This document shows, in pieces, positions 1-64,000 of a DNA stretch of 64,000 nucleotides. Both the position numbers and the translations under genes were made by a program. The DNA is from Methanofollis aquaemaris. GTDB taxonomy: Archaea > Halobacteriota > Methanomicrobia > Methanomicrobiales > Methanofollaceae. Position 1 is the stretch's first letter. Each line of letters begins with the position of its first letter. The DNA lies in assembly GCF_017357525.1 (NCBI RefSeq), contig NZ_CP036172.1, positions 1,276,561 through 1,340,560 of the forward strand. The letters run 5' to 3'. The notes beneath the pieces were generated by a model, which saw nothing but the letters and a program-made list of their open reading frames with translations, ran no database searches and was not told the origin of the DNA.

Positions 1-161
1 GAAGACTCATAATCCAACCCTTTAATCAATGATGTTCGAGTATCTTCCCAAATCAATACTCTGTGATCGATAGAGGACAATAAAATATAATCATTATTAT
101 TTGGCTCTTGGTTAAATATATCCCGATAACTCCAATTATCCACAACAATGATCCAAAACAT
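1..161 (-). CDS. Partial hypothetical protein with hydrophobic N-terminus (runs off the window)
   Basis: On the minus strand an open frame runs from an ATG at 161 to the window edge, giving about 53 residues that start MFWIIVVDNWSYRD. The frame stays open upstream to about 228 and would add a hydrophobic stretch, so TTG or GTG starts near 180 could give a signal peptide. The region is very AT-rich compared with the rest of the window. No family is recognised. The gene could be spurious, because AT-rich edges easily stay open for this length. Confidence 0.3.
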   Translation of the reverse strand, partial: MFWIIVVDNWSYRDIFNQEPNNNDYILLSSIDHRVLIWEDTRTSLIKGLDYES

Positions 162-954
162 AAAATGCACCGCATCACCCAAAACAATGCTAAAAACAGA
201 AATATTAAATAAAAAAAGCAGAAAAATTCACGATAAAATCATCCAAACAAAATCATCTCCGAGCGCCTACGAGCACACCCACCATGCTAAAATCGCCCAC
301 AATGAGACCAAAAGCACCAACCACCAAAAAATAACCATACGAGGATATAATCGGACATTTTCAAACAATCCCTTTTCTTCGACCAATCGATTACCTCAAT
401 CGCCGGCCCTGAAAAATTACTCATGAAACTGAATCTCAGGCGGTCCTTTGATAAATCTCGCAAGAGTTTTCGTGGCGATCCACTCCCAAGAGGGAGTTAC
501 CACCACTCGAAACACTCCGGTGTTTCTTAAGATGGAGCATACCCCTTAAGTATCTGAGACATGAATCTTCGCCTGGATCAAACTTCTTCATTCCAGGAAT
601 CCTGAACGCGTATCTTCCGCAAGGGCGAATGCCCCCCCGAACCCCCACACATGAAGATTGGCAAGAGACGGCACCCCCTCTTCAAAATCATCTCTCCGCC
701 TTCCTAGCCCTATCTTCGTCCCGGGGGTCCGGGGGCAGCGCCCCCGGCGCGAGGATAGAGGAAGGCCATAGATACATGTTCGCACTGCGAAGAGGTGAAG
801 ATCTCTCCACCATCATCCACCTCCATCTTCTGGAGGGTAGGGCCGGAGAGGTTTTGGGATGACCTCATGATGCATCAGCCTATGAGGGAGAAACAATCTG
901 GCTCGATCAGGAAAACATCTGATACTTGGGATTATAAAAAGAGAAAAATGGGGG
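162..954. other. Intergenic region, AT-rich then GC-rich repeat
   Basis: No convincing gene is seen. Bases 162-430 are AT-rich and resemble a promoter or decayed DNA. Bases 430-950 hold short hairpins, for example AAACAC/GTGTTT around 510-525, and the GC-rich dispersed repeat at about 693-756. The small open frames here have no recognisable protein character. Confidence 0.5.
693..756 (-). repeat. Dispersed GC-rich palindromic repeat, copy A1
   Basis: The core is an inverted repeat, CCGGGGG (729-735), loop CAGCG, CCCCCGG (741-747). Read on the minus strand the flanks nearly match the copy at 24641-24700, including the downstream GAAGATAGGG. Further copies lie at 38685, 44449 and, degenerate, near 61393. 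All are intergenic. Confidence 0.75.
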
Positions 955-1779
955 TTAGAAACCAATAGTCCAGCCACTGCTTCCTGTACCTGTTATTCTG
1001 TTCGTCCAGGAAACGGATTTCCCTTGTTTCGACTGGTTGCACCAGGTGTAGATGTCGAATAAGGCATTTCCGTTATAACCAGTAACGCCATAGTCAACTT
1101 TGATCATGCCATTGTCTGTCAGGTTGAGGCCGGTGGCGTTCAGGGTACCAAGCCCGGTGTCGATGAACATGACCTTGTACGTATCAGACGTATTCGTCAT
1201 GTTCTGGCCGTAGTACATCGGATAGTCCTCATCGAAATACGGGCGCCACTTGCAGTTAACGAGATCACGACCATTCTTAAGGAAATGACCGTTACCAAAC
1301 GTGCCGATACTGACATTACTATAGTGCGTGAGACTGCCCGACGGCGGGAACATAATCGTCGGTGTCAGAGTCCAGTTGTATCCGGAAGCCGTGATGCTCA
1401 ATGCAAGATTCGTGGTATTGGCCGCTCCCGGGACTCCGAACATGAGGATGGCAGAATCACTGCATCCCGGATCCTTACTGGTGTCCGAAATGTAGAATGT
1501 CCCGTTCAGATTTTGATTGGCGTAGACAGCTCCATTTTTGTTCGTGATACTGTTCGTGATATGAATTGCTTTGAGGCCGCCGCCGGGCTTTGAGAAGTTG
1601 AAGTAGTAGGTGTCATCGCCATGAGGATCATAGAACGCCCCATTGGCCATCTCAATGTACGTCTGGTTGTTATCAGCAAAATCAACCGCAGAAGCCGGCG
1701 CGACACATGCGGCGAGCATCAGCACGACTGCCGATGCCATCGCCACCTTCAGTACCATTGCTTTTCCTTCATTTTTCAT
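955..1779 (-). CDS. Secreted or lipid-anchored hypothetical protein
   Basis: This 274-residue protein has a clear export signal: a basic N-terminus (MKNEGKAMVLK), a hydrophobic stretch, then LAAC (lipobox-like) and ASA-V (signal-peptidase-like). It could therefore be a lipoprotein or a freely secreted protein. The mature part is rich in N, T, G and aromatic residues and has several N-x-S/T sequons, as expected for a beta-rich S-layer-associated protein. The start at 1779 is chosen because a GAGAGG ribosome binding site lies 7 bases upstream; a longer frame to 1827 adds no plausible sequence. The gene stands alone. No family is recognised. Confidence 0.7.
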   Translation of the reverse strand: MKNEGKAMVLKVAMASAVVLMLAACVAPASAVDFADNNQTYIEMANGAFYDPHGDDTYYFNFSKPGGGLKAIHITNSITNKNGAVYANQNLNGTFYISDTSKDPGCSDSAILMFGVPGAANTTNLALSITASGYNWTLTPTIMFPPSGSLTHYSNVSIGTFGNGHFLKNGRDLVNCKWRPYFDEDYPMYYGQNMTNTSDTYKVMFIDTGLGTLNATGLNLTDNGMIKVDYGVTGYNGNALFDIYTWCNQSKQGKSVSWTNRITGTGSSGWTIGF

Positions 1780-2366
1780 CTGAAATCCTCTCTTTCGTTC
1801 ATATGATCCGGGCATCCGAAGAGGCACCGGGATCCTGCCAACAGAAGCCGGACAGTACTCAGTAAATCCAATAAGATTTACTTGAAGCCCCGGTCAACGA
1901 TCAATACCACAAAACTAATACAATATATAATTACCGAATTAATATTGCATCTAATTCTTGACGTAATTACGTGCGAATATAGAGAGCAGCCAAAAATGGA
2001 TCCACTTTAAAATAGAACAACCGTCTCTCTCGATACCAGATATCATTCCCCTCAGCACTGCATCCCACACAAAGAACCCAATCACAAAATAGCCATTTTC
2101 ATTCCCGGTAGAGAGAAAAGAACCCATAGATACTACACGGCTCCCCACGACACACCGGTCGAAGAGATCAAATAAGAAAATGCTGCAAGCCACCGCTCCT
2201 GCGCGTTGCATTCGGCCCCCGATCACATACACAGAGAGCGACCAACCCGACAAAACCCACACGACCAGTCGGGCCTTCCAGACGACAGACACCGGCACAC
2301 CCCTCCCGCCGGCGACACGATCGCAACGGACGCAAAAACCGCTCGAAGACAAAAACAAAAAAAAGA
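1780..2366. other. Intergenic region between secreted protein and ftr
   Basis: There are about 590 bases without a supported gene. The 1950-1925 side is AT-rich and would hold the promoter of the secreted protein. A 135-codon minus-strand frame (1951-2358) is Cys/Val/Trp/Gly-rich, lacks a ribosome binding site and has no family resemblance, so it is not annotated. Confidence 0.5.
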
Positions 2367-3251
2367 TTAGAAGAGGTTCTTCAACTCGATCTTGAAGGGC
2401 CCGAGGTTGCCGCCGAAGTTGCCGGCGCTGATGAAGACGACGCCGGGCACCATGGCCGCGGCCTTGACACCTACAGCCATCGCTTCCGTCACCGACTCCT
2501 CGTCGACACCGTCGATGACGATCTCGTAGATCGCCTTCACGCCCTCCGGCACCATGGAGTCCTCGACCTGCTCACGCAGCGTCGGACAGTACTTCTCGTT
2601 CGTAGTGGCCGACATGAACTTGTACTTGGTGCTCCCGACCTTCGAACCCGACGCAACGACGCCGCCGGGGAAGGAGGTGATCACACCACAGACCGCACCG
2701 ATCGCATCGACCGCAGCCTGAGCGCCCACAAGGGCGGCCATCTGGTTCTCGCCCATGATGAAGAAGTTGCCGCCGGCAACGCCCTTGACGATCCCGAAGT
2801 CCTCCTCACCGACGTACTCGCCGTTCATGATCGGGATAGCCCAGCACTGCCGGCCTCCGACCTCCTTCTTGTACTCGTAGCCATCACCGAAGAAGTGGAG
2901 TTTCAAGGGAATACGCTCCTCAGCCTCGGGCAGACCGTCGAAGGCCGCCGTCGTCGGGGCGGTGAGGATACACTCAGAGAGACGCTCGAGAACCCGCGCC
3001 TTGAGCTTCTTCTTGCCGGCACAGATGAGGATCGCATAGCCCGGTCTTCCGTCAGGGGTCTCTTCAGCCGGGACAAAACCCTCAACCCCGGCCTCGCACG
3101 GGCAGCCGATCGCCGAGGTGGCAAACCCGGTCGCTTCAACGGCGGCCTTGTACGCCCACTCCTCGGTCACGGCGGTAATGATCACCCTGGACACCCAGGT
3201 GGGGAACGCTTCAGCGTATGTCTCGTCGATGGTCACACCGTTATATTCCAT
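2367..3251 (-). CDS. ftr: Formylmethanofuran:tetrahydromethanopterin formyltransferase
   Basis: Ftr transfers the formyl group from formylmethanofuran to H4MPT, the second step of CO2 reduction to methane; it is a soluble cytoplasmic enzyme. The 294-residue length is the usual one. The sequence has the family hallmarks: an N-terminus of the MEYNGVTIDETYAEAF type, then ETPDGRPG around residue 65, TAPTTAAFD around residue 98, and a Gly-rich C-terminal SAGNFGGNLGPF. It is monocistronic and divergent from the fwd-hdr operon, with 365 bases between the two starts. The ATG at 3251 has only a weak GGTG upstream. Confidence 0.97.
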   Translation of the reverse strand: MEYNGVTIDETYAEAFPTWVSRVIITAVTEEWAYKAAVEATGFATSAIGCPCEAGVEGFVPAEETPDGRPGYAILICAGKKKLKARVLERLSECILTAPTTAAFDGLPEAEERIPLKLHFFGDGYEYKKEVGGRQCWAIPIMNGEYVGEEDFGIVKGVAGGNFFIMGENQMAALVGAQAAVDAIGAVCGVITSFPGGVVASGSKVGSTKYKFMSATTNEKYCPTLREQVEDSMVPEGVKAIYEIVIDGVDEESVTEAMAVGVKAAAMVPGVVFISAGNFGGNLGPFKIELKNLF

Positions 3252-3616
3252 ATGTGTACACCGTTACAGAGTTGCAACAGGCAAACAGAAGAATATTTCT
3301 AAATCATCCGTGAGAACCGCGGCCGGGCCGACGACATTCGGAGATCAGATATGAAACCCAATACCCTCCTCTCAGAATTGGGCATGAGCCGGAAAAACGC
3401 CTCAGGCATGCCGCAGGAAAAGTCTTCCATAGCAATCCTGAAAAAAATAGAGTGAGACAATACGTAGTTAATATGATATCAAAATCAACATAATTGACTT
3501 GTCTGGGGACGTTTCCGGGTCTTTTTTAAGGATGTCATGATTCAGAAAGTTTATCTATATTATTTGCCAACTCTTTCTTAATCGATTTTCAATCGAGATA
3601 GCTGGTGCGTGAAACC
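3252..3616. promoter_or_regulatory. Divergent promoter region between ftr and the fwd-hdr operon
   Basis: For the plus-strand operon the best TATA box is TTATCTATATTA at 3551-3562, which places transcription start near 3590 and gives a short leader. A small inverted repeat, TCGATTTTCAATCGA, lies just after it near 3582-3596. For ftr the minus-strand AT box TTTAGAAATATTC lies near 3290-3303. There is no protein-coding signal. The palindrome could be an operator, but that is inference. Confidence 0.55.
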
Positions 3617-3895
3617 ATGGCATTTGCAGTGCACGTCAACATGGAACGTTGTACCGGTTGTAACAATTGTGTGGTCGCGTGCCCCGTAGACGCACTGGAG
3701 CTCAACACTGTAAATCCTGTCACCACCGACAAGATTTATAAGGTGATGAACGGCAAGGCAACCGTCCTTGACGTTGATCACGAGCTCTGCGCCGGGTGCG
3801 GCGTATGCGTCGAGGCATGCCCATACGGTGTGATACAGCTGGTCGTTGGATCAATGCAGTCCGGGTCTCCGGCCCCGATGACAGCAAAGGAGTGA
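3617..3895 (+). CDS. fwdG: 2[4Fe-4S] ferredoxin subunit of formylmethanofuran dehydrogenase (FwdG/FwdH-like)
   Basis: This 92-residue dicluster ferredoxin has Cys12-x2-Cys15-x2-Cys18-x3-Cys22 and a second motif at Cys58, 61, 64 and 68, both followed by Pro. It is the first gene of the operon, 9 bases before fwdF, so it most likely passes electrons into the Fwd polyferredoxin. The ATG at 3617 is chosen over the upstream TTG-like frame extension because the MAFAVHVNMERC start fits ferredoxins. FwdG and FwdH are hard to tell apart from sequence alone, so the subunit letter is tentative. Confidence 0.8.
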   Translation: MAFAVHVNMERCTGCNNCVVACPVDALELNTVNPVTTDKIYKVMNGKATVLDVDHELCAGCGVCVEACPYGVIQLVVGSMQSGSPAPMTAKE

Positions 3896-3904
3896 GGGTT
3901 ACTC

Positions 3905-5071
3905 ATGGCGATCTTTCCGAAATTCTCGAAAACAAGAGATGGTGTGAATATCATCAATGAGCAGCGGCTCCTCAAGCAGGTCAACCACCTTATTCTCGAC
4001 ACCCAGCGGTGTACGGGATGTGGCATCTGCTCTGAGTCATGCCCTGAAGAAGCGATTACCGTTAGCATGGTCGGTGCGACCAAGAGGAACAAGGGTATCA
4101 GCTACGCAACCCCCGTGAACATTGACGAGGTCAAGTGTTCATACTGTGGTGTCTGTGTGGTTATGTGCCCCTTCAACTCGCTGACTCTCAAGATCGATGG
4201 CGAAGAGAGTCTCCCCATCGTAGAGCGGGAAGGCTTCCCGCAGTACGACATGCTCGCCAAGATCGACGAAGAGAAGTGTGTGCGGTGTACCGTCTGCGAA
4301 GACGTCTGTCCCCGTGACGCCATCGACCGCGACGTCCCCGCCTATGAAGGCAGCGTCGAGGGCGGGCGCGAGCGCCAGACCGCACTGACCGCAAAGACCA
4401 CCTTCGAGGTCGACACCGACAAGTGTACGGTCTGCGGCATCTGCGGTTCGCTCTGCCCGGCAATTACGGTCAAGCGCAAGGAATTCTCTGCCGAGACCGG
4501 TGCGGTCGAAGGCGACGTCCTCTGGGACGAGAAACTCTGTGACGCCTGCAAGGTCTGTACCGAGGCCTGCCCCGAAGAGGCGATCACCGTCACCCGCGAG
4601 GTCGAGACCAAGAAGCTCCCCGGCAAGGTCAACATCATCGAGGATGACTGCTGCACCTGCCGCTGGTGTGCGGAGAACTGTCCGACCGAAGCGATCACCG
4701 TCGAGAAGATCTTCGAGGGTGAGATCGAGTTCCACGCCGAGAAGTGCCCTGGCGGCTGCTCGACCTGTGCCGAGATCTGCCCGGCCCACGCGATCTATCT
4801 CCCCTCCCCTGCACCCGCAGCCGAGATGAAGGGCGAGAAGGAAGCAAACATCGCGGTTAACAAGGATCTCTGTATCCTCTGTGGCGCATGTGTCAACGCC
4901 TGCCCCGGTGAAGACATCATCGTCCTGAAGCGGACCGGCGTCCGCATGAAGGGCAAGGAGACAGACCTGTTCAACAAGATCAAGGCAAAGCTCTTCACCC
5001 CGCGGACCTCCAGGGTCAAGGAAGGCGTCGCACCCGGCGAAGTAGAGCTCAAGGTTCTTGAAAACGCGTGA
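3905..5071 (+). CDS. fwdF: Polyferredoxin subunit of formylmethanofuran dehydrogenase
   Basis: This 388-residue protein has eight Cys-x2-Cys-x2-Cys-x3-Cys type motifs in series (CTGCGICSESCP, CSYCGVCVVMCP, CVRCTVCEDVCP, CTVCGICGSLCP, CDACKVCTEACP, CCTCRWCAENCP, a CPGGCSTCAEICP variant, CILCGACVNACP). This matches known FwdF, which wires iron-sulfur clusters across the Fwd complex. It lies between the small ferredoxin and hdrC, consistent with an electron path between Hdr and Fwd. The ribosome binding site before ATG 3905 is weak (GAGGG). The C-terminal 50 residues are lysine-rich and cluster-free. Confidence 0.93.
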   Translation: MAIFPKFSKTRDGVNIINEQRLLKQVNHLILDTQRCTGCGICSESCPEEAITVSMVGATKRNKGISYATPVNIDEVKCSYCGVCVVMCPFNSLTLKIDGEESLPIVEREGFPQYDMLAKIDEEKCVRCTVCEDVCPRDAIDRDVPAYEGSVEGGRERQTALTAKTTFEVDTDKCTVCGICGSLCPAITVKRKEFSAETGAVEGDVLWDEKLCDACKVCTEACPEEAITVTREVETKKLPGKVNIIEDDCCTCRWCAENCPTEAITVEKIFEGEIEFHAEKCPGGCSTCAEICPAHAIYLPSPAPAAEMKGEKEANIAVNKDLCILCGACVNACPGEDIIVLKRTGVRMKGKETDLFNKIKAKLFTPRTSRVKEGVAPGEVELKVLENA

Positions 5072-5080
5072 GGTAGTGAC

Positions 5081-5662
5081 ATGGCAAAAGGATATAATGA
5101 CCCTGCAATGGAAGAGAAGTTCCAGGACAGGTATTTCCACGCTACAACGGAAAGCAACCCCGAATTTATCAAGGAAGTAGAGCGCCTCGGCCGTACCCCG
5201 GCACACATGTGCTTCCAGTGCGGTACCTGCACCGGTTCCTGTCCCTCGGCCCCCCGGTCGAGCTACCGGATCAGGAAGTTCATGCGCCGCGCAGTCCTCG
5301 GGCTCGAGAGAGAGGCCCTGACCGACCCGGACCTCTGGCTCTGCACCACCTGCTACAGTTGCAGTGACCGGTGCCCGCGTGACATTGCCCCGACCGACGT
5401 CATCATGGCAATGCGCAACCTCGCGTTCAAGGAGGACATCGTACCCAGGAACTTCCTCAAGACGATCCAGCTCATCTACAACACTGGTCACGGCGTGCCC
5501 AACAACGACGTGAACCGCGCTGCCCGTGTCAAACTGGGTCTTGAGGCCGAGCCTGAAACGACCCACAAGTACCCCGAGTTCATCCCGGGCATCCAGAAGA
5601 TCCTGGACCACTATCACATGAAAGAAAATGCAGACAGAATCCTCTCAGAGGGTGAGCAGTAA
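5081..5662 (+). CDS. hdrC: CoB-CoM heterodisulfide reductase subunit C
   Basis: HdrC is the iron-sulfur subunit that links flavin subunit HdrA to catalytic HdrB. The 193-residue protein has two [4Fe-4S] motifs, Cys44/47/50/54 and Cys88/91/94/98, each ending in CP or CS, the standard HdrC layout. It starts 10 bases after fwdF and its TAA touches the hdrB start, so the genes are co-transcribed. This is the soluble HdrABC type, not the membrane HdrDE type. Confidence 0.95.
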   Translation: MAKGYNDPAMEEKFQDRYFHATTESNPEFIKEVERLGRTPAHMCFQCGTCTGSCPSAPRSSYRIRKFMRRAVLGLEREALTDPDLWLCTTCYSCSDRCPRDIAPTDVIMAMRNLAFKEDIVPRNFLKTIQLIYNTGHGVPNNDVNRAARVKLGLEAEPETTHKYPEFIPGIQKILDHYHMKENADRILSEGEQ

Positions 5663-6553
5663 ATGCACGAGTATGCGTTTTTCCTCGGGTGCATCGCACC
5701 GAACCGTTACCCAGGCTGTGAAGCAGCCGCCATCAGGACGAGCCGGAACGTCGGCATCGAACTTCTCCCACTGAAGGGCGCGAGCTGCTGCCCGGCACCG
5801 GGTGCGTTCGGCGCAGTCGACCTCCGCGTCTGGTACGCGATGGCCGCCCGCAACATCTGTCTTGCCGAAGAGATGAACCGCGACATTGCCCTCATCTGCA
5901 ATGGTTGCTACAAGTCCATCTACGAGGTCAACGAGCGTCTCAAGGAAGACGACGAACTCCGCGACGAAGCCAACGAAGTCCTCGCCGAGATCGACATGGA
6001 GTTCAAGGGCTCCATCGACGTCTACCACCTCGCCGAACTCTACTACGACCCCAAGGTCTGCGGTGTCGAGAAGATCCGCGAGTCCGTGGTCAGACCCCTC
6101 GACAACACCAAGATCGCAGTCCACTACGGCTGCCACCTCCTCAAGCCACTGAAGGAACGCCGGTTCGACGATTCCGAGAACCCGATGTGGATCGAGGCAC
6201 TCGTAGAAGCAGTCGGCGCAGAGCCGGTCCAGTACCGCAACAAGATGCAGTGCTGCGGTGCAGGCGGTGGTGTCCGTGGCTTCGACCTGGCCCACTCGCT
6301 GGACATCACGAACGAGAAGCTGATCAATATCAACGAGGCAGGGGCCGACGCCCTCACCGAGGTCTGCCCGTTCTGTCAGCTTCAGTTCGACCGCGGCCAG
6401 ATCGAGATCAAGGAGAAGTTCGGCATCGAATGGGGCATCCCGGTGCTCCACTATAATGAACTGCTGGGCCTTGCCCAGGGAATGAGTCCCCAGGAACTTG
6501 CACTTGACCTCCACGCCATAGATTGCAAGCCATTCCTGGACAAGGTTCTGTAA
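5663..6553 (+). CDS. hdrB: CoB-CoM heterodisulfide reductase subunit B
   Basis: HdrB carries the catalytic non-cubane iron-sulfur centres that split CoM-S-S-CoB. The 296-residue protein has the two CCG-type Cys domains: FLGC...SCCPAPGAFG...CNGC in the N-terminal half and HYGCH...CCGAGGGVRG...CPFCQ in the C-terminal half. The length is normal for HdrB. It sits directly between hdrC and hdrA with no intergenic space. Confidence 0.96.
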   Translation: MHEYAFFLGCIAPNRYPGCEAAAIRTSRNVGIELLPLKGASCCPAPGAFGAVDLRVWYAMAARNICLAEEMNRDIALICNGCYKSIYEVNERLKEDDELRDEANEVLAEIDMEFKGSIDVYHLAELYYDPKVCGVEKIRESVVRPLDNTKIAVHYGCHLLKPLKERRFDDSENPMWIEALVEAVGAEPVQYRNKMQCCGAGGGVRGFDLAHSLDITNEKLININEAGADALTEVCPFCQLQFDRGQIEIKEKFGIEWGIPVLHYNELLGLAQGMSPQELALDLHAIDCKPFLDKVL

Positions 6554-6566
6554 GGGAGGAATATCA

Positions 6567-8582
6567 ATGGCAGAAGAGAAGAAACAACCTAGAATTGGTG
6601 TGTTTGTGTGCCACTGCGGTACCAACATCGCCGGCACCATTGACGTGGAGTCAGTCAAGGACTATGCCGCGACCCTCCCGAACGTCATCGTCGCCGATGA
6701 CTACCAGTATATGTGCTCGACCCCCGGCCAGGCAAAGATCATCGACGCCATCAAGGACCACGACCTGACTGGCATCGTCGTCGCCGCCTGTACGCCCCGT
6801 CTGCACGAACCGACCTTCAGAACGGCCACGAAAGAGGGCGGTCTCAACCCGTTCAGGTTCGAGATGGCCAACATCCGTGACCAGAACTCCTGGGTCCACA
6901 TGCATGACCCTGAAGGCGCCACGGCAAAGGCAAAGGATGCCATCAGGATCGCCGCTGCAAAGGCGTCCCTCCTCGAAGATCTGTACCCCAAGAGCGTGCC
7001 GGTCGAGCACGCAGCCATGGTCGTCGGCGCTGGTGTCGGCGGTATTCAGGCCGCACTCGACCTGGCGAACGCCGGGATCAAGACCTACCTTGTCGAGAAG
7101 AACCCGACCGTCGGCGGACGCATGTCCCAGCTCGACAAGACCTTCCCGACCCTCGACTGTTCGCAGTGTATCCTCACCCCGAAGATGGTGGACGTAGGAC
7201 GTCACCCGAACATCGAGCTCCACACCTACACCGAGGTCGAATCAGTCGACGGATATATCGGCAACTTCGACATCACCCTCAGAAAGAAGGCCCGGGGCGT
7301 CATGAGCCAGGACGAAGCCACGGCCAAGGGCATCGTCGGCGGCGGCTGCAACGGCTGCGGCGACTGTGCGGCGGCCTGTCCGGTCATCAAGCCCAACCCC
7401 TTCGAGTTCGGGATGGCGCCGAGAAAGGCGATCTACATCTTCCACCCGCAGGTCGTGCCTCTGGTCTACACCATCGACTTCGACGCCTGCGTGAAGTGCG
7501 GGCTCTGTGTCGAGGCCTGTGGCGAGAAGAAGGCCATCGACCTGGAGATGACGGACACCTTCGAGACCGTCAAGGTCGGCACCGTCATTCTCTCCACCGG
7601 GTACGACATGTTCGAGATCGAGAAGAAGCGCGAGTGGGGCTACAAGCAGTTCGACAACGTCATCACCTCGCTCGAGTTCGAGCGCCTCATCTGTGCCTCC
7701 GGTCCGACCGGCGGTCACCTGATCCGTCCGTCCGACGGCGAGACCCCGATGAAGGTCGCCTTCGTGCTCTGTGCCGGGTCCCGTGACAACACCGGGGTCG
7801 GCAAGCCGTACTGCAGCCGGTTCTGCTGCATGTACTCGCTCAAGCACGCCCACCAGATCATGGAAAAGATCCCGGGCTGTCAGCCATACATCTTCTACAT
7901 GGACATCAGGTCATTCGGCAAGATGTACGAGGAGTTCTACTACCGTATCCAGAACGAGGGCGCGAAGTTCATCCGCGGCCGTGTCGCCAACGTCCTTGAG
8001 GACGCGAAGACGAAGAACCTCCACGTCTATGCTGAGGACACGCTCCTCGGGCGCCCGGTCGATCTCGAGGTCGACATGGTTGTCCTTGCAGCAGCGGTTC
8101 AGCCCACCGAGAACATCGACCCTGTCAGGAAGATGTTCGGCGTCTCCTGTTCGCAGGACGGCTGGATGCTTGAGGCTCACCCGAAGCTCAACCCGTGCGG
8201 CACCACGACTGCCGGTGTCTTCCTTGCCGGTGTCTGTCAGGGCCCGAAAGATATCCCCGACACAGTCGCCCAGGCCGAGGGTGCGGCATCCGCAGCATCC
8301 ATCCCGATCCACACGGGTAAGGTCGAGCTCGAACCCTACTTCGCCCAGTGCCTTGAAGAGAAGTGCGCTGGCTGCGGTATGTGCATAAGCCAGTGCCCGT
8401 ATTCCGCTCTCGACCTCATCGAGAAGGACGGCAAGCAGGTCATGCACGTCACCGAGGCAAAGTGTAAGGGCTGCGGTACCTGCGGTGGGTTCTGTCCGGG
8501 AGGTGCGATCTATATGCAGCACTTCACCACCCCGCAGATCGTGGCTCAGATCGATGCATTCCTCCTTGGAGGTGAACAGTAA
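6567..8582 (+). CDS. hdrA: CoB-CoM heterodisulfide reductase subunit A (electron-bifurcating flavoprotein)
   Basis: HdrA binds the bifurcating FAD and couples exergonic heterodisulfide reduction to ferredoxin reduction. Features seen in order: the N-terminal CHCGTN segment, the FAD Rossmann motif GAGVGGIQAALDLA near residue 153, the GGRMSQLDKTFPTLDCSQC segment, an inserted ferredoxin domain (CNGCGDCAAACP and CVKCGLCVEACG), and a C-terminal dicluster ferredoxin (CAGCGMCISQCP, CKGCGTCGGFCP). At 671 residues it is full-length. Cys, not selenocysteine, is used throughout. The start has a GGAGG site 9 bases upstream. Confidence 0.97.
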   Translation: MAEEKKQPRIGVFVCHCGTNIAGTIDVESVKDYAATLPNVIVADDYQYMCSTPGQAKIIDAIKDHDLTGIVVAACTPRLHEPTFRTATKEGGLNPFRFEMANIRDQNSWVHMHDPEGATAKAKDAIRIAAAKASLLEDLYPKSVPVEHAAMVVGAGVGGIQAALDLANAGIKTYLVEKNPTVGGRMSQLDKTFPTLDCSQCILTPKMVDVGRHPNIELHTYTEVESVDGYIGNFDITLRKKARGVMSQDEATAKGIVGGGCNGCGDCAAACPVIKPNPFEFGMAPRKAIYIFHPQVVPLVYTIDFDACVKCGLCVEACGEKKAIDLEMTDTFETVKVGTVILSTGYDMFEIEKKREWGYKQFDNVITSLEFERLICASGPTGGHLIRPSDGETPMKVAFVLCAGSRDNTGVGKPYCSRFCCMYSLKHAHQIMEKIPGCQPYIFYMDIRSFGKMYEEFYYRIQNEGAKFIRGRVANVLEDAKTKNLHVYAEDTLLGRPVDLEVDMVVLAAAVQPTENIDPVRKMFGVSCSQDGWMLEAHPKLNPCGTTTAGVFLAGVCQGPKDIPDTVAQAEGAASAASIPIHTGKVELEPYFAQCLEEKCAGCGMCISQCPYSALDLIEKDGKQVMHVTEAKCKGCGTCGGFCPGGAIYMQHFTTPQIVAQIDAFLLGGEQ

Positions 8583-9007
8583 TGGCAGAAGGAGAATGGC
8601 AGCCCAAGATCATTGCAATCATCTGCAACTGGTGTTCCTACGCCGGTGCCGACCTCGCGGGCAGTGCCCGTACTCAGTATCCGCCTGACATCCGTGCCAT
8701 CCGTGTGATGTGCACCGGCCGTGTCGACCCGCTCTTCATCATGAAGGCCTTTGCCGACGGGGCTGACGGTGTCCTCGTTTCCGGGTGCCACTTTGGTGAC
8801 TGCCACTACATCGCAGGCAACTTCAAGTGCGCCAAGAGGATGTTCCTCCTCAAGAGTGTCCTCAAAGACCTCGGCATCGACGATCACCGCCTCAGAATGA
8901 CCTTCGTCTCCGCATCAGAAGGTGCGAAGTGGGCGATGGTCATGGAAGACGTGGTCAAGACGGTCAAGGAACTTGGACCCAGCCCGATCAACCAGCTGAA
9001 GCAGTAA
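8582..9007 (+). CDS. mvhD: MvhD-type iron-sulfur subunit (HdrA electron donor adaptor)
   Basis: This 141-residue MvhD/HdrD-like [2Fe-2S] protein connects HdrA to its electron donor, either the Mvh hydrogenase or an Fdh. The family hallmark CNWCSYAGAD lies at the N-terminus, and further Cys residues occur in VMCTGRVDP, SGCHFGDCHY and KCAKR. Its ATG overlaps the hdrA stop (TAATG). No mvhA, mvhG or fdhAB gene is present in the window, so the actual donor enzyme must be encoded elsewhere. Confidence 0.93.
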   Translation: MAEGEWQPKIIAIICNWCSYAGADLAGSARTQYPPDIRAIRVMCTGRVDPLFIMKAFADGADGVLVSGCHFGDCHYIAGNFKCAKRMFLLKSVLKDLGIDDHRLRMTFVSASEGAKWAMVMEDVVKTVKELGPSPINQLKQ

Positions 9008-9025
9008 ATTCTGGAGGTTGTTACG

Positions 9026-9427
9026 GTGCCAGAAATCGAATTAAACCTCATATCCGGGCGGACAATTCATCAAGGAGTTTCCATGGAGGCGGGCAAGGAA
9101 AAGCCCGCCTATACCAAAGCTTGCGGCATCATCGAGATGGATGATGCCGACTTCAAGCGTCTGGGCGCATGGAGAAACACCAACGTCCGTGTCACCAGCG
9201 AATACGGCAGCGTCGTCGTCAAAGCAGTCCAGACCACCCAGGGTCCCCACCCTGGTCTCGCCTTTATCCCGATGGGGCCGTGGGCAAACATGGTCATCAG
9301 CCCGAACACCTACTCCACCGGGATGCCGACCTTTAAGGGCGTACCGGTCAAGGTCGATGTCGCCGGGGACGAGCCGGTGTACGATTCGCTCGACCTCGTC
9401 CGCAAAGCCTGCAGGGGTGAGATCTAA
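9026..9427 (+). CDS. fwdD: Formylmethanofuran dehydrogenase subunit D (molybdopterin dinucleotide-binding)
   Basis: This 133-residue protein corresponds to the C-terminal molybdopterin-guanine-dinucleotide-binding domain of formate-dehydrogenase-like enzymes, a separate subunit in Fwd. Visible features are LISGRTIHQGVSME at the N-terminus and FIPMGPWANMV around residue 82, typical of FwdD. Initiation is at GTG 9026 with GGAGG 8 bases upstream. The stop overlaps the fwdB ATG (TAATG). Confidence 0.93.
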   Translation: MPEIELNLISGRTIHQGVSMEAGKEKPAYTKACGIIEMDDADFKRLGAWRNTNVRVTSEYGSVVVKAVQTTQGPHPGLAFIPMGPWANMVISPNTYSTGMPTFKGVPVKVDVAGDEPVYDSLDLVRKACRGEI

Positions 9428-10743
9428 TGGCGAAAATTATCACTGACGTAGTCTGTCCGTTCTGTGGGACACTCTGTGACGACCTTGAGGTCAAGGTCTC
9501 CGACGACGGCAAGGAGATCCTTGAGGTCTACAACGCCTGTGTCATCGGCACGGAGAAGTTCCTCCACTCACAGGCAGAAGACCGCCTGACAGTCCCGATG
9601 AAACAGGACGAGGAGGGCAACTGGAACGAAGTCTCAATCGACGAAGCCGTCGACTACACCGCCCAGATGCTCTGCAACGCGAAAAAGCCCCTGATGTACG
9701 GGTGGTCCTCGACCAACTGCGAAGCGCAGTCCGCGGGCCACGAGATCGCCGAACTCTGTGGTGCAGTCGTCGACAACACCGCAACGGTCTGCCACGGCAC
9801 CACCCTTATCGCCGTGCAGGACGTCGGTGTGCCGAGCTGCACCCTTGGTGAGGTCAAGAACCGTGCAGACCGGATTGTCTTCTGGGGCTGCAACCCTGCC
9901 CATGCCCACCCGCGGCACATGAGCAGGTACTCGATCTTCCCGCGTGGGTTCTTCACCGGGAAGGGTCACAAGGCCCGTAAGATGGTCGTTGTCGACCCGC
10001 GGAGCACCGACACGGCAAAGATGGCCGATCTCCACATGCAGATCGAGCAGGGCCGGGACTACGAACTTCTCAGCGCCCTGCGTGTCGCCATCCGCGGCAA
10101 CCCGCTGCCTGAGACCGTCGCCGGCATCCCGAGAGAGACGATCCAGGACGTCGCCGAGACCCTCAAGTCAGGCCGTTTCGTGGTCATCTTCTTCGGCATG
10201 GGTGTCACCCAGTCGCTCTCGAAGAACCACAACATCGACATCGCCATCGCACTCACCCGCGACCTCAACGACTACACCAAAGCGGCCATCATGCCGATGC
10301 GCGGTCACTACAACGTCACCGGCTCGGGCCAGGTGCTCGGGTGGCAGTTCGGGTTCCCGTTCTGTGTGGACCTTTCCCGCGGCTTTGCCCGTTACAATCC
10401 GGGCGACTCGACCTCGAACGACCTGCTTCGCAGGGGCGAGGTGGACGCGGTCTTTGTCCTGGGCTCTGACCCGGGTGCACACTTCCCGATCTCTTCGGTG
10501 AAGAAGATCGCACAGCTCCCCTCGGTCTGTGTCGACCCGCACTACACGCCGACCAGCGCTGTCTGCAAACTCCACATGCCGACCGCATTCGTCGGTGTTG
10601 AGGAGGGCGGCTGCGCCTACCGGATGGACAATGTCCCGATCGAGACCAGGAAAGTCGTCGAGCCTCCCGAGGGCATGCTCAGCGATGAAGGGTTCCTCGA
10701 ACGTGTGCTCGCACGGGTAAAGGAGATCAAGGGAGTTGCGTGA
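9427..10743 (+). CDS. fwdB: Formylmethanofuran dehydrogenase subunit B (W/Mo catalytic subunit)
   Basis: FwdB reduces CO2 to formate at a tungsten or molybdenum bis-pterin centre; formate then travels to FwdA. The 438-residue protein has an N-terminal [4Fe-4S] motif (CPFCGTLCDD, Cys10/13/17, with Cys38 as the likely fourth ligand). Cys122 in the VCHGT motif sits where the metal-ligating Cys or Sec is expected. It is Cys here, so no selenocysteine machinery is needed. Whether the metal is W or Mo cannot be read from sequence. Confidence 0.96.
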   Translation: MAKIITDVVCPFCGTLCDDLEVKVSDDGKEILEVYNACVIGTEKFLHSQAEDRLTVPMKQDEEGNWNEVSIDEAVDYTAQMLCNAKKPLMYGWSSTNCEAQSAGHEIAELCGAVVDNTATVCHGTTLIAVQDVGVPSCTLGEVKNRADRIVFWGCNPAHAHPRHMSRYSIFPRGFFTGKGHKARKMVVVDPRSTDTAKMADLHMQIEQGRDYELLSALRVAIRGNPLPETVAGIPRETIQDVAETLKSGRFVVIFFGMGVTQSLSKNHNIDIAIALTRDLNDYTKAAIMPMRGHYNVTGSGQVLGWQFGFPFCVDLSRGFARYNPGDSTSNDLLRRGEVDAVFVLGSDPGAHFPISSVKKIAQLPSVCVDPHYTPTSAVCKLHMPTAFVGVEEGGCAYRMDNVPIETRKVVEPPEGMLSDEGFLERVLARVKEIKGVA

Positions 10744-10744
10744 A

Positions 10745-12454
10745 ATGGCAGAATATCTGATCAAGAACGGTTTCGTCTTCGACCCGGTGCTCGGGATCAA
10801 CGGGGACAAGGTTGATATTGCCATCAAAGACGGCAAGATCGTCCAGTCTACCGAGATCAAGAACCCGACGGTCGTCGACGCAGCCGGCAAGACCGTGATG
10901 GCAGGCGGTGTGGACATTCACGCCCACGTCGCCGGACCAAAGGTCAACGTCGGCAGGAACTACCGGCCAGAAGACAAGCTCTTCACCTACGAGCCCGGGA
11001 AGGGCGTAAAGAGGATGGCCGGCGGTTTCTCAGTTCCGACAGTCTTCAGGACCGGCTACAAGTACGCCCAGATGGGGTACACGACCGTGATGGAAGCGGC
11101 AATGCCGCCGCTGTACGCCCGCCACACCCACGAAGAGATGCGGGACACCCCGATCCTCGATCAGGGAGCCTACCCGGTCTTCGGAAACAATTGGTTTGTC
11201 CTCGAGTACCTCAAGAACCACGAGGTCGAGAACACGGCGGCCTACATCTCGTGGCTGCTGCGGACCACCAGGGGGTACGCGATCAAGATCGTCAACCCGG
11301 GCGGCACCGAAGCCTGGGGCTGGGGTCTGAACTGCAACTCGATCCATGACCCGGTCCCGTACTTCGACATCACCCCGGCCCAGATCATGAAGGGCCTGAT
11401 GGACGCAAACGAGGCCCTGAGGCTCCCGCACTCCGTCCACATCCACACCAACAACCTGGGCAACCCGGGCAACTACGAGACCACCCTCGACACCTTCAAG
11501 CTCTTCCAGGGCGAGAAGCCGAACAACGACTTCGGGCGCGAGCAGGTCATGCACCACACCCACGTCCAGTTCCACTCCTATGGCGGTGACAGCTGGGCCA
11601 ATGTGGAGTCGAAGGCCGACGAGATCATGAACTATGTCAACAACAATGACAACATGACCATGGATCTCGGCTGCGTGACCCTGGACGAGACGACGACGAT
11701 GACCGCCGACGGGCCGTTCGAGCACCACCTCACCGAACTTAACCACCTCAAGTGGGCGAACACCGATGTGGAACTCGAAACCGCCGCAGGCGTCGTCCCG
11801 TATATCTACTCCCCGAACATCAAGGTCTGCGGTATCCAGTGGGCGATCGGTCTTGAACTCGGACTGCTCGCCAAAGACCCGATGCGGGTCTTTATCACCA
11901 CCGACCACCCGAACGCCGGTCCGTTCTTCAGGTACCCGCGGGTCATGAAGTGGCTGATGAGCCAGGATGCCCGTGAAGCCCAGATGGACGCGCTCAAGTG
12001 GGCAGAGAAGGTCAGGTCTGCCACGCTCCTCTCCGGCCTCGACCGCGAACTCACCCTGTACGAGATCGCGGCGATGACCAGGGCGGGCACGGCCAAGGCG
12101 CTCGGCCTCAGCCACATGTACGGCAGTCTCAAGCCCGGCCTTGAGGCCGATGTTGCGGTCTACGACTACAACCCCGAGACGGCGGAGGATCCCGAACTTA
12201 TCGAGAAGGCCTTCGGCAACGCGGCTTACCTCTTCAAGGGCGGAGAAATCGTCGTCAAGGAAGGCGAGGTCGTCAGCAACGGAAACAAGAAGACCCTATG
12301 GGTCGACGCCAAAGTCGCCGAGAACCCACAGGTCCAGCGGGACATCGCCGAGAAGTTCATGCGGTACTACACGGTCACCCAGGCGAACTATGAGGTGAAC
12401 GAGAAGGTCTTCATGAAGAACCCGTACAGGATCGAGGTCGACGCAACCCAGTGA
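10745..12454 (+). CDS. fwdA: Formylmethanofuran dehydrogenase subunit A (amidohydrolase-type)
   Basis: FwdA condenses formate with methanofuran at a binuclear zinc site. The 569-residue metal-dependent amidohydrolase shows the His-x-His pair HAH (residues 59-61), a lysine at about residue 181 (YAIKIVNPGG) at the expected carboxylated-lysine position, further His residues (HSVHIHTNN, HHTHVQFHSYGG) and the TTDHPNAG aspartate motif. The ATG at 10745 is preferred over the in-frame TTG at 10736 because GGGAG lies 9 bases before it. It follows fwdB by one base. Confidence 0.96.
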   Translation: MAEYLIKNGFVFDPVLGINGDKVDIAIKDGKIVQSTEIKNPTVVDAAGKTVMAGGVDIHAHVAGPKVNVGRNYRPEDKLFTYEPGKGVKRMAGGFSVPTVFRTGYKYAQMGYTTVMEAAMPPLYARHTHEEMRDTPILDQGAYPVFGNNWFVLEYLKNHEVENTAAYISWLLRTTRGYAIKIVNPGGTEAWGWGLNCNSIHDPVPYFDITPAQIMKGLMDANEALRLPHSVHIHTNNLGNPGNYETTLDTFKLFQGEKPNNDFGREQVMHHTHVQFHSYGGDSWANVESKADEIMNYVNNNDNMTMDLGCVTLDETTTMTADGPFEHHLTELNHLKWANTDVELETAAGVVPYIYSPNIKVCGIQWAIGLELGLLAKDPMRVFITTDHPNAGPFFRYPRVMKWLMSQDAREAQMDALKWAEKVRSATLLSGLDRELTLYEIAAMTRAGTAKALGLSHMYGSLKPGLEADVAVYDYNPETAEDPELIEKAFGNAAYLFKGGEIVVKEGEVVSNGNKKTLWVDAKVAENPQVQRDIAEKFMRYYTVTQANYEVNEKVFMKNPYRIEVDATQ

Positions 12455-12464
12455 GGAGATGACG

Positions 12465-13265
12465 ATGGAGACGGTAACACTGACACCAAAGGAGCAGCCC
12501 GAGCTCTTTATCGACGCGGAAAACATCACTCCCAATGCATTCGCAGGGAAAAACGCCGCGGAGATCGCCGGGCTGTCTGTCTTTGAAGGGAACCAGACCC
12601 AGACTCTCGGCCAGTACTTCGAGGTCGCCGGCAAGGCCGGGGCCACGGCCGAGGAGACAAAGATCGTCATCAAGGGCGATGTCACCAAGGTCAAGTACAT
12701 CGGCATGAGGATGAACGGCGGCGAGATCGTCGTCGAGGGTTCAGCCGACATGTACGTCGGGGCCTGGATGGAAAGCGGCAGTATCCATGTGAAGGGTAAT
12801 GTCGACGCTTTCTCTGGCACAGGCATGAAAGGCGGCGAGATCGAGGTCGACGGCAATGCCGGAAACTATCTCGGCGCCGCCTACCGCGGTGACTGGAGAG
12901 GCATGCAGGCCGGGACCATTCGTGTCCACGGCAATGCCGGCTCTGACATCGGAACCTTCATGAACGGAGGAACCATCATCGTCGAGGGTGACGTGGACGT
13001 CCACGTCGGCACCCACGCCGAGGGCGGTACCATCATCGTGAAGGGCAACGGCAAGTCCAAGATCGGTGGCCAGATGGTGAAGGGCGAGATCTACGTCTTT
13101 GGCACCATCGATGTCATGATGCCCGGTTATGTCTACCGGGAGGACGTTGACCTTGAAGTCGACGGTGCATCAGCCAGGTTTGCCCTCTTTGAGGGTGATA
13201 TGGGTGAACGCCATCCCAAGCGGAAAGGTCAGGTCACCTACGGTAAAATCTACCAGAAATACTAA
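12465..13265 (+). CDS. fwdC: Formylmethanofuran dehydrogenase subunit C
   Basis: FwdC is a scaffold subunit related to the C-terminal beta-helix domain of glutamate synthase. The 266-residue protein contains the typical serial repeats of the form G-x-x-M-x-G-G-x-I-x-V-x-G (MRMNGGEIVVEG, MKGGEIEVDG, MNGGTIIVEG, AEGGTIIVKG). Of two ATGs 6 bases apart, the second (12465) has the better spacing from GAGGAG. It is the last gene of the operon and is followed by a T-run. Confidence 0.95.
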   Translation: METVTLTPKEQPELFIDAENITPNAFAGKNAAEIAGLSVFEGNQTQTLGQYFEVAGKAGATAEETKIVIKGDVTKVKYIGMRMNGGEIVVEGSADMYVGAWMESGSIHVKGNVDAFSGTGMKGGEIEVDGNAGNYLGAAYRGDWRGMQAGTIRVHGNAGSDIGTFMNGGTIIVEGDVDVHVGTHAEGGTIIVKGNGKSKIGGQMVKGEIYVFGTIDVMMPGYVYREDVDLEVDGASARFALFEGDMGERHPKRKGQVTYGKIYQKY

Positions 13266-13277
13266 ATTTCAACCTTC

Positions 13278-13283
13278 TTTTTT
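13278..13283 (+). terminator. T-run terminator after fwdC
   Basis: Six consecutive T residues lie 13 bases after the fwdC stop. Oligo-T tracts are the usual archaeal termination signal. No hairpin is needed and none is obvious here. Confidence 0.5.
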
Positions 13284-13437
13284 CTGGAAAGAGAGCGCGA
13301 GTCCGGATGTTATATTTATAGAAGTATAATATCATTCAGTAACACGCACTGCAAAATATCTCACACATGAATTCAATAGACTCCGAGCCGCAGGCTCCTC
13401 TATTTGAATCTTCTTTCTTGACCACGATATATCCGTG

Positions 13438-13618
13438 CATATATAAATCGGCGGACGCACCCCAAGATAGCAACGCTTATATGGCGGGATGGTGACTATG
13501 CAATTGTCCCTTGAGGGACGTGCAGTAGCAACAGCAGCGATTATCAGCGATTCCTTTAGTGATTCATTACACAGTTCCTGTATTGTATTGGAAAATACAT
13601 CAAATCCGGAGGAATTAT
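13438..13618 (+). promoter_or_regulatory. mcr promoter and leader
   Basis: A strong TATA box, CATATATAAATC, at 13438-13449 predicts transcription start near 13472 and a leader of about 145 bases. Just before the ribosome binding site the leader holds a small hairpin, TGTATT (13584-13589), loop GGAA, AATACA (13594-13599). The GGAGGA site follows at 13607-13612. A second AT-rich box near 13310-13330 could be an alternative promoter. Confidence 0.6.
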
Positions 13619-14926
13619 ATGGCAAAATACTCAGACACGATCGACCTCTACGACGACGAAGGAAAACTTCTGAAGAGCGGGGTCGCACTTGAGAGGATCA
13701 GCCCGGTTGTCAACCCGGCGATCAAGAAGGTCATCGACATGACCAAGCGGACGATCGCGGTCAACGTGGCCGGGATCGAGAAAGGCATCAAGACCGGTGC
13801 GGTCGGTTCCAAGGCCGACTCAATCGCCGGGCGGACGATGGACCTTGACGTTGTCAAGGACGTCGATGCCATCAAGGCGAAGATCCAGGAGATGGTCCAG
13901 GTCGAAGAGGGCGACGACACCCAGATCAAGGACTTCGGAGGCAAACTCCTCCTCGTCGAGGTGCCGAAGGCCCGTATCGAGGCCGCCGCCACCTACGACG
14001 CGGCGATCACCGCCGTTGCGGCGGCGACCACCTACGCGATCCTCGACCAGTACGACATCGGGCCCTTCGACGCCCCGATGGTCAAGGCGGCAGTCTGGGG
14101 CACCTACCCGCAGACCATGGATATGAAGGGCGCAAACGTCGCTTCCATCCTGTCCATCCCCCAGAACAACGAAGGTCTCGGTTTCGCCCTGAGGAACATC
14201 CCGGCCAACCACGTCGTGATGATCACCGGTCGCAACGCCATGCAGGGTGCGGCCCTTTCCTCGACCTTCGAGCACGCGGGTCAGTTCGAGATGGGCAACG
14301 CCATCGGACCCTTCGAGCGCGCCCAGCTCCTCGGCTATGCCTTCCAGGGCCTCAACGCCAACAACCTGGTCTACGATCTCGTCAAGACCAACGGCCAGAG
14401 CGGCACGGTCGGCACCGTCGTCCAGTCCCTGGTCGAGCGTGCGATCGAGGACAAGGTTATCGCTCCAGGCAAGAAGGGCGGGTACTTCCAGTACTACGAC
14501 ACCAAGGACCCGATGCTCTGGAACGCCTATGCGGCAGCCGGCACCCTTGCCGGGACCATGGTCAACTGTGGTGCCGGGCGGTTCGCCCAGGCGGTCTCCT
14601 CGACGCTCCTGTACTTCAACGACCTGCTTGAGCACGAGACCGGTCTCCCCGGCTGTGACTACGGCCGTGTAATGGGTACCGCTGTCGGGTTCTCCTTCTT
14701 CAGCCACTCCATCTATGGTGGTGGCGGTCCGGGTATCTTCAACGGCAACCACGTCGTGACCAGGCACTCGGCAGGCTTCGCCATTCCGTGTGTGGTCGCC
14801 GCCTGTTCTGTCGACGCAGGCACCCAGATGTTCGCGCCAGAGGGCACCTCCAAGATCTACGGCGAGACCTACGGCCAGATCGAGGAGTTCGCAAAACCGA
14901 TCCAGAACATCGCAAAGGAAGTATAA
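13619..14926 (+). CDS. mcrB: Methyl-coenzyme M reductase beta subunit
   Basis: McrB is part of the alpha2-beta2-gamma2 F430 enzyme that forms methane from methyl-CoM and CoB. The 435-residue length is normal. The N-terminus (MAKYSDTIDLYDDEGKLL), the SIPQNNEGLGFALRNIPANH stretch and the Gly-rich SIYGGGGPGIFNGNH near the C-terminus are hallmarks. The start at 13619 has GGAGGA upstream; an in-frame 20-residue extension is leader sequence. It is first in mcrBDCGA. Confidence 0.97.
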   Translation: MAKYSDTIDLYDDEGKLLKSGVALERISPVVNPAIKKVIDMTKRTIAVNVAGIEKGIKTGAVGSKADSIAGRTMDLDVVKDVDAIKAKIQEMVQVEEGDDTQIKDFGGKLLLVEVPKARIEAAATYDAAITAVAAATTYAILDQYDIGPFDAPMVKAAVWGTYPQTMDMKGANVASILSIPQNNEGLGFALRNIPANHVVMITGRNAMQGAALSSTFEHAGQFEMGNAIGPFERAQLLGYAFQGLNANNLVYDLVKTNGQSGTVGTVVQSLVERAIEDKVIAPGKKGGYFQYYDTKDPMLWNAYAAAGTLAGTMVNCGAGRFAQAVSSTLLYFNDLLEHETGLPGCDYGRVMGTAVGFSFFSHSIYGGGGPGIFNGNHVVTRHSAGFAIPCVVAACSVDAGTQMFAPEGTSKIYGETYGQIEEFAKPIQNIAKEV

Positions 14927-14938
14927 AGGTAGCAGCGG

Positions 14939-15409
14939 ATGACAGAAGCCACATATCCCCAGTGTAGGATTGTGCCTGCGCGTTTCCTCAACCCGGAGAC
15001 AGTGGAACGTCTCCTCACCAGGATCCTGGAGATCGGTGGGATCAGGAGGCTGATTTTGAACGGACCCCGCCTCCCCCCCACCGTCCCCTATGGCCCGGCC
15101 CGGGGTACACCAAACCCTCACCCCATGCGAAAGGCGATCAGGGTCGGAGACCAGGAGATGGAACTTCAGGTGCATGTGGGAACGATCCTCCTCGAACTCG
15201 AGGATCGGTCGTACATCGACTCCATAAGGCAGGCATGCGACGAAGTCTTCGTGAAATTCCCGTACGGTTTCTCGGAGGGGAAGTTCATAAAGACACAAGC
15301 GACCGTTTCAGACTATGCAAAGTACGGACCCGACGCGGACAAACTCATCCTCGGCATGACCGATCCGAAGAGCCGCAGCGGGCCCCTTATTATTCAGGGA
15401 ACTAAGTGA
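14939..15409 (+). CDS. mcrD: Methyl-coenzyme M reductase operon protein D
   Basis: McrD is a small accessory protein encoded inside most mcr operons; it associates with Mcr and is thought to act in assembly or cofactor loading, but it is not a subunit of the mature enzyme. The 156-residue protein has the family's CRIVPARFLNPETVERLL N-terminus and the GPRLP segment. It follows mcrB by 12 bases, in the expected position. Confidence 0.93.
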   Translation: MTEATYPQCRIVPARFLNPETVERLLTRILEIGGIRRLILNGPRLPPTVPYGPARGTPNPHPMRKAIRVGDQEMELQVHVGTILLELEDRSYIDSIRQACDEVFVKFPYGFSEGKFIKTQATVSDYAKYGPDADKLILGMTDPKSRSGPLIIQGTK

Positions 15410-15414
15410 TTTCA

Positions 15415-16047
15415 ATGCCGATCGGAAGGGTAACCCAGGTAGTGGACTGCAGAGAGAGTATGGGTATGGGCAAAGGCGGAGGCCTTGCCCAGCGAGGAAC
15501 CATATCAGAATGCCGCCGCCCCGACGTAATCGTCGTCGGGATGTCGCCAGGACGCAGGCATGTGACAAAGCCGGTCTGCGACATCACGTCCGCCCTGAGA
15601 AGGGAAGGGGTGGAGTTCTCAGTGAGCACGCTCGTGTTGAACGCGGGCAGCGGTGTTCCCCCCGATGCCCCCGGCATTGCGGGGTCAGTCCTTGGCGCCT
15701 ACTTCGGGCTCACCCCCCAGGAGATCGAGCAGATAGAAGAGCATAAGGTCGCGATCCTCCACCACGGGAATGTCCGATCCCATGTGGTGCAGAAGGTCAG
15801 GTTCATCCTGGAGCATGTCGACGTCAAGGCCGTCGTCGTCTCCCAGTGTCCGATCGACTACGAGGATCTCGCAAAAGAGGGCGTCAAGACCGCCCTCGTC
15901 ATGCCTCCCCCGGACAGGGTCAAGACCAGAGGAAGTGTCGAGGCGATCGTCTCCGGCGTCACCCGTGGCCAGACCCCTAACAGGGAGAAGATGGCTGAAG
16001 TCATCACAGCCGTTACCAGATTGATGAAAGAACACAACCCAAGGTGA
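15415..16047 (+). CDS. mcrC: Methyl-coenzyme M reductase operon protein C
   Basis: McrC belongs to the activation machinery of Mcr (component A3a in methanogens). The 210-residue protein has the family start MPIGRVTQVVDCRESMG, the GGGLAQRGT motif and the GMSPGRRHVTKP segment. ATG 15415 is chosen because it yields this conserved N-terminus, although GTG 15406 overlaps the mcrD stop and could also serve. Confidence 0.93.
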   Translation: MPIGRVTQVVDCRESMGMGKGGGLAQRGTISECRRPDVIVVGMSPGRRHVTKPVCDITSALRREGVEFSVSTLVLNAGSGVPPDAPGIAGSVLGAYFGLTPQEIEQIEEHKVAILHHGNVRSHVVQKVRFILEHVDVKAVVVSQCPIDYEDLAKEGVKTALVMPPPDRVKTRGSVEAIVSGVTRGQTPNREKMAEVITAVTRLMKEHNPR

Positions 16048-16054
16048 ATTGTCT

Positions 16055-16819
16055 ATGGCATATAAACCACAGTTTGGACCAGGTACGTCTGTCGTCGCCG
16101 AGAACCGGCGCAAGCAGATGAACCCGGACTACCAGCTCGAGAAGTTGCGTGAAGTAACTGACGAGGACATCGTCCTGATCCTCGGGCACCGCGCCCCTGG
16201 CGCAGCCTACCCGACGGCCCACCCGCCCCTGGCAGAGCAGCAGGAGCCGGACTGCCCGATCAGAAAGATCGTCGAACCGACCGAAGGCGCAAAGGCCGGC
16301 GACCGCGTCCGCTACATCCAGTTTGCAGACTCGATGTTCAACGCGCCCTCGCAGCCGTACCAGCGGACGTACATGGAGTGTTACCGCTTCCGCGGCATCG
16401 ACCCCGGTACGCTCTCCGGCCGTCAGATCGTCGAGTGCCGCGAGCGTGACCTGGAAAGTTACTCCAAGGATCTTGTCAACACCGAGGTCTTCGACCCGGC
16501 CAGGATCGGTGTCCGCGGTGCAACGGTGCACGGTCACTCCCTCCGTCTTGCAGAGGACGGCATGATGTTCGACATGCTCCAGCGCTGCGTACTCGGCGAT
16601 GACGGTATCGTCAGGTACGTCAAGAACCAGATCGGCGAGCCCCTGGACCGTGCGGTCGAGGTCGGCAAGCCGATGGACGAGGCCTGGCTCAAGGCGCACA
16701 CCACCATGTTCCACTCACTCGCCGGAACCGGGTTCCGCGATGACCAGGAGTATGTCGAGTATGTGCAGCGGATCCACTCGCTGAGGACCAAGTACGGCTT
16801 CATGCCGAAGGAGGAGTGA
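16055..16819 (+). CDS. mcrG: Methyl-coenzyme M reductase gamma subunit
   Basis: The gamma subunit of Mcr, 254 residues, starts [18 protein letters not shown]. The hallmark stretches are [20 protein letters not shown] and [19 protein letters not shown]. It starts 7 bases after mcrC, and the mcrA site lies inside its final codons. It contributes to the narrow substrate channel leading to F430. Confidence 0.97.
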
Positions 16820-16824
16820 TTGAC

Positions 16825-18531
16825 ATGGCAAAGATTGAGAGGGCACAGAAACTGTTCCTGAAGTCGCTCAAGGAGAAGTTCCAGGACCAGGACGTTCAGT
16901 CCGAGAAGACCGAATTCTACAAGTTCGGTGGCATCCGCCAGTCCCCGAGGAAACTCGAGTTCATGAAGGCGAGCCAGGCAATTGAGATGCAGCGCGGGAT
17001 CGCGATGTATGACCCCGAGCGCTGCCACCTTGGCGGACTGCCGATGGGTCAGCGCCAGCTGATGACCTACGAGGTCTCAGGCACCGGCGTCTATGTCGAG
17101 GGCGACGACCTGCACTTCGTCAACAACTCTGCGATGCAGCAGATGTGGGACGACATCCGCAGGACCGTCATCGTCGGCATGGACCTCGCGCACGCCACCC
17201 TCCAGAAGAGGCTGGGCAAGGAGGTCACCCCCGAGACGATCAACGAATACCTCCACATCCTCAACCACGCGATGCCGGGCGCAGCCGTGGTTCAGGAGCA
17301 CATGGTCGAGACCCACCCGGGCCTTGTCGATGACTGCTATGTGAAGGTCTTCACCGGCGACGACGAACTCGCCGACGACATCGAACCCCAGTTCCTCATC
17401 AACGTCGAGAAACTCTTCCCCGGCGAGTCGGCGGAGGCCCTGAAGGCCGCGGTCGGCAAGTCGATGTGGCAGGCAATCCACATCCCGACCATCGTCTCCA
17501 GGACGTGCGACGGCGGTACCACCTCCAGGTGGTCTGCGATGCAGATCGGTATGTCCTTCATCGCCGCGTACCGCATGTGCGCCGGTGAGGCGGCAGTCGC
17601 CGACCTTTCCTTCGCTGCAAAGCACGCCGGCGTCATCCAGATGGCCGACATCCTCCCGGCCCGCCGTGCACGCGGTCCGAACGAGCCGGGCGGCATCAAG
17701 TTCGGTCATTTCTCCGACATGATCCAGGCCGACCGGAAGTACCCCAACGACCCCGCAAAGGCGTCCCTCGAGGTCGTCGGTGCCGGCACGATGCTCTTCG
17801 ACCAGATCTGGCTTGGTTCCTACATGTCAGGCGGTGTCGGGTTTACCCAGTACGCCACCGCAGCGTACACCGACAACATCCTCGATGAGTTCACCTACTA
17901 TGGTATGGACTATATCAAGGACAAGTACAAGGTGGACTGGCAGCACCCGAACGCCGCAGACAAGGTCACTTCCAGCCAGGACGTCGTCAACGACATCGCC
18001 ACCGAGGTCACCCTCAACGCGATGGAGCAGTACGAGCAGTTCCCGACCATGATGGAAGACCACTTCGGCGGTTCCCAGCGTGCCGGCGTCATCGCCGCGG
18101 CGTCCGGTCTCTCCACCGGTATCGCAACCGGCAACTCGAATGCCGGTCTCAACGGCTGGTACCTCTCCATGCTCCTGCACAAGGAAGGCTGGAGCCGTCT
18201 CGGCTTCTTCGGCTACGACCTGCAGGACCAGTGCGGTTCAGCCAACTCGCTCTCGGTCAGGCCTGACGAAGGCTGTATCGGCGAGTTCCGTGGCCCGAAC
18301 TACCCGAACTACGCAATGAACGTCGGTCACCAGGGCGAGTACGCCGCCATCGTCGGCAGCGCCCACTACAGCCGCGGCGACGCGTGGTCCATGAACCCGC
18401 TGATCAAGATCGCCTTCGCCGACCCGTCCCTCAAGTTCGACTTTGCCGAGCCGAGGCGCGAGTTTGCAAAGGGTGCGATCCGCGAGTTCGAGCCTGCAGG
18501 CGAGCGCTCGCTCATCATCCCGGCCAGGTAA
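16825..18531 (+). CDS. mcrA: Methyl-coenzyme M reductase alpha subunit
   Basis: McrA is the catalytic subunit of methane formation, 568 residues. The alignment anchors seen are [16 protein letters not shown] (F430 and substrate channel) and [14 protein letters not shown] near the C-terminus. Residues matching the modified positions of the Methanothermobacter enzyme are present: His267 (N-methyl-His), Arg281 (methyl-Arg), Gly463 (thioglycine) and Cys470 (methyl-Cys). Whether they are modified cannot be read here. ATG 16825 follows GGAG in the mcrG end. It is the final gene of the operon. Confidence 0.98.
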
Positions 18532-18546
18532 ATCCCACAAACACAA

Positions 18547-18554
18547 TTTTTTTT
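18547..18554 (+). terminator. T8 terminator after mcrA
   Basis: Eight T residues lie 15 bases after the mcrA stop, before the separate AT-rich promoter region of the mtr operon (candidate TATA boxes near 18604-18614 and 18656-18668). Confidence 0.6.
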
Positions 18555-18655
18555 GATCTACTTCAAATGGGCATGTTGAAATCCCAGAATTATGCCCAAA
18601 ATAGTATTTTAAAGCATCTAAGGAGAGTATTCCAAATGCTTTCCGAAACCTTTAA

Positions 18656-18668
18656 TTGAATAATAAAC
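18656..18668 (+). promoter_or_regulatory. Candidate TATA box of the mtr operon
   Basis: TTGAATAATAAAC, embedded in an AT-rich stretch after mcrA, would start transcription near 18695 and give a leader of about 70 bases before mtrE. A competing box, AGTATTTTAAAGC, lies about 50 bases upstream. Confidence 0.4.
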
Positions 18669-18767
18669 GACTGTTAAATGAACCACAAAGAGTTTGTACT
18701 CCATCTGTGTGGTAACGCGAACAGAAACTCTCGTGCATCGTTCCTGTGTGCGCTGGGAGGGAGACGA

Positions 18768-19673
18768 ATGGAAAGCGTATTATTTGGCATTGGAGTAACA
18801 GCATTGGCAGGTGCCCTTGCTACAATTGCAGGCGCTGCTGAGGATACTGAGTCCAACATCGGGTCGCAGGGTGACCCGAACTCTCAGGTCCAACTGGCTC
18901 CACAGATGGGCTATATTCACCGGATTTACAACAAGGCTGTGTCCGGTGAGCCGCCCGCATATGGTCTGTGGGTCACCATCAGCGCAGGTGTAGCGTGGGC
19001 ATTCATGGCAACGGGGATGAACCCGGTGCTTGCCCTTGTTATCGCTTCTGCACTCGCAATCTTCGTGCAGGGTGTGTATGCAACGACTGCCTACCTCGGA
19101 AGGACGGCCAGTCTTGCGAAGTTTGAACAACCGGTATACATCGATGTCATCAAGTCGGTGACCACCGTGACGATGGCGCACGCCTTTGTCGCCGTGTTCC
19201 CGGCAGTCGTGATGTGTTACCTTCTCATCGCGGCACTCGGTCACCCGTTCCCGCTGCCTCTTCTGGGCATCGTCTGGGGTATCGCTCTTGGTGCCGCCGG
19301 TTCTGCGACCGGAAACCCGTTCTATGGTAAGGAACGTCAGTACCAGTCCCAGAAGTTCGGCGCTGGTGTGCCGATCTCCGCGTCCGGCAACATCGTCAGG
19401 TACGCGGAAGCAGGTCAGCGCAGCTCTCTCGACAACGGCTGGTTCACCGCAAAGCTCGCGGGTCCGGCATCAGGCATCTGTTTCGGCCTGATCGTGTTCC
19501 TCGAAATCTGGAGAACCGTGCTCTTTGAGGACGTTGCCTCAGGCTGGGGCGCTATCATCGCCGGTGTCGTGATCATCCTGATCTTCACGATCATCGACCG
19601 GTACGTCGAAGTCTGGGCACGGAAGAATTACGGTCCGTACCAGGCAGAAGCAACTGAGGAGGTGTCCGCGTGA
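18768..19673 (+). CDS. mtrE: Methyl-H4MPT:CoM methyltransferase subunit E
   Basis: MtrE is one of the large integral membrane subunits (MtrCDE) of the sodium-pumping methyltransferase. The 301-residue protein has six or more hydrophobic segments and the family start MESVLFGIGVTALAGALATIAGAAEDTE. The start at 18768 follows GGGAGGGAG; a 30-residue upstream extension in frame is leader. It is first of the mtr operon. Confidence 0.95.
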   Translation: MESVLFGIGVTALAGALATIAGAAEDTESNIGSQGDPNSQVQLAPQMGYIHRIYNKAVSGEPPAYGLWVTISAGVAWAFMATGMNPVLALVIASALAIFVQGVYATTAYLGRTASLAKFEQPVYIDVIKSVTTVTMAHAFVAVFPAVVMCYLLIAALGHPFPLPLLGIVWGIALGAAGSATGNPFYGKERQYQSQKFGAGVPISASGNIVRYAEAGQRSSLDNGWFTAKLAGPASGICFGLIVFLEIWRTVLFEDVASGWGAIIAGVVIILIFTIIDRYVEVWARKNYGPYQAEATEEVSA

Positions 19674-20512
19674 CCGCAATTGCAGCAGGCTCAGGCGGAG
19701 GCGAAGGGATCAACCCCGTCGCATCAGCCATTGGTATTGTTCTTATTCTCATCACGCTCGCAATTACCTACTTTGCCGTTCCAGCCGGCCTGGCGGCACT
19801 TGTCGGCGTCATTGTCGGTGGCCTTCTCATCGGCTTTGGTATTCACTTCGTGCCGGTCGGCGGTGCCCCGGCTGCCATGGGGCAAGCCCCAGGTATTGCG
19901 ACCGGTGTGGCAATGCTCGCCACCGGTGCCGGTCTCGCCGGCCTCTTCGGTGGGGCATGGGCCGCAGCCAACCCCGAGTTTAGTTTTGCGGTCGTCATCG
20001 CCGCCGGCGCTGTCGGTGGCGGTCTGATGATGGCGATCACCTGTCTGATGGTCAACATCATCTACATCTTCGGCATGGGTATCCCGGCCGCGTCCGGTAA
20101 GGTCGCAAAGGATCCGATCACCGGCGACACCCAGGAGGCATACAAGTCCCAGGGTACCGAGGGTCACGGTCTGCCGTTCATCTCCTATGTCGGAGGTGTC
20201 ATTGGTGGTCTCCTCGGCGGTGCCGGCGGTACGCTCATCTACTACGAGCTCCTCCAGGTCTATACCGCGACTCTCCCCGGCATGTTCGGTGCCGACGCCG
20301 CTGAAGTGCTGCCGATCGCAGTCTCGCTCGCCGGGATCTTTGCCGTCGGTATGTTCCTGGTGAACGCCGTGCTCGCCGCGTACAACATCACGGGTACCAT
20401 CGAAGGCCCCCACGACCCGAAGTTCAAGCGCTTCCCGCGTGCCATCATCGGGTGTGCAACCGCTTCGGCTGTCTGCGGGCTCTTTGCAATTCTGATTGTG
20501 ATGGGGGTGTGA
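19670..20512 (+). CDS. mtrD: Methyl-H4MPT:CoM methyltransferase subunit D
   Basis: This integral membrane subunit, 280 residues, is rich in Gly/Ala transmembrane helices (for example VGVIVGGLLIGFGIHF and GGVIGGLLGGAGGTL). It starts at a GTG that overlaps the mtrE stop (GTGA). It forms the ion-translocating part together with MtrC and MtrE. Confidence 0.94.
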   Translation: MTAIAAGSGGGEGINPVASAIGIVLILITLAITYFAVPAGLAALVGVIVGGLLIGFGIHFVPVGGAPAAMGQAPGIATGVAMLATGAGLAGLFGGAWAAANPEFSFAVVIAAGAVGGGLMMAITCLMVNIIYIFGMGIPAASGKVAKDPITGDTQEAYKSQGTEGHGLPFISYVGGVIGGLLGGAGGTLIYYELLQVYTATLPGMFGADAAEVLPIAVSLAGIFAVGMFLVNAVLAAYNITGTIEGPHDPKFKRFPRAIIGCATASAVCGLFAILIVMGV

Positions 20513-20516
20513 AAAG

Positions 20517-21383
20517 ATGACCGTACAAATTACTGCATCCGAAGGCGGCATCCCGCACAACACGATCATGGCAGTCGGCCTGGTCGGCTCTCTGGTCTGT
20601 CTGTACCTGACCTATGCCAACCAGTTCCTCAACGCCGAGTATGCCGCGTTCTTTGGCGGACTCGCCGCAGTGTTCGCCCTTCTCTGGGGAACTGACACCA
20701 TCAAGAACCTCTGCAGCTACGGTATCGGTACCGGTGTCCCGTCGGCAGGTATGATCGCCTTTGGTACCGGTGTCATTGCCATGCTGCTTGCAACCAAGGT
20801 CGAGACGATAGTCCCGTTCTCCGCCCCGATCGCCGCCGTCGTATTCGGCGCAATCGTCGGTGCGGTGGCAGGCTGGATCGCAAATGAGGTCATGCGGATG
20901 AACATCCCGGTCATGGTCCGCTCGCTCACCGAGATGGCCATCATCGGCGCTATCGTCCTCATGGGCTTCACTGCCGCCATGGCAGGCGGGTTCGGCTTCG
21001 ACGCCCTCGCTGCGCGGGAGATCGCAATCCTCGGACCTCTCACCACGACGTCCTATGTCGGCTCGCTCCTTGGCGGCTGTCTGCTTGCGGTCTCGTTCAT
21101 GCTCGGCAGCCTCGCCCTGCAGCACCCGTTCAACGCGTGCCTCGGACCTGGCGAACAGCAGGACAGAACCATGATGCTCGCTGCTGAGTGCGGGTTCCTC
21201 TCGATGATTGCCGTCGCTGCGATCTCGTTTGCGTTCATCGCCTTCCCGGCGGCTCTTCTCTCGCTGATCGTCGCTATCGTCGGGTGGTACTACACCTACG
21301 TCCGCTTCATCGAGCTCTCCAAGCGCGATGCCTTCGCGTGGCTCGACGCAAAGCCGATTCTTGAACCGAAGGGTGATGACTGA
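20517..21383 (+). CDS. mtrC: Methyl-H4MPT:CoM methyltransferase subunit C
   Basis: This integral membrane subunit, 288 residues, has about seven hydrophobic helices and the family-typical NACLGPGEQQDRT loop in the C-terminal half. Its stop overlaps the mtrB start (TGATG). It acts in the membrane sector of the Na+-translocating Mtr complex. Confidence 0.94.
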   Translation: MTVQITASEGGIPHNTIMAVGLVGSLVCLYLTYANQFLNAEYAAFFGGLAAVFALLWGTDTIKNLCSYGIGTGVPSAGMIAFGTGVIAMLLATKVETIVPFSAPIAAVVFGAIVGAVAGWIANEVMRMNIPVMVRSLTEMAIIGAIVLMGFTAAMAGGFGFDALAAREIAILGPLTTTSYVGSLLGGCLLAVSFMLGSLALQHPFNACLGPGEQQDRTMMLAAECGFLSMIAVAAISFAFIAFPAALLSLIVAIVGWYYTYVRFIELSKRDAFAWLDAKPILEPKGDD

Positions 21384-21667
21384 TGGGATACGTGCAGGTA
21401 CTGCCCGAATTCGGGCTGGTCGCTGACCCGATGGTCGGCGTTGTTACCACAGCAGGCGTCTCCTACCAGCCAGTGATCGATAAGGTCGAGTTACTTGAGA
21501 AGTACACCGACGACCTCGTTGGGATGCTTTCCGGAGAGGGCGCTTTCGTTGCTTCTTTCCCTGGCAGGGAGAAGTCACTGGCCATCGCCGGCAGTGTCAC
21601 CGCCCTGTGGTATGGTATCGCAGTCGGACTGCTCATCGCAGGGGTTATCGCCCTTGCACTGATGTGA
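21383..21667 (+). CDS. mtrB: Methyl-H4MPT:CoM methyltransferase subunit B
   Basis: This small subunit, 94 residues, has one C-terminal transmembrane helix (GIAVGLLIAGVIALALM) preceded by a cytoplasmic head with FVASFPGREKSLAIAG. The length and position between mtrC and mtrA are standard. Confidence 0.94.
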   Translation: MGYVQVLPEFGLVADPMVGVVTTAGVSYQPVIDKVELLEKYTDDLVGMLSGEGAFVASFPGREKSLAIAGSVTALWYGIAVGLLIAGVIALALM

Positions 21668-21678
21668 GGTGAAGAAAT

Positions 21679-22401
21679 ATGGCAGACAAGACATCACCGG
21701 CGAGTGGCTGGCCCCTGATCAAGGGCGACTTCCACTCTGGCGACGCAAATTCATGTGTCGCCGTCGTCACCATGGGCTCTCACCTCGACGAGCAGGGGAT
21801 CTGTGATGCAGGCGCCGCACTCTGCGGTTCATGCAAGACAGAGAACCTCGGCCTGGAGAAGGTCATTGCAAACGTCATTGCAAACCCGAACATCAGGTTT
21901 GTCCTCCTCTGTGGTACCGAAGTCAAGGGCCACCTCTCAGGCCAGACCCTCAGGGCGCTCCACGAGGGCGGTCTCGAGGGTGGCAAGGTCGTCGGCTCCA
22001 AGGGCGCTATCCCGTTCATCGAGAACCTCGATGACGCAGCGGTCAAGCGTTTCCAGGAGCAGACCGAAGTCGTCGACATCATGGAGTCCGAAGACCTCGG
22101 CGAGATCAAAGCAAAGATCTCCGAACTCGTCGGAAAGGATCCGGGCGCGTTCGACGCGGCCCCGATCGTTGTCGAGGTTAAGGAGGAAGAAGGCGGAGCA
22201 GGAGAGGAAGCCGGAGAGGCTGTAGAACTCAACGGGGACCTCGCACTTATTCACGCCAGGTTCAAGACCATCGAGAAGATGGTGACCGACATCGGATACC
22301 GGGACAGGTTCGCCGCCGGTGTCTACTCAGGCAAGATCGAAGGACTGATGATCGGCCTGATTGTGTCGTTCTCCATCCTCGGGCTTCTCCTGCTGGGGTG
22401 A
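21679..22401 (+). CDS. mtrA: Methyl-H4MPT:CoM methyltransferase subunit A (cobamide-binding)
   Basis: MtrA carries the corrinoid that accepts the methyl group from H4MPT. The 240-residue protein has the soluble cobamide domain, with His85 in the EVKGHLSGQ loop at the expected lower-ligand position, an acidic linker near residue 165, and a C-terminal helix ([19 protein letters not shown]) anchoring it in the membrane. Residues 1-130 are identical to those of the downstream fused protein at 22627. This copy keeps the canonical MtrA C-terminus and is the regular MtrA. Confidence 0.95.
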
Positions 22402-22407
22402 TTTGAG

Positions 22408-22614
22408 ATGGCGGAAGAAGACAAGAAGACAGGTGGCGCGATCAGGATGAATGCTATCGACAGCATCGTGGCAGACATCCAGTACAAGTCGCAGATTATC
22501 GCCAGGACAAACAAGATCGACTCAGGCATCATGGACTCCGGGATCCCCGGCTTTGCAGCCGGGCTGTTCATCTCGCTGCTCCTTATCGTGGTGCCTGTAG
22601 TGGTGCTGATGTGA
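22408..22614 (+). CDS. mtrF: Methyl-H4MPT:CoM methyltransferase subunit F
   Basis: This 68-residue subunit has a cytoplasmic head (AIDSIVADIQYKSQIIARTNK) and one C-terminal transmembrane helix (LFISLLLIVVPVVVLM). The length and place after mtrA are typical. A stand-alone mtrG would be expected next, but a fused gene takes its place. Confidence 0.92.
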   Translation: MAEEDKKTGGAIRMNAIDSIVADIQYKSQIIARTNKIDSGIMDSGIPGFAAGLFISLLLIVVPVVVLM

Positions 22615-22626
22615 GGTGGATAAAAC

Positions 22627-23358
22627 ATGGCAGACAAGACATCACCGGCGAGTGGCTGGCCCCTGATCAAGGGCGACTTCCACTCTGGCGACGCAAATTC
22701 ATGTGTCGCCGTCGTCACCATGGGCTCTCACCTCGACGAGCAGGGGATCTGTGATGCAGGCGCCGCACTCTGCGGTTCATGCAAGACAGAGAACCTCGGT
22801 CTGGAGAAGGTCATTGCAAACGTCATTGCAAACCCGAACATCAGGTTTGTCCTCCTCTGTGGTACCGAAGTCAAGGGCCACCTCTCAGGCCAGACCCTCA
22901 GGGCGCTCCACGAGGGCGGTCTCGAGGGCGGCAAGGTCGTCGGCTCCAAGGGCGCTATCCCGTTCATCGAGAACCTCGATGACGCAGCGGTCAAGCGTTT
23001 CCAGGAGCAGACCGAGATCGTCGACATCATGGAGTCCGAAGACCTCGGCGAGATCAAGGCAAAGATCTCTGAACTCGCCGGAAAGGATCCGGGCGCGTTC
23101 GGCGCGGCACCAATAATCGTCGAGGTCAAGGAAGCCGAAGGCGGCGCAGAAGGCGGAGCAGTCGCCGGCGCAAGCCCACAGTTCCTTGAGATCGAGCAGA
23201 GACTCGACGAGATCGAAACAAAAATTGAGTTCGTAAACGCCGAGGTCGCCCAGCGTGTCGGCCGCAAGGTCGGCAGGGACATCGGCATTCTCTACGGATT
23301 AGTGGCAGGACTGATCGTCTTCATGATGCTGATTTTCCTGCTCCCCAAGTTGATGTAA
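22627..23358 (+). CDS. MtrA cobamide domain fused to MtrG
   Basis: This 243-residue protein has two parts. Residues 1 to about 170 are a second MtrA cobamide domain, identical to MtrA over residues 1-130 and including His85. From about residue 185 the sequence changes to an MtrG-type end: [37 protein letters not shown] and a C-terminal helix ([15 protein letters not shown]). It occupies the mtrG position between mtrF and mtrH, and no separate mtrG exists nearby. It probably supplies MtrG and adds an extra cobamide carrier to the complex; the second role is inference. Confidence 0.88.
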
Positions 23359-23374
23359 AGGAGGCAAGATCAGA

Positions 23375-24397
23375 ATGTTCAAATTCGAGAAGGAACAGGC
23401 CGTTTTCGACTTTAACGGCATCAAGATCGGCGGTCAGCCGGGCGAGTACCCACGGGTGCTCGGCGCGTCCATCTTCTACAACAAACACGAGACGGTACTT
23501 GACGACCACACGGGAAAGATCGACAAGGCAAAGGCCGAGGCGCTCTGGAACCGTTGTCAGGAACTCTACGACCAGACGGGCAACCCGTACTTCATCCAGA
23601 TCATCGCTGAGTACGGTGAGGCCTTCGAGAGTTACTTCGACTGGTTCTGCTCCATCGACGACAAGACTCCGTTCCTGATGGACTCCTCCGCACCGGAAGC
23701 CCTTGTCCACGCATGTGAGTACGTCACCGAGGTCGGCATCGCAGACCGTGCGATCTACAACTCGATCAACGGCTCCATCGTCCCCGAGAACATCGAGGCC
23801 CTGAAGAAGTCCGATGTCAACTCCGCAATCGTCCTCGCCTTCAACCCCGGCGACCCGTCGGTCGTAGGGCGTGAGAAGGTGCTGACAGAGGGCGGTGTCG
23901 CCGGTCAGGCACAGTCCATGATCGGGATCGCCGAGGAATGCGGCATCACCCGCCCGATCCTCGACACAGCGGCCACCCCGCTCGGTATGGGTTCCGGCGG
24001 TTCGTTCCGTGAGATCCTCGCCTGCAAGGCGATCCACGGTCTGCCGACCGGTGGTGCATACCACAACATGACCGTCTCCTGGACCTGGCTGAAGCGCTGG
24101 AGAAAGAGGGTTCTTGCCGAGCAGTATGAGGGTAACGACGTCCTTCTTGAGCAGATGTCCCACCACCACTTCGGCGGGATGGATGGTATCAGACAGACCG
24201 CATGGGCTGCACCTGATATCGGCTGCAACATCATGGCCATGACCCTCGGTGCCGACCTGATCATGTTCGGGCCTATCGAGAACTGCGAGGGTATCGCCAC
24301 CGCGGCCGCCTTCTCAGATATCGTCCTCACCGAGGCTCTCAAGGAACTCGGCGGCGATCTCCAGGCCGAGAAGCACCCGATCACGCTTCTCGTCTAA
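23375..24397 (+). CDS. mtrH: Methyl-H4MPT:CoM methyltransferase subunit H
   Basis: MtrH transfers the methyl group from methyl-H4MPT to the MtrA-bound cob(I)amide; it is a soluble TIM-barrel subunit. The 340-residue length and the MFKFEKEQAVFDFNGIKIGGQPGEYP start are diagnostic. Further matches are FNPGDPSVVGRE and DTAATPLGMGSGGSFRE. It is the last gene of the operon, 16 bases after the fused mtrA-mtrG gene. Confidence 0.96.
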   Translation: MFKFEKEQAVFDFNGIKIGGQPGEYPRVLGASIFYNKHETVLDDHTGKIDKAKAEALWNRCQELYDQTGNPYFIQIIAEYGEAFESYFDWFCSIDDKTPFLMDSSAPEALVHACEYVTEVGIADRAIYNSINGSIVPENIEALKKSDVNSAIVLAFNPGDPSVVGREKVLTEGGVAGQAQSMIGIAEECGITRPILDTAATPLGMGSGGSFREILACKAIHGLPTGGAYHNMTVSWTWLKRWRKRVLAEQYEGNDVLLEQMSHHHFGGMDGIRQTAWAAPDIGCNIMAMTLGADLIMFGPIENCEGIATAAAFSDIVLTEALKELGGDLQAEKHPITLLV

Positions 24398-24409
24398 ATT
24401 CAATCTCTC

Positions 24410-24416
24410 TTTTTTT
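24410..24416 (+). terminator. T7 terminator after mtrH
   Basis: Seven T residues lie 13 bases after the mtrH stop inside a pyrimidine-rich stretch, consistent with archaeal termination. Confidence 0.5.
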
Positions 24417-24885
24417 CTCTGGTTTTGGAGCACTTCTTTCCCTTCTGTCGCGGCGAATCTTTGATCCCCGGCACCGCTGGATGGTGGTGACAGAAAGGCA
24501 ACGATGGAGATCCCCGTTCACTCACTGTATCAAAACAGCGGACGAGGCAGCACCTCGCCGCCCCCCAGTTATCTTCTCGCGAGATGGCAGGAAATGATCG
24601 TGCGATCGGGGGCGGTACGCCTGATCATCATGCCTTCCCATACCCTCGCGCCGGGGGCGCTGCCCCCGGAACCCCCGGAATGAAGATAGGGCCGGGAAGG
24701 CTCAATCGATGCACCTGAAGAGAGGGTTGCCGTCCCCGGTCCTACCCTGATGCGGGGAGTCCGGGTTTCTCCTCCGGCGTGAAGGAGGGAGGGGACATTC
24801 TCCCTCCCGGCGCAAGACGGCGGAGACGATTCTGTGCCGCAATGGGGAACGGAATGGCACACCTGATGGGTCTGCCGCCCCGTAT
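24417..24885. other. Intergenic region with repeat, after mtrH
   Basis: No supported gene is present. The stretch holds repeat copy A2 and its left flank. The ORFs crossing it are GC-rich shadows without recognisable domains. Confidence 0.5.
24611..24700 (+). repeat. Dispersed GC-rich palindromic repeat, copy A2
   Basis: The left flank (GCGGTACGCCTGATCATCATG) resembles those near 38650 and 44410. The core is CCGGGGG (24651-24657), loop CGCTG, CCCCCGG (24663-24669), followed by AACCCCCGGAATGAAGATAGG as in copy A1. Confidence 0.75.
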
Positions 24886-25629
24886 TCACGCCCTCTTCTT
24901 CTTCCCCTGCAAATAATCAAGACTCGGCCGCACGGCACGGGGGTCCAGCACCTCGACGACGGCTGTCGCCGACGAGGGGACGGCTGCCATGACGGCTGAA
25001 AAGTCAATGGACCCGCTGCCGCAGGCGGCATGGAGGTCATTGACCCCGTCGTTGTCATGAAGATGAAGATGGACCGGCCGCCCCTCAGTAAGGAAGGTCT
25101 CAAGGGTACCGGTGAGCGCGGCGTGCCCGACATCGAGGACAAACCCAAGGCCCAGGTCGTCGAGGACCGGGAGGAGAGCGGGGTCTCTGAAGTGACAGCA
25201 GGTCCATGAGCCCATGTTCTCGACCGCAAGGACAACCGAGACCTCGTCCTGGAGGGCGGCGAGGTCGTGGAGGGATCGGAAGAGGGCCTGCTCCGAGGCC
25301 TGCCAGAGGAAGGGTTCCATGCAGAATCCAGGATGGACAACAAGACGGCAGGCCCCGACCTCGTCACAGATCCGGGCAAGATCGGCGATCACCTCGACCG
25401 AGGCGTGCCGCATGCTTTCGTTCGCTGCGGCGAGGTTGATGTCGGTGGTCGGGGCGTGGACGGTGTAAGCGAGGTCGAAGGAGTCGCAGACCTCCTGATG
25501 AACGAAAAGAGTGTGGAGGGAATCGGAGAGCACCTCCACAAGATTGGTTTCGGCGGCGAGGAGCGCGAGGGCCTCGTCGAGGGGGCGGTCCATGAGGCAG
25601 TAGGTGGAGCAGCCCGGGAACCCCATCAT
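24886..25629 (-). CDS. Sugar phosphate isomerase/epimerase-like TIM-barrel protein
   Basis: This 247-residue protein matches the xylose-isomerase-like / AP endonuclease 2 TIM-barrel superfamily. Metal-ligand candidates are the VVHPG His, the AVENMG Glu, the LDVGHA Asp and His, and the HLHDNDG His and Asp, spaced as in this fold. Its start overlaps the stop of the upstream ABC ATPase gene (ATGA), so it is translationally coupled as third gene of the BtuC-BtuD-like operon. The substrate is unknown; the operon suggests a role linked to the imported compound. Confidence 0.75.
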   Translation of the reverse strand: MMGFPGCSTYCLMDRPLDEALALLAAETNLVEVLSDSLHTLFVHQEVCDSFDLAYTVHAPTTDINLAAANESMRHASVEVIADLARICDEVGACRLVVHPGFCMEPFLWQASEQALFRSLHDLAALQDEVSVVLAVENMGSWTCCHFRDPALLPVLDDLGLGFVLDVGHAALTGTLETFLTEGRPVHLHLHDNDGVNDLHAACGSGSIDFSAVMAAVPSSATAVVEVLDPRAVRPSLDYLQGKKKRA

Positions 25630-26897
25630 ACTGTCCCGTTCCTGAGGGCGGCGAGGTGCGCGACGAGGGACGGAATGTCCCTGACAGTGACGGCACCCCC
25701 CCTACAGAGGGACGAGAAGAGCGCGGTCGCATCGCCGCCGGTGTAGTCGCGGCTCGAAAGCGGGGTGCCGTCCCGTGCCAGCACAAATATTCTGAGGCCA
25801 GGAGATTGCTCCAGTGCCCTGAGGTTTGCGATGTTGCCGGGGCCGACCGGCATCTCGGTGATGACCACGGCGTCGGCTCTCTCAAGAAGCGCGACATATT
25901 CTGCAAGCGAGCGCTCGGAGACCGGGGCAAAGGGGGACTCCCTGACAACCGGGATCCCGAGCCCTTCGGCAGTGGTGCAGTCCGAATCATTGGCCGAGAG
26001 GACGCCGGCGGTGACCTGGTATCCCTGTGAAGAAAGGGCGTACATCGTCTCGGCCCCCGTCCCGCCGCCGCAGACGACATGGACGCGCAACGGCGTTCCG
26101 GTGGAGACTGCCGGGGCCGGTTCATAGCGCGGGACCAGGTACGGTCTGCCGGTGAGCGGGTGGATCCTGACCATCATCGGAACGTCAAAGACCTGCCTGA
26201 TGTGTGCATCGGTGAGCACCTCCGCCGGCGTGCCGACGGCGACGATCTTTGCCTTCTCCATGAGGATCAGCCGGTCGCAGAAGTAGGCGGCGAGGTTGAG
26301 ATCATGGAAGACCGCGATCACGGTCACCCCCGGAGTGAGGCTGCGGATGATCGACAGGATCTCAATCTGGTGGTTGATGTCCAGGTGGGAGGTCGGTTCG
26401 TCGAGGAGGAGAGCCTTCGGCTGCTGGGCGAGGGCGCGGGCGATGAGCACCCGCTGCCGTTCGCCCCCGCTGATCTCGGTGATGAGTCGGTCGGCGAGAT
26501 GGGCGGTGCTGGTCAGGTCCATCGCCTCCCGGCAGATCGCATAATCCGCCTCTTTCATCGAGGAGAGACGCCCGAGGTAGGGGTGGCGACCCATCTGCAC
26601 GATCTCCTCGACCGTGAACCCGAAGGAGACTGCAGTCTCCTGGGGGACGGCGCCAAGTCTGGTGGCCAGTTCGCGGGGAGAATATTCCCCGACATCTCTG
26701 CCGTCGACATAGACCGCTCCGGCCGCCGGGTTGATGACGCTCGATACCGCGCGGATGAGGGTGGTCTTCCCGCACCCGTTCGGCCCCAGGATCCCGATGA
26801 ACGTGCCCTCGTTCACGGCAAGTGAGACCGCGTCCAGGACCTGGACGTCGCCATACCTGACGTCGAGATCCTCTGCCCTGATCATCTCTGCTGTCAT
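25626..26897 (-). CDS. btuD: ABC transporter ATPase, BtuD/FecE type, with extra C-terminal domain
   Basis: This 423-residue protein has Walker A GPNGCGKTT (residues 38-46), the Q-loop at VPQET, signature SGGERQR (143-149) and Walker B LLLDEP (163-168) with the H-loop in VFHDLN. Residues about 270-423 are an additional Rossmann-like domain (RVHVVCGGGTGAETMYAL...ADAVVITEMPVG) of unknown role, absent from bacterial BtuD. The start at 26897 overlaps the permease stop. It energises import of a corrinoid (or a siderophore); neighbours favour corrinoid. Confidence 0.85.
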   Translation of the reverse strand: MTAEMIRAEDLDVRYGDVQVLDAVSLAVNEGTFIGILGPNGCGKTTLIRAVSSVINPAAGAVYVDGRDVGEYSPRELATRLGAVPQETAVSFGFTVEEIVQMGRHPYLGRLSSMKEADYAICREAMDLTSTAHLADRLITEISGGERQRVLIARALAQQPKALLLDEPTSHLDINHQIEILSIIRSLTPGVTVIAVFHDLNLAAYFCDRLILMEKAKIVAVGTPAEVLTDAHIRQVFDVPMMVRIHPLTGRPYLVPRYEPAPAVSTGTPLRVHVVCGGGTGAETMYALSSQGYQVTAGVLSANDSDCTTAEGLGIPVVRESPFAPVSERSLAEYVALLERADAVVITEMPVGPGNIANLRALEQSPGLRIFVLARDGTPLSSRDYTGGDATALFSSLCRGGAVTVRDIPSLVAHLAALRNGTV

Positions 26898-27841
26898 GTC
26901 CGTGTCCTGCTCCGTAAGAGGTAGATGAAGAATGGTGCGCCGAAGAACGCCGTGACGATCCCGACCGGGATTTCGTTGGGCATGGTGCGGGCGAGGGTGT
27001 CGGCCCACATCAAGATGACCGCCCCGGCCATCATGGCCGAGGGGAGGAGGATCCGGTGGTCGGGACCGACAACGATACGCATCACATGCGGGGTGATGAG
27101 CCCGATGAACCCGATGGCCCCGGCGACCGAGACGGCGATCCCGGTGATGAAAGAGGAGAGAAGGAGAAGAGCGAGTTTGAGTTTTTCGACGTCCACCCCC
27201 AGGTGCAGGGCGTCCTCCTCGCCGAGGGAGATGACGTTGAGGTCTCTGGCAAAGAAGAAGAGCATGAAACAACCGACAAGGATGAGAAGGGCGACCCTGA
27301 CATCGTCCCACCAGACATTCCAGAGGCCGCCCATCAGCCAGAACATGATCTGGTGAAGGCTTTTGCCTGAGATGTACATCACAAAGGAGAGGAGAGAGGA
27401 GAGGAAGAGTGAGACCGCGATCCCCGAGAGAAGGAGGGTCTCGACGGCCACCCGACCGTCACGTCGGGAAATAAGGTAGACGACGACGGTCGAGGCGGTG
27501 GCGCCGATAAAGGCGAAGATCGGCAGGCCCCATCCCATAAGAAAAACAATAGAAAGGGCCGCACCGAGGGCGCCGCCGGACGACGTGCCGATGATGTAGG
27601 GGTCTGCCATCGAGTTCTTGAAAAGTCCCTGCATCGCGGTTCCGGCGGCCGCCAGTCCCGCGCCGACGAGGAGGGCGGCGAGCACCCGGGGGAGACGGAC
27701 ATCAAAGAGGATCTGCATGATCCCCGCGGGGCCGAGGTCGAGGAGAGAGAGACCGCTGGTCCCTATTGCGGTGGTGAGGATGACGCTTGCACCCAGGAAG
27801 AGAAAGAGGGCGACCAGCACGATCCAGGTCTTCTTCTGCAT
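26894..27841 (-). CDS. btuC: ABC transporter permease, BtuC/FecCD type
   Basis: This 315-residue FecCD-family permease has about ten transmembrane helices. The family motifs DVRLPRVLAALLVGAGLAAAG and the C-terminal GFIGLITPHVMR followed by PNEIPVGIVTAFFGAPFF are clear. It is first gene of the minus-strand operon btuC-btuD-TIM-barrel. A candidate minus-strand TATA box, ACTTTATTTTCC, lies at about 27874-27886. Family members carry cobalamin, heme or ferric siderophores. Confidence 0.9.
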   Translation of the reverse strand: MQKKTWIVLVALFLFLGASVILTTAIGTSGLSLLDLGPAGIMQILFDVRLPRVLAALLVGAGLAAAGTAMQGLFKNSMADPYIIGTSSGGALGAALSIVFLMGWGLPIFAFIGATASTVVVYLISRRDGRVAVETLLLSGIAVSLFLSSLLSFVMYISGKSLHQIMFWLMGGLWNVWWDDVRVALLILVGCFMLFFFARDLNVISLGEEDALHLGVDVEKLKLALLLLSSFITGIAVSVAGAIGFIGLITPHVMRIVVGPDHRILLPSAMMAGAVILMWADTLARTMPNEIPVGIVTAFFGAPFFIYLLRSRTRT

Positions 27842-28313
27842 GGTATTCTACATAAATGAATCTTACCCTAAGGAAAATAAAGTTACCCAAATGATCGGTT
27901 CCAGGCAGACTCCGGGGGGTGCGCCCGGTTCATAGACGACCGGGAATGCGTGGGGATTCCGGAGAGAAAAAAAGACCAAGAGCGCATGAAGTCCTCAGGT
28001 CTCATATTCGACACTTGACAACCCCGGTTCTGTCTCTAGTTCCCGGATCCTCTTGAGGTCCGCCTCCTTCAGCATCGAATAGTTCGTCCTGACGTACGCA
28101 AGGAGCGTCACTCCCATCTCCTTCTCAATATTCTTCACTTTTTCCACCTATTCGGGAGATCTGCTTGCATATCCCATAGAGATCATGGCACTCACCGTAG
28201 AGATAGCAGATATATTGAGAGATACTCTCGGGCACGCATCGAAAAAAATATTTACATAACTCCACATTATTTTATTAACGATCCATAATGAACACCTCTG
28301 TGGAGATAGAACT
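27842..28313. other. Divergent control region between btuC and the exported-protein genes
   Basis: The stretch holds divergent AT-rich promoters (minus-strand box near 27874-27886; plus-strand boxes ATATTTACATA near 28247 and TTATTTTATTAA near 28267) and one possible small gene at 27995-28147. No cobalamin-riboswitch-like structure was recognised. Confidence 0.45.
27995..28147 (-). CDS. Possible small protein or gene fragment
   Basis: A minus-strand frame of 50 codons starts at GTG 28147 and ends TGA at 27995. The product is charged and protein-like (EKVKNIEKEMGVTLLAYV, then NYSMLKEADLKRIRELE). An in-frame TAG immediately precedes the GTG and no ribosome binding site is visible, so it could be the surviving C-terminal piece of an older gene. 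An internal ATG 30 bases in is a second possible start. Confidence 0.3.
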   Translation of the reverse strand: MEKVKNIEKEMGVTLLAYVRTNYSMLKEADLKRIRELETEPGLSSVEYET

Positions 28314-30218
28314 ATGAAACACCATTCTTGTGCAGGGATGATATGCATCCTTCTGATCCTTCTTATCGCGCCTGCCACGGCCGACTACCTGATGTTTGGC
28401 GCGGACGAGGCGCGGACCGGGGCCATATCCTCCGGTGGCCCCCTGACCAATGCCACCCTCTGGGTGGCGGAGACCGCCGAGTACGCCGAGGGTTCTCCGG
28501 CGGTCCATGACGGCAAGGTCTTTGTCCCGACCTGGCCTGACATGAACTTCACCGACAACGAACCAATGGGACTGGTCTGCTATGACGCCGGCACCGGTGC
28601 AGAACTCTGGACCAACGAACTTGGTGGTGCTGCCGTCGGGGCAGTCTCGGGGGCGGCCGTCGCGGACGGGCATGTCTATCTCGGGGGGACTGACGGGAAA
28701 CTCTATTGTGTCGACGAAGAGACCGGGGCCACACTCTGGTCGAGCGACACGATCGACGAGACCGGATACTTCGGTCTTTCCTCGTCTCCGCTGATCTTCA
28801 ATGGCAAGGTCTACACCCTCTCGGCCTCAGACAGCGTGCTCCATGAGTTCAGCCCGGACGGCGACGAGACCTGGTCGTTTGCGATCGGCGGCGGAGCGGC
28901 ATATTTTGTTTCACCTGCAGCGGCCGGCAGCAAGATCTACTGCTCGAACATGACCGCACTCTCCTGTATCGACCCTGCAACACAGAAAGAGGTCTGGAAC
29001 ACCACGCTTCAGGATGTCATTCTCTCGACACCGACCGTGAACGAGAACACCCTCTTCTGTGCCGCCGCCATCAAGACCCATGCCTTCGACCGCGAGACCG
29101 GAGACGAACTCTGGAATGTATCCATCGCCGGCACCTCGTCTTCCCCTGCACTCAACGGCGACAGTCTCTATGTCGGCGCAAATGACGGCCTCCATTGCCT
29201 GGACACCATCACCGGTGCGGAGCGCTGGACCTTCCCCTCTGCGAAGATCACGGTCTCCCCGGTGGTAGCAGACGAGACCGTCTATTTCGCGACAAATGAA
29301 GAGGCAGGATCTGTGTATGCGGTGAACGCCACCAGTGGTGTTGAGGTCTGGTCTTACACCCTTGAAGCACCAGGCGACGGCAATTTTGCCGCGTTCTATG
29401 CCTCTTCACCTGCAATCTCCGACGGCGTCCTGTACATCGGGGCAGAGGACAACCACTTCTATGCCTTCGGCGAAGGGGTACCCGGACCGGAGACCATCTT
29501 CGACGGCACCGTCAGCCTCACAGACACCACCTTCACCTTCGTGCCGTCGAACAATGTCACCGGATCCTACCAGGTCAACCGCACCACCGACCTCGGCGCG
29601 CTCGACGCCGCCGCCGACCTCGGGGGATTCACGTTCAACGCAAGCGATGCATGGTACGGTTCATACGGTTCCTTCAGCCTCGAATCAATCAACGGCATCG
29701 CCAACGAGGACTGGACACAACCAGCCGCACGCTCCTGGTCCATCTTCATCAACAACCAATCGGCAACCAGAGGCCTGGGCGGGAACACCCTCAAAGACGG
29801 TGACCTCCTCGCGTTCTTCTACTGCCCGGTCAACCAGACGACCTATGCCCCGCTCATCGAGGAGGCCGACGCTGTTGTCAGGTGCAGGGTGAGCATGACG
29901 GACGCCACGCTCTCGGCACTGAAACTCACCGGCGGCAGTCGTGGCGGGAGTGTCCGTGCCGATGTCACGGTCTCCGCCGTGAACGGAGGCGGCTATGTCG
30001 TCGTGGTGAGCGGAACGGACGGGAACGGTGAGACTCTCGCAGGGGCCGGCACCGTCCACCTCGCCGCCGGCCAGAGTGCCGGGATCCCGGTCATCGTCAC
30101 CATACCTCTCCAGGCCAGGACCGGCGCCTACACCCTCCATGCAGGCATCTATCACATCGAAGACTATCCACAGCACTGTCTCTTCACGAGCGAGGGTATC
30201 GAATGCACGGTAACATGA
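28314..30218 (+). CDS. Exported PQQ-repeat beta-propeller protein with DUF4430 (transcobalamin beta-like) domain
   Basis: This 634-residue protein starts with a signal peptide (MKHHSCAGMICILLILLIAPATA). Residues about 30-390 are PQQ-like propeller blades with recurring G-x-x-Y/L-x-C/A-x-D-x-x-T-G-x-x-x-W (DAGTGAELWTNE, DEETGATLWSSD, DRETGDELWN, DTITGAERWTF). Residues about 395-510 match the DUF4430 pattern (LGALDAAADLGGFTFNASD, SWSIFINNQSA, GDLLAFFYCP), the fold of the C-terminal domain of transcobalamin. A beta-sandwich-like tail follows, with no anchor. It is divergent from btuCD; corrinoid binding at the surface is inferred. Confidence 0.8.
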   Translation: MKHHSCAGMICILLILLIAPATADYLMFGADEARTGAISSGGPLTNATLWVAETAEYAEGSPAVHDGKVFVPTWPDMNFTDNEPMGLVCYDAGTGAELWTNELGGAAVGAVSGAAVADGHVYLGGTDGKLYCVDEETGATLWSSDTIDETGYFGLSSSPLIFNGKVYTLSASDSVLHEFSPDGDETWSFAIGGGAAYFVSPAAAGSKIYCSNMTALSCIDPATQKEVWNTTLQDVILSTPTVNENTLFCAAAIKTHAFDRETGDELWNVSIAGTSSSPALNGDSLYVGANDGLHCLDTITGAERWTFPSAKITVSPVVADETVYFATNEEAGSVYAVNATSGVEVWSYTLEAPGDGNFAAFYASSPAISDGVLYIGAEDNHFYAFGEGVPGPETIFDGTVSLTDTTFTFVPSNNVTGSYQVNRTTDLGALDAAADLGGFTFNASDAWYGSYGSFSLESINGIANEDWTQPAARSWSIFINNQSATRGLGGNTLKDGDLLAFFYCPVNQTTYAPLIEEADAVVRCRVSMTDATLSALKLTGGSRGGSVRADVTVSAVNGGGYVVVVSGTDGNGETLAGAGTVHLAAGQSAGIPVIVTIPLQARTGAYTLHAGIYHIEDYPQHCLFTSEGIECTVT

Positions 30219-31783
30219 CGTGGGCCTTTCCCCTTCTCCTCCTCATGCTTGCAGCACCGGTGGCGGCACTCAGCATGGACGTCGCCGGATCGTCCCCCGG
30301 TTCGGCCGTCACGGTCGCCCTTGACAGCGAGGCCGACGTAATCTTTCAGGTGAACGGGGGAACCCCATACTACGCGCACGGGACGACGGTGAAGTTCGTC
30401 CCGCACATCACCGGCACGCTCTCCGTCACCGCCATGGCAGAGGGGCAGACCATCCAGAAAACAGTCCGGATCACCTCGGGAAGTAGTGGAGACGGGGGGA
30501 GCGACGATGACGACTCAGGTCTCTGGAAGAAAGTTGTCCTCGGCCCTGAAACCTTCAATGTGACCGCAGAGAGCGGTGAGACGTACGAAGTGAAGCGACG
30601 CACCGCCCTCGGTGCCCTTGACGCCTCGGACGCCACGTACGTCCTCAACGACGAGTGGTACGATCAGTATGGCACGCTGTACCTCAAGTCCATCAACGGC
30701 CGCGCGGGTGAGGGTCTGGCCGGGTGGGTCTACCAGGTGAACGAAAAGTCGCCGTCGGTCGGCGCCAATACCTATAGTGTGAAGAAAGACGACAGGGTCG
30801 TCTTCTACTACAGCGAGAGCATGTCGGCACAGCCCGAGGACTCGGTCGAAGCGATCTATCTGAAGGTCGCCTTCGGCACCAGCACCTCAAACGGGGACGA
30901 TGGAGAGGAGTCGAAGATGATGCGAGGGAGTCTGAAACCGGCCGATAGTTCTGAGATCAATCTCGGTCTCCCCGAGGGCGTGACCATGACCTTTGGTGCA
31001 GGTGGAGCGCGGATCTCGGTCCTCCAGGGGGCTGGCGGCGGCGACGAGGAGGTGATCGTCAGGGGTGACCGAGTCATCATCATGCGTCCCGGCCTCCTGC
31101 TGACCGTCCTGACCGGTGATCTGAAAATGGAGGACAACTCCTCGACCGGACAGGTAAGGAGCGTCACCGCCGAACTGATGCCCAACACTGAAGGCCTTGG
31201 CGGCCTGAGTGGTGCGGGAGGAAGGATCATCCTCACTCTTGCCGGAATACCCGGCGACGGATCCATCACCACCGGGTTCAGCGACCGACCGTCCTCAGAG
31301 ATGACAGAATCCCTCGAAGGCCTTGCCGCCACAGAGGGCCGGTCCCTCCTGGGCGTCGCCTATGTGATGGAGATCAACAAAACCAACCTCAAGAACGGCG
31401 AAGACATTCTTGGCACCGTGATCAGGATGGAGGTCGACCCGGCCTGGGTGAAGGAGCACGGCGGCACCGGCGCGATCCGGATCGTTCACATCGCCGACGA
31501 CGGAACGATCGAGTTCCTTGAGACCAGAAAGATTCTGGAGACTGAAGACTCCGTCACCTTCGAGGCGGAGTCAAAGAACGGTCTCTCGTCATTTGTCCTC
31601 GGCGCCATCGGAGGGGGAAAGAGAGCCGCGACGCCTGTGATGACAGCACCCGCAACAGGGAGTGAGGCGGGCACCACACCGGCACCGACCGCTCCGCAGC
31701 AGACACCCCTCTGGGCCTGGGCCACCATTCCGGCGCTCTTTATTGGGGGCGCCGCATATCTCATGAACAGGAAGGAGGAATAG
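30203..31783 (+). CDS. Membrane-anchored surface protein with DUF4430 domain
   Basis: This 526-residue protein has a signal peptide (FPLLLLMLAAPVAALS), a short beta domain, then a DUF4430 domain at about residues 115-215 (RTALGALDASDATYVLNDEWY, GWVYQVNEKSPSVGANTY, KKDDRVVFYYSE). A long beta-rich region follows, then a Pro/Thr linker (TPAPTAPQQTP) and a C-terminal transmembrane helix with NRKEE. The start overlaps the previous gene by 16 bases and has GAGGG 6 bases upstream. It probably sits on the outer face of the membrane as a corrinoid-capture partner; the ligand is inferred. Confidence 0.78.
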   Translation: MHGNMTWAFPLLLLMLAAPVAALSMDVAGSSPGSAVTVALDSEADVIFQVNGGTPYYAHGTTVKFVPHITGTLSVTAMAEGQTIQKTVRITSGSSGDGGSDDDDSGLWKKVVLGPETFNVTAESGETYEVKRRTALGALDASDATYVLNDEWYDQYGTLYLKSINGRAGEGLAGWVYQVNEKSPSVGANTYSVKKDDRVVFYYSESMSAQPEDSVEAIYLKVAFGTSTSNGDDGEESKMMRGSLKPADSSEINLGLPEGVTMTFGAGGARISVLQGAGGGDEEVIVRGDRVIIMRPGLLLTVLTGDLKMEDNSSTGQVRSVTAELMPNTEGLGGLSGAGGRIILTLAGIPGDGSITTGFSDRPSSEMTESLEGLAATEGRSLLGVAYVMEINKTNLKNGEDILGTVIRMEVDPAWVKEHGGTGAIRIVHIADDGTIEFLETRKILETEDSVTFEAESKNGLSSFVLGAIGGGKRAATPVMTAPATGSEAGTTPAPTAPQQTPLWAWATIPALFIGGAAYLMNRKEE

Positions 31784-31785
31784 AA

Positions 31786-33762
31786 CTGAAGAAACTCTGC
31801 GCACTCGTCATCCTCATCTGCACCGCCTGCATCATGAGCGGTGCGGCCTACCCGCTCGATGCGGAGGACGACACCATACAACACAGTCTAGAATATCTCA
31901 AGACCTGTCAGCAGCCTGACGGAGGTTTTGCCGAACCAGGACGAGAGACCAACCCCGGCACCTCGTGGTTTACGATGATGGCGATCGTCGCCGCAGGTCA
32001 GGATCCCCACACCTGGACCGTGAACGGCACCTCAGCGGTCGACTACTGGGCACACCCCGGTGAGGACCTCAAGACCGAGGGGACCGCCGAACTCGGCCGG
32101 ATGGTAACCCTCATCACCGCCGTCGGCGGTGACCCGCACGACTTCGGTGGAGAAGATTATCTTGCCGACCTGAAGGCGCGGATGAAACCTACGGGCCAGT
32201 TCGGCGACTTTGTCTACACCTCGTACTGGGGGATCTTCGGGCTCGCCGCCGCGGGCGAGGATACCGCAAAGCCCCTCGCCTGGCTGAAAGAACAGCAGAA
32301 CGAAGACGGCGGGTTTGGCTGGATGCCGGGCGCCGAGAGCGACTGCGACGATACCGCCGCCTCCCTTATGGCGATGATCGCCGCCGGAGAACCGAGAGAC
32401 TCTCCACCGGTGAAGAAGGCACTTGGGTATCTGAAGAACGCCCAGATGGACGACGGTGGGTTCAACTATGGTGGCTCTTCCTCCTCGAACGCGGCGTCGG
32501 CCGCATGGGCGGTGCAGGCGATCGCCGCAGCAGGTCAGAACCCCTCGACCTGGGTGAAGGACAATAAAAATGTCGTCACATACCTCACCTACCTCCAGCA
32601 ATCCGACGGTTCTTTCAAGTGGACGGCCCAGGTCACCGACAACCCCTGCCGGATGACGGCCGCCGCAATCCAGGCACTCCTCGGTCGGCCGTACCCCATC
32701 CTGCCCGGTCAGTCCGCTCCCGCACTCTCGGGACAGACCGCAGAGGCGGAGAATACTCCTGCCGCCGCGACTCCGGTCGTCGCCGCCACGAGCGCACCGG
32801 CCACCGGCGGCCCCTGGGAACCGGTCACCGTCACCGACGACTTCGGTGAAAAAGTCACCATCACGAAGGAACCCCTGCGGATCGTCTCCCTTTCCCCGGC
32901 CAACACCGAGATCCTCTTTGCCCTCGACCTGGGCGACCGGGTGGTCGGGGTGACCGACTTCTGCAACTATCCTGAGGAGGCCACCGAGAAGCCGAAGGTC
33001 GGCGGGTTCTCCACGGTGAACATCGAGCGAGTCGTAGCGGCAAAGCCCGACCTGATCTTTGCAGCCCTGGGCAACACCGAAGAGGTGGTCGACCACCTCA
33101 GGAAACTCGGCCTGACCGTCGTCAGCCTCAACCCCGACTCGGTGCAGGGGACGCTCAAGGATATCAAACTCGTCGGCAAGGCCACCGGGAAGGAGGCAGA
33201 AGCCGAGACGCTCGTCACCTCAATGCAGACGCGGATCGATGCCGTTGAAACAAAGGTGGCAGGCGCAACCGAACGTCCGACCGTGATGCATGCTGTCTGG
33301 TACGACCCCATCTGGGTGAGCGGCAACGGCACCTTTCAGGACGAACTGATCGAGATCGCCGGCGGAGAGAATGCCTTCCCCGATGTTGAGGGATGGCAGA
33401 TCATCACCCTCGAAAAGGTACTCACCAATGATCCGGAGGTGATCCTGGTCAATTCAGGCACCGGGATGGGCGGCGCGGAGAACGACCTTATCTATCGGTA
33501 CTTCGCCGAGGAGCCGCGGTTCCAGAAACTTCAAGCAGTGAAAGAAGACCGCCTCTCCATTGTGCCCTCCGACATCATCGACCGCGGCGGCCCCAGGATC
33601 GTGGATGCCATCGAAGCGGTGGCGGCGGACATTCATCCGGAACTCTTCGGGACAGAGGAGGAGACATCGGCCCCGTCCGGCGCACAGAGTCCGGGCTTCG
33701 GGCTTCTTCCGGCGATAGCCGGACTGCTGGGTGCATGTCTCCTCCTCAGGAGGGCTCGATGA
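31786..33762 (+). CDS. Alpha/alpha-toroid (prenyltransferase-like) repeat domain fused to a BtuF-type binding protein
   Basis: The product is 658 residues from CTG 31786, or 642 from ATG 31834. The CTG frame gives a perfect signal peptide (KKLCALVILICTACIMSGAAYP) with AAGGAGG 7 bases upstream, while the ATG would cut it off. Residues about 30-300 hold terpene-cyclase/prenyltransferase repeats (QQPDGGF, QQNEDGGFGW, QMDDGGFNYGG, QQSDGSFKW). After a Pro/Ala linker, residues about 350-620 form a BtuF-like domain (PLRIVSLSPANTEILFALDLGDRVVGVT in part, AKPDLIF). The C-terminus (PGFGLLPAIAGLLGACLLLRR) resembles a PGF-type sorting tail. It is the likely binding protein for BtuCD. Confidence 0.82.
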   Translation: MKKLCALVILICTACIMSGAAYPLDAEDDTIQHSLEYLKTCQQPDGGFAEPGRETNPGTSWFTMMAIVAAGQDPHTWTVNGTSAVDYWAHPGEDLKTEGTAELGRMVTLITAVGGDPHDFGGEDYLADLKARMKPTGQFGDFVYTSYWGIFGLAAAGEDTAKPLAWLKEQQNEDGGFGWMPGAESDCDDTAASLMAMIAAGEPRDSPPVKKALGYLKNAQMDDGGFNYGGSSSSNAASAAWAVQAIAAAGQNPSTWVKDNKNVVTYLTYLQQSDGSFKWTAQVTDNPCRMTAAAIQALLGRPYPILPGQSAPALSGQTAEAENTPAAATPVVAATSAPATGGPWEPVTVTDDFGEKVTITKEPLRIVSLSPANTEILFALDLGDRVVGVTDFCNYPEEATEKPKVGGFSTVNIERVVAAKPDLIFAALGNTEEVVDHLRKLGLTVVSLNPDSVQGTLKDIKLVGKATGKEAEAETLVTSMQTRIDAVETKVAGATERPTVMHAVWYDPIWVSGNGTFQDELIEIAGGENAFPDVEGWQIITLEKVLTNDPEVILVNSGTGMGGAENDLIYRYFAEEPRFQKLQAVKEDRLSIVPSDIIDRGGPRIVDAIEAVAADIHPELFGTEEETSAPSGAQSPGFGLLPAIAGLLGACLLLRRAR

Positions 33763-34826
33763 GAGTCACCCTGTCCATCCTCTTCCTGCTCCTCCTCTCG
33801 GCACTCCCGACTCTTGCGGCCGCGGCTGCACCCGGAGAGATCCCGCTCTGCGAGGTGACCGTCCCCGGAGAGATAAAAGAGATTGCACTGAACACCGACG
33901 GCACCGGGATGGCCGTCCTCTCGGATCAGACGCTTTCATGGCACAACAGCGACGAGACACCAGGCTGGGAAGTCCCGGCAAACAATGCAGAAACCATCGG
34001 AGTCTCTGAAGACGGTTCGCTCCTTGTCTCAGGCGGCGCCGACCTCAGAACCTACGACCGTGACGGTGGTCGGGCCTTCAGGTTCGACACGGGATACTTC
34101 GCCCTCGGGACCGCCGTGTCCCCGGAAGGTTCCTGCATCGCCGCCGGGTTCGACAACAAGAGTCTGACCGTATTCAGGGCCGACACACAGGATGGGTTTG
34201 AACCGGTCTGGACGGCCGGGACCACGGAAGACGTCATCAGTATGGCGCTCGCCGACAACGGGTCACATCTTGCGGCCTGCACGAGAGACGGGATGGTCAA
34301 CTCCTATACCGGAGACGGGAGATTGCTGTGGCGCTACGACACCGGGAGCGAGAGACTCACCTGTGCCGTCACCGGCGACGGTTCGTATGTCGTCGTCGGC
34401 GCCGACCACGGCGTCGTCCTTCTCTTGAACAGGAACGGGATCCTCATCAGAGAAGAGGTTGTCGGGGAACGTCTCCCCGCGGTCTCGATCTCGGCCGACG
34501 GATCGGTCGTCGCCATCGGCGGGGACGACGGGGTCGTGCTCCGCTCTCTCCAGGGCGACGACCTCGGCACGATCGGGAATGGGAGCGTGCAGGCGGTTGC
34601 GCTCTCGGCCGACGGGAGTCGAGTCGCCGCCGGACAGGGGGAGCACCTTGCCCTCTTCTCGACAGGCACCGATGAGATCATGCCGGTGACCGCGGCCGCA
34701 GCCTCGACCACCGCAGGGACCGACACCACCGGGGGAGAACCTGTCCCGGCCCGGACCCAGCAGGCCGGGCTTTCTGTTCTGCCCGCCCTTGCGGCCGTCG
34801 CCCTCCTTCTGGGGGGAAGGCGTTAA
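33759..34826 (+). CDS. Exported beta-propeller (WD/PQQ-like) protein with C-terminal anchor
   Basis: This 355-residue protein has a signal peptide (MRVTLSILFLLLLSALPTLAAAA) and about seven propeller-like repeats with the recurring pattern I/V-S-x-D-G-S-x-V/L-x-x-G-G/A (SEDGSLLVSGGAD, SPEGSCIAAGFD, TGDGSYVVVGAD, SADGSVVAIGGDD, SADGSRVAAGQG). After a Thr/Ala/Gly-rich stretch it ends in a hydrophobic tail and GGRR. The ATG overlaps the stop of the BtuF-fusion gene (ATGA) and has AGGAGG upstream, so it is translationally coupled. Its function is unknown; it could be a scaffold of the surface uptake system. Confidence 0.72.
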   Translation: MRVTLSILFLLLLSALPTLAAAAAPGEIPLCEVTVPGEIKEIALNTDGTGMAVLSDQTLSWHNSDETPGWEVPANNAETIGVSEDGSLLVSGGADLRTYDRDGGRAFRFDTGYFALGTAVSPEGSCIAAGFDNKSLTVFRADTQDGFEPVWTAGTTEDVISMALADNGSHLAACTRDGMVNSYTGDGRLLWRYDTGSERLTCAVTGDGSYVVVGADHGVVLLLNRNGILIREEVVGERLPAVSISADGSVVAIGGDDGVVLRSLQGDDLGTIGNGSVQAVALSADGSRVAAGQGEHLALFSTGTDEIMPVTAAAASTTAGTDTTGGEPVPARTQQAGLSVLPALAAVALLLGGRR

Positions 34827-34829
34827 TCC

Positions 34830-34835
34830 TTTTTT
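34830..34835 (+). terminator. T6 terminator after the exported-protein operon
   Basis: Six T residues follow the propeller gene within a few bases. The convergent DUF362 gene on the other strand ends at the same place. Confidence 0.4.
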
Positions 34836-35986
34836 CATTCACCATCATCGGCCTCTCTGAGATAGGTCTCCCTGACATCGACGGCCCCCTCAGGGCAGAG
34901 TTCCTGACAGCAGAAACACCTGATGCAGCGGGCCATGTCGATCGCCGGGAGACCGTCCGGGCCGGAGGCGATGGCGCCTGGAGGGCATCCCCCCACACAG
35001 ACGCCGCATCGCCTGCACCGTTCACCGTCAATGACCGGGCGGGCCGGCACCAGTCTCCCGTCCAGTTGTGTGACAAACGAAGGGAGAACAGGATGAAGAG
35101 CGGTCGGCGCGGGGACAAAGTCCCTGACCCGCACCATCTCCAGCGGCGGGCCGACGATCTCGACCTCCGCCAGGCACCCTGGCCCCTCGCCGCGCGCCGC
35201 GGCCCGCGCAAGCGTCGGGAGGGTGGCGGGGTCGAGGCCGACGACTGTTGCGGCGATATAGTCGAGGGCCGTGCAACTCTCTGAGGCGAGGAGCAGTCCG
35301 ATCTCTCTGGGATCTCCATGTTGTGGCCCCTTGCCCTCCATCCCGACAACCGCATCCATGATCGAGAGCGTCGGCCGAAGGAGCGTATGGAGATCGAGAA
35401 GGAGGTCGGCAAATGTCTCCTGATCCTGGCCGGCATGGAGGTGATAGGCCGCCTTGGAGACCCCCGGCACAAAACCGTACAGGAGTTTGACCGCCCCGGT
35501 GTATCCGGTGAGGGCATGGGTCTTCAGTTTGGGCAGACCGATGACGACATCGACATCGAAGGGGACCCGCGCCACGGTGAACCGGCGGAAGGTTCTTGCC
35601 TCCGGGGCCATGACCGTCACGGTCTCACCATCAAAATAGATAGACCCACACCCGGTCTCCTCGATGACCCCCGCCATCCCGGTCGTCCTGAGAAGACTCT
35701 GATATGAGGCCCGGGTCTGACCGCCGCCAGGTGAGTCCCCGATGACGGCGGTGCCCCCACATCCCTGGACCAGCGTGACCACCGCCTTCGCGAGAGCGGG
35801 ATGGGTCGTCACCGCCCGTTCGGGCGGTTGGGCGGAGAGAAGATTCGGCTTGATGAGGACGCGCATGCCGGCCTTGACAAAGGTCTCCATCCCTCCGAGG
35901 GGTGCAAGGGCCTGCTTCACCGCTTCCAGAACGGTCTCTTCGTCATAGGTCGGGCACCGCGCCAGGGTGACTGTGGGACAGGACAT
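34835..35986 (-). CDS. DUF362 protein with C-terminal dicluster ferredoxin domain
   Basis: This 383-residue protein has a DUF362 domain (residues about 1-300: VLIKPNLLS, THPALAKAV, IGDSPGGG, GLPKLKTHALTGYTGAVK) followed by two [4Fe-4S] motifs (CRRCGVCVGGCPPGA and CIRCFCCQELCPEGA). This combination is common in anaerobes as a redox protein of uncertain role. It is convergent with the surface-protein operon, with no gap, and stands alone. The ATG at 35986 yields the expected N-terminus. Confidence 0.88.
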   Translation of the reverse strand: MSCPTVTLARCPTYDEETVLEAVKQALAPLGGMETFVKAGMRVLIKPNLLSAQPPERAVTTHPALAKAVVTLVQGCGGTAVIGDSPGGGQTRASYQSLLRTTGMAGVIEETGCGSIYFDGETVTVMAPEARTFRRFTVARVPFDVDVVIGLPKLKTHALTGYTGAVKLLYGFVPGVSKAAYHLHAGQDQETFADLLLDLHTLLRPTLSIMDAVVGMEGKGPQHGDPREIGLLLASESCTALDYIAATVVGLDPATLPTLARAAARGEGPGCLAEVEIVGPPLEMVRVRDFVPAPTALHPVLPSFVTQLDGRLVPARPVIDGERCRRCGVCVGGCPPGAIASGPDGLPAIDMARCIRCFCCQELCPEGAVDVRETYLREADDGE

Positions 35987-36123
35987 CTGAGAGAAAGGTG
36001 CACGTCCATCAGGGATAGAGGTACTTCCGGATATGGCTGATCACTTCAATCTCACCAGAAACACCCCGACTCCATCCATACTTTCATATCCGCAGACCTC
36101 TACTTTTCAGGTACGGTGAATCC

Positions 36124-36687
36124 ATGGACTTAGCCACCATTATTGTACTCGCAGTCGTAGTGCTGATCATCCTCGCCCTCGTCGGCTGGATCATCAGCAT
36201 CTACAACCGTTTCATGAACCTGAAAAACTCTGGCGAGGCGACCCTCGGCCAGATCCGCGTTGCCATGAAGAAGCGGCTCGACCAGATCGAGCAACTTCTC
36301 GGGGCCGTCAAGAGTTACGCCTCCTTCGAGAAGGAGACCCTCACCAAGGTCACCGAGATGCGGGCCGGCGTCGGCAAGGCCGATCCCGGCGACCTCAACG
36401 AGGTGGAGCGGCAGTCGCGCTCGATCGTCGGCCGCCTCTTCGCAGTCGCAGAGGCCTATCCCGACCTCAAGACGCAGGCAACGGTCTCCGAACTGATGGC
36501 ATCCATCAGGCAGATCGAGGACGAGATCGCCCGCCAGCGCTACACCTACAACAACATCGCCCAGCAGCTCAACACCATGACCGAGACGATCCCCTCCAAC
36601 ATCGTCGCCTCCATGGCCCACATCCAGAGACTCGATTATCTCGAGTTCGAGGAGAAGATCGAGCAGGCGCCGAAGATCGAGTTCTGA
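36124..36687 (+). CDS. LemA family protein
   Basis: This 187-residue protein has one N-terminal membrane helix (IIVLAVVVLIILALVGWIISIYN) followed by the LemA helical bundle (QIRVAMKKRLDQIEQLLGAVK, NNIAQQLNTMTETIPSNIVA, the FEEKIEQAPKIEF end). LemA proteins are membrane-associated and often pair with a DUF2207 protein, as here: the next gene starts 10 bases downstream. The role in the cell is not well defined. Confidence 0.92.
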   Translation: MDLATIIVLAVVVLIILALVGWIISIYNRFMNLKNSGEATLGQIRVAMKKRLDQIEQLLGAVKSYASFEKETLTKVTEMRAGVGKADPGDLNEVERQSRSIVGRLFAVAEAYPDLKTQATVSELMASIRQIEDEIARQRYTYNNIAQQLNTMTETIPSNIVASMAHIQRLDYLEFEEKIEQAPKIEF

Positions 36688-36697
36688 GGTGGACGTG

Positions 36698-38518
36698 GTG
36701 AGTGAAAACCGGCAGATCGCTGCCCTCATCATCATCACCCTTTTTCTCGGCGTCGCGGCCCTCGGCCTCAGCGCCGCCCTGCCCTTCCTCACCGAGGGCG
36801 ACCTGGTTGTCGACGATTACCAGGCGGTTCTGTACGAGAACGGGACACTGATCGAACGCTACACCTATGATGTCGGATCCTCGGGCGATTATAGGATGCT
36901 CTTCCGCTTCTTCGACGACCGCCTCACCTTTGTCGACACTTCAAGTCCGCATGTGAAGTTCGAAGGGATGACCGCACCCGAAGGGGTGATCGGGTATGCA
37001 AAGGACGCTTCAGGCGAAGTCAGGACTGTGCCAGAGGCCAGCGAGGCCGAGACCGAGTTTATCAGGAGCAGGGCCCTTCCCAACGAGGTCGGGCTCTACA
37101 ACCCGGGATATTTCAATGCCGGGAAGTATACCGTCGAGTACCGCTTCGTCATGCGCCCGCCGGTGGAGTACGATGCCGAGGTGGCCCACGTCAACCTCAA
37201 ACTTGTCCGTCAGCACATCCCATACCGCCACCTCGCCATCACCCTCCCTGACTGGGAGGGGATCGAGACAGTCTATGCCTATCCACCCGGCCTCACCGTG
37301 GAACGGCAGGACGGGACGGTGACGATCACGGGAAGCGCCGCCGAAGACGATCCGGTGGCGGTCGAACTCCTCCTGCCTCTCTCCTATCTGGATCAGACCG
37401 GCGGGTTCCCGCACCAGATCGAGGAGGTGAGGCAGAAGACCGAGGACGGTGCCTTCTGGTATAACCTCCCGTACCATGCGGCATCGACCCTCCAGATGCT
37501 TGCCGCCCTCCTGGTCCTCCTCCTCCCCTTCGGCCTCCTCCTGCTGTATCGCAGGTATGGCCTTGAGAAGGCCTTCACCGTCCCCGAGTACCTCAGTTTC
37601 ACGCCCAACACCGCCCTCAAGCCCTGGCAGGTGAACCTCCTCTTCAAAGATGACGTGAACGACTTCGACGAGAACGGGTTCTACGCCACGCTCCTCGACC
37701 TCCATAGACAGGGCGCGGTCACCATCAAGGAGAAGGACGATGCAAAAGGGATCACGGTCACAGTCAACCGCAACCATTCCGACGATCCCTACGAACAGCG
37801 GGCGCTCAACTACATCTCCAGCGTCGCCGGCAACGGTGTCTTCGACTCCGGGAAACTGGAGAAGATGGCGACACAGGCGGCGGAGGGCAGAACCGACCTG
37901 GCCGCGGTGCAGGGCTACCAGCGCAGCCTCCAGGCGCTCTTCAGCGCGGTGGACACGCGTCTCTCCGCCCGGTATGCCGTCGACGGTCGGAAGTTTGTCG
38001 CGCCCCTCCTCTTCCCACCTGCGTTCCTCCTCGGCCTCGCGGTCCTGGTCTTCGTGCTCGCTCCGGCCACCGGGGCTGCGACGGTACCGGCGATCGTCCT
38101 CTCGATCGCGGGCCTCGTCGAGGTGGCCATCGCCCTCATGATGCCCTCGACCCTCTTTGGCCACTGGAAGGACGACCACTTCAAGGAGAAACTGGAATGG
38201 GACAGTTTCTCCAGGTTCCTCTCAGACATGGCACAGATCCAGAAGTATGCCCCAGAAGATCTCTCGATGTGGGGCGAGTGGATGGTCTACGGCACCGCCC
38301 TGGGCCTGGGCGACCAGGTCGAGAAGGCGATGGAGAACCTGAACATCTCCTATGCCGAGGTGGGAATGCCGGTCTACTCCCATATGCCCCTGGCCTTCAT
38401 GCCGATCGCCCACTTCTCCGCGCCCTCCAGCGGCGGCGGTGGCGGTGGGTTCGGTGGAGGCGGCGGCGGATTTGGCGGCGGCGGCGGGTTCGGCGGCGGC
38501 GGAGTCGGCGGCCGCTGA
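36698..38518 (+). CDS. DUF2207 family membrane protein with Gly-rich tail
   Basis: This protein of about 606 residues has an N-terminal membrane helix (AALIIITLFLGVAALGLSAALPF), an exported beta-rich DUF2207 domain (residues about 30-240), a central helix (TLQMLAALLVLLLPFGLLLLY), a cytoplasmic region, two further helices around residues 430-490, and a C-terminal tail of GGGGFGGGGG type, all characteristic of the family. GTG 36698 is preferred among three GTGs because GAGGTGG lies 6 bases upstream. It is coupled to lemA. Confidence 0.88.
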   Translation: MSENRQIAALIIITLFLGVAALGLSAALPFLTEGDLVVDDYQAVLYENGTLIERYTYDVGSSGDYRMLFRFFDDRLTFVDTSSPHVKFEGMTAPEGVIGYAKDASGEVRTVPEASEAETEFIRSRALPNEVGLYNPGYFNAGKYTVEYRFVMRPPVEYDAEVAHVNLKLVRQHIPYRHLAITLPDWEGIETVYAYPPGLTVERQDGTVTITGSAAEDDPVAVELLLPLSYLDQTGGFPHQIEEVRQKTEDGAFWYNLPYHAASTLQMLAALLVLLLPFGLLLLYRRYGLEKAFTVPEYLSFTPNTALKPWQVNLLFKDDVNDFDENGFYATLLDLHRQGAVTIKEKDDAKGITVTVNRNHSDDPYEQRALNYISSVAGNGVFDSGKLEKMATQAAEGRTDLAAVQGYQRSLQALFSAVDTRLSARYAVDGRKFVAPLLFPPAFLLGLAVLVFVLAPATGAATVPAIVLSIAGLVEVAIALMMPSTLFGHWKDDHFKEKLEWDSFSRFLSDMAQIQKYAPEDLSMWGEWMVYGTALGLGDQVEKAMENLNISYAEVGMPVYSHMPLAFMPIAHFSAPSSGGGGGGFGGGGGGFGGGGGFGGGGVGGR

Positions 38519-38556
38519 ACCGGGACTATCACCTTTTTTGTGGTGTAGAAGCGGAT

Positions 38557-38600
38557 ATGAACCCTGGACTCAAGCATACGCGATTGGACATTATTCAGAG
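38557..38600 (+). repeat. Dispersed 44-base repeat, copy B1
   Basis: The sequence shares CTCAAGCATACGCGATT and flanking bases with copies at 44211-44254 (same strand) and 61574-61615 (opposite strand). It is intergenic, about 85 bases upstream of palindrome A3. Confidence 0.8.
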
Positions 38601-38644
38601 AACCCCTATCCTCGCGACAGTGGCGGTGAAGATTCTGCGATGAG

Positions 38645-38703
38645 AGCGGCCGATCTGATCGACGGGCCTTCCCGCACGCTCTCGCCGGGGGCGCTGCCCC
38701 CGG
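38645..38703 (+). repeat. Dispersed GC-rich palindromic repeat, copy A3
   Basis: The left flank CGATCTGATCGACGGGCCTT is followed by the core CCGGGGG (38685-38691), loop CGCTG, CCCCCGG (38697-38703). It matches copies A2 and A4 in both flank and core. Confidence 0.75.
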
Positions 38704-38814
38704 GGTTCCTGCCCGATTCAACAGAGCCGATCTTCTTTTTTCCAGGGGGCAGGCCGATCCCGACACCCCGCGGGCGCCAGAGAATTTATGAGGTCACATG
38801 GCAGAAGGGGCCTC

Positions 38815-39789
38815 ATGCTCAGGACATGCGTCGTCTATGAGAGCAAATACGGGACAACGGCCGAGGTGGCCAGGGCGTTCGCCCTTGTCCTCGGGCCGTC
38901 CAGGATGTGCCGGCCCGAGATGTTCTCAGAGGATCTGAAATCCTCTGACCTCTTCGTGATCGGCACTCCCATCTACAATGGTGAGGTCGCCCCCTCGATC
39001 CGGCGGTTTGTCGAGACCAACGCCTCATGGCTGCGGGAAAAACCGGTGGCCCTCTTCTGCACCTGCATCAAACTCCACAAGGGACGGACGTACCTCACAG
39101 AACTGCACACCTTTCTCGGGGATGAAGTGCCGGCCGTCGCCTTCGGCGGGAGACTCAGGACCGCCGACCTTGACCGCGACGACAGAAATGCCCTCACCTT
39201 TTATGCGAAAAGGACCGGGTTCATCCTGCAGGACCGCGACCTCCTCGATATGAAGGCGGTCGCCGCGTACGCCCTGGCCCTCCGCGAGAGACTGGAGTGC
39301 ATCGACCTGATGCCTGAAAAAGAACTGAGGGCCAGGGCCGACCGTTTCCTCCGCACCCATTCGGAGTGTGTGCTCGCCACCGGCCACGGAAGAGCGGTGC
39401 GGGCCACGCCGGTCGACTACCTCTACGCCGACGGGCGGATCTACATCTACAGCGAGGGCGGGGCGAAGTTCGCCTACCTGGTCCAGAACCCCCGCGCCTC
39501 GGTTGCCATCTACGACCACCACACCTCTATGGAGGACGTGCGCGGCATGCAACTCACCGGCGGCGTCGAGGTGCTCAGGCCGGGCGAACCGGGCCATGAG
39601 GAGGCGCTCGCCCTCCGCGGTCTCACCGCAGACGAGATCGCCGCCTTCCCGGCAGACCTCAACGTGATCAGGATCACTCCCGACGAGACGGTCTACCTGG
39701 ACACCTCCCTCAAAAAAGAAGAGTATGCCGTGCGGCAGGTTCTGCGGGACCGGACGTTCAGCCTTTCACCGCGGCAACAAAGGCCCTGA
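38815..39789 (+). CDS. Flavodoxin domain fused to an FMN-binding split-barrel (PNPOx-like) domain
   Basis: This 324-residue protein is a fusion. Residues 1 to about 160 form a flavodoxin domain (VVYESKYGTTAEVARAF phosphate-binding loop, then IGTPIYNGEVAPSIRRF). Residues about 180-310 form a pyridoxamine-phosphate-oxidase-like FMN barrel (ECVLATGHGRAVRATPVDYLYADGRIYIYS, in part). The ATG at 38815 follows GAAGGGG and gives the proper flavodoxin start; an upstream extension in frame lacks support. It probably handles FMN- or F420-linked electron transfer; the substrate is unknown. It ends convergent with trpF. Confidence 0.82.
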   Translation: MLRTCVVYESKYGTTAEVARAFALVLGPSRMCRPEMFSEDLKSSDLFVIGTPIYNGEVAPSIRRFVETNASWLREKPVALFCTCIKLHKGRTYLTELHTFLGDEVPAVAFGGRLRTADLDRDDRNALTFYAKRTGFILQDRDLLDMKAVAAYALALRERLECIDLMPEKELRARADRFLRTHSECVLATGHGRAVRATPVDYLYADGRIYIYSEGGAKFAYLVQNPRASVAIYDHHTSMEDVRGMQLTGGVEVLRPGEPGHEEALALRGLTADEIAAFPADLNVIRITPDETVYLDTSLKKEEYAVRQVLRDRTFSLSPRQQRP

Positions 39790-40345
39790 CCAGGGCCGGA
39801 TCCTTCACCCCCGGCTCGATCTCGACACCGGAACAGACATCCACCGCATACGGGCGGACGGCCCTGACGGCGGCGCGCACATTCTCAGGAGTCAGTCCCC
39901 CGGCAAGCACCACCGGCACCCTGCTCTCCTCCACAAACGAGCGCGCAGAGGCCGGGTCGAAGAGGTGGCCCCGTCCCATGCTCTCGTCCACAATGTAGGC
40001 GTCCGCATGGAGGGGAGGTGCCGGACGTTCCCGGCCGACCACCCTCATCACCGCCGTCCCGCACCCGGTGGGAACCCCATGGGGGTACGAGATCTGGACC
40101 GCGGTCGGATGGAGGGCGAGCACCCTCGCAAGATCCTCCGGCGAGGTCGTGTGAGTGACCACCACCCGCGCCGTAAACGGCCCGAGGGCCGAGAAGACCG
40201 CCGCCGCCTCGTCAGGACCGATCGACCGGGGGGAGTCGGAGAACATCACCACCCCGACGGCGTCGGCCCCGGCCGCCTCCGCCACCCGTGCATCTTCCGG
40301 CCTTGTCACCCCGCAGATCTTCACCCGCACATACCCATGCTCCAT
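39758..40345 (-). CDS. trpF: Phosphoribosylanthranilate isomerase
   Basis: TrpF catalyses the Amadori rearrangement of phosphoribosylanthranilate in tryptophan synthesis. The 195-residue (beta/alpha)8 protein has the catalytic Cys in KICGVTRPEDA, the GVVMFSDSPRSI segment, LAGGLTPENV and the C-terminal DVCSGVEIEPGVKD phosphate-binding motif. The ATG at 40345 is the best start. No other trp gene is adjacent. The 3' end overlaps the 3' end of the flavodoxin fusion gene by 32 bases. Confidence 0.92.
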   Translation of the reverse strand: MEHGYVRVKICGVTRPEDARVAEAAGADAVGVVMFSDSPRSIGPDEAAAVFSALGPFTARVVVTHTTSPEDLARVLALHPTAVQISYPHGVPTGCGTAVMRVVGRERPAPPLHADAYIVDESMGRGHLFDPASARSFVEESRVPVVLAGGLTPENVRAAVRAVRPYAVDVCSGVEIEPGVKDPALVRAFVAAVKG

Positions 40346-40448
40346 GCCGTACTCTCTCACCCTCCTGCCTGATGGAATCTCCGCGTGGCGATGACAGAGA
40401 GGCGGAGAGTCCAAAATGCTATAAACCACCCCGCCACCTCACGGGTTG

Positions 40449-41795
40449 ATGACACGGAGGTACTGGGACGAGACGATCGAGACGATGGAACGGGGCGACC
40501 TCGACGCCCTCGTCGACGAGCGCATCCGCTACACGGTCAGGTACGCCGCCGAACATTCCCCCTTCTACAAAAAATGGTTTGCAAAAGAGCAGATCGACCC
40601 GGCTGCCGTCACCTGCCACGAAGACCTCCTCGACCTTCCGGTCATCTCAGGCCAGGTGATCAGGGAGCACCAGCCCCCGGCCGCCGCCGACTTCGCCTTC
40701 CGCTCGGTGGGATGGGAAGAGGTGTTCACCGTGCACGAGACAAGCGGGACGAGCGGCGTGCCCAAGACCTTCTTCCTCATCTGGGAGGACTGGGAACGAT
40801 ATGCCGAGAAGTATGCGCGAGCCTTCACCGCCCAGGGAATCGGCGCGGGCGACCGTCTTGTTCTCTGCACCTCCTATGGGATGAACATCGGGGCGAACAC
40901 CATGACCCTCGCCGCACGGGACCTGGGGGTCGCCGTCATCCCGGAAGGAAAATGTACCTTCCCGGTCCGGGTGGTGAGGGACTATCACCCCACCGCCATC
41001 GTCGGGAGCGTCTTCAAACTCCTCAGGCTTGCCCGGCGGCTCAGGGCAGAGGGGATCGAACCGCAGGACTCAGGGGTGCAAAGACTTGTCATCGGGGGGG
41101 AGGGGTTTGCCGCGGAGTCTCGCGCCCACCTGGAGAAGGTCTGGGGCTGCGAGGTCTACAACACCTATGGCTCCACCGAAGGAACGATGTGCGGAGAGTG
41201 CCAGGCCAAGAACGGGCTGCACTGTCCCGAAGACCTTGTCCACGTCGACCTGTACGATCCTGCACTCCGGCGTTTCGTCAAAGACGGAGAAGACGGACGC
41301 CTTGTCCTCACGACGCTCCTCCCCCCCGGAGGGAAAGCCGGCACCCTCCTTCTCAACTATGACACCGAGGACTGGAGCAGGGTGGTGAGCCGCGGCACCT
41401 GCCCGTGCGGCCGCACGCACCTCAAGATCGAACCCCCCTGGCGGGAGACCGAGACGGTCACCGTCGCCGGGTGTGCGATCAACCGGGTCGATATCGAGCG
41501 GGCGGTCTTTCAGCCCGAGAACATGGCATACCTGACAGGCGAGTATGAAGCCTTCGTCTACGGTGAAGAGGACGAGACCGTGCTTCGGGTCAGCATGGAG
41601 TGTGAAGACCTTGCCACGGCCGACCGGAACACCATCAAAAACCGTTTTCTTGAGACGATCTTCAAAGATAAACCCACACTTGCAGAGGCCTGCGAGGAGA
41701 GCAGGTGCAGAGTGCTCTTCCATTTCACCGCGCCGGGCGGGCTCGAACTTGCCTCGGTGAGGGGACGGCCGAAACGTCTGGTGGACCGGAGATGA
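40449..41795 (+). CDS. PaaK-type adenylate-forming ligase, coenzyme F390 synthetase candidate
   Basis: This 448-residue protein belongs to the phenylacetate-CoA ligase/F390 synthetase branch of the ANL superfamily: HSPFYKKWF near residue 39, the ATP-binding TSGTSGVPKTFF motif near residue 100, YNTYGSTEG near residue 240 and CPCGRTHLKIE near residue 320. In methanogens close relatives are coenzyme F390 synthetases, which adenylylate F420, but a CoA-ligase role cannot be excluded. It is divergent from trpF. Confidence 0.8.
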   Translation: MTRRYWDETIETMERGDLDALVDERIRYTVRYAAEHSPFYKKWFAKEQIDPAAVTCHEDLLDLPVISGQVIREHQPPAAADFAFRSVGWEEVFTVHETSGTSGVPKTFFLIWEDWERYAEKYARAFTAQGIGAGDRLVLCTSYGMNIGANTMTLAARDLGVAVIPEGKCTFPVRVVRDYHPTAIVGSVFKLLRLARRLRAEGIEPQDSGVQRLVIGGEGFAAESRAHLEKVWGCEVYNTYGSTEGTMCGECQAKNGLHCPEDLVHVDLYDPALRRFVKDGEDGRLVLTTLLPPGGKAGTLLLNYDTEDWSRVVSRGTCPCGRTHLKIEPPWRETETVTVAGCAINRVDIERAVFQPENMAYLTGEYEAFVYGEEDETVLRVSMECEDLATADRNTIKNRFLETIFKDKPTLAEACEESRCRVLFHFTAPGGLELASVRGRPKRLVDRR

Positions 41796-41967
41796 CATTT
41801 AAGTCATTTAACACGAGAACAAAGTTAAATAGACAGATTTAATAGTCCTAACGACAAGATGATGAATAACCGGAGTTGTTAAGCGCACCTTTCGGGCACC
41901 AACTTCGGGCTCAGTTTCTGGCACCCAACACCCTTTTTTTCGATCCTAAAAGGGGAAAAAGAAGAAT
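41796..41967 (+). ncRNA. Candidate small RNA between convergent genes
   Basis: Two AT-rich TATA-like boxes (AAAGTTAAATAG near 41820, GATTTAATAG near 41836) are followed by about 80 bases of mixed sequence with three GCACC direct repeats and an ATGATGA C-box-like element near 41858, then T7 at 41934-41940. This is the layout of a short independent transcript of about 80-90 bases. No CTGA D box is seen, so a C/D-box RNA is not established. Confidence 0.25.
41934..41940 (+). terminator. T7 terminator
   Basis: Seven T residues lie between the ligase gene and the convergent hypothetical gene. They could end the ligase transcript or the candidate small RNA. Confidence 0.5.
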
Positions 41968-42390
41968 TCAGGAACTGCCCAGGACCGGTGTCCCGTCAGC
42001 AGTCCAGAGGTTACTACGCGACCAGATGACCTCGCCGCTCTTTACTGCATAGGACTCGAGGAAGAAGAGGTCGATCCCTTCCATCTCAGCAGAGATCTCA
42101 ACATCCTGCGGAACAACCAGGAGCATCTTCTTGACCGGCGCCTTCTTTGAAAGAAGGCTTTCGGCCGCAGTCCGCATACGAGTTACATCAGCAGACCCGA
42201 TCAGAGCGGCAATCCTGACGTTCACCGCGATCAGTTCGAGAGAACCGGGGCGGCCCCTCTTCAAAAGGAAGTCTGGCGCGATCCCGTCAACTTCAGAACT
42301 GCGCTCGAGTTTCCAGCCGTCTTCACCTCTGTACGCCCTTTTCAGGTCACGTTCTACCGTGTTGTAATACGCCTCTTTACACGCACCCAT
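41968..42390 (-). CDS. Conserved-looking hypothetical protein
   Basis: This soluble protein of 140 residues starts MGACKEAYYNTVERDLKRAY. It contains PDFLLKRGRPGSLELIAVNVR and KKMLLVVPQDVEISAEMEG, which suggests an alpha/beta fold similar to nuclease-like or restriction-like small domains, but no motif is strong enough for a call. The start at 42390 has GAGAGTG upstream. It is divergent from ywbE with a short shared promoter region. Confidence 0.65.
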   Translation of the reverse strand: MGACKEAYYNTVERDLKRAYRGEDGWKLERSSEVDGIAPDFLLKRGRPGSLELIAVNVRIAALIGSADVTRMRTAAESLLSKKAPVKKMLLVVPQDVEISAEMEGIDLFFLESYAVKSGEVIWSRSNLWTADGTPVLGSS

Positions 42391-42459
42391 TGTAAATTCA
42401 CTCTCATTACCTATTCCGCAAGCAACATTAAAAGCGTTGTTCAATGTACCTGATGGTTC

Positions 42460-42708
42460 ATGAACGGACAACATCGCAAGGACATCAAACCAGGGATTAC
42501 CGTGGACATTGTCCTTAAAGCAGACCAGAAAACCGGCAAACTTACCCGGGGCATCGTTGCGGCCATCCTCACCAACTCATCCTTCCATCCTCATGGGATC
42601 AAAGTCCGCCTCAGGGACGGAAAGGTGGGGAGGGTCCAGGAGATCCTCACATCTTCAGGCGACCAGGAGAGCGACAAAGGGGATGGTCCCAACACAGAAA
42701 AGCGTTGA
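42460..42708 (+). CDS. YwbE family protein (DUF2196)
   Basis: This 82-residue protein matches the YwbE family almost over its full length: RKDIKPGITVDIVLKADQKTGKLTRG, then the HPHGIKVRL stretch and DGKVGRVQEI. The fold is a small KOW/SH3-like barrel; the function is not known. The last 54 bases overlap the 3' end of the AEC transporter gene on the opposite strand. That tail (SGDQESDKGDGPNTEKR) lies beyond the family core. Confidence 0.85.
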   Translation: MNGQHRKDIKPGITVDIVLKADQKTGKLTRGIVAAILTNSSFHPHGIKVRLRDGKVGRVQEILTSSGDQESDKGDGPNTEKR

Positions 42709-43581
42709 GAGAAAGACCCCTCTCGAAGCGAGTCTCGTATCTGCATGACACTCCTCTGCAAGGATAGCCGCAAAGGCAGCGGCAGGCATCGCCGCCATGA
42801 TCACCGGCACTCCCAGCAGATAGGGATCATGAACAAAGGGTACGAGGACTGCCCAGACAATGACCGGCATCAGGAGAAGGCGTGCTGCCGTGACCGCATA
42901 GACCCGCCACCCTGCAAAGACCTCGGCCGGATCGATCCGTGCCAGCATCGCTCCAACGACAATCATGGAGAGGGGAGTCGTCAGAGAACCAAGAGACTCA
43001 AGCGCCCCTGTGATCGGGAGGGGCGGGCGCATTGAGGTGACGAAGAGAATCAGTCCGATGATGACCGAGACGATCCCGGGGTTGAGCAGAATTTTCGGGT
43101 CAAGGTGACCCTTCTCCCCTGGAGCACCCCACCTGAGCATGATGATCCCGATGGAGAAGACCAGCAGGTTGAAGGGCAGGTTAAAGACTGCAGTATAGAA
43201 GAGAGCCTCTTTGCCGAAGATTGCTTCAATGACCGGGAATCCCATGAACGCCGTGTTCGAGAACATCAGGATGAACCCGTACACCCCGCGGTCGGTCTCA
43301 GGCGCCCTGAGAATCCTGGGGAGTTCCCAGGCAACGACCAGAGAGATCGCATAGAAGACAACCGAGATGATAAGCATCTCGCCACATGCCGTCAACCGCT
43401 CCGGACTGAACGGAACCATCATCGAGGAGATGATCAGGGCCGGGAGGGTTACCTTCACCAGCAGACTACAGAGGCCGCTGGTTGTCTCATCGTCAAAGAC
43501 CCCAAGCCACCGGGCCCCGTACCCAGCCAGCACCAGGAGGAAGAGAAGTAAAATCTGGTCAAAGACCGTGACAAAGTCCAT
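42655..43581 (-). CDS. AEC (auxin efflux carrier) family transporter
   Basis: This 308-residue membrane protein has about ten transmembrane helices in two halves, with the family's FGKEALFYTAVFNLPFNLLVF region and the second-half SLGSLTTPLSMIVVGAMLA and MAAMPAAAFAAILAEE motifs. The start at 43581 (MDFVTVFDQILLLFLLVLAGYG) is preferred to 43605 because it is the family-like N-terminus. Archaeal members may export organic acids or peptides; the substrate is unknown. Confidence 0.88.
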   Translation of the reverse strand: MDFVTVFDQILLLFLLVLAGYGARWLGVFDDETTSGLCSLLVKVTLPALIISSMMVPFSPERLTACGEMLIISVVFYAISLVVAWELPRILRAPETDRGVYGFILMFSNTAFMGFPVIEAIFGKEALFYTAVFNLPFNLLVFSIGIIMLRWGAPGEKGHLDPKILLNPGIVSVIIGLILFVTSMRPPLPITGALESLGSLTTPLSMIVVGAMLARIDPAEVFAGWRVYAVTAARLLLMPVIVWAVLVPFVHDPYLLGVPVIMAAMPAAAFAAILAEECHADTRLASRGVFLSTLFCVGTIPFVALLVA

Positions 43582-43835
43582 AACATAAGCCTCTGTATGG
43601 GACATTTATTGAATGCGCCTGCCCAAAATCCTTTAATTCCCGATATATATGGAAAAAGGAGGGTGGAGATCATTGGGTCGGCGGTCTCACACACCAGAGA
43701 GGGCATTGTGCAGTGCCTTTATAAATATTCTTTTTTTCTATAAGAATGTTCCTCTGAGAGGGATAGAGTAAAAGAGGATAAATTAACATACGTCATTTAT
43801 TTGAGAAAATCCATTACCTTAGATGAGTGAGAGCA
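43582..43835. promoter_or_regulatory. Intergenic region with divergent promoters
   Basis: AT-rich elements TTATAAATATTC near 43719-43730 and GGATAAATTAACATA near 43776-43790 are candidate TATA boxes for the small downstream gene. No gene is seen in the stretch. Confidence 0.4.
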
Positions 43836-44075
43836 ATGCATCACTTTGAAGACAAAACGGTATTCCAACTCTACCTATCGGCCAAAAATGACACTGAACC
43901 GATGGTCAACGATATCCAGCGCGACGCAGTCGACCTTCTTGGCATCATGGCACAGAAAGGCAATGCAGAGGCCTATGACGCCCTCAATGCCCTTGCTGAC
44001 GCACCGATGATCCACCCGCTCCTCCGGGAGCAGATCCGGCAGACCGCCAGGATCGCGCCGCCGGCTACGAAATAA
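43836..44075 (+). CDS. Small hypothetical protein
   Basis: This 79-residue, probably all-helical protein starts MHHFEDKTVFQLYLSAKND. Leu/Ala-patterned helices (VDLLGIMAQKGNAEAYDALNAL in part) give a HEAT-repeat-like look. It could be a short adaptor of HEAT/ARM type, but no family is recognised. Codon usage is like its neighbours, supporting a real gene. The ATG at 43836 has GAGTGA just upstream. Confidence 0.6.
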   Translation: MHHFEDKTVFQLYLSAKNDTEPMVNDIQRDAVDLLGIMAQKGNAEAYDALNALADAPMIHPLLREQIRQTARIAPPATK

Positions 44076-44116
44076 GTGATCTGCGCCGACAGGCAGACAC
44101 CACTCAGGACTTTTTT

Positions 44117-44139
44117 CCGGTGCGGCCCCCCCGCACCGG
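44117..44139. terminator. Perfect GC-rich hairpin, terminator-like
   Basis: CCGGTGCGG (44117-44125), a five-C loop and CCGCACCGG (44131-44139) form a perfect 9-bp stem. A T6 run lies directly 5' (44111-44116), which on the minus strand would be A-rich. It could end the small hypothetical gene's transcript. Confidence 0.5.
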
Positions 44140-44210
44140 GTTATACCCCACACGCCGACATTACAGATAGGCTGGTGACCTTCACACAAAAAAAGTTTTG
44201 TTGACTCGGT

Positions 44211-44270
44211 ATGAACCTTGGGCTCAAGCATACGCGATTAAGCATTGTTCTGAGTAGCATTTCGAGGTTT
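44211..44270 (+). repeat. Dispersed repeat, copy B2
   Basis: This copy matches B1 (38557-38600) and, over a longer stretch including TTCTGAGTAG and TTTCGA, the inverted copy B3 at about 61552-61615. Confidence 0.8.
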
Positions 44271-44403
44271 GGATGGATCTCTCTCTCCGCAACAGAGCAC
44301 CCGGGAGGATACGGTTCAATCGCCGCCCCTCGGCGATCCTTTGTCCGTAGGGGATTCTGGAGGGCAAAGCCCCGCGGTGCGAGACGGCAGCGAAGATTTT
44401 GCG

Positions 44404-44467
44404 ATGGGGGCGGTCCTTCTGATCGACGTGCCTTCCCACACGCTCGTGCCGGGGGCTCTGCCCCCGG
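44404..44467 (+). repeat. Dispersed GC-rich palindromic repeat, copy A4
   Basis: The left flank GCGGTCCTTCTGATCGACG is followed by CCTTCCCACACGCTCG, then the core CCGGGGG (44449-44455), loop CTCTG, CCCCCGG (44461-44467). Confidence 0.75.
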
Positions 44468-44615
44468 ATCTCTGCCGACCCATCAACGGAGAGGCAAGGG
44501 TGTGAGCAGCCCCTCATGTTCACTCCTGAAGAGGAATTACTATGAAATACTTTTCATCCGGCATGCTTGAGGCGCGTTTTCGCCCCATGCTCAATTCTAC
44601 ACAGCAAAAAAAGAA

Positions 44616-45143
44616 TTATTCGTGCAGGGAGGCAATCGCCGCATCGACAATCGCACCCAACCCCTCGACGTCCCAGCGCTCGGAACTGAGGACCAGATCA
44701 TACGCCGAAAGATCCTCGATATCGATATCATAATAGGAGAGGTAACGCCCCCTCTCGCAGGCCTGCCGTTCCTCAGTATGCCTGCGCGCGTCGTCCTCTC
44801 CCTCGCCGTCCCGCGATGATATCCTAGTCGTCCGGCACTCCATCGACGCCGACAACCAGATCTTCAGATCAGCATTCGAGACCATCCAGCCCGAAAGCCT
44901 CCCCTCGGCCACGATATTGTCCTCGGCCTCGGCCGTTTCTTTCTGGCGTGCATCGATGAGTTTGTCCACCGCAGGGTCGGACTCGGCAAGTTTCCCGAAC
45001 CTGGCAAGATCCATCCCGCGCTCTTTTGCAAGCGTCCGGAACATCTCACCGGCCGAGATCACCCTGAGCCCGTGCTTTTCAGCGAGGTACCGGGCAAGCG
45101 ACGTTGTACCACTGCCCGGCGGCCCGCTGATCGTGATCCGCAT
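44616..45143 (-). CDS. cmk: Cytidylate kinase (archaeal type)
   Basis: This 175-residue archaeal CMP kinase has a P-loop, GPPGSGTTS, at residues 8-16, the SAGEMFR segment and the RxxxR-containing lid (RISSRDGEGEDDARRHTEERQ, in part). It is the last gene of the SecY-AdkA-DUF106-Cmk tail of the ribosomal superoperon, an order typical of Euryarchaeota. It abuts the DUF106 gene. Confidence 0.93.
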   Translation of the reverse strand: MRITISGPPGSGTTSLARYLAEKHGLRVISAGEMFRTLAKERGMDLARFGKLAESDPAVDKLIDARQKETAEAEDNIVAEGRLSGWMVSNADLKIWLSASMECRTTRISSRDGEGEDDARRHTEERQACERGRYLSYYDIDIEDLSAYDLVLSSERWDVEGLGAIVDAAIASLHE

Positions 45144-45743
45144 CTACAGTCCCCCGATATTGAGCGACTTCCTGATCACCTGACTGATCGCAATCGAACA
45201 GATCATATACCACAGGATCCAGATCGGGAAGAACCCGAGAACCACATCCATGAAATTCAGCGTCCCCGCATAGGGGAGGGTCATCGTCTGTTCGACACCC
45301 GGCAGACGGAAGAGAAGCCAGAAGAAGATCGGCACCGTCAGGAGGAGAATAAACGCCATCGGCTTGAACTGCTGCTTGGAGAGTTCCATCTGCTCCTGCA
45401 TCATCCGGTCCCTCTTCGCCTCGAGTTTCTTCAGCTTTTTCTCGTCGCCACCGAGTTGAGCCTCACGGAACTCCGTCTGGAACTCCTTCATCCTCCCCTG
45501 GACCCGCTGCATCTTCTCATAGTCGATGGTATACTTCTGGATCAGCGAGGAGTACAGACCGGTGACCGCCGAGAGGATCATAATCAGCACAAAGAATGGG
45601 ATACCATAAACGTCCACGAGGTGCCCGAAGATCAGATCCATTGCACCGCCGACGCTCTCCCTCACCCACGGGATGCCGTACGAGGCCATCAGCACCAGCG
45701 TGAGGACGATCAAGATCATGCTGCTACGATCCTTAACTGCCAT
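45144..45743 (-). CDS. DUF106 membrane protein (EMC3/TMCO1, YidC/Oxa1 superfamily)
   Basis: This 199-residue membrane protein has an N-terminal helix (MILIVLTLVLMASYGIPWV), a second helix (YGIPFFVLIMILSAVTGLYSSL in part), a charged coiled coil (residues about 75-120, EAQLGGDEKKLKKLEAKRD) and C-terminal helices. Archaeal DUF106 proteins are Oxa1-superfamily insertases or chaperones for membrane proteins, fitting its place next to secY. Confidence 0.92.
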   Translation of the reverse strand: MAVKDRSSMILIVLTLVLMASYGIPWVRESVGGAMDLIFGHLVDVYGIPFFVLIMILSAVTGLYSSLIQKYTIDYEKMQRVQGRMKEFQTEFREAQLGGDEKKLKKLEAKRDRMMQEQMELSKQQFKPMAFILLLTVPIFFWLLFRLPGVEQTMTLPYAGTLNFMDVVLGFFPIWILWYMICSIAISQVIRKSLNIGGL

Positions 45744-45746
45744 ACC

Positions 45747-46319
45747 TCACCTCAGGATCTGAGTCATCGCCTCGACCGCATGATCGAGGAGGTAATTCTC
45801 GTTCCTGACGATCTGAACCGTGCACCCGGTCATCATTGCATATGCCGCCGCAAAGGCACGGTTGATCCCCTGATGCTCTGCAATGGACCTGCTGCCCTCA
45901 GGATCACGGCGACGACTCTCGTCGCCCATCCGGCGCATCAGGATCTGGTCATCGTCAGCCTCGACCAGCACCACCATATCAGGCTGCAACTCGCTGAGCA
46001 CCCACTCAGGCAGACCGGGCAGATACCCGGCCGGCGTCTTCACCGAAGCATGGGTATCGACGATGATATTTCCTTCCATCTCACCGATTCGCTTTCCGGC
46101 GAGCCGCTGGAGTTCTTTCTGGACATTTCTATCAAGGGCCCGCATCTGGTCGCGGTCCTCGACATGCCCCTCCGCCTTTGCGGTCTCGAACATACAGGTG
46201 CCAAAATTGATGGCTTTGTAGGGGATCCCCTCCCCTGCAAGCCGTTTCATGGACTCTTCGATCACCGTGGTCTTGCCCACACCAGGCACACCGGTGATCA
46301 CTACTCTCTTTCCGGTCAT
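45747..46319 (-). CDS. adkA: Adenylate kinase (archaeal AdkA type)
   Basis: This 190-residue archaeal adenylate kinase has its P-loop GVPGVGKTT at residues 10-18, INFGTCMFETA, DTHASVKTPAGYLPGLP and the RRRDPEGSRSIAEHQ region, characteristic of this family rather than bacterial Adk. It follows secY without a gap. Confidence 0.95.
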   Translation of the reverse strand: MTGKRVVITGVPGVGKTTVIEESMKRLAGEGIPYKAINFGTCMFETAKAEGHVEDRDQMRALDRNVQKELQRLAGKRIGEMEGNIIVDTHASVKTPAGYLPGLPEWVLSELQPDMVVLVEADDDQILMRRMGDESRRRDPEGSRSIAEHQGINRAFAAAYAMMTGCTVQIVRNENYLLDHAVEAMTQILR

Positions 46320-47753
46320 TCACTCTCTCCCAAAGAACTGTCGCATGAACGGATACATCTCCATAATCTGTTCGCTTGCCACTTCTTCGTACAGGCGGTA
46401 GGTGATACTGACCGTCAGCAACAGTCCGGTACCAGTCACTCCACCTATCACACCAAAGAGGTTTGCAAAGACACTCAACAGACCGATGAGTACCCCACCA
46501 ATGACCGTGACCCTGGGGATATAACGGTCAAGGTACTTGATCAGCACCTGGGTGTTCCGCCGATATCCAGGGATCTGCATCCCCGACATCTGGATCTGTC
46601 TGGCCACATGACTCGAGTCGAGACCGGCCGTCTTCACCCAGAACAGCGCAAAGATCGCACCACCCACAACCATGAACGTGGCATCGATCCCGAGCCTGAG
46701 CATGACCTCCCACGGGGCATGCCCGAGATCGTGGACCCACCACATCCAGTCCTGCGGGCTATTGATCGGTGCCAGGAAGTACATCAATCCGTCCACCGGA
46801 CTCTGGTTTTCAAACCGGCCGAGCACCGTGATCCCGATATTGGAAAGGAACATCCCGAACATCTGAATATTCGCCTGAAGCACCCTCACCAGGATCATCG
46901 GCAGGACAGATGCATAGATGAGTTTCACAGGGAAACGTGCCCGTGCCCCCCTGACCCGAGCGTGAGCCAGCGGGATCTCGATCCTCGTCGACTCCACATA
47001 GACAACGATCAGGAAGATCGCGATCGTCGTCACAAATGCCAGGAGGTCGGCCCCGAAGTACTGGAGGTAGTTCCCGCCAGAGACGCCAATCGCAAAGATC
47101 CTGGGGAAGAAACCCACCGGATAGGGGTCGGCCACTGCTTCCCAGTTCAAGAAGCCGTTGATCAGACTCTGTGAGATTCCGGCGATGATAAAGAGCCCGA
47201 CACCAGAGCCAAGACCCCACTTCGTGACCACCTCATCCATGAGGAAGATCAGCACTCCGCCGAGACAGATCTGCAGGAAGATCAGGAACGAGACCGCAGC
47301 CGCGCTCCCTCCGAAGAGTGCCTGGGCTATCTCCATATCGGGGCGCATAAAGCCACCGAAAAGGTTCGGCGCCGCCTCAAGGACGATCATGACGAAGATC
47401 AAGAGCTTCTGGAGCCCCATGTACATGATCTGCCCGCGCGCTTCAGAGGTATCGATCTGGATCAGGTCCGCACCCTTCAGGAGCTGGAGCACGATGGACG
47501 CTGTCACGATCGGCCCGATACCCAGGTGCACAATAGACCCGCTCGCACCCGCAAGAAGGGCACGGAAATACAGGAATGTGTCCTGGGAACTGGGGTCGAG
47601 CCCGAAGACAGGAATATTGGTCAAGAAGAAGTACAGCAACAGGATTGCAGCGGTCCACACCAACTTGTTTTTGAAGTGGACATGACCCTCCGGAGACTTT
47701 ACCGCCGGCATCGCCGCCAGCAAAGGCTCCATTCTATCCAGCAGATTCCCCAT
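46320..47753 (-). CDS. secY: Protein translocase subunit SecY
   Basis: SecY is the core of the protein-conducting channel. The 477-residue protein has ten transmembrane helices, the plug-preceding PVFGLDPSSQDTFLYFRALLAGASGS region, GSGVGLFIIAGISQSLI, and the cytosolic loop with IEIPLAHARVRGARARFPVKLIY that contacts the ribosome. The length and synteny (after L15) are as expected. Confidence 0.96.
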   Translation of the reverse strand: MGNLLDRMEPLLAAMPAVKSPEGHVHFKNKLVWTAAILLLYFFLTNIPVFGLDPSSQDTFLYFRALLAGASGSIVHLGIGPIVTASIVLQLLKGADLIQIDTSEARGQIMYMGLQKLLIFVMIVLEAAPNLFGGFMRPDMEIAQALFGGSAAAVSFLIFLQICLGGVLIFLMDEVVTKWGLGSGVGLFIIAGISQSLINGFLNWEAVADPYPVGFFPRIFAIGVSGGNYLQYFGADLLAFVTTIAIFLIVVYVESTRIEIPLAHARVRGARARFPVKLIYASVLPMILVRVLQANIQMFGMFLSNIGITVLGRFENQSPVDGLMYFLAPINSPQDWMWWVHDLGHAPWEVMLRLGIDATFMVVGGAIFALFWVKTAGLDSSHVARQIQMSGMQIPGYRRNTQVLIKYLDRYIPRVTVIGGVLIGLLSVFANLFGVIGGVTGTGLLLTVSITYRLYEEVASEQIMEMYPFMRQFFGRE

Positions 47754-47779
47754 GTGGTTCCCACCAAAAAATGAGGAGC

Positions 47780-48205
47780 TCAGTCGGTCAGTGCCTGACC
47801 GCCGGCCGCCTCAATCTTATCCTTAGCTTGCGTTGAAAACGCCGCTGCGGTCAGTTTCAAAGCACGGGTGACCTGCCCGCCGCCGAGAAGCTTCTCGACT
47901 CCGATCTCAGTGAGATCAAGGGCGATAACGCCCTCTTGTTCCTCGGCGATCCCGATCTGGAGGAGGAAATCGACCATCTGGTCGACATCCCCGACATCCA
48001 GCACCGGAACTTTTGTGTTGTTGATGCTGAAGAAACCGTGCTTACCGTTGTGGACCTCACCTGCGAGGAGGAAATGACTCCAGCGGTGGTCACGGTGTCC
48101 GGCCCGTCCTCTACCACCGCGGTTACCCGCACCACGGCGGTTTTTGTGAGTCCCACCACCGCAGGTCTTGGAACCGCGGTACTTTGAGCGTGTGTTTGTG
48201 GGCAT
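47780..48205 (-). CDS. rpl15: Ribosomal protein L15 (uL15)
   Basis: This 141-residue protein has the KYRGSKTCGGGTHKNRRGAGNRGGRG N-terminal pattern (in part) of uL15 and the KLLGGGQVTRALKLTA core of the C-terminal domain. The start at 48205 has GAGGTG 8 bases upstream; the 3-codon longer frame is not needed. Confidence 0.95.
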   Translation of the reverse strand: MPTNTRSKYRGSKTCGGGTHKNRRGAGNRGGRGRAGHRDHRWSHFLLAGEVHNGKHGFFSINNTKVPVLDVGDVDQMVDFLLQIGIAEEQEGVIALDLTEIGVEKLLGGGQVTRALKLTAAAFSTQAKDKIEAAGGQALTD

Positions 48206-48210
48206 CGCAT

Positions 48211-48672
48211 TCACCTCATCCTGTAGAGGAGGTCATTGATATCCTCCCCATAGTTTCCAAGCGCCCCGCCCTGCTGGAAGGTGCGCTTGATCGTCCGGTA
48301 CCCCTTACGCGGGGGGTGGAGACGCAGGACCGGCTTCAATTCAGGGATATCCTGCATCGCAACCTCGCCCTTGCAGAGCGCCGCCGCAAACTCCTCGATG
48401 TTCCCGTACTGGGAGTGGTCACGGACATACTCGTCGGTGATCTTGATGTTCCCGGCCAGACGGCCGCGGGTTGAGAGGAGCGTCGCAATAGTCCGCTCGT
48501 CCACCTCACCATAGGCGACATAGTCCTTGACCTTCCGGATCATCCCCAGATACGCGGGGGTGTCAGGGACCAGGACACAGTGGTTGATATGGTGGAGACG
48601 GAGCATCTTGAGCGTGTCCTTGATGTCGCGGCGGGTGTTCACGACGCCACGTACCTGCACGACTGCAAACAT
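48211..48672 (-). CDS. rpl30: Ribosomal protein L30 (uL30)
   Basis: This 153-residue archaeal-length L30 has VVQVRGVVNTRRDIKDTLKML at the N-terminus and RLHHINHCVLVPDTP, characteristic of the long archaeal/eukaryotic form. It lies directly between S5 and L15. Confidence 0.95.
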   Translation of the reverse strand: MFAVVQVRGVVNTRRDIKDTLKMLRLHHINHCVLVPDTPAYLGMIRKVKDYVAYGEVDERTIATLLSTRGRLAGNIKITDEYVRDHSQYGNIEEFAAALCKGEVAMQDIPELKPVLRLHPPRKGYRTIKRTFQQGGALGNYGEDINDLLYRMR

Positions 48673-48673
48673 T

Positions 48674-49291
48674 TTACTCTGCCCCTCCAGTCCGGATCAT
48701 GTTTGTTGCCTTCAGCGCATTGAAGGTCGCCTTGGCATAGTTGATGGTCGTCCGGGTGTTCCCGCTTGAGGAGGCCCAGACATCTCTGACACCCGCGAAG
48801 TCGAGCACCTTTCTGCCGACTTCACCGGTGACCAGACCGATCCCCTGCGGTGCCGGCATCAAGGTAACCTTGACACTGCCGGCCTTGCCCTTGACCTGCA
48901 TCGGGATGGAGTGCCTGGTTCCACACCCACACTCCCAGCTCCCGCAGCCACGGCGTACCTTGATGATGTTGGTCTTTGCGTTATCAATTGCCTTTCGGAT
49001 TGCGTTTCCGACCTGCGCGTCCTTGGCCTGTCCCAGACCGATGTAACCGTCGTGGTTGCCGACAATAACAACGGCCCTGAACTTGACACGCCTGCCGGAG
49101 TCGGTCATCCGCTGGACCATCGAGATGTCGATGACCTCATCGTCCAGGTCGGGGAGGAAGGCATCGACGATCTGAGCCTCCTTAATTGGCTTCCCGCTTT
49201 CGAGCACCTCGTCGATGCTCGCGATCTCGCCTGCAGCAACTGCACGGCCGATTCCGGTCAGCGGAACCCAGGGTTCCTGTTCGTACGCCAT
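48674..49291 (-). CDS. rps5: Ribosomal protein S5 (uS5)
   Basis: This 205-residue protein has the double-stranded RNA-binding-like S5 domain ([20 protein letters not shown]) and the C-terminal S5 domain ([22 protein letters not shown]). Archaeal S5 proteins carry such extended N-termini. Confidence 0.96.
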
Positions 49292-49292
49292 T

Positions 49293-49820
49293 TCACTCCA
49301 GCTCCTTCATGATGGCCTCTGCCACTTCTTCAACGTTCTCAACGAGGTTACCGGCCCTTTCAGGAGCATATGCCGCAATGACCGAACCGCTGGTCCGCTC
49401 GTCGTCCGGGAGAATCTCCTCGCCGTGAGGCACCTCAAGTCCTCCATTGACTGCACCCTTCAGTGCAGCAAAGACCCGGGCACCAGACTGCGCGCGTGCA
49501 AGCCCGATGTCAAGGACAGCCTCATCGTAGCCTGCTGCAAGAGCCTTCCTTGCAAAGAGCATCCCGGTCAGGTATGCTGCCGGGGTGCTCGAAGTCGAGC
49601 CCTCGTAGCCCAGACCGATCAGTTCCTTGGAGTAGGTCGAGATCAGAGTCTGGTCTCCCTGTTCACCAGGCACCACCAGTTGACAGATGATCTGGCGGTT
49701 GGTCTTGCGAACGACCATCCGGGGGGTTTCGGAGAGAAGGAGTTTTGTCCGCGCATAATAATCGGTCCGACCCTCTTTCCTCCTGCGGAATGGAACAAAA
49801 TACCGTGCTCCAGACGCCAT
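49293..49820 (-). CDS. rpl18: Ribosomal protein L18 (uL18)
   Basis: This 175-residue protein has [20 protein letters not shown] and [16 protein letters not shown], the 5S rRNA-binding N-terminus of archaeal L18. It abuts S5. Confidence 0.96.
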
Positions 49821-49822
49821 AT

Positions 49823-50278
49823 TTACTCAACCCTCCCTTTGGTAATCATCTCAATGTGGGTTTTCAGATGGGCCCGGCTCCTGAACTGACCACCGGCCGC
49901 ACGCCGATAAAGACGACGGTAGGTGTGGCGATCAATGGAACCTTCATCCCGCATCTCGCGGAGTGTCCCTCTGATACCCCGAATTCTCTGCATCCACTGG
50001 CTCTTCGACGGGTTCCGTGCTCCAGCCGTACCCTTTCTCCGGCCATATCCCTTCTTGTGACCGTAAGAACGCTTGGCAGTCCGGATCCGTGCACGACCGC
50101 GGCTGTTACCTTTCGCCACTGCCGTCTTGATCACGCCTTCTCCAACAAGTTCACGGATCTCGGCGCGCGAGATTGCGGCCTCAATGTCAGAGATACGCTC
50201 GGGGTCGAACCTGACGCGGTTGACCCCACAGTTGAGTACAGCCGCTGCAAGCCGCTTCTGGGTTGAAAGATTACTCAT
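49823..50278 (-). CDS. rpl19e: Ribosomal protein L19e (eL19)
   Basis: This 151-residue archaeal/eukaryotic-type protein has MSNLSTQKRLAAAVLNCGVN at the start, then GRGRARIRTAKRSYGHKKGYG and SRAHLKTHI. The start at 50278 lies inside the end of L32e (8-base overlap); a longer 174-codon frame has no support. Confidence 0.95.
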   Translation of the reverse strand: MSNLSTQKRLAAAVLNCGVNRVRFDPERISDIEAAISRAEIRELVGEGVIKTAVAKGNSRGRARIRTAKRSYGHKKGYGRRKGTAGARNPSKSQWMQRIRGIRGTLREMRDEGSIDRHTYRRLYRRAAGGQFRSRAHLKTHIEMITKGRVE

Positions 50279-50717
50279 CTGCTTCAACCTCCTCAACATT
50301 CTCTTCGACAGCCTCTTCAACCGGTGCCTGCGAGAGGTCTTTTGCATTCAGCACTTTCAGCCCGGCTTCGAGGGCCTTCTGCTGGATATCAATCCGCTTC
50401 TTCTTCCCGACGCCGCTGGCGATCCGCACCGCCTGCTCCTCCGGGTTGAGTCCCTCAAGCTCGGTCGGGTTGTTGACCAGCACCTCGAAGTATCCACTCG
50501 GGTGCATGCCGCGCACTGCCACCGGGGCACCGTACCCGGCCTGCGGGTGTGCGCCCTTTGCCTTGTACTGCCTCCGCTGCTTGCTGGTCAGACCGCGGGG
50601 TTTCCTCCAGGTGTCCTTCAGTTTCCTTTTTGAATGGAGACACTGGCGCTGGAACTTGCATCCGGTCTTCTGGGACCGGACACGGATTAACCGAATCTTC
50701 TCGTCTGCCACGTCCAT
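50271..50717 (-). CDS. rpl32e: Ribosomal protein L32e (eL32)
   Basis: This 148-residue protein has the L32e core (CLHSKRKLKDTWRKPRGLTS and the GYGAPVAVRGMHPSGY stretch). The C-terminus is an acidic Glu/Val-rich tail (EEAVEENVEEVEADE). ATG 50717 overlaps the L6 stop codon. Confidence 0.94.
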   Translation of the reverse strand: MDVADEKIRLIRVRSQKTGCKFQRQCLHSKRKLKDTWRKPRGLTSKQRRQYKAKGAHPQAGYGAPVAVRGMHPSGYFEVLVNNPTELEGLNPEEQAVRIASGVGKKKRIDIQQKALEAGLKVLNAKDLSQAPVEEAVEENVEEVEADE

Positions 50718-51241
50718 CACGCCCTCTGCACAATGTAAATTCCGTCCTGGAAGACCCGCGTATCGCGCTTACGGACCTTCGTTGCCCGCTCGATCTTCGC
50801 TGCAGTCGCCCCGACACGCTCTTTGTCGATGCCAGTGATGGTCAATTCGTCGTTGCCGATCTTGACCGTAACGCCAGGGAGGACCTTTGCGACCCTCGGC
50901 TGCTTCTCCCCAAGGAAGTTGTTGATGGAGAGGAGATCGCCCTGGAGTTTAATCTGGATCGGGAAGTGAGCATAGACGACCTTCATCTGATACTCAAAGC
51001 CCTTGGTGACACCCTCGACCATATTCCGGATATGTGAGGCATAGGTGCCGATCATAGCGACAATACGCTTTCTGGTCGATTCAGTGGAGACGACGACTTC
51101 ACTGTCCTCAAGAACAATGGAGACCCCGGGGTAACGCATGTCACGTGAGATCTCACCCTTCGGACCATTCACCGAAATCGTGAAACCCTCGATCGAGACC
51201 GTGACCCCGTCAGGCACCGCTACTCTCTTCTCAGTTGTCAT
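50717..51241 (-). CDS. rpl6: Ribosomal protein L6 (uL6)
   Basis: This 174-residue protein has two L6 domains; visible markers are SIEGFTISVNGPKGEISRDM at the N-terminus and GATAAKIERATKVRKRDTRV near the end. It lies between S8 and L32e, as usual in archaea. Confidence 0.96.
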   Translation of the reverse strand: MTTEKRVAVPDGVTVSIEGFTISVNGPKGEISRDMRYPGVSIVLEDSEVVVSTESTRKRIVAMIGTYASHIRNMVEGVTKGFEYQMKVVYAHFPIQIKLQGDLLSINNFLGEKQPRVAKVLPGVTVKIGNDELTITGIDKERVGATAAKIERATKVRKRDTRVFQDGIYIVQRA

Positions 51242-51252
51242 TCTCCTCCACC

Positions 51253-51645
51253 TCAGTAGACATATCCCAACAGTTCGCCGCCGATACCGTCACGGCGGGC
51301 CTGTTCGTGCGACATGACGCCCTTCGAAGTCGAGATCAGGAGGACCCCGAAACCCTTTGCCGGGAGATACCTCGTTTCCCACGATTCCATCTCTTCAAGA
51401 GTCGTGGCAAAGCGCGGGGTAATCGCACCGCACTTGTTGATCCGACCAAGAAGCGTGACCTTGAACTGGCCGCCGCGGCCGTCCTCGATGTACTCGAACT
51501 CGCCGATGTACCCGCCTTCCTGCATGATCCCGAGCATGGCGCCAAGGAGTTTGCTCGCGGGCTCGACGATAACTGAGGACTTCCCGCCGTCACTGGCGTT
51601 CTTGATGGCGCTCATCGCATCTGCAATCGTGTTCAGTCGTGCCAT
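51253..51645 (-). CDS. rps8: Ribosomal protein S8 (uS8)
   Basis: This 130-residue protein has [15 protein letters not shown] at the start and the C-terminal [19 protein letters not shown], diagnostic of S8. Confidence 0.96.
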
Positions 51646-51656
51646 TTCACTCCACC

Positions 51657-51815
51657 TCAGTTCATCTTCTTAAAGCCCATCTTGGGCGCCCACTCACGGA
51701 AGCACTGCCGGCAGAACATGATGTTGTACCTGCGGACAAGGCCCTGTTTCCTGCCACAGATCCGGCACTCATTTGCGCCGCGTCCGAAATTTTTCTTCTG
51801 TTCTTTGTCTGCCAT
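51657..51815 (-). CDS. rps14: Ribosomal protein S14 type Z (uS14)
   Basis: This short protein of 52 residues starts [20 protein letters not shown]. Cys17 and Cys20 (CRIC) pair with Cys35 and Cys38 (CRQC) to form the zinc site of archaeal S14, and the end GFKKMN is typical. Its ATG overlaps the L5 stop (ATGA). It sits exactly where S14 is expected, between L5 and S8. Confidence 0.95.
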
Positions 51816-52324
51816 CACTGCACCTCCATGCCATACCGCTCGGTCATAAAGGAGACCGCTTCGTCACGGGTGACGCGCTGCTTTGCCGGAAGTTTTCGGC
51901 GTGCGATCATCCTGCGTGCGATCCTGACACCATTCTTCTCAAGGATGACATTGACGTCCATCCCGTAGATTCCGATCTGCGGGTCGTAGGACTGACCCGG
52001 GAAATCGGTGTGTTCTTCGATACCAAAGGAAAAGTTGCCCTGGTTATCGAAGGCTGAGCTTGAGAGCCGCCTTTCGGCGATGTCGAAAGCGGTCTGGACG
52101 AATGTCTCGGCTTTCTTGCCCCGCAGGGTCACCTTGGCACCGATGGGTGCGCCCTTCCTGGTCCCGAAGGCCGGCTGGGTCTTCTTTGCAAAGGCACGCA
52201 CTGGTTCTGCCCCGGTGATCGCACGGATGATGTTCTCGCCATTGACAAGCCTCTCACCGCTCTCGCCGACGCCCATGTGAACGACGACTTTATCGATGTG
52301 AAGTTCCTGCATCGGGTTCGTCAT
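51815..52324 (-). CDS. rpl5: Ribosomal protein L5 (uL5)
   Basis: This 169-residue protein has [18 protein letters not shown], the [23 protein letters not shown] stretch (in part) and [13 protein letters not shown], hallmarks of archaeal L5. It overlaps S4e by one base and S14 by one base. Confidence 0.96.
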
Positions 52325-53046
52325 CAGGCCTCAATCCCCCATTCAGCGATCACAGGCGTCTCACGACCGATCATGAAGATATACCCCTCGACCGTCTCGA
52401 AAGACTCCTTGTTCTCGTCTTCAAGGAAGACTCTGTTCGGGATGCTGCCAGGGACCGTTCTGATCTCGGTGATCGTGCCGATCTTGCCTGAGTGCTTCCC
52501 GCCGATGACCATTGCCGTGTTCCCGACAGCGAAGGGGAAGTGGTCAACGATCTTGAACCGGTCCTCTCCCTCACCGAGAGTGAGGACGATCGAGTCCTTG
52601 GGCTTGTAGGTGTTGTCGGCAATGAGGTTGGCGCCGAAGTTGAGGTTCAACTGGACCTTGCCGCCCTTGACAATGGTCTTGTTCCTGATCTTGCACAGCC
52701 TGGTGCTGGCGGCCTCGGCATCGATCTCGACCGAGACCAGATGGCCACGCTTGTCCATCAGGAGACGGTAGTGCTTGTCCATCTTCGGGATGGAAATGAT
52801 GTCGAAGATGCCAAGCCCTATCTTGGGGTCGGTCACCGGCTTGCCGTTGACGATGATATCGCGCTGGTGGAGGATCCGCTTGATCTCCTTCATGTTCCCG
52901 GCAAGTTCCATCATGTCCCTGAGCCAGACGGCGACCGGCATTGCAGCCGCGTTGTGCGGGCCAGGGCAGGTCCTGGTGATGAACGTGTTCTCTTTCTTGG
53001 CGATCTGCCAGGCCATCGGCGCGGTCAGTCTCTTCAGATGTGACAT
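52324..53046 (-). CDS. rps4e: Ribosomal protein S4e (eS4)
   Basis: This 240-residue protein has the S4e N-terminal region, an S4 RNA-binding domain ([21 protein letters not shown]) and a KOW-containing C-terminal part ([16 protein letters not shown]). It is found in archaea and eukaryotes only. Confidence 0.96.
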
Positions 53047-53412
53047 TTACTTCCTCTCCTCAAGCTTTGCCACCCGGCGCGGGTCTTCGGTCTTGAGTTT
53101 GGTGATCATGACATTCGAGGCGTTTACCGGGCGCGGAACTTCGGTTCCGTCGGTCTTGGCCACGGTGACACCGTGCACCTCGATCATGCCTTTCTTCGTG
53201 TCCACACTATCGACGACGCCTTCGGTCCCGGCGTGCTCGCCGCGGAGCACCTGCACGGTGTCGCCGCTGACGACACGAGCGCGGCGCCTCTTGTATTCCT
53301 CACGGAGATCCTTCGAAAGGGGTGCTGAGAGGAAACGGCTCCGCTGATGCGTGGATGCATTGTAGCGTATCTTACGCTGTTTTCTAGGCTGTTTGCTTGC
53401 AATCCTTACCAT
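53047..53412 (-). CDS. rpl24: Ribosomal protein L24 (uL24)
   Basis: This 121-residue protein has the KOW motif (VVSGDTVQVLRGEHAGTEG) preceded by the archaeal extension KQPRKQRKIRYNASTH. The start at 53412 (MVRIASKQ) is chosen because the longer frame overlaps L14 and lacks family sequence. Confidence 0.95.
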   Translation of the reverse strand: MVRIASKQPRKQRKIRYNASTHQRSRFLSAPLSKDLREEYKRRRARVVSGDTVQVLRGEHAGTEGVVDSVDTKKGMIEVHGVTVAKTDGTEVPRPVNASNVMITKLKTEDPRRVAKLEERK

Positions 53413-53422
53413 GCACCACACC

Positions 53423-53821
53423 TCACACGATGATCGTCGCTGTGGACCCGATCTTCGGGAAACGCTCGGCAACCTCACGGGCCACCGGTCCCTTGATCTC
53501 GGTTCCCTTCGGTTCGCCGCGTTCGTCGACGATCACGGCAGCGTTGTCGTCGAAGCCGACCCGCAGTCCGTTCGGGCGGCGCATCTCTTTGCGCTGCCTG
53601 ATGACGACGGCCCTGAGAAGTTTACGCCGCATATCGGGCGTACCCTTCTTAACAGAGATCGTCGCAATGTCGCCGATACCGAGTTTCGGCTGACGCCTGC
53701 GGACACCGTGGTACCCGACCACTGAGATGATCTCAACGACCCTGGCCCCGGTGTTGTCAGCACAGACAAGTTTTGTCCTGGTGCTGATCGCCCTCGGGAT
53801 CTTCGATATCTTTGCTTTCAT
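53423..53821 (-). CDS. rpl14: Ribosomal protein L14 (uL14)
   Basis: This 132-residue protein has [21 protein letters not shown] and the [20 protein letters not shown] core, which bind 23S rRNA at the subunit interface. The length is normal. Confidence 0.97.
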
Positions 53822-53822
53822 C

Positions 53823-54143
53823 TCAGATCACCTCGACAACAACAAAGTTGGTTGTCTTGGACAGGGGCCTGCATTCGGCGATCCTGACCGTGTCACCCAC
53901 TTTAATGTCGAGGCAGTCCGGGAGGTGGGCATGATACTTGGAGGACCGCTTCTCATACCGCTTATACTTCCGCACAAAGTGGAGGTAATCTCGCCCGACT
54001 ACCACCGTCCCGTTCATGCGGTCGCTCACGACCTTGCCGGTGATCACCTGGCCGTGCACCGGCAGGGTGCCGTGAAACGGACAGTTCACGTCGCTGCACT
54101 CCTTTTCAGGAAGCGGGACGTTTAACCCAATATCTCTCGCCAT
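53823..54143 (-). CDS. rps17: Ribosomal protein S17 (uS17)
   Basis: This 106-residue protein has the archaeal N-terminal [18 protein letters not shown] segment and the OB-fold core ([22 protein letters not shown] in part, [19 protein letters not shown]). Confidence 0.96.
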
Positions 54144-54153
54144 TCTCTATCCT

Positions 54154-54429
54154 CTATCTGGTTTTGCGCATGCTGATCCGTTTTTCAGGTCGTGCCACAA
54201 GGGCAGACCCATCCACTTCGACGCATACCCTGGTGGGGAGGGCGAAGAGAAAGACTGTGCCTTTCTTCTCCACCTTCTTCTCTCCCCCAGGGGTGAGGAC
54301 CGCCAGCATATTGCGAGTCTCATCTACAATCCGGCCAGACATCCCGACATATGTCGGGTTCCTGGCCTTCACCACAGAGACTGCAAGTCCGGTGAGCTCG
54401 TGCCGAAGGAGGGTCTGCGAGGTGATCAT
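54154..54429 (-). CDS. rnp1: Ribonuclease P protein component 1 (Rpp29/Rnp1)
   Basis: This 91-residue protein of the archaeal RNase P holoenzyme has an Sm-like fold: RHELTGLAVSVVKARNPTYVG, then GRIVDETRNMLAVLT and the FLFALPT segment. Its position between L29 and S17 is the standard archaeal arrangement. It overlaps the L29 stop (ATGA). Confidence 0.94.
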   Translation of the reverse strand: MITSQTLLRHELTGLAVSVVKARNPTYVGMSGRIVDETRNMLAVLTPGGEKKVEKKGTVFLFALPTRVCVEVDGSALVARPEKRISMRKTR

Positions 54430-54638
54430 GCCTGGTTAACGGCCTCCCGTGCGTTCTGCTCGGTCTGGATGCGAGCGATGGTCCTCCTGACCTCCCGGAT
54501 ATGACCCGGGTTCTCAGGAGCACCACCTGCACTGACCTTTCCGCGAGCCTGCATCAGGTCGAGTTTCAGTTTCTCGAGTTGTTCGGCCAGTTCTACGTCA
54601 GAAAGCTGGCGGACTTCGTGTGCCCTGAAGATAGCCAT
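54426..54638 (-). CDS. rpl29: Ribosomal protein L29 (uL29)
   Basis: This 70-residue helical-hairpin protein has LSDVELAEQLEKLKLDLMQAR and REVRRTIARIQTEQNAR, typical of L29. Confidence 0.96.
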   Translation of the reverse strand: MAIFRAHEVRQLSDVELAEQLEKLKLDLMQARGKVSAGGAPENPGHIREVRRTIARIQTEQNAREAVNQA

Positions 54639-55358
54639 TTACTGCTCCTCCTCAACGAATTCTGCAGCTTCAGGAACTTCTTCCACGAACTCCTCGAGTT
54701 CGGCGTCGACGTCTTCACCGATGTCTTCGACGACCTCAGGTTCCACGACCTCAGCCAGCGGCTTTGGTTCGAGGATCTCGAACTCGTCAGGAAGGTGAGC
54801 GTCGCCGGGGATGATCATGACCTGGACCCCGATGGTGCCCAGTTTCTTGACGGCCACAGCAAAGCCTTTCTCGACGATCGTCTCGCTTGGTTCACCGGCG
54901 TGCTTGATGTGCCCGTCGACAAACTTCTGGACCCTTGACCGGGCCCCGGTCACCTTGCCGGAGAGGACGATCTCGCACCCGAGAGCGCCCGACTCCATGA
55001 CACGACGGAGCGTGCTCGACCCGGCCTTTCTGAAGTACCAGCCGCGCTCAAGGGCGGTGGCAAGTCTCTCGGCCATGATCTGGGCGTTGGTGTTGGGGTT
55101 GGGAACCTGCTGCACTTCGACCTGCGGGGAGTCGATGTTGAAGTTGGTGGCCAGGTCCTGGGTGAGCTGCCGCACGAGTTTGCCGCCTTTCCCGATGACA
55201 ATTCCGGGTTTTTCGGCGAAGATCGTGATCTGCGTGCCGAGCGGGGTGCGGACGATGTCCATCCCGCCATAGCCGGCGCGCTTGAGTTCACGGTTGAGGA
55301 ACTGCTCGATGCGTGCCCTGGTAACGCCTTCACTGACGAATTTACGCTCTATTGCCAT
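54639..55358 (-). CDS. rps3: Ribosomal protein S3 (uS3)
   Basis: This 239-residue protein has an N-terminal KH domain (ITIFAEKPGIVIGKGGKLVRQL) and an S3 C-terminal domain, ending in a long acidic tail (EEFVEEVPEAAEFVEEEQ) common in archaeal S3. ATG 55358 (MAIERKFVSEG) is chosen over the GTG two codons earlier. Confidence 0.96.
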   Translation of the reverse strand: MAIERKFVSEGVTRARIEQFLNRELKRAGYGGMDIVRTPLGTQITIFAEKPGIVIGKGGKLVRQLTQDLATNFNIDSPQVEVQQVPNPNTNAQIMAERLATALERGWYFRKAGSSTLRRVMESGALGCEIVLSGKVTGARSRVQKFVDGHIKHAGEPSETIVEKGFAVAVKKLGTIGVQVMIIPGDAHLPDEFEILEPKPLAEVVEPEVVEDIGEDVDAELEEFVEEVPEAAEFVEEEQ

Positions 55359-55360
55359 GT

Positions 55361-55828
55361 TCACTCAGCCTCCTTCACGATCAGTTCGACGTTCACGCTC
55401 TGACGCATCTTCGGGGTTGCTCTACCCATCGCACGCGGGAAGATCGCACGCATCGCACGACCGCGGTTGGCGGAGGTGTGGACGATGACAAGCTTCTCGG
55501 GATCGAGCCCGGCGTATTCCGCGTTCTTCTTCGCCTGCTTGATGAGTTTGATGAACTCACCGGAGGCCTTAACCGGGTAGCGGCCGGCGTCCCACCCTGG
55601 GAGATTCTTCTTGTGCGCCACATCTCTGTTAAAGCGCTTGAAGGGGATTGCCTTCTTCTTCGCCACCACGGCTTCCAGGTACTCGATGGCCGCGTCGGCC
55701 TTCATGTCCCTGATAAACCGGGCAATCTCGATGGAGTGCTTCGGGGAGACAGACAGTTCGTTCGCCTTGGCGCGAGCGAAGTTCTCTCCCTTGACCTGCA
55801 TTGAATATCCAGTCCGTGCCATTGCCAT
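55361..55828 (-). CDS. rpl22: Ribosomal protein L22 (uL22)
   Basis: This 155-residue protein has [21 protein letters not shown] and the [26 protein letters not shown] hairpin (in part) that lines the exit tunnel. ATG 55828 overlaps the S19 stop; a second ATG two codons later is also possible. Confidence 0.96.
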
Positions 55829-56241
55829 CACTTCAGGGGTACGTACTTGGAAGACCTGGTCGCACCGATACCGGCGGTACCGTGGTTGACTCTACCTCTC
55901 GTCAGAGAGAACTCGCCCAGATAGTGGAAGACCGCCTCTGGCTGGATCTCTACGGCGATGAATGTCTTGCCGTTGTAGATCTCGATCGTCTTGCCGATCA
56001 TCTCGGGCATGATGACCATGTCGCGCACATGGGTGCGGATGTGGTCGTCGCCGGCTCTCACCTGGGCAAGGATCTTCTCGTGCTCACGAGAGAGGCCGCG
56101 GGTAAACTTGCGGCGCACTCTGGTCGGCATCAGGGGAATCAGTTCGCTCGTCCCCATCTGCTGGAGATCCTCAATGGAAAGGCCGCGGTAGGTAAATGCC
56201 TCACGCCGCCTCGGAAGCCTCTTTTGTGTTTTCTTTGCCAT
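55828..56241 (-). CDS. rps19: Ribosomal protein S19 (uS19)
   Basis: This 137-residue protein has [18 protein letters not shown], then [21 protein letters not shown] and [20 protein letters not shown], the conserved S19 core. Confidence 0.97.
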
Positions 56242-56250
56242 TCAATCCCC

Positions 56251-56967
56251 TCACTTCTTCCATTTCCCAGTTCTGCGGGCTGCGATATGCCCGACCTTGC
56301 GGCCTGGAGAGGTGCCGCGGGCGACAGTCTTCGGCCTGCCCGGATGCTGGTGGCCACCGCCACCGAACGGGTGGTCGATGACGTTCATCTTCACACCAGA
56401 TGATCTGGGCCACTTCTGGGCCTGCGACTTCATCTTGTGATATTTGTTCCCGGCCTTGACAAATGGCTTCTCGCCACGTCCGCCACCGGCAACGATGCCG
56501 ATCGTGCCCATGCAGAGTTCGTGGAACCACTTCTGCTTGCCGCTGGGCATCTGGACCGCGACCTTGCCGGTTGTTTTGCCGACGACCATGGCCTGGACAC
56601 CGCTTGAACGAACGAACTTACCGCCGTCGTTCGGCCTTGACTCGATATTGCAGATGTAGGCGCCGACCGGGATGTCACGGAGCGGCAGGGTGTTGCCGTT
56701 CTGGACACCGGCCTCCGGTCCCCAGGCGACTTCGTCGCCGACGCCCATGCCCTCGGTGACAAGCATGTAGATCTTCTTGCCGTTTTCAAGAGCGACAAGG
56801 GCGATCGGAGCATGCCGTGCAGGGTCGTGCTCGATATCGGTGATCGTGCCCTTCACGGTCTCGGTGTTCCGGCAGGCGTGCTTGAGTGCAGCCTTGTACT
56901 TGTGGGATGGCGCCCGGTAGGTCGGGCCGCCCCGGCCACGGTTCTGTGAAATAATTCTATGTCCCAT
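56251..56967 (-). CDS. rpl2: Ribosomal protein L2 (uL2)
   Basis: This 238-residue protein has the archaeal start MGHRIISQNRGRGGPTYRAP and the catalytic-region motif HPFGGGGHQHPGRPKT. The start at 56967 gives this N-terminus; an 8-residue extension in frame overlaps L23. Confidence 0.97.
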   Translation of the reverse strand: MGHRIISQNRGRGGPTYRAPSHKYKAALKHACRNTETVKGTITDIEHDPARHAPIALVALENGKKIYMLVTEGMGVGDEVAWGPEAGVQNGNTLPLRDIPVGAYICNIESRPNDGGKFVRSSGVQAMVVGKTTGKVAVQMPSGKQKWFHELCMGTIGIVAGGGRGEKPFVKAGNKYHKMKSQAQKWPRSSGVKMNVIDHPFGGGGHQHPGRPKTVARGTSPGRKVGHIAARRTGKWKK

Positions 56968-56977
56968 CTCCACCACC

Positions 56978-57226
56978 TTACATGACGCCAAGCCTGCTGA
57001 GGATCTCCTCGGCGGCGTTGTCGTTTTCGAAGCTGACGACGGCCTTCTTCTGGCCCTTCATCGTCATCATGGTCCTGACCGACGTGACCGGCTGTTCGAA
57101 GGCCTTCTCGACCTCGCGCTTGATCCCGTCCTTGGAGGCGGACCGCTCAACGAGAACCTGAAGTTTGTTCTCGTTCTCGAGCATCATCATCGCTTTTTCC
57201 GTCACGTACGGATGTTTGAGCGCCAT
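56978..57226 (-). CDS. rpl23: Ribosomal protein L23 (uL23)
   Basis: This 82-residue protein has MALKHPYVTEKAMMMLEN and the VRTMMTMKGQKKAVV segment, the exit-tunnel protein to which SRP docks. It abuts L4. Confidence 0.96.
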   Translation of the reverse strand: MALKHPYVTEKAMMMLENENKLQVLVERSASKDGIKREVEKAFEQPVTSVRTMMTMKGQKKAVVSFENDNAAEEILSRLGVM

Positions 57227-57976
57227 TCACTCCACCTCTTCCATCAGTTTGAGTGCGCTCTCGGACCAGACAGTCAGCCTGCCGGCCTGGGTGCCCGGTG
57301 CGAGGAGCTCGGTGTTCAGGTCGTAGACCGAGACCGCGTCGACACCGGCAAGGTTGCGGGCTGCACGGAGTGAGTCTTCACCAGTGACAATCAGCAGGCT
57401 CTTGCGCTGCTTGTACCGGCGACCACGCATCTTACCGCGGCCGGCACGGACTTTCTTGCTCTCCTTTGCCCGTTCGACATCGGCATAGAGGCCGAGTGCC
57501 TGAAGGGCGTTGATGACGTCGGAGGTCTTATCGAGGGCCTCGAAGGTTTCGTCGACGATGAATGGGACTTCACCCTCAAAGCGGTGGCCGCGGGCGGTGA
57601 CGAGTTCCGGCAGCGTGGTTGCTGCAACCGCAGAACGCAGGGCCAGCCACTTTTCCTGCTTATTGATCTTCCTCTTGAGCACCTTTGCGACCTTCGGCGG
57701 GTGGGCCGCACGGCCGCCCTTGGCCTGCGGGATCTTGGCTGCTCGTGAGCCGTTCTTGATCCTCGGCAGTTGCGCAACGCCGCGCCCTGAACCCCAGCTC
57801 ACGGCTGAACTTCTGATCCCGGCGAATGGGTCGGTGCCATGGGGCTGGAGCCTCATGCTCTGGATGGCCAGGACCGCCTTCTTGATCAGGTCGGGCCGGT
57901 AGAGTTCATCGAAGACAGCCGGAAGTTCAATCTCACGGACGACTGACCCGTCGGTTGATCTGACATTTGCTTTCAT
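57227..57976 (-). CDS. rpl4: Ribosomal protein L4 (uL4)
   Basis: This 249-residue archaeal L4 has SSAVSWGSGRGVAQLPRIK and KVRAGRGKMRGRRYKQRKS, the rRNA-binding loop and core, and ends with the usual ELLAPGTQAGRLTVWSESAL. It starts 7 bases after L3. Confidence 0.97.
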   Translation of the reverse strand: MKANVRSTDGSVVREIELPAVFDELYRPDLIKKAVLAIQSMRLQPHGTDPFAGIRSSAVSWGSGRGVAQLPRIKNGSRAAKIPQAKGGRAAHPPKVAKVLKRKINKQEKWLALRSAVAATTLPELVTARGHRFEGEVPFIVDETFEALDKTSDVINALQALGLYADVERAKESKKVRAGRGKMRGRRYKQRKSLLIVTGEDSLRAARNLAGVDAVSVYDLNTELLAPGTQAGRLTVWSESALKLMEEVE

Positions 57977-57983
57977 CCGTTAT

Positions 57984-58997
57984 TCACCCCTGCTTGCTCT
58001 CCAGGCTGACAAAGTTCACTGCCGGTGCCCGCACCTCGTGCTCACCCTGACGGATTGCCGGGCGAATGCGCACAAGACGCTTGACCGGACCGGGGACCGA
58101 GCCTTTGATCATGATGTACGAGTTCCTGACGATACCGTAGTGGAGGTACCCTCCCTCAGGCATGACGTCAGCACCGTCGGTGCCTGCCTTGAGGATCCGC
58201 TTGTTGAATTCGGTCCTCTGCTGGTAGCCCAACTGGCCCATCTGTGGAACCTGCCACCTGACGTGGTGCGGTGTCCATGGACCGAGGTTGCCGATGTGGC
58301 GCTTCTTGCCGCCGCGGGAGTGCTTGCCCTTTCTGACCTGGATACCCCAGCGCTTGACCGCGCCCTGGGTGCCCTTGCCTTTGGTGACGGCGGTGACGTC
58401 GACGTACTGACCCTCTGAGATGAGAGAGAGCGGGTCGACTTCCGCACCAAGAATGGAGGTCGCAAGGTTGAGACGGTCTTCGATTGAGCCGCCGTCGATC
58501 CTGGTCTCCATCAGTTCGGGCACCTTCTTGGGGACACCGGTGAGTGCCGCCGGTTGGGTGTACATCAGGGCAAAGATCTCAGTGACCTGTCCTGCCGCAA
58601 CGGCGTCCTGGATGGTTTTGAGAACTGCCGCACGGTCGTGCGTCTTCGGCAGCGTTACCCGCCTGGCGAGGGCAGCGTCAAGATCCTCAGCCCAGACTTC
58701 GGTCAGCGGGTGCTTCCCATAGGTGTCAGTCACATAGGCGCGCACGGCAGCGACTTTCATGGCGGGGACTTCGATGATGGTGACGGGCACCATGATCTCG
58801 CGTCCCTCGCTCGGGCTGCTCTTGTGATCGTCGACAGCGACGACGTGCGTCATACCTACCTTATACCCTGCAATCGCCTGCAGCTTGGGCTCGCCCTCGT
58901 GCCTGGGCCAGGACTGGTACTTTGGCACCTGGCTCTTTGCCCGCTTGCGCGGACTGTAGGCAAGGGAGCCCCTGCGCGGTCTGTGTATGTTCGGCAT
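57984..58997 (-). CDS. rpl3: Ribosomal protein L3 (uL3)
   Basis: This 337-residue archaeal L3 starts [20 protein letters not shown] and carries the [14 protein letters not shown] and [17 protein letters not shown] motifs near the peptidyl-transferase centre. It is the first gene of the superoperon, preceded by a long structured leader region. Confidence 0.97.
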
Positions 58998-59500
58998 GTT
59001 CTAATCAATCCTCTACGTTTGGTTCTATCCGAGCTTGCGACTCTGTCGCAAATCTGCATCTCTTTCGAGGTGCAGGTGTGCCAGATTCCCACCGGGATTG
59101 CACAAACATCGCGAACCGGGACCGCACCACTCCGATTTCCCCGAAGGGGAACGGACGATCGGGCGCGCTCTCCGCACAATAGGAATATCTCCTATTGCGG
59201 TGGTGTCGGGAGCGAGTATGCCGTGGTGTAGTCTCCTGTGTATGGAGTCCATTCCGGTGTGCTCCGGAATTACCTCGTCTCGCGAAGAGATCCTGATACT
59301 GTGCATGCCGGGTCGAAACCCGGACCGGGCTCGTCTGCACTGACGGAGGCCCATATGCAGCGATCAGATCCTGCGTCTGTCAGCTCCTTGGGACTGGGAT
59401 GAGTCCTTCTCGGTCACGCCCCTGCCGGGGCGGGCAACCGGGGCATTGCAGCCTGACCCGCGGCGGGTGCAGGGCTGTTGTACTTCCGGCAAACGGTTAC

Positions 59501-59536
59501 AGAATGGCCATTCTACCACCATGTGGCCATTATTCT
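59501..59536. repeat. Inverted repeats near the superoperon transcription start
   Basis: A perfect 14-base palindrome, AGAATGGCCATTCT (59501-59514), is followed by TGGCCATTATTCT (59524-59536), which pairs again with the left arm. It lies just downstream of the predicted start and could be an operator or an RNA element. Confidence 0.5.
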
Positions 59537-59590
59537 GTGTCCGGTTGCACGGGATACCATCGTCTCCGGTTCTGTAATTATTCATCAAAA

Positions 59591-59603
59591 TTGAATATAA
59601 ATG
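59591..59603 (-). promoter_or_regulatory. Candidate TATA box of the ribosomal superoperon
   Basis: On the minus strand CATTTATATTCAA is the best AT-rich box between tfx and L3, standing out in GC-rich surroundings. Confidence 0.45.
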
Positions 59604-59625
59604 TTTGTGACTCTTCCAGGAGATG

Positions 59626-59656
59626 CCGGTCTGCACCCCCGCGGTGCAGAGACCGG
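59626..59656 (-). terminator. Strong hairpin downstream of tfx
   Basis: CCGGTCTGCACC (59626-59637) and GGTGCAGAGACCGG (59643-59656) form a 12-bp stem with a two-base bulge and a five-base loop, 44 bases after the tfx stop. It may end the tfx transcript, though no T-run follows. Confidence 0.45.
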
Positions 59657-59699
59657 GATGCTCCGCACATTGGTGGGACAGGGAAGGCGAGACACCTCT

Positions 59700-60104
59700 T
59701 CAGCCAAAGAAGAGGTCGCCTTCCTGGTTGATGTAGACCTCGACGTCCTCCCGGACATAGCGCGCCCGGAACTTGCCGGGATTGGAGTCGTGAAGTCGGT
59801 TGATCAGTTCGATGGTATTGTACTTTACCTTGGTCCCGTGTTTTTCCGCTTCCTGGAAAATGTCAGAGGTCGCTTCGATAAGGTCGGTCCCGGCCTTGAC
59901 GGTGCAGAGGTGATCCGAGTCAAGGGTGTACAAAAATTCAAGGGTTTCCTTTGCCCGGCTGATATTTTCGTAGGCCGCTTTTTCGATGGTGCATACATTT
60001 GCTTTTGAGGTCTGGATGATGTCGGCGACCTGCTGTTGGGTAAGCCCCATCTTCCGGTACCGCAGCACTTCTTTCTGCCTGTCGGTGAGAAGCCCCTGTT
60101 TCAT
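59700..60104 (-). CDS. tfx: Tfx-family DNA-binding transcriptional regulator
   Basis: This 134-residue protein has an N-terminal helix-turn-helix of sigma-70 region-4 type (LTDRQKEVLRYRKMGLTQQQVADII, in part; KANVCTIEKAAYENISRAKET) and the Tfx C-terminal domain (NTIELINRLHD...VREDVEVYINQEGDLFFG). In Methanothermobacter, Tfx binds the promoter of the molybdenum formylmethanofuran dehydrogenase operon. Here it is divergent from mtd and shares its control region, and the window also carries fwd, so both are possible targets (inference). An AT box near 60135 suggests a leaderless or short-leader mRNA. Confidence 0.88.
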   Translation of the reverse strand: MKQGLLTDRQKEVLRYRKMGLTQQQVADIIQTSKANVCTIEKAAYENISRAKETLEFLYTLDSDHLCTVKAGTDLIEATSDIFQEAEKHGTKVKYNTIELINRLHDSNPGKFRARYVREDVEVYINQEGDLFFG

Positions 60105-60184
60105 TAGAGTATAAATTTAACTTCATGTATCATAAACAATGTTCTTTAACTCCGTCATGACCGGAAGAGGACGGGGCTTTCACA

Positions 60185-60197
60185 ATCTTTATATGAG
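60185..60197 (+). promoter_or_regulatory. mtd TATA box
   Basis: ATCTTTATATGAG lies 46-58 bases before the mtd start and predicts transcription start near 60220, at the palindrome. Confidence 0.6.
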
Positions 60198-60219
60198 AAC
60201 TTGCCAATAGTTAGTCTGT

Positions 60220-60233
60220 TCTCAAATTTGAGA
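60220..60233. promoter_or_regulatory. 14-base palindrome at mtd start region (possible operator)
   Basis: TCTCAAATTTGAGA is a perfect palindrome. Its right end overlaps the GAGGTG ribosome binding site of mtd and its left end coincides with the predicted transcription start. A DNA-binding protein, or a hairpin in the RNA, could block expression. Confidence 0.5.
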
Positions 60234-60242
60234 GGTGTATAG

Positions 60243-61085
60243 ATGGTAGTTAAAGTAGGAATTGCCAAACTGGGCAACATTGCCAGCGGCGTGATGGCAG
60301 AGCTCCTCCTCGATGAGCGTGCAGACCGTGAAGACATGCAGACCTTCATGGCCACGAGCGGTACCAAGCTCCAGCCCGAGGACATCGACCGTGTCGTCGT
60401 CAACATGAAGGCGTGGGAACCTGACTTCTGTGTTGTCGTCTCCCCGAACGGCATCCTTCCCGGACCGACCGGCGCTCGTGAGCAGCTCGCTGAGGCCGGC
60501 ATCCCGTGCATTGTCATCACCGACGATGTCACCGGGAAGAAGGAGCAGTTCGCCGCCCTGAAGGAGAGCCAGTTCGGCTACATCATCATGAAGGCCGACT
60601 CCATGATCGGAGCCCGCCGCGAGTTCCTCGACCCCGTCGAGATGGCAGACTTCAACGGTAACCTCGTCAAGGTCCTCGCCCTGACGGGTGCGTTCCGCAA
60701 GCTCCAGTTCGAGCTCGACAAGGTCATCGACCAGGTCAAGGAAGGGAAGAAGGGTGCCGACCTCGTCCTCCCGAAGGTCGTCATGACCTCCGACAAGGCT
60801 GTTGCAGACGAGTTCTCCAACCCGTACGCCTACGCAAAGGCCCGCGCCGCCTACGAGATCGCTCAGGCGGTCGCCGGTGTCAATGTCAAGGGCTGCTTCA
60901 TGACCAAGGGCTTTGAGAACTACGTCCCGATCGTTGCTTCCGCCCACGAGATGATGCGCCAGGCTGCGTACCTCTGTGATGAGGCCCGCGAGATCGAGAA
61001 GGCCGGCGACGGTATCATCCGCAAGCCGCACAAGAAGGATGGCGTCATCGTCTCCAAGACGACGCTCATCTCCAAGCCGGAGTAA
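60243..61085 (+). CDS. mtd: F420-dependent methylene-H4MPT dehydrogenase
   Basis: Mtd reduces methenyl-H4MPT to methylene-H4MPT with F420H2. The 280-residue length is standard. Markers are [20 protein letters not shown] at the N-terminus, [16 protein letters not shown], the [10 protein letters not shown] segment and [14 protein letters not shown] near the C-terminus. GAGGTG lies 5 bases upstream. It is monocistronic, followed by a T-run. Confidence 0.97.
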
Positions 61086-61098
61086 ATATTTTCTTTTC

Positions 61099-61105
61099 TT
61101 TTTTT
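61099..61105 (+). terminator. T7 terminator after mtd
   Basis: Seven T residues in a pyrimidine-rich tract begin 14 bases after the mtd stop. Confidence 0.55.
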
Positions 61106-61384
61106 CTGTTCTGTCTGATCTCTGAACTGGTGCCGACCTGAAGGTCTGCGATAGGCGGTAAGTGGGTCGGAGGTTCACCGTGAGAGAGGATTTCTCCAGA
61201 GTTGATCCGTTCCCGCCCGCTGCGTCACCACACTCTTCAAGGTTTTCGATAGAGTTGTCCCTGCCCAATCGCGGGGGTCAAAGGGGGGGGGTGCCCGGTG
61301 CAAGAGAACAAGGTATAGTTTCTCGTTCTTCTGTGGGGGAAGGCACGTCGATCAGATGGGCCGCCCCACCTGACCGATCTGAAC

Positions 61385-61445
61385 CTGCCGTCTCGCGCCG
61401 GGGGGAGACCCCACGGACCCCCCCACGACGAAGATAGGGGCGGGG
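61385..61445 (+). repeat. Degenerate dispersed repeat, copy A5
   Basis: GTCTCGCGCCGGGGGGAGA is followed by ACGAAGATAGGGG, matching A1/A2 at both ends but with the palindromic core decayed. The left flank of the same family lies just upstream in the opposite orientation. Confidence 0.55.
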
Positions 61446-61551
61446 CGGCAATAATCTCTTGAACAACACCATGTGCTTTCTGAAAATTCTTCCACTCACC
61501 TCTCAGGGTCAGGCGAGTTTTGGGAGGACCTCTAAGAAAAGGATCAAAGAT

Positions 61552-61615
61552 CCCTCAAAACTTCGAAACACTACTCAGAACAATGTTCAATCGCGTATGC
61601 TTGATCCCGGGGTTT
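61552..61615 (-). repeat. Dispersed repeat, copy B3 (inverted)
   Basis: Reverse orientation of B2, sharing ATCAAGCATACGCGATT, then AACATTGTTCTGAGTAG and TTTCGAAG. Confidence 0.8.
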
Positions 61616-61649
61616 ATGCCCGATTCAAAAGAGCCCCCGAGCCTTTTTT

Positions 61650-62591
61650 TCAGACTTGTATCAATCCCTCAGAGTCCATTTCCCTGAAGGTCTGCCCCAG
61701 GCCCTCGGGCAGGGTCATGACCACGGGCTCAAGGTGGAGGCGCTCCATAAAGGCCGAGTCAGTCATCGAGGAGGGGTTGGGATTGACCCGTGCGATGAGG
61801 GAGCAGAAGGCAGAAAAGTATTCCGCGTCTTCGGGACGCCCGAAGTAGATCGCCATATTGAATGCCCGCGTGCCCAGGGCACGGTAACACTCGATCACCC
61901 GGAGGACGCCGCGGGCGAGGGCCGGGACAGAGGGGCCGAGGTCTTCAAGGGTCGTCAGAGGCAGGACACCCCGTACCTCACGTTCGCCGATCGGGACCGG
62001 GCTTGCAAACCAGACGGTCCCATCGTCTTCAAAGAGAAACCGGTCGGAGGCGCGTTCGTGTTCGACGAGGTCGGTCCAGTACGACCGGCCGTGGCCTCCA
62101 TAGTATCGCCTGCTTTCCCCGAGGTACCTGCCCTGGAGGGCGGTGGGGCCGGGGTCGGCGATCCCCTGGAGATGGGGATGGGCAATGCTCGCACCGGCGG
62201 AAGGAAGGAAGTTCCAGTTTATGGAGGCATAATGTTCCTGTCCGGAGAGTGCGCGGGATATTCCCAGGAAGGCGTCTTCGAGTTGTCGCCGGGAGAATTG
62301 ATCGACGGTGTGGGCCCCGGTGATCACGGTCACCACATGCCAGGAGGCGAAGGGGTAGAGATTCGGGAAGGTCACGCTCTCCCCACACCGGATCCTGGTG
62401 CCGTCAGGGAACGTAGGGGTTTCTTGCTCGACCCTGCCCGGGCAGAACGGGCACTCCTCTCTCAGAGGAGGCACATAGGGCGGGCTGATATCTCGCTTGA
62501 TCCGTTCCGGCGAAAGCCTGGCGGTGAGACCGGTCAGGTGTTCCCGACGGATCTGGACGCGGCCGGCCGCATATTCTTCAACCGAAAACAT
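61650..62591 (-). CDS. Galactose-1-phosphate uridylyltransferase-like protein (HIT superfamily)
   Basis: This 313-residue GalT-type protein has CPFCPG near the N-terminus (zinc site), NLYPFASWH, and the catalytic HIT-like SIAHPHLQG motif in the middle, with the nucleophile His in HPH. It probably transfers a nucleotidyl group in sugar activation; the substrate sugar is not known. The start at 62591 is 20-30 bases from a minus-strand TATA-like box, GAATTTATCTTTTCC (62616-62630), suggesting a leaderless mRNA. A 32-residue longer frame covers that box. Confidence 0.85.
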   Translation of the reverse strand: MFSVEEYAAGRVQIRREHLTGLTARLSPERIKRDISPPYVPPLREECPFCPGRVEQETPTFPDGTRIRCGESVTFPNLYPFASWHVVTVITGAHTVDQFSRRQLEDAFLGISRALSGQEHYASINWNFLPSAGASIAHPHLQGIADPGPTALQGRYLGESRRYYGGHGRSYWTDLVEHERASDRFLFEDDGTVWFASPVPIGEREVRGVLPLTTLEDLGPSVPALARGVLRVIECYRALGTRAFNMAIYFGRPEDAEYFSAFCSLIARVNPNPSSMTDSAFMERLHLEPVVMTLPEGLGQTFREMDSEGLIQV

Positions 62592-62721
62592 GCCTGTAGT
62601 CCAATTGTGGGGGCCGGAAAAGATAAATTCATCCAATTGGTCTGGAAAGAGGTCTTGAAAATAAGGAGGATGGGGAACTTCCTCCAAAAAATGGTTCTAT
62701 CTGGAAGCCCTGGAACAGGGT

Positions 62722-63711
62722 TCAGACGACGTACTTGCCGAGCAGACGGATCGAGTTGGTCATGTCGGGACCGAGTGGGGACCCGAAGATGATCTGGGTG
62801 ACACCGGCAGCCTTGAGATCTTCGCACTTCTGGGCAACCATGTCAGGGGTGCCTGCGATGGTGAAGGCGTCGATCTCGGCGTCGGTGACGAGGCCACCGA
62901 CGGCCTTGAAGTCGAAGCGACCAAGGGCGTCCTTGATGGCGGCAACATTGCCGGCGTCGAGGCCGTGGCGCTCAAGGAGTGCTGGCGGGGAGCCTGCGGC
63001 GATGAATGCAGCGACGATCTTCGCGGCGTTGCGGGCCTTCTTCTCGCTCTTGTCGATGGACATAGCGGTGTAGGCACCGACGTCGTGCTTCTTGCGACCT
63101 GCGGCTTCCTGGGCTGCCTTGATGATCGGGATGGCGATCTCGAAGTCCTTGGGGTTGGAAGCGTTGATGAGGGAACCCTCACCCATGGTTCCGGCGAGCT
63201 CGAGCATCTTGGGGCCCTGGGCACCGATGTACACGGGGATACCCTTCTTGCCGGGGAGCTGGACGCCGGTGAGCTTGGCACCGTCGTAGTCGAAGAACTG
63301 CATCTCGCCGGTCTTCTTGACTTCTTCACCTGAACAGAGCGCACGGATCTGCTGGACACCTTCTCTCAGACGAGCGACGGGCTTCTCGCCCTGGATCGCG
63401 ATCTTCGGGAGGGTCGAGAGGTCGCCGGGTCCGATACCGAGAACGGCACGGCCGTCGGAGATCTCGTTCAGGGTGCACATGAACGACGCAATGGACGCCG
63501 GGGTGTCGGTGAAGGTGTTCATGATGCCCGGGCCCATCTTGATCGTGTCGGTGCTCATTGCAATAGCCGCCAGGGTCGGGTAGCAGTGGCGGTTGTTATA
63601 GTGGTTGGTGATCCACGCGTAGTCGATGTCCTTCGATTCCGCGAGCTTGGTGTAATTGACAACCTGCTTTACGCTGATGTTGCCTGGCACAAATTCAATT
63701 CCATAACTCAA
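62722..63711 (-). CDS. mer: F420-dependent methylene-H4MPT reductase
   Basis: Mer reduces methylene-H4MPT to methyl-H4MPT with F420H2. The 329-residue protein is a bacterial luciferase-like F420 enzyme; markers are YGIEFVPGNISVKQVVNYTK, the ITNHYNNRHCYPTLAAIA stretch, GIGPGDLSTLPKI and the C-terminal SPLGPDMTNSIRLLGKYV. Initiation is at TTG 63711: GAGGTG lies 7 bases upstream and no in-frame ATG fits. A minus-strand TATA box, ATACTTTTATCTTTG, lies near 63745-63758. Confidence 0.96.
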   Translation of the reverse strand: MSYGIEFVPGNISVKQVVNYTKLAESKDIDYAWITNHYNNRHCYPTLAAIAMSTDTIKMGPGIMNTFTDTPASIASFMCTLNEISDGRAVLGIGPGDLSTLPKIAIQGEKPVARLREGVQQIRALCSGEEVKKTGEMQFFDYDGAKLTGVQLPGKKGIPVYIGAQGPKMLELAGTMGEGSLINASNPKDFEIAIPIIKAAQEAAGRKKHDVGAYTAMSIDKSEKKARNAAKIVAAFIAAGSPPALLERHGLDAGNVAAIKDALGRFDFKAVGGLVTDAEIDAFTIAGTPDMVAQKCEDLKAAGVTQIIFGSPLGPDMTNSIRLLGKYVV

Positions 63712-63744
63712 GGCATTTCACCTCAGAGAGAGTAGTTATCGCAC

Positions 63745-63758
63745 AAAGATAAAAGTAT
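63745..63758 (-). promoter_or_regulatory. mer TATA box
   Basis: On the minus strand the AT-rich box ATACTTTTATCTTT lies about 35-47 bases before the TTG start and predicts a start of transcription just upstream of the ribosome binding site. Confidence 0.5.
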
Positions 63759-63970
63759 TGTCATTCGAACTAGAATACCAGAGAATAAAGGGGATACAGA
63801 CCATTCCCGGACATCACAGAGATTTGACATAGGACATGAGGTAGAGAAGCCCTATGCATCGCGAACAGAGAAAAGGAGAAGTATTTATGATCACCGGCCC
63901 AAATACCCAAGATATGTTTACAGCTCGGGCGGCGAATCGATCGCAATCGCACCGGGCGGAGTGGGTATAG

Positions 63971-64000
63971 ATGCGAGTCTTGGCAATCGGACTGGGGGGT
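63971..64000 (+). CDS. Start of a gene cut by the window edge
   Basis: ATG 63971 opens MRVLAIGLGG, a Rossmann/tubulin-type nucleotide-binding start, and the frame is open to the edge. It resembles the first residues of FtsZ/tubulin-like proteins, but ten residues are too few to decide. Confidence 0.35.
   Translation, partial: MRVLAIGLGG

Follow-up and report, generated by a model that had tools for sequence, protein, structure and literature searches.

The animal proteins intrinsic factor, transcobalamin and haptocorrin are exported and combine an alpha/alpha toroid with DUF4430, the SLBB-type C-terminal domain of transcobalamin, which TCN proteins contain (PMC4350170); in transcobalamin, the toroid and the SLBB domain sandwich B12 (PMC1796856). 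Prokaryotic transcobalamin-like SLBB proteins were proposed to be B12 scavengers (Burroughs et al., 2007; PMC1796856). These SLBB/DUF4430 proteins are exported, are found with toroids, Ig domains or propellers and often as two paralogues per operon, and include members from Archaeoglobus and Methanospirillum, whose ligand was left open because those archaea make B12 (PMC1796856). Both the domain link and the idea of B12 scavenging are already known from that work of 2007. In Bacteroides, surface corrinoid capture involves BtuG, a propeller with seven blades that is said to occur in Bacteroidetes alone and is the partner of outer-membrane BtuB (PMC6143338). The reaction of CbiR, by which a cobamide yields cobinamide phosphate and alpha-ribazole, has been described for Akkermansia, with a single archaeal taxon found in that work (PMC7733943).

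A gene cluster of Methanofollis aquaemaris, located in the 64-kb stretch of DNA analysed here (the window), resembles each of these systems in part. With the animal proteins it shares toroid and DUF4430 on exported proteins, as the first-pass annotation had proposed in claiming the same two folds; both modules are borne out by HMM matches, but in the window they lie on separate chains (P6 versus P4 and P5), not on one chain with the toroid first as in intrinsic factor, and in Archaeoglobi they share one chain in the reverse order. Moreover, the cluster is coupled via BtuF to an ABC importer, whereas the animal proteins are coupled to an endocytic receptor. The exported DUF4430-type domain, the toroid, Ig or propeller partners and the paralogues in one operon place the cluster with the transcobalamin-like SLBB clade; the operons described there, however, carry CbiO/CbiQ-type genes instead of BtuCD, a toroid-BtuF fusion and CbiR-like or CbiZ genes (PMC1796856). 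As in BtuB/BtuG (PMC6143338), an exported beta-propeller gene lies beside Btu importer genes and surface corrinoid capture is predicted, here from the genes, but the propeller is of PQQ/BamB type and joined to DUF4430, and there is no outer membrane. Permease, ATPase and binding protein, with top matches to B12 models, correspond to a BtuCDF importer, from which the cluster differs in that the binding protein is toroid-fused and membrane-anchored and the ATPase has a C-terminal extension. The open-licence literature on DUF4430 and cobalamin, on transcobalamin in archaea and on the uptake of corrinoids by methanogens yielded no account of the cluster.

Layout of the cluster

Seven tightly packed genes occupy positions 24886-34826, all of them present at the coordinates of the first-pass annotation; P4, P5, P6 and P7 each carry a signal peptide, in agreement with the four exported proteins claimed there. 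The features are as follows.

19670..24397, + strand: mtr genes (mtrD, mtrC, mtrB, two mtrA copies, mtrH), adjoining and convergent
24886..25629, - strand: CbiR-like protein, AP-endonuclease-2-type TIM barrel, 247 aa; candidate cobamide-remodelling phosphodiesterase (PF01261, NF041277)
25626..26897, - strand: BtuD ABC ATPase, 423 aa, with C-terminal extension; overlaps each neighbour by 4 nt (ABC_tran, PRK09536)
26894..27841, - strand: BtuC-type FecCD permease, 315 aa (FecCD, PRK09535)
27995..28186, - strand: small conserved gene remnant, about 63 aa, interrupted by a single in-frame stop, within the divergent region (relatives in other loci)
28314..30218, + strand: P4, signal peptide, PQQ/BamB-type beta-propeller and DUF4430; C-terminal anchor not obvious (PQQ_2, PF14478)
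29676..29813, + strand: DUF4430 domain of P4, residues 455-500 (PF14478)
30203..31783, + strand: P5, signal peptide, N-terminal beta domain, DUF4430 and C-terminal membrane anchor (PF14478, hydrophobic C-terminal segment)
30620..30814, + strand: DUF4430 domain of P5, residues 140-204 (PF14478; 21-sequence alignment)
31786..33762, + strand: P6, CTG as start codon; signal peptide, fusion of an alpha/alpha-toroid with BtuF, PGF-CTERM-like anchor (HMM matches, AF2 model)
31873..32715, + strand: toroid domain of P6 (Prenyltrans/SQHop_cyclase_C matches; model helices 5-274)
32881..33570, + strand: BtuF/Peripla_BP_2 domain of P6 (HMM and fold match to BtuF structures)
33735..34826, + strand: P7, signal peptide, second (WD40/BamB-like) beta-propeller and C-terminal hydrophobic anchor; the start may be 33759

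The divergent arrangement and the adjacency to mtr were seen correctly in the first-pass annotation, but mtr operon and cluster converge instead of running in the same direction, and the supposed control region (27842-28313) also contains the small gene, relatives of which are found at 11 other loci and are mostly intact there. The divergent region holds no perfect inverted repeats of at least 8 bp, and no Rfam family was detected across the window, which therefore has no known riboswitch. The identities of the first gene as CbiR-like and of the seventh as a second beta-propeller had been missed or blurred.

Domain evidence and conservation in relatives

The BtuC/BtuD-type importer proposed earlier is real. 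BtuC matches FecCD with 302 bits and, as its best NCBIfam model, BtuC itself (PRK09535, 338 bits); BtuD matches ABC_tran with 110 bits and best the corrinoid ABC ATPase model PRK09536 (372 bits, residues 5-355). Since the BtuF part of P6 matches Peripla_BP_2 (143.6 bits), permease, ATPase and binding protein of a BtuCDF system are found in one cluster. The curated NCBIfam cut-offs for B12 proteins (461 for BtuC, 234 for BtuF, 105 for CbiR) are reached by none of the cluster's proteins.

The fusion of a toroid to a BtuF-like domain in P6, also anticipated, is supported by HMM matches for both parts, the toroid scoring 54.6 and 48.6 bits with the Prenyltrans and SQHop models; the C-terminus gives a PGF-CTERM match near threshold. 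In the AF2 model of P6 (pLDDT 86.9, pTM 0.83) the BtuF domain reaches Z 26.7 to Vibrio BtuF (5ysc) and 26.4 to E. coli BtuF (1n2z), and heme and siderophore binders match it about equally by fold. The Foldseek/VIA lists for this model were filled by BtuF-type chains, and the toroid was judged through an Archaeoglobi homologue, which is comparable to intrinsic factor (3kq4, 2pmv; Z 21.7 and 21.3, about 21.5, rmsd 3.0-3.1 over 240-245 residues), with terpene cyclases scoring somewhat higher.

Both DUF4430 assignments of the first-pass annotation held up in the HMM check: PF14478 (cut-off 23.8) scores 50.6 bits in P5, and in P4 22.0 bits in the protein scan and 25.2 in the genome scan, where it passes the cut-off. 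By these matches, the domains can be assigned to the family of the transcobalamin C-terminal (beta) domain. The propeller of P4 matches PQQ_2/BamB models (PQQ_2, 137 bits). The profile of the P5 DUF4430 domain found no significant match among all PDB sequences, and the link to transcobalamin therefore rests on Pfam PF14478 and on PMC1796856.

P4 and P5 are the only two PF14478 matches in the 2.75 Mb genome, and the cluster is kept across several families, with identity of P6 down to 47%; their location within one cluster is thus more than chance. Indeed, the neighbourhood survey of Methanomicrobiales that had been suggested found DUF4430 and BtuF in all of the 28 toroid-bearing loci of at least 15 kb, BtuCD in 27, P7 in 22 and a CbiR-like gene in 18 of them, while toroid, BtuF and BtuCD were absent from all seven weak DUF4430 loci elsewhere. 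The mtrH adjacency is retained in Methanofollis loci and in some Methanoculleus.

More distant relatives carry the modules in re-shuffled form. Archaeoglobi have a P5-like DUF4430 and a toroid on one chain, DUF4430 first (38% identity for P5 and 50% for the toroid in locus L119), and in one Archaeoglobi locus CbiZ lies between btuD and the capture genes. In Methanosarcinales/Methanophagales, the same modules are separate genes. Another relative (L103) has the order mtrH-cbiR-btuD-btuC-btuF and lacks capture genes; its BtuF is a plain one that shares 67% identity with the corresponding part of P6. In Streptomyces, a distantly related toroid gene (identity to P6 only about 28-30%) is preceded by a cobalamin riboswitch and belongs to an ECF operon next to metE.

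Proposed corrinoid capture and alternative readings

On the strength of its domains and neighbours, we regard the cluster as probably (about 78%) a system for capturing, importing and remodelling corrinoids, in which a split, intrinsic-factor-like surface feeds BtuCDF. The exported P4 and P5, with their DUF4430 domains, and the toroid of membrane-anchored P6 would jointly form the corrinoid-binding surface, a sandwich-type binding in trans. The ligand would be handed over to the BtuF domain fused to the P6 toroid, which would dock on BtuCD. After import, the nucleotide loop of foreign cobamides might be cut by the CbiR-like enzyme; fitted anew with the lower ligand that the organism itself uses, the corrin could then serve cobamide enzymes such as Mtr. 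Mtr, an enzyme of the methane pathway, depends on cobamide, and is likely a corrinoid consumer here. The putative scavenging role suggested in the first-pass annotation is supported by the toroid-BtuF fusion, the BtuCD neighbours, the CbiR-like or CbiZ gene within the cluster and the adjoining mtr genes. Against it stands that most cluster-bearing genomes also hold CbiC, a de novo marker, so that external B12 should be unneeded. Auxotrophy was rejected as a motive for scavenging, since the window's genome has CbiC, as do 93 of the 98 good Methanomicrobiales genomes.

The remodelling step would depend on the first gene, whose product matches PF01261 with 78 bits and has CbiR (NF041277) as its best NCBIfam model. 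Like the Akkermansia enzyme (PMC7733943), it is an AP-endonuclease-2 TIM barrel with conserved His/Asp/Glu, encoded beside corrinoid transport genes; H58, H99, E137, D166, H169, H191, D198, H200 and E226, a candidate metal site, are invariant in 14 sequences. The archaeal proteins differ in scoring well under the curated cut-off (65.5 versus 105 bits here), which is passed by no Methanomicrobiales genome scanned, and the name is therefore limited to "CbiR-like"; a search for a bacterial CbiR reference among plasmids found none. Given this low score and metal-site residues common to the whole superfamily, the gene might instead have nothing to do with corrinoids, encode a sugar epimerase or an endonuclease IV type protein of DNA repair, and be located there by chance. 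We consider this unlikely, since the CbiR model fits better than that of deoxyribonuclease IV (40 bits), the protein is the top CbiR match of its genome (another homologue scores 45), and the gene adjoins btuCD/btuF in 18 cluster loci and also in loci without the capture module.

A different metal-tetrapyrrole or chelate (heme, a cobalt/nickel chelate or a siderophore), bound by toroid and DUF4430, might also be the substrate of the importer, since FecCD and Peripla_BP_2 families serve heme and siderophores too, the BtuD ATPase exceeds the cut-off of a generic heme-importer model, heme and iron binders match by fold as well as BtuF does, and a distinct metabolite was suggested for archaea (PMC1796856). 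Such a ligand appears improbable, as B12/corrinoid models, although below their curated cut-offs, are the best fit for permease, ATPase and binding domain alike (BtuF 120 versus IsdE 72 bits for the P6 domain), the clusters contain CbiR-like or CbiZ genes, and the Streptomyces toroid gene has its cobalamin riboswitch. Somewhat less unlikely, if still doubtful, is that the core acts on corrinoids while toroid, DUF4430 and propellers serve as an adhesion or scaffold device anchoring or spacing BtuF on the S-layer, without contacting the ligand. Propellers often act as scaffolds, as do Ig-like domains, toroid and beta domains are also found in thioester/complement-type proteins, one of which is the top Foldseek match of the Archaeoglobi fusion, and L103-like loci have the core without these modules. 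However, DUF4430 and toroid are the exact pair that sandwiches B12 in transcobalamin (PMC1796856), they co-occur in every complete Methanomicrobiales locus, and they are fused together in Archaeoglobi.

The corrinoid reading bears on the question raised in 2007, why B12-making archaea retain transcobalamin-like surface proteins. The BtuF fusion and the CbiR/CbiZ linkage speak to the ligand question of PMC1796856, and BtuCDF linked to CbiR-like or CbiZ genes suggests that foreign cobamides are scavenged and remodelled. Tentatively, and at slightly less than even odds, B12-making archaea may own an analogue of intrinsic factor that is assembled at the surface from several proteins, captures cobamides made by other microbes and passes them to a toroid-fused BtuF and on to remodelling by CbiR-like enzymes or CbiZ; the one-chain animal protein would then have its counterpart in a methanogen complex whose subunits are separate, the fused and the separate arrangement both persisting among archaea. 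If true, this would be relevant to how cobamides are exchanged in digesters, guts and sediments, to methanogenesis via the cobamide-dependent Mtr, and to how the B12-uptake proteins of animals came to combine toroid and DUF4430 modules.

Organization of the seven-gene island

The island at 24886-34826 consists of two tight gene blocks, divergent from each other, and the four plus-strand genes are designated P4 to P7:

24886-25629, minus: CbiR-like gene
25626-26897, minus: btuD
26894-27841, minus: btuC
28314-30218, plus: P4, PQQ/BamB-type propeller and DUF4430
30203-31783, plus: P5, DUF4430 and C-terminal anchor
31786-33762, plus: P6, toroid joined to a BtuF domain, PGF-CTERM-like tail
33735-34826, plus: P7, second propeller, C-terminal hydrophobic tail

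Neighbouring minus-strand genes overlap by 4 nt, the P4-P7 genes overlap or are spaced by 2 nt, and the CTG start codon of P6 is preceded by a GGAGGA stretch. Judged from sequence, P4, P5, P6 and P7 each begin with a signal-like hydrophobic segment. Since the plus-strand mtr genes end at 24397, they are convergent with the cluster. The mtr operon holds two tandem mtrA copies (21679-23358), an arrangement already described for Methanomicrobiales (PMC4632066).

The first-pass annotation had claimed DUF4430 domains in two exported proteins and a toroid-BtuF fusion in a third, and both claims were borne out. P4 and P5 are the only PF14478 matches in the whole 2.75 Mb genome, and the AF2 model of P6 (pLDDT 86.9) contains a toroid of 12 helices together with a BtuF fold. 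The toroid of an Archaeoglobi homologue aligns to intrinsic factor (3kq4, Z 21.7; 2pmv, Z 21.3), but terpene cyclases score higher, up to Z 26. The Pfam match and the literature suggest a relationship of the DUF4430 domains in the window to transcobalamin.

A small conserved minus-strand gene (27995-28186; ~63 aa in relatives) gave no match to Pfam or NCBIfam, and in the window its reading frame is interrupted by one stop after 12 codons. Relatives lie near Methanomicrobiales btuCDF loci (e.g. L032, L034, L038, L043, L086, L106, L111, L112). The genome of the window also encodes another toroid gene (C1:1860467-1860871, 1277-aa frame) and, near a FecCD permease, a tandem double BtuF-type protein (C1:1951900-1957031, 765-aa frame).

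Conservation and rearrangement of the proposed capture module

DUF4430 was present in 49 of 120 Methanomicrobiales genomes, and 32 of the 40 DUF4430 regions fetched contained a toroid gene. In the neighbourhood survey, all 28 toroid-bearing loci of at least 15 kb encoded DUF4430, BtuF and a P4-type propeller; BtuC and BtuD were found in 27, a P7-type propeller in 22 and a CbiR-like protein in 18. Seven weak DUF4430 loci (L064, L065, L067-L071) contained no toroid, BtuF or BtuCD. The domain order of P6 relatives is kept down to 47% identity, and the domains and conservation of the island are near certain. In a close relative, the divergent region houses one more, stand-alone DUF4430 gene (L034:6574-7089). 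Ahead of the toroid-BtuF genes of gut Methanocorpusculum lies a gene for a 160-aa exported protein (L095:8933-9418, L096:4488-4973, L097:2108-2596), possibly a lone DUF4430 domain that has diverged strongly (one weak match, E 0.04).

A Methanofollis locus (L103) shows the order mtrH, CbiR-like gene, btuD and btuC (the last three 70-80% identical to their window counterparts), then a divergent plain btuF with 67% identity to the BtuF part of P6. The LemA-like gene that follows is the same one that the window carries farther downstream (36124). This layout implies that toroid-BtuF replaces BtuF, with P4, P5 and P7 as optional extras.

A P6 profile found 323 relatives among named genomes; the best 79 loci belong to Methanomicrobiales, Archaeoglobi, Methanosarcinales, Methanophagales and a few other archaeal MAGs. 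As P6 picked this set, its BtuF content is not independent, whereas its DUF4430 content is. In 15 loci, all Archaeoglobi, DUF4430 and toroid form one polypeptide, with a P4-like protein before and a separate BtuF after. In one such fusion (L119), residues 20-248 match P5 (38%) and 395-681 the P6 toroid (50%), and btuD is separated from the P4-like gene by CbiZ (PF01955, 152 bits). L122 and L126 carry an uninterrupted run of four genes, P4-like, P5-like, toroid and BtuF, after which comes btuC; L122 has CbiB and ThiC upstream as well. Such alternative fusions are classical evidence for joint action of the parts. Some Methanophagales/Methanomicrobia loci encode, upstream of BtuF, very large proteins in which a toroid is joined to PQQ-type propeller stretches (L128:200-6757, L129:1869-8741, L142:246-8243).

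In defining the SLBB superfamily, Burroughs et al. (2007) reported fusions of toroid and SLBB with either domain first, SLBB paralogues sharing one operon, and SLBB fused to propeller or Ig domains, Archaeoglobus and Methanospirillum cases included; they proposed B12 scavenging, allowing a distinct metabolite as possible ligand in archaea with a B12 pathway (PMC1796856). In Bacteroides, B12 is captured at the cell surface by the BtuG propeller (PMC6143338). The 2020 description of CbiR included a homologue in one archaeal taxon (PMC7733943). While SLBB/toroid proteins and the scavenging idea are already known, the toroid-BtuF fusion and the CbiR/CbiZ linkage to capture genes are apparently new, neither being described in the literature searched.

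Evidence on the ligand

All three importer parts have a B12/corrinoid model as top NCBIfam match (BtuC 338 bits, BtuD 372, BtuF 120, the BtuF ranking leaving aside a general PGF-CTERM substrate-binding-protein model), although all scores lie below the curated B12 cut-offs. The ATPase exceeds the cut-off of a generic heme-importer model; the heme binder IsdE reaches 72 bits against the 120 for BtuF. The modelled BtuF fold of P6 matches BtuF structures (Z 26-27) and heme and iron binders too, so the fold by itself is not decisive. The corrinoid assignment is based on context.

Bacteria provide an independent line on the ligand. Among plasmid-borne toroid genes, the nearest is that of Streptomyces sp. 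SAT1 (L157:4243-6978; 911 aa, SCO2321 type; ~28-30% identity to P6). A cobalamin riboswitch (RF00174, 41.8 bits; L157:3931-4063) precedes its start by 180 bases, and the operon, which lies beside metE, also holds ECF T, A and S genes. Latilactobacillus has a DUF4430 gene ahead of an ECF transporter. By eye, the N-terminus of the SAT1 protein and the next, 313-aa protein share the motif YWSYW...W.YS, which may be a diverged DUF4430 domain; these regions gave no DUF4430 HMM match. In Collinsella aerofaciens (L159:2549-6343), one protein combines four DUF4430 domains with a weak propeller match; a second DUF4430 protein comes after it, and no transporter gene adjoins them.

We consider corrinoid uptake to be the role of the island, with a probability of about 0.8; that toroid and DUF4430 contact the corrinoid directly is a reasonably likely prediction. 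The CbiR-like protein matches CbiR with 65 bits, against 40 for deoxyribonuclease IV, and its His/Asp/Glu set is invariant in an alignment of relatives; CbiR activity of this first gene is predicted with slightly less confidence. Another CbiR homologue in the genome scores 45 bits.

Proposed scavenging in corrinoid-producing methanogens

CbiC of the de novo corrin pathway is encoded in the genome of the window, in 93 of 98 good Methanomicrobiales genomes and, counted from genome lists, in 32 of 36 genomes that bear the island, which speaks against auxotrophy as the reason for scavenging. One genome with the capture cluster (G021, 98% complete as reported) gave no CbiC match and is a possible corrinoid auxotroph. 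CbiZ occurs in 95 of the 98 good genomes. The widespread CbiC agrees with capture and remodelling of foreign cobamides, which would be the use these methanogens make of the island.
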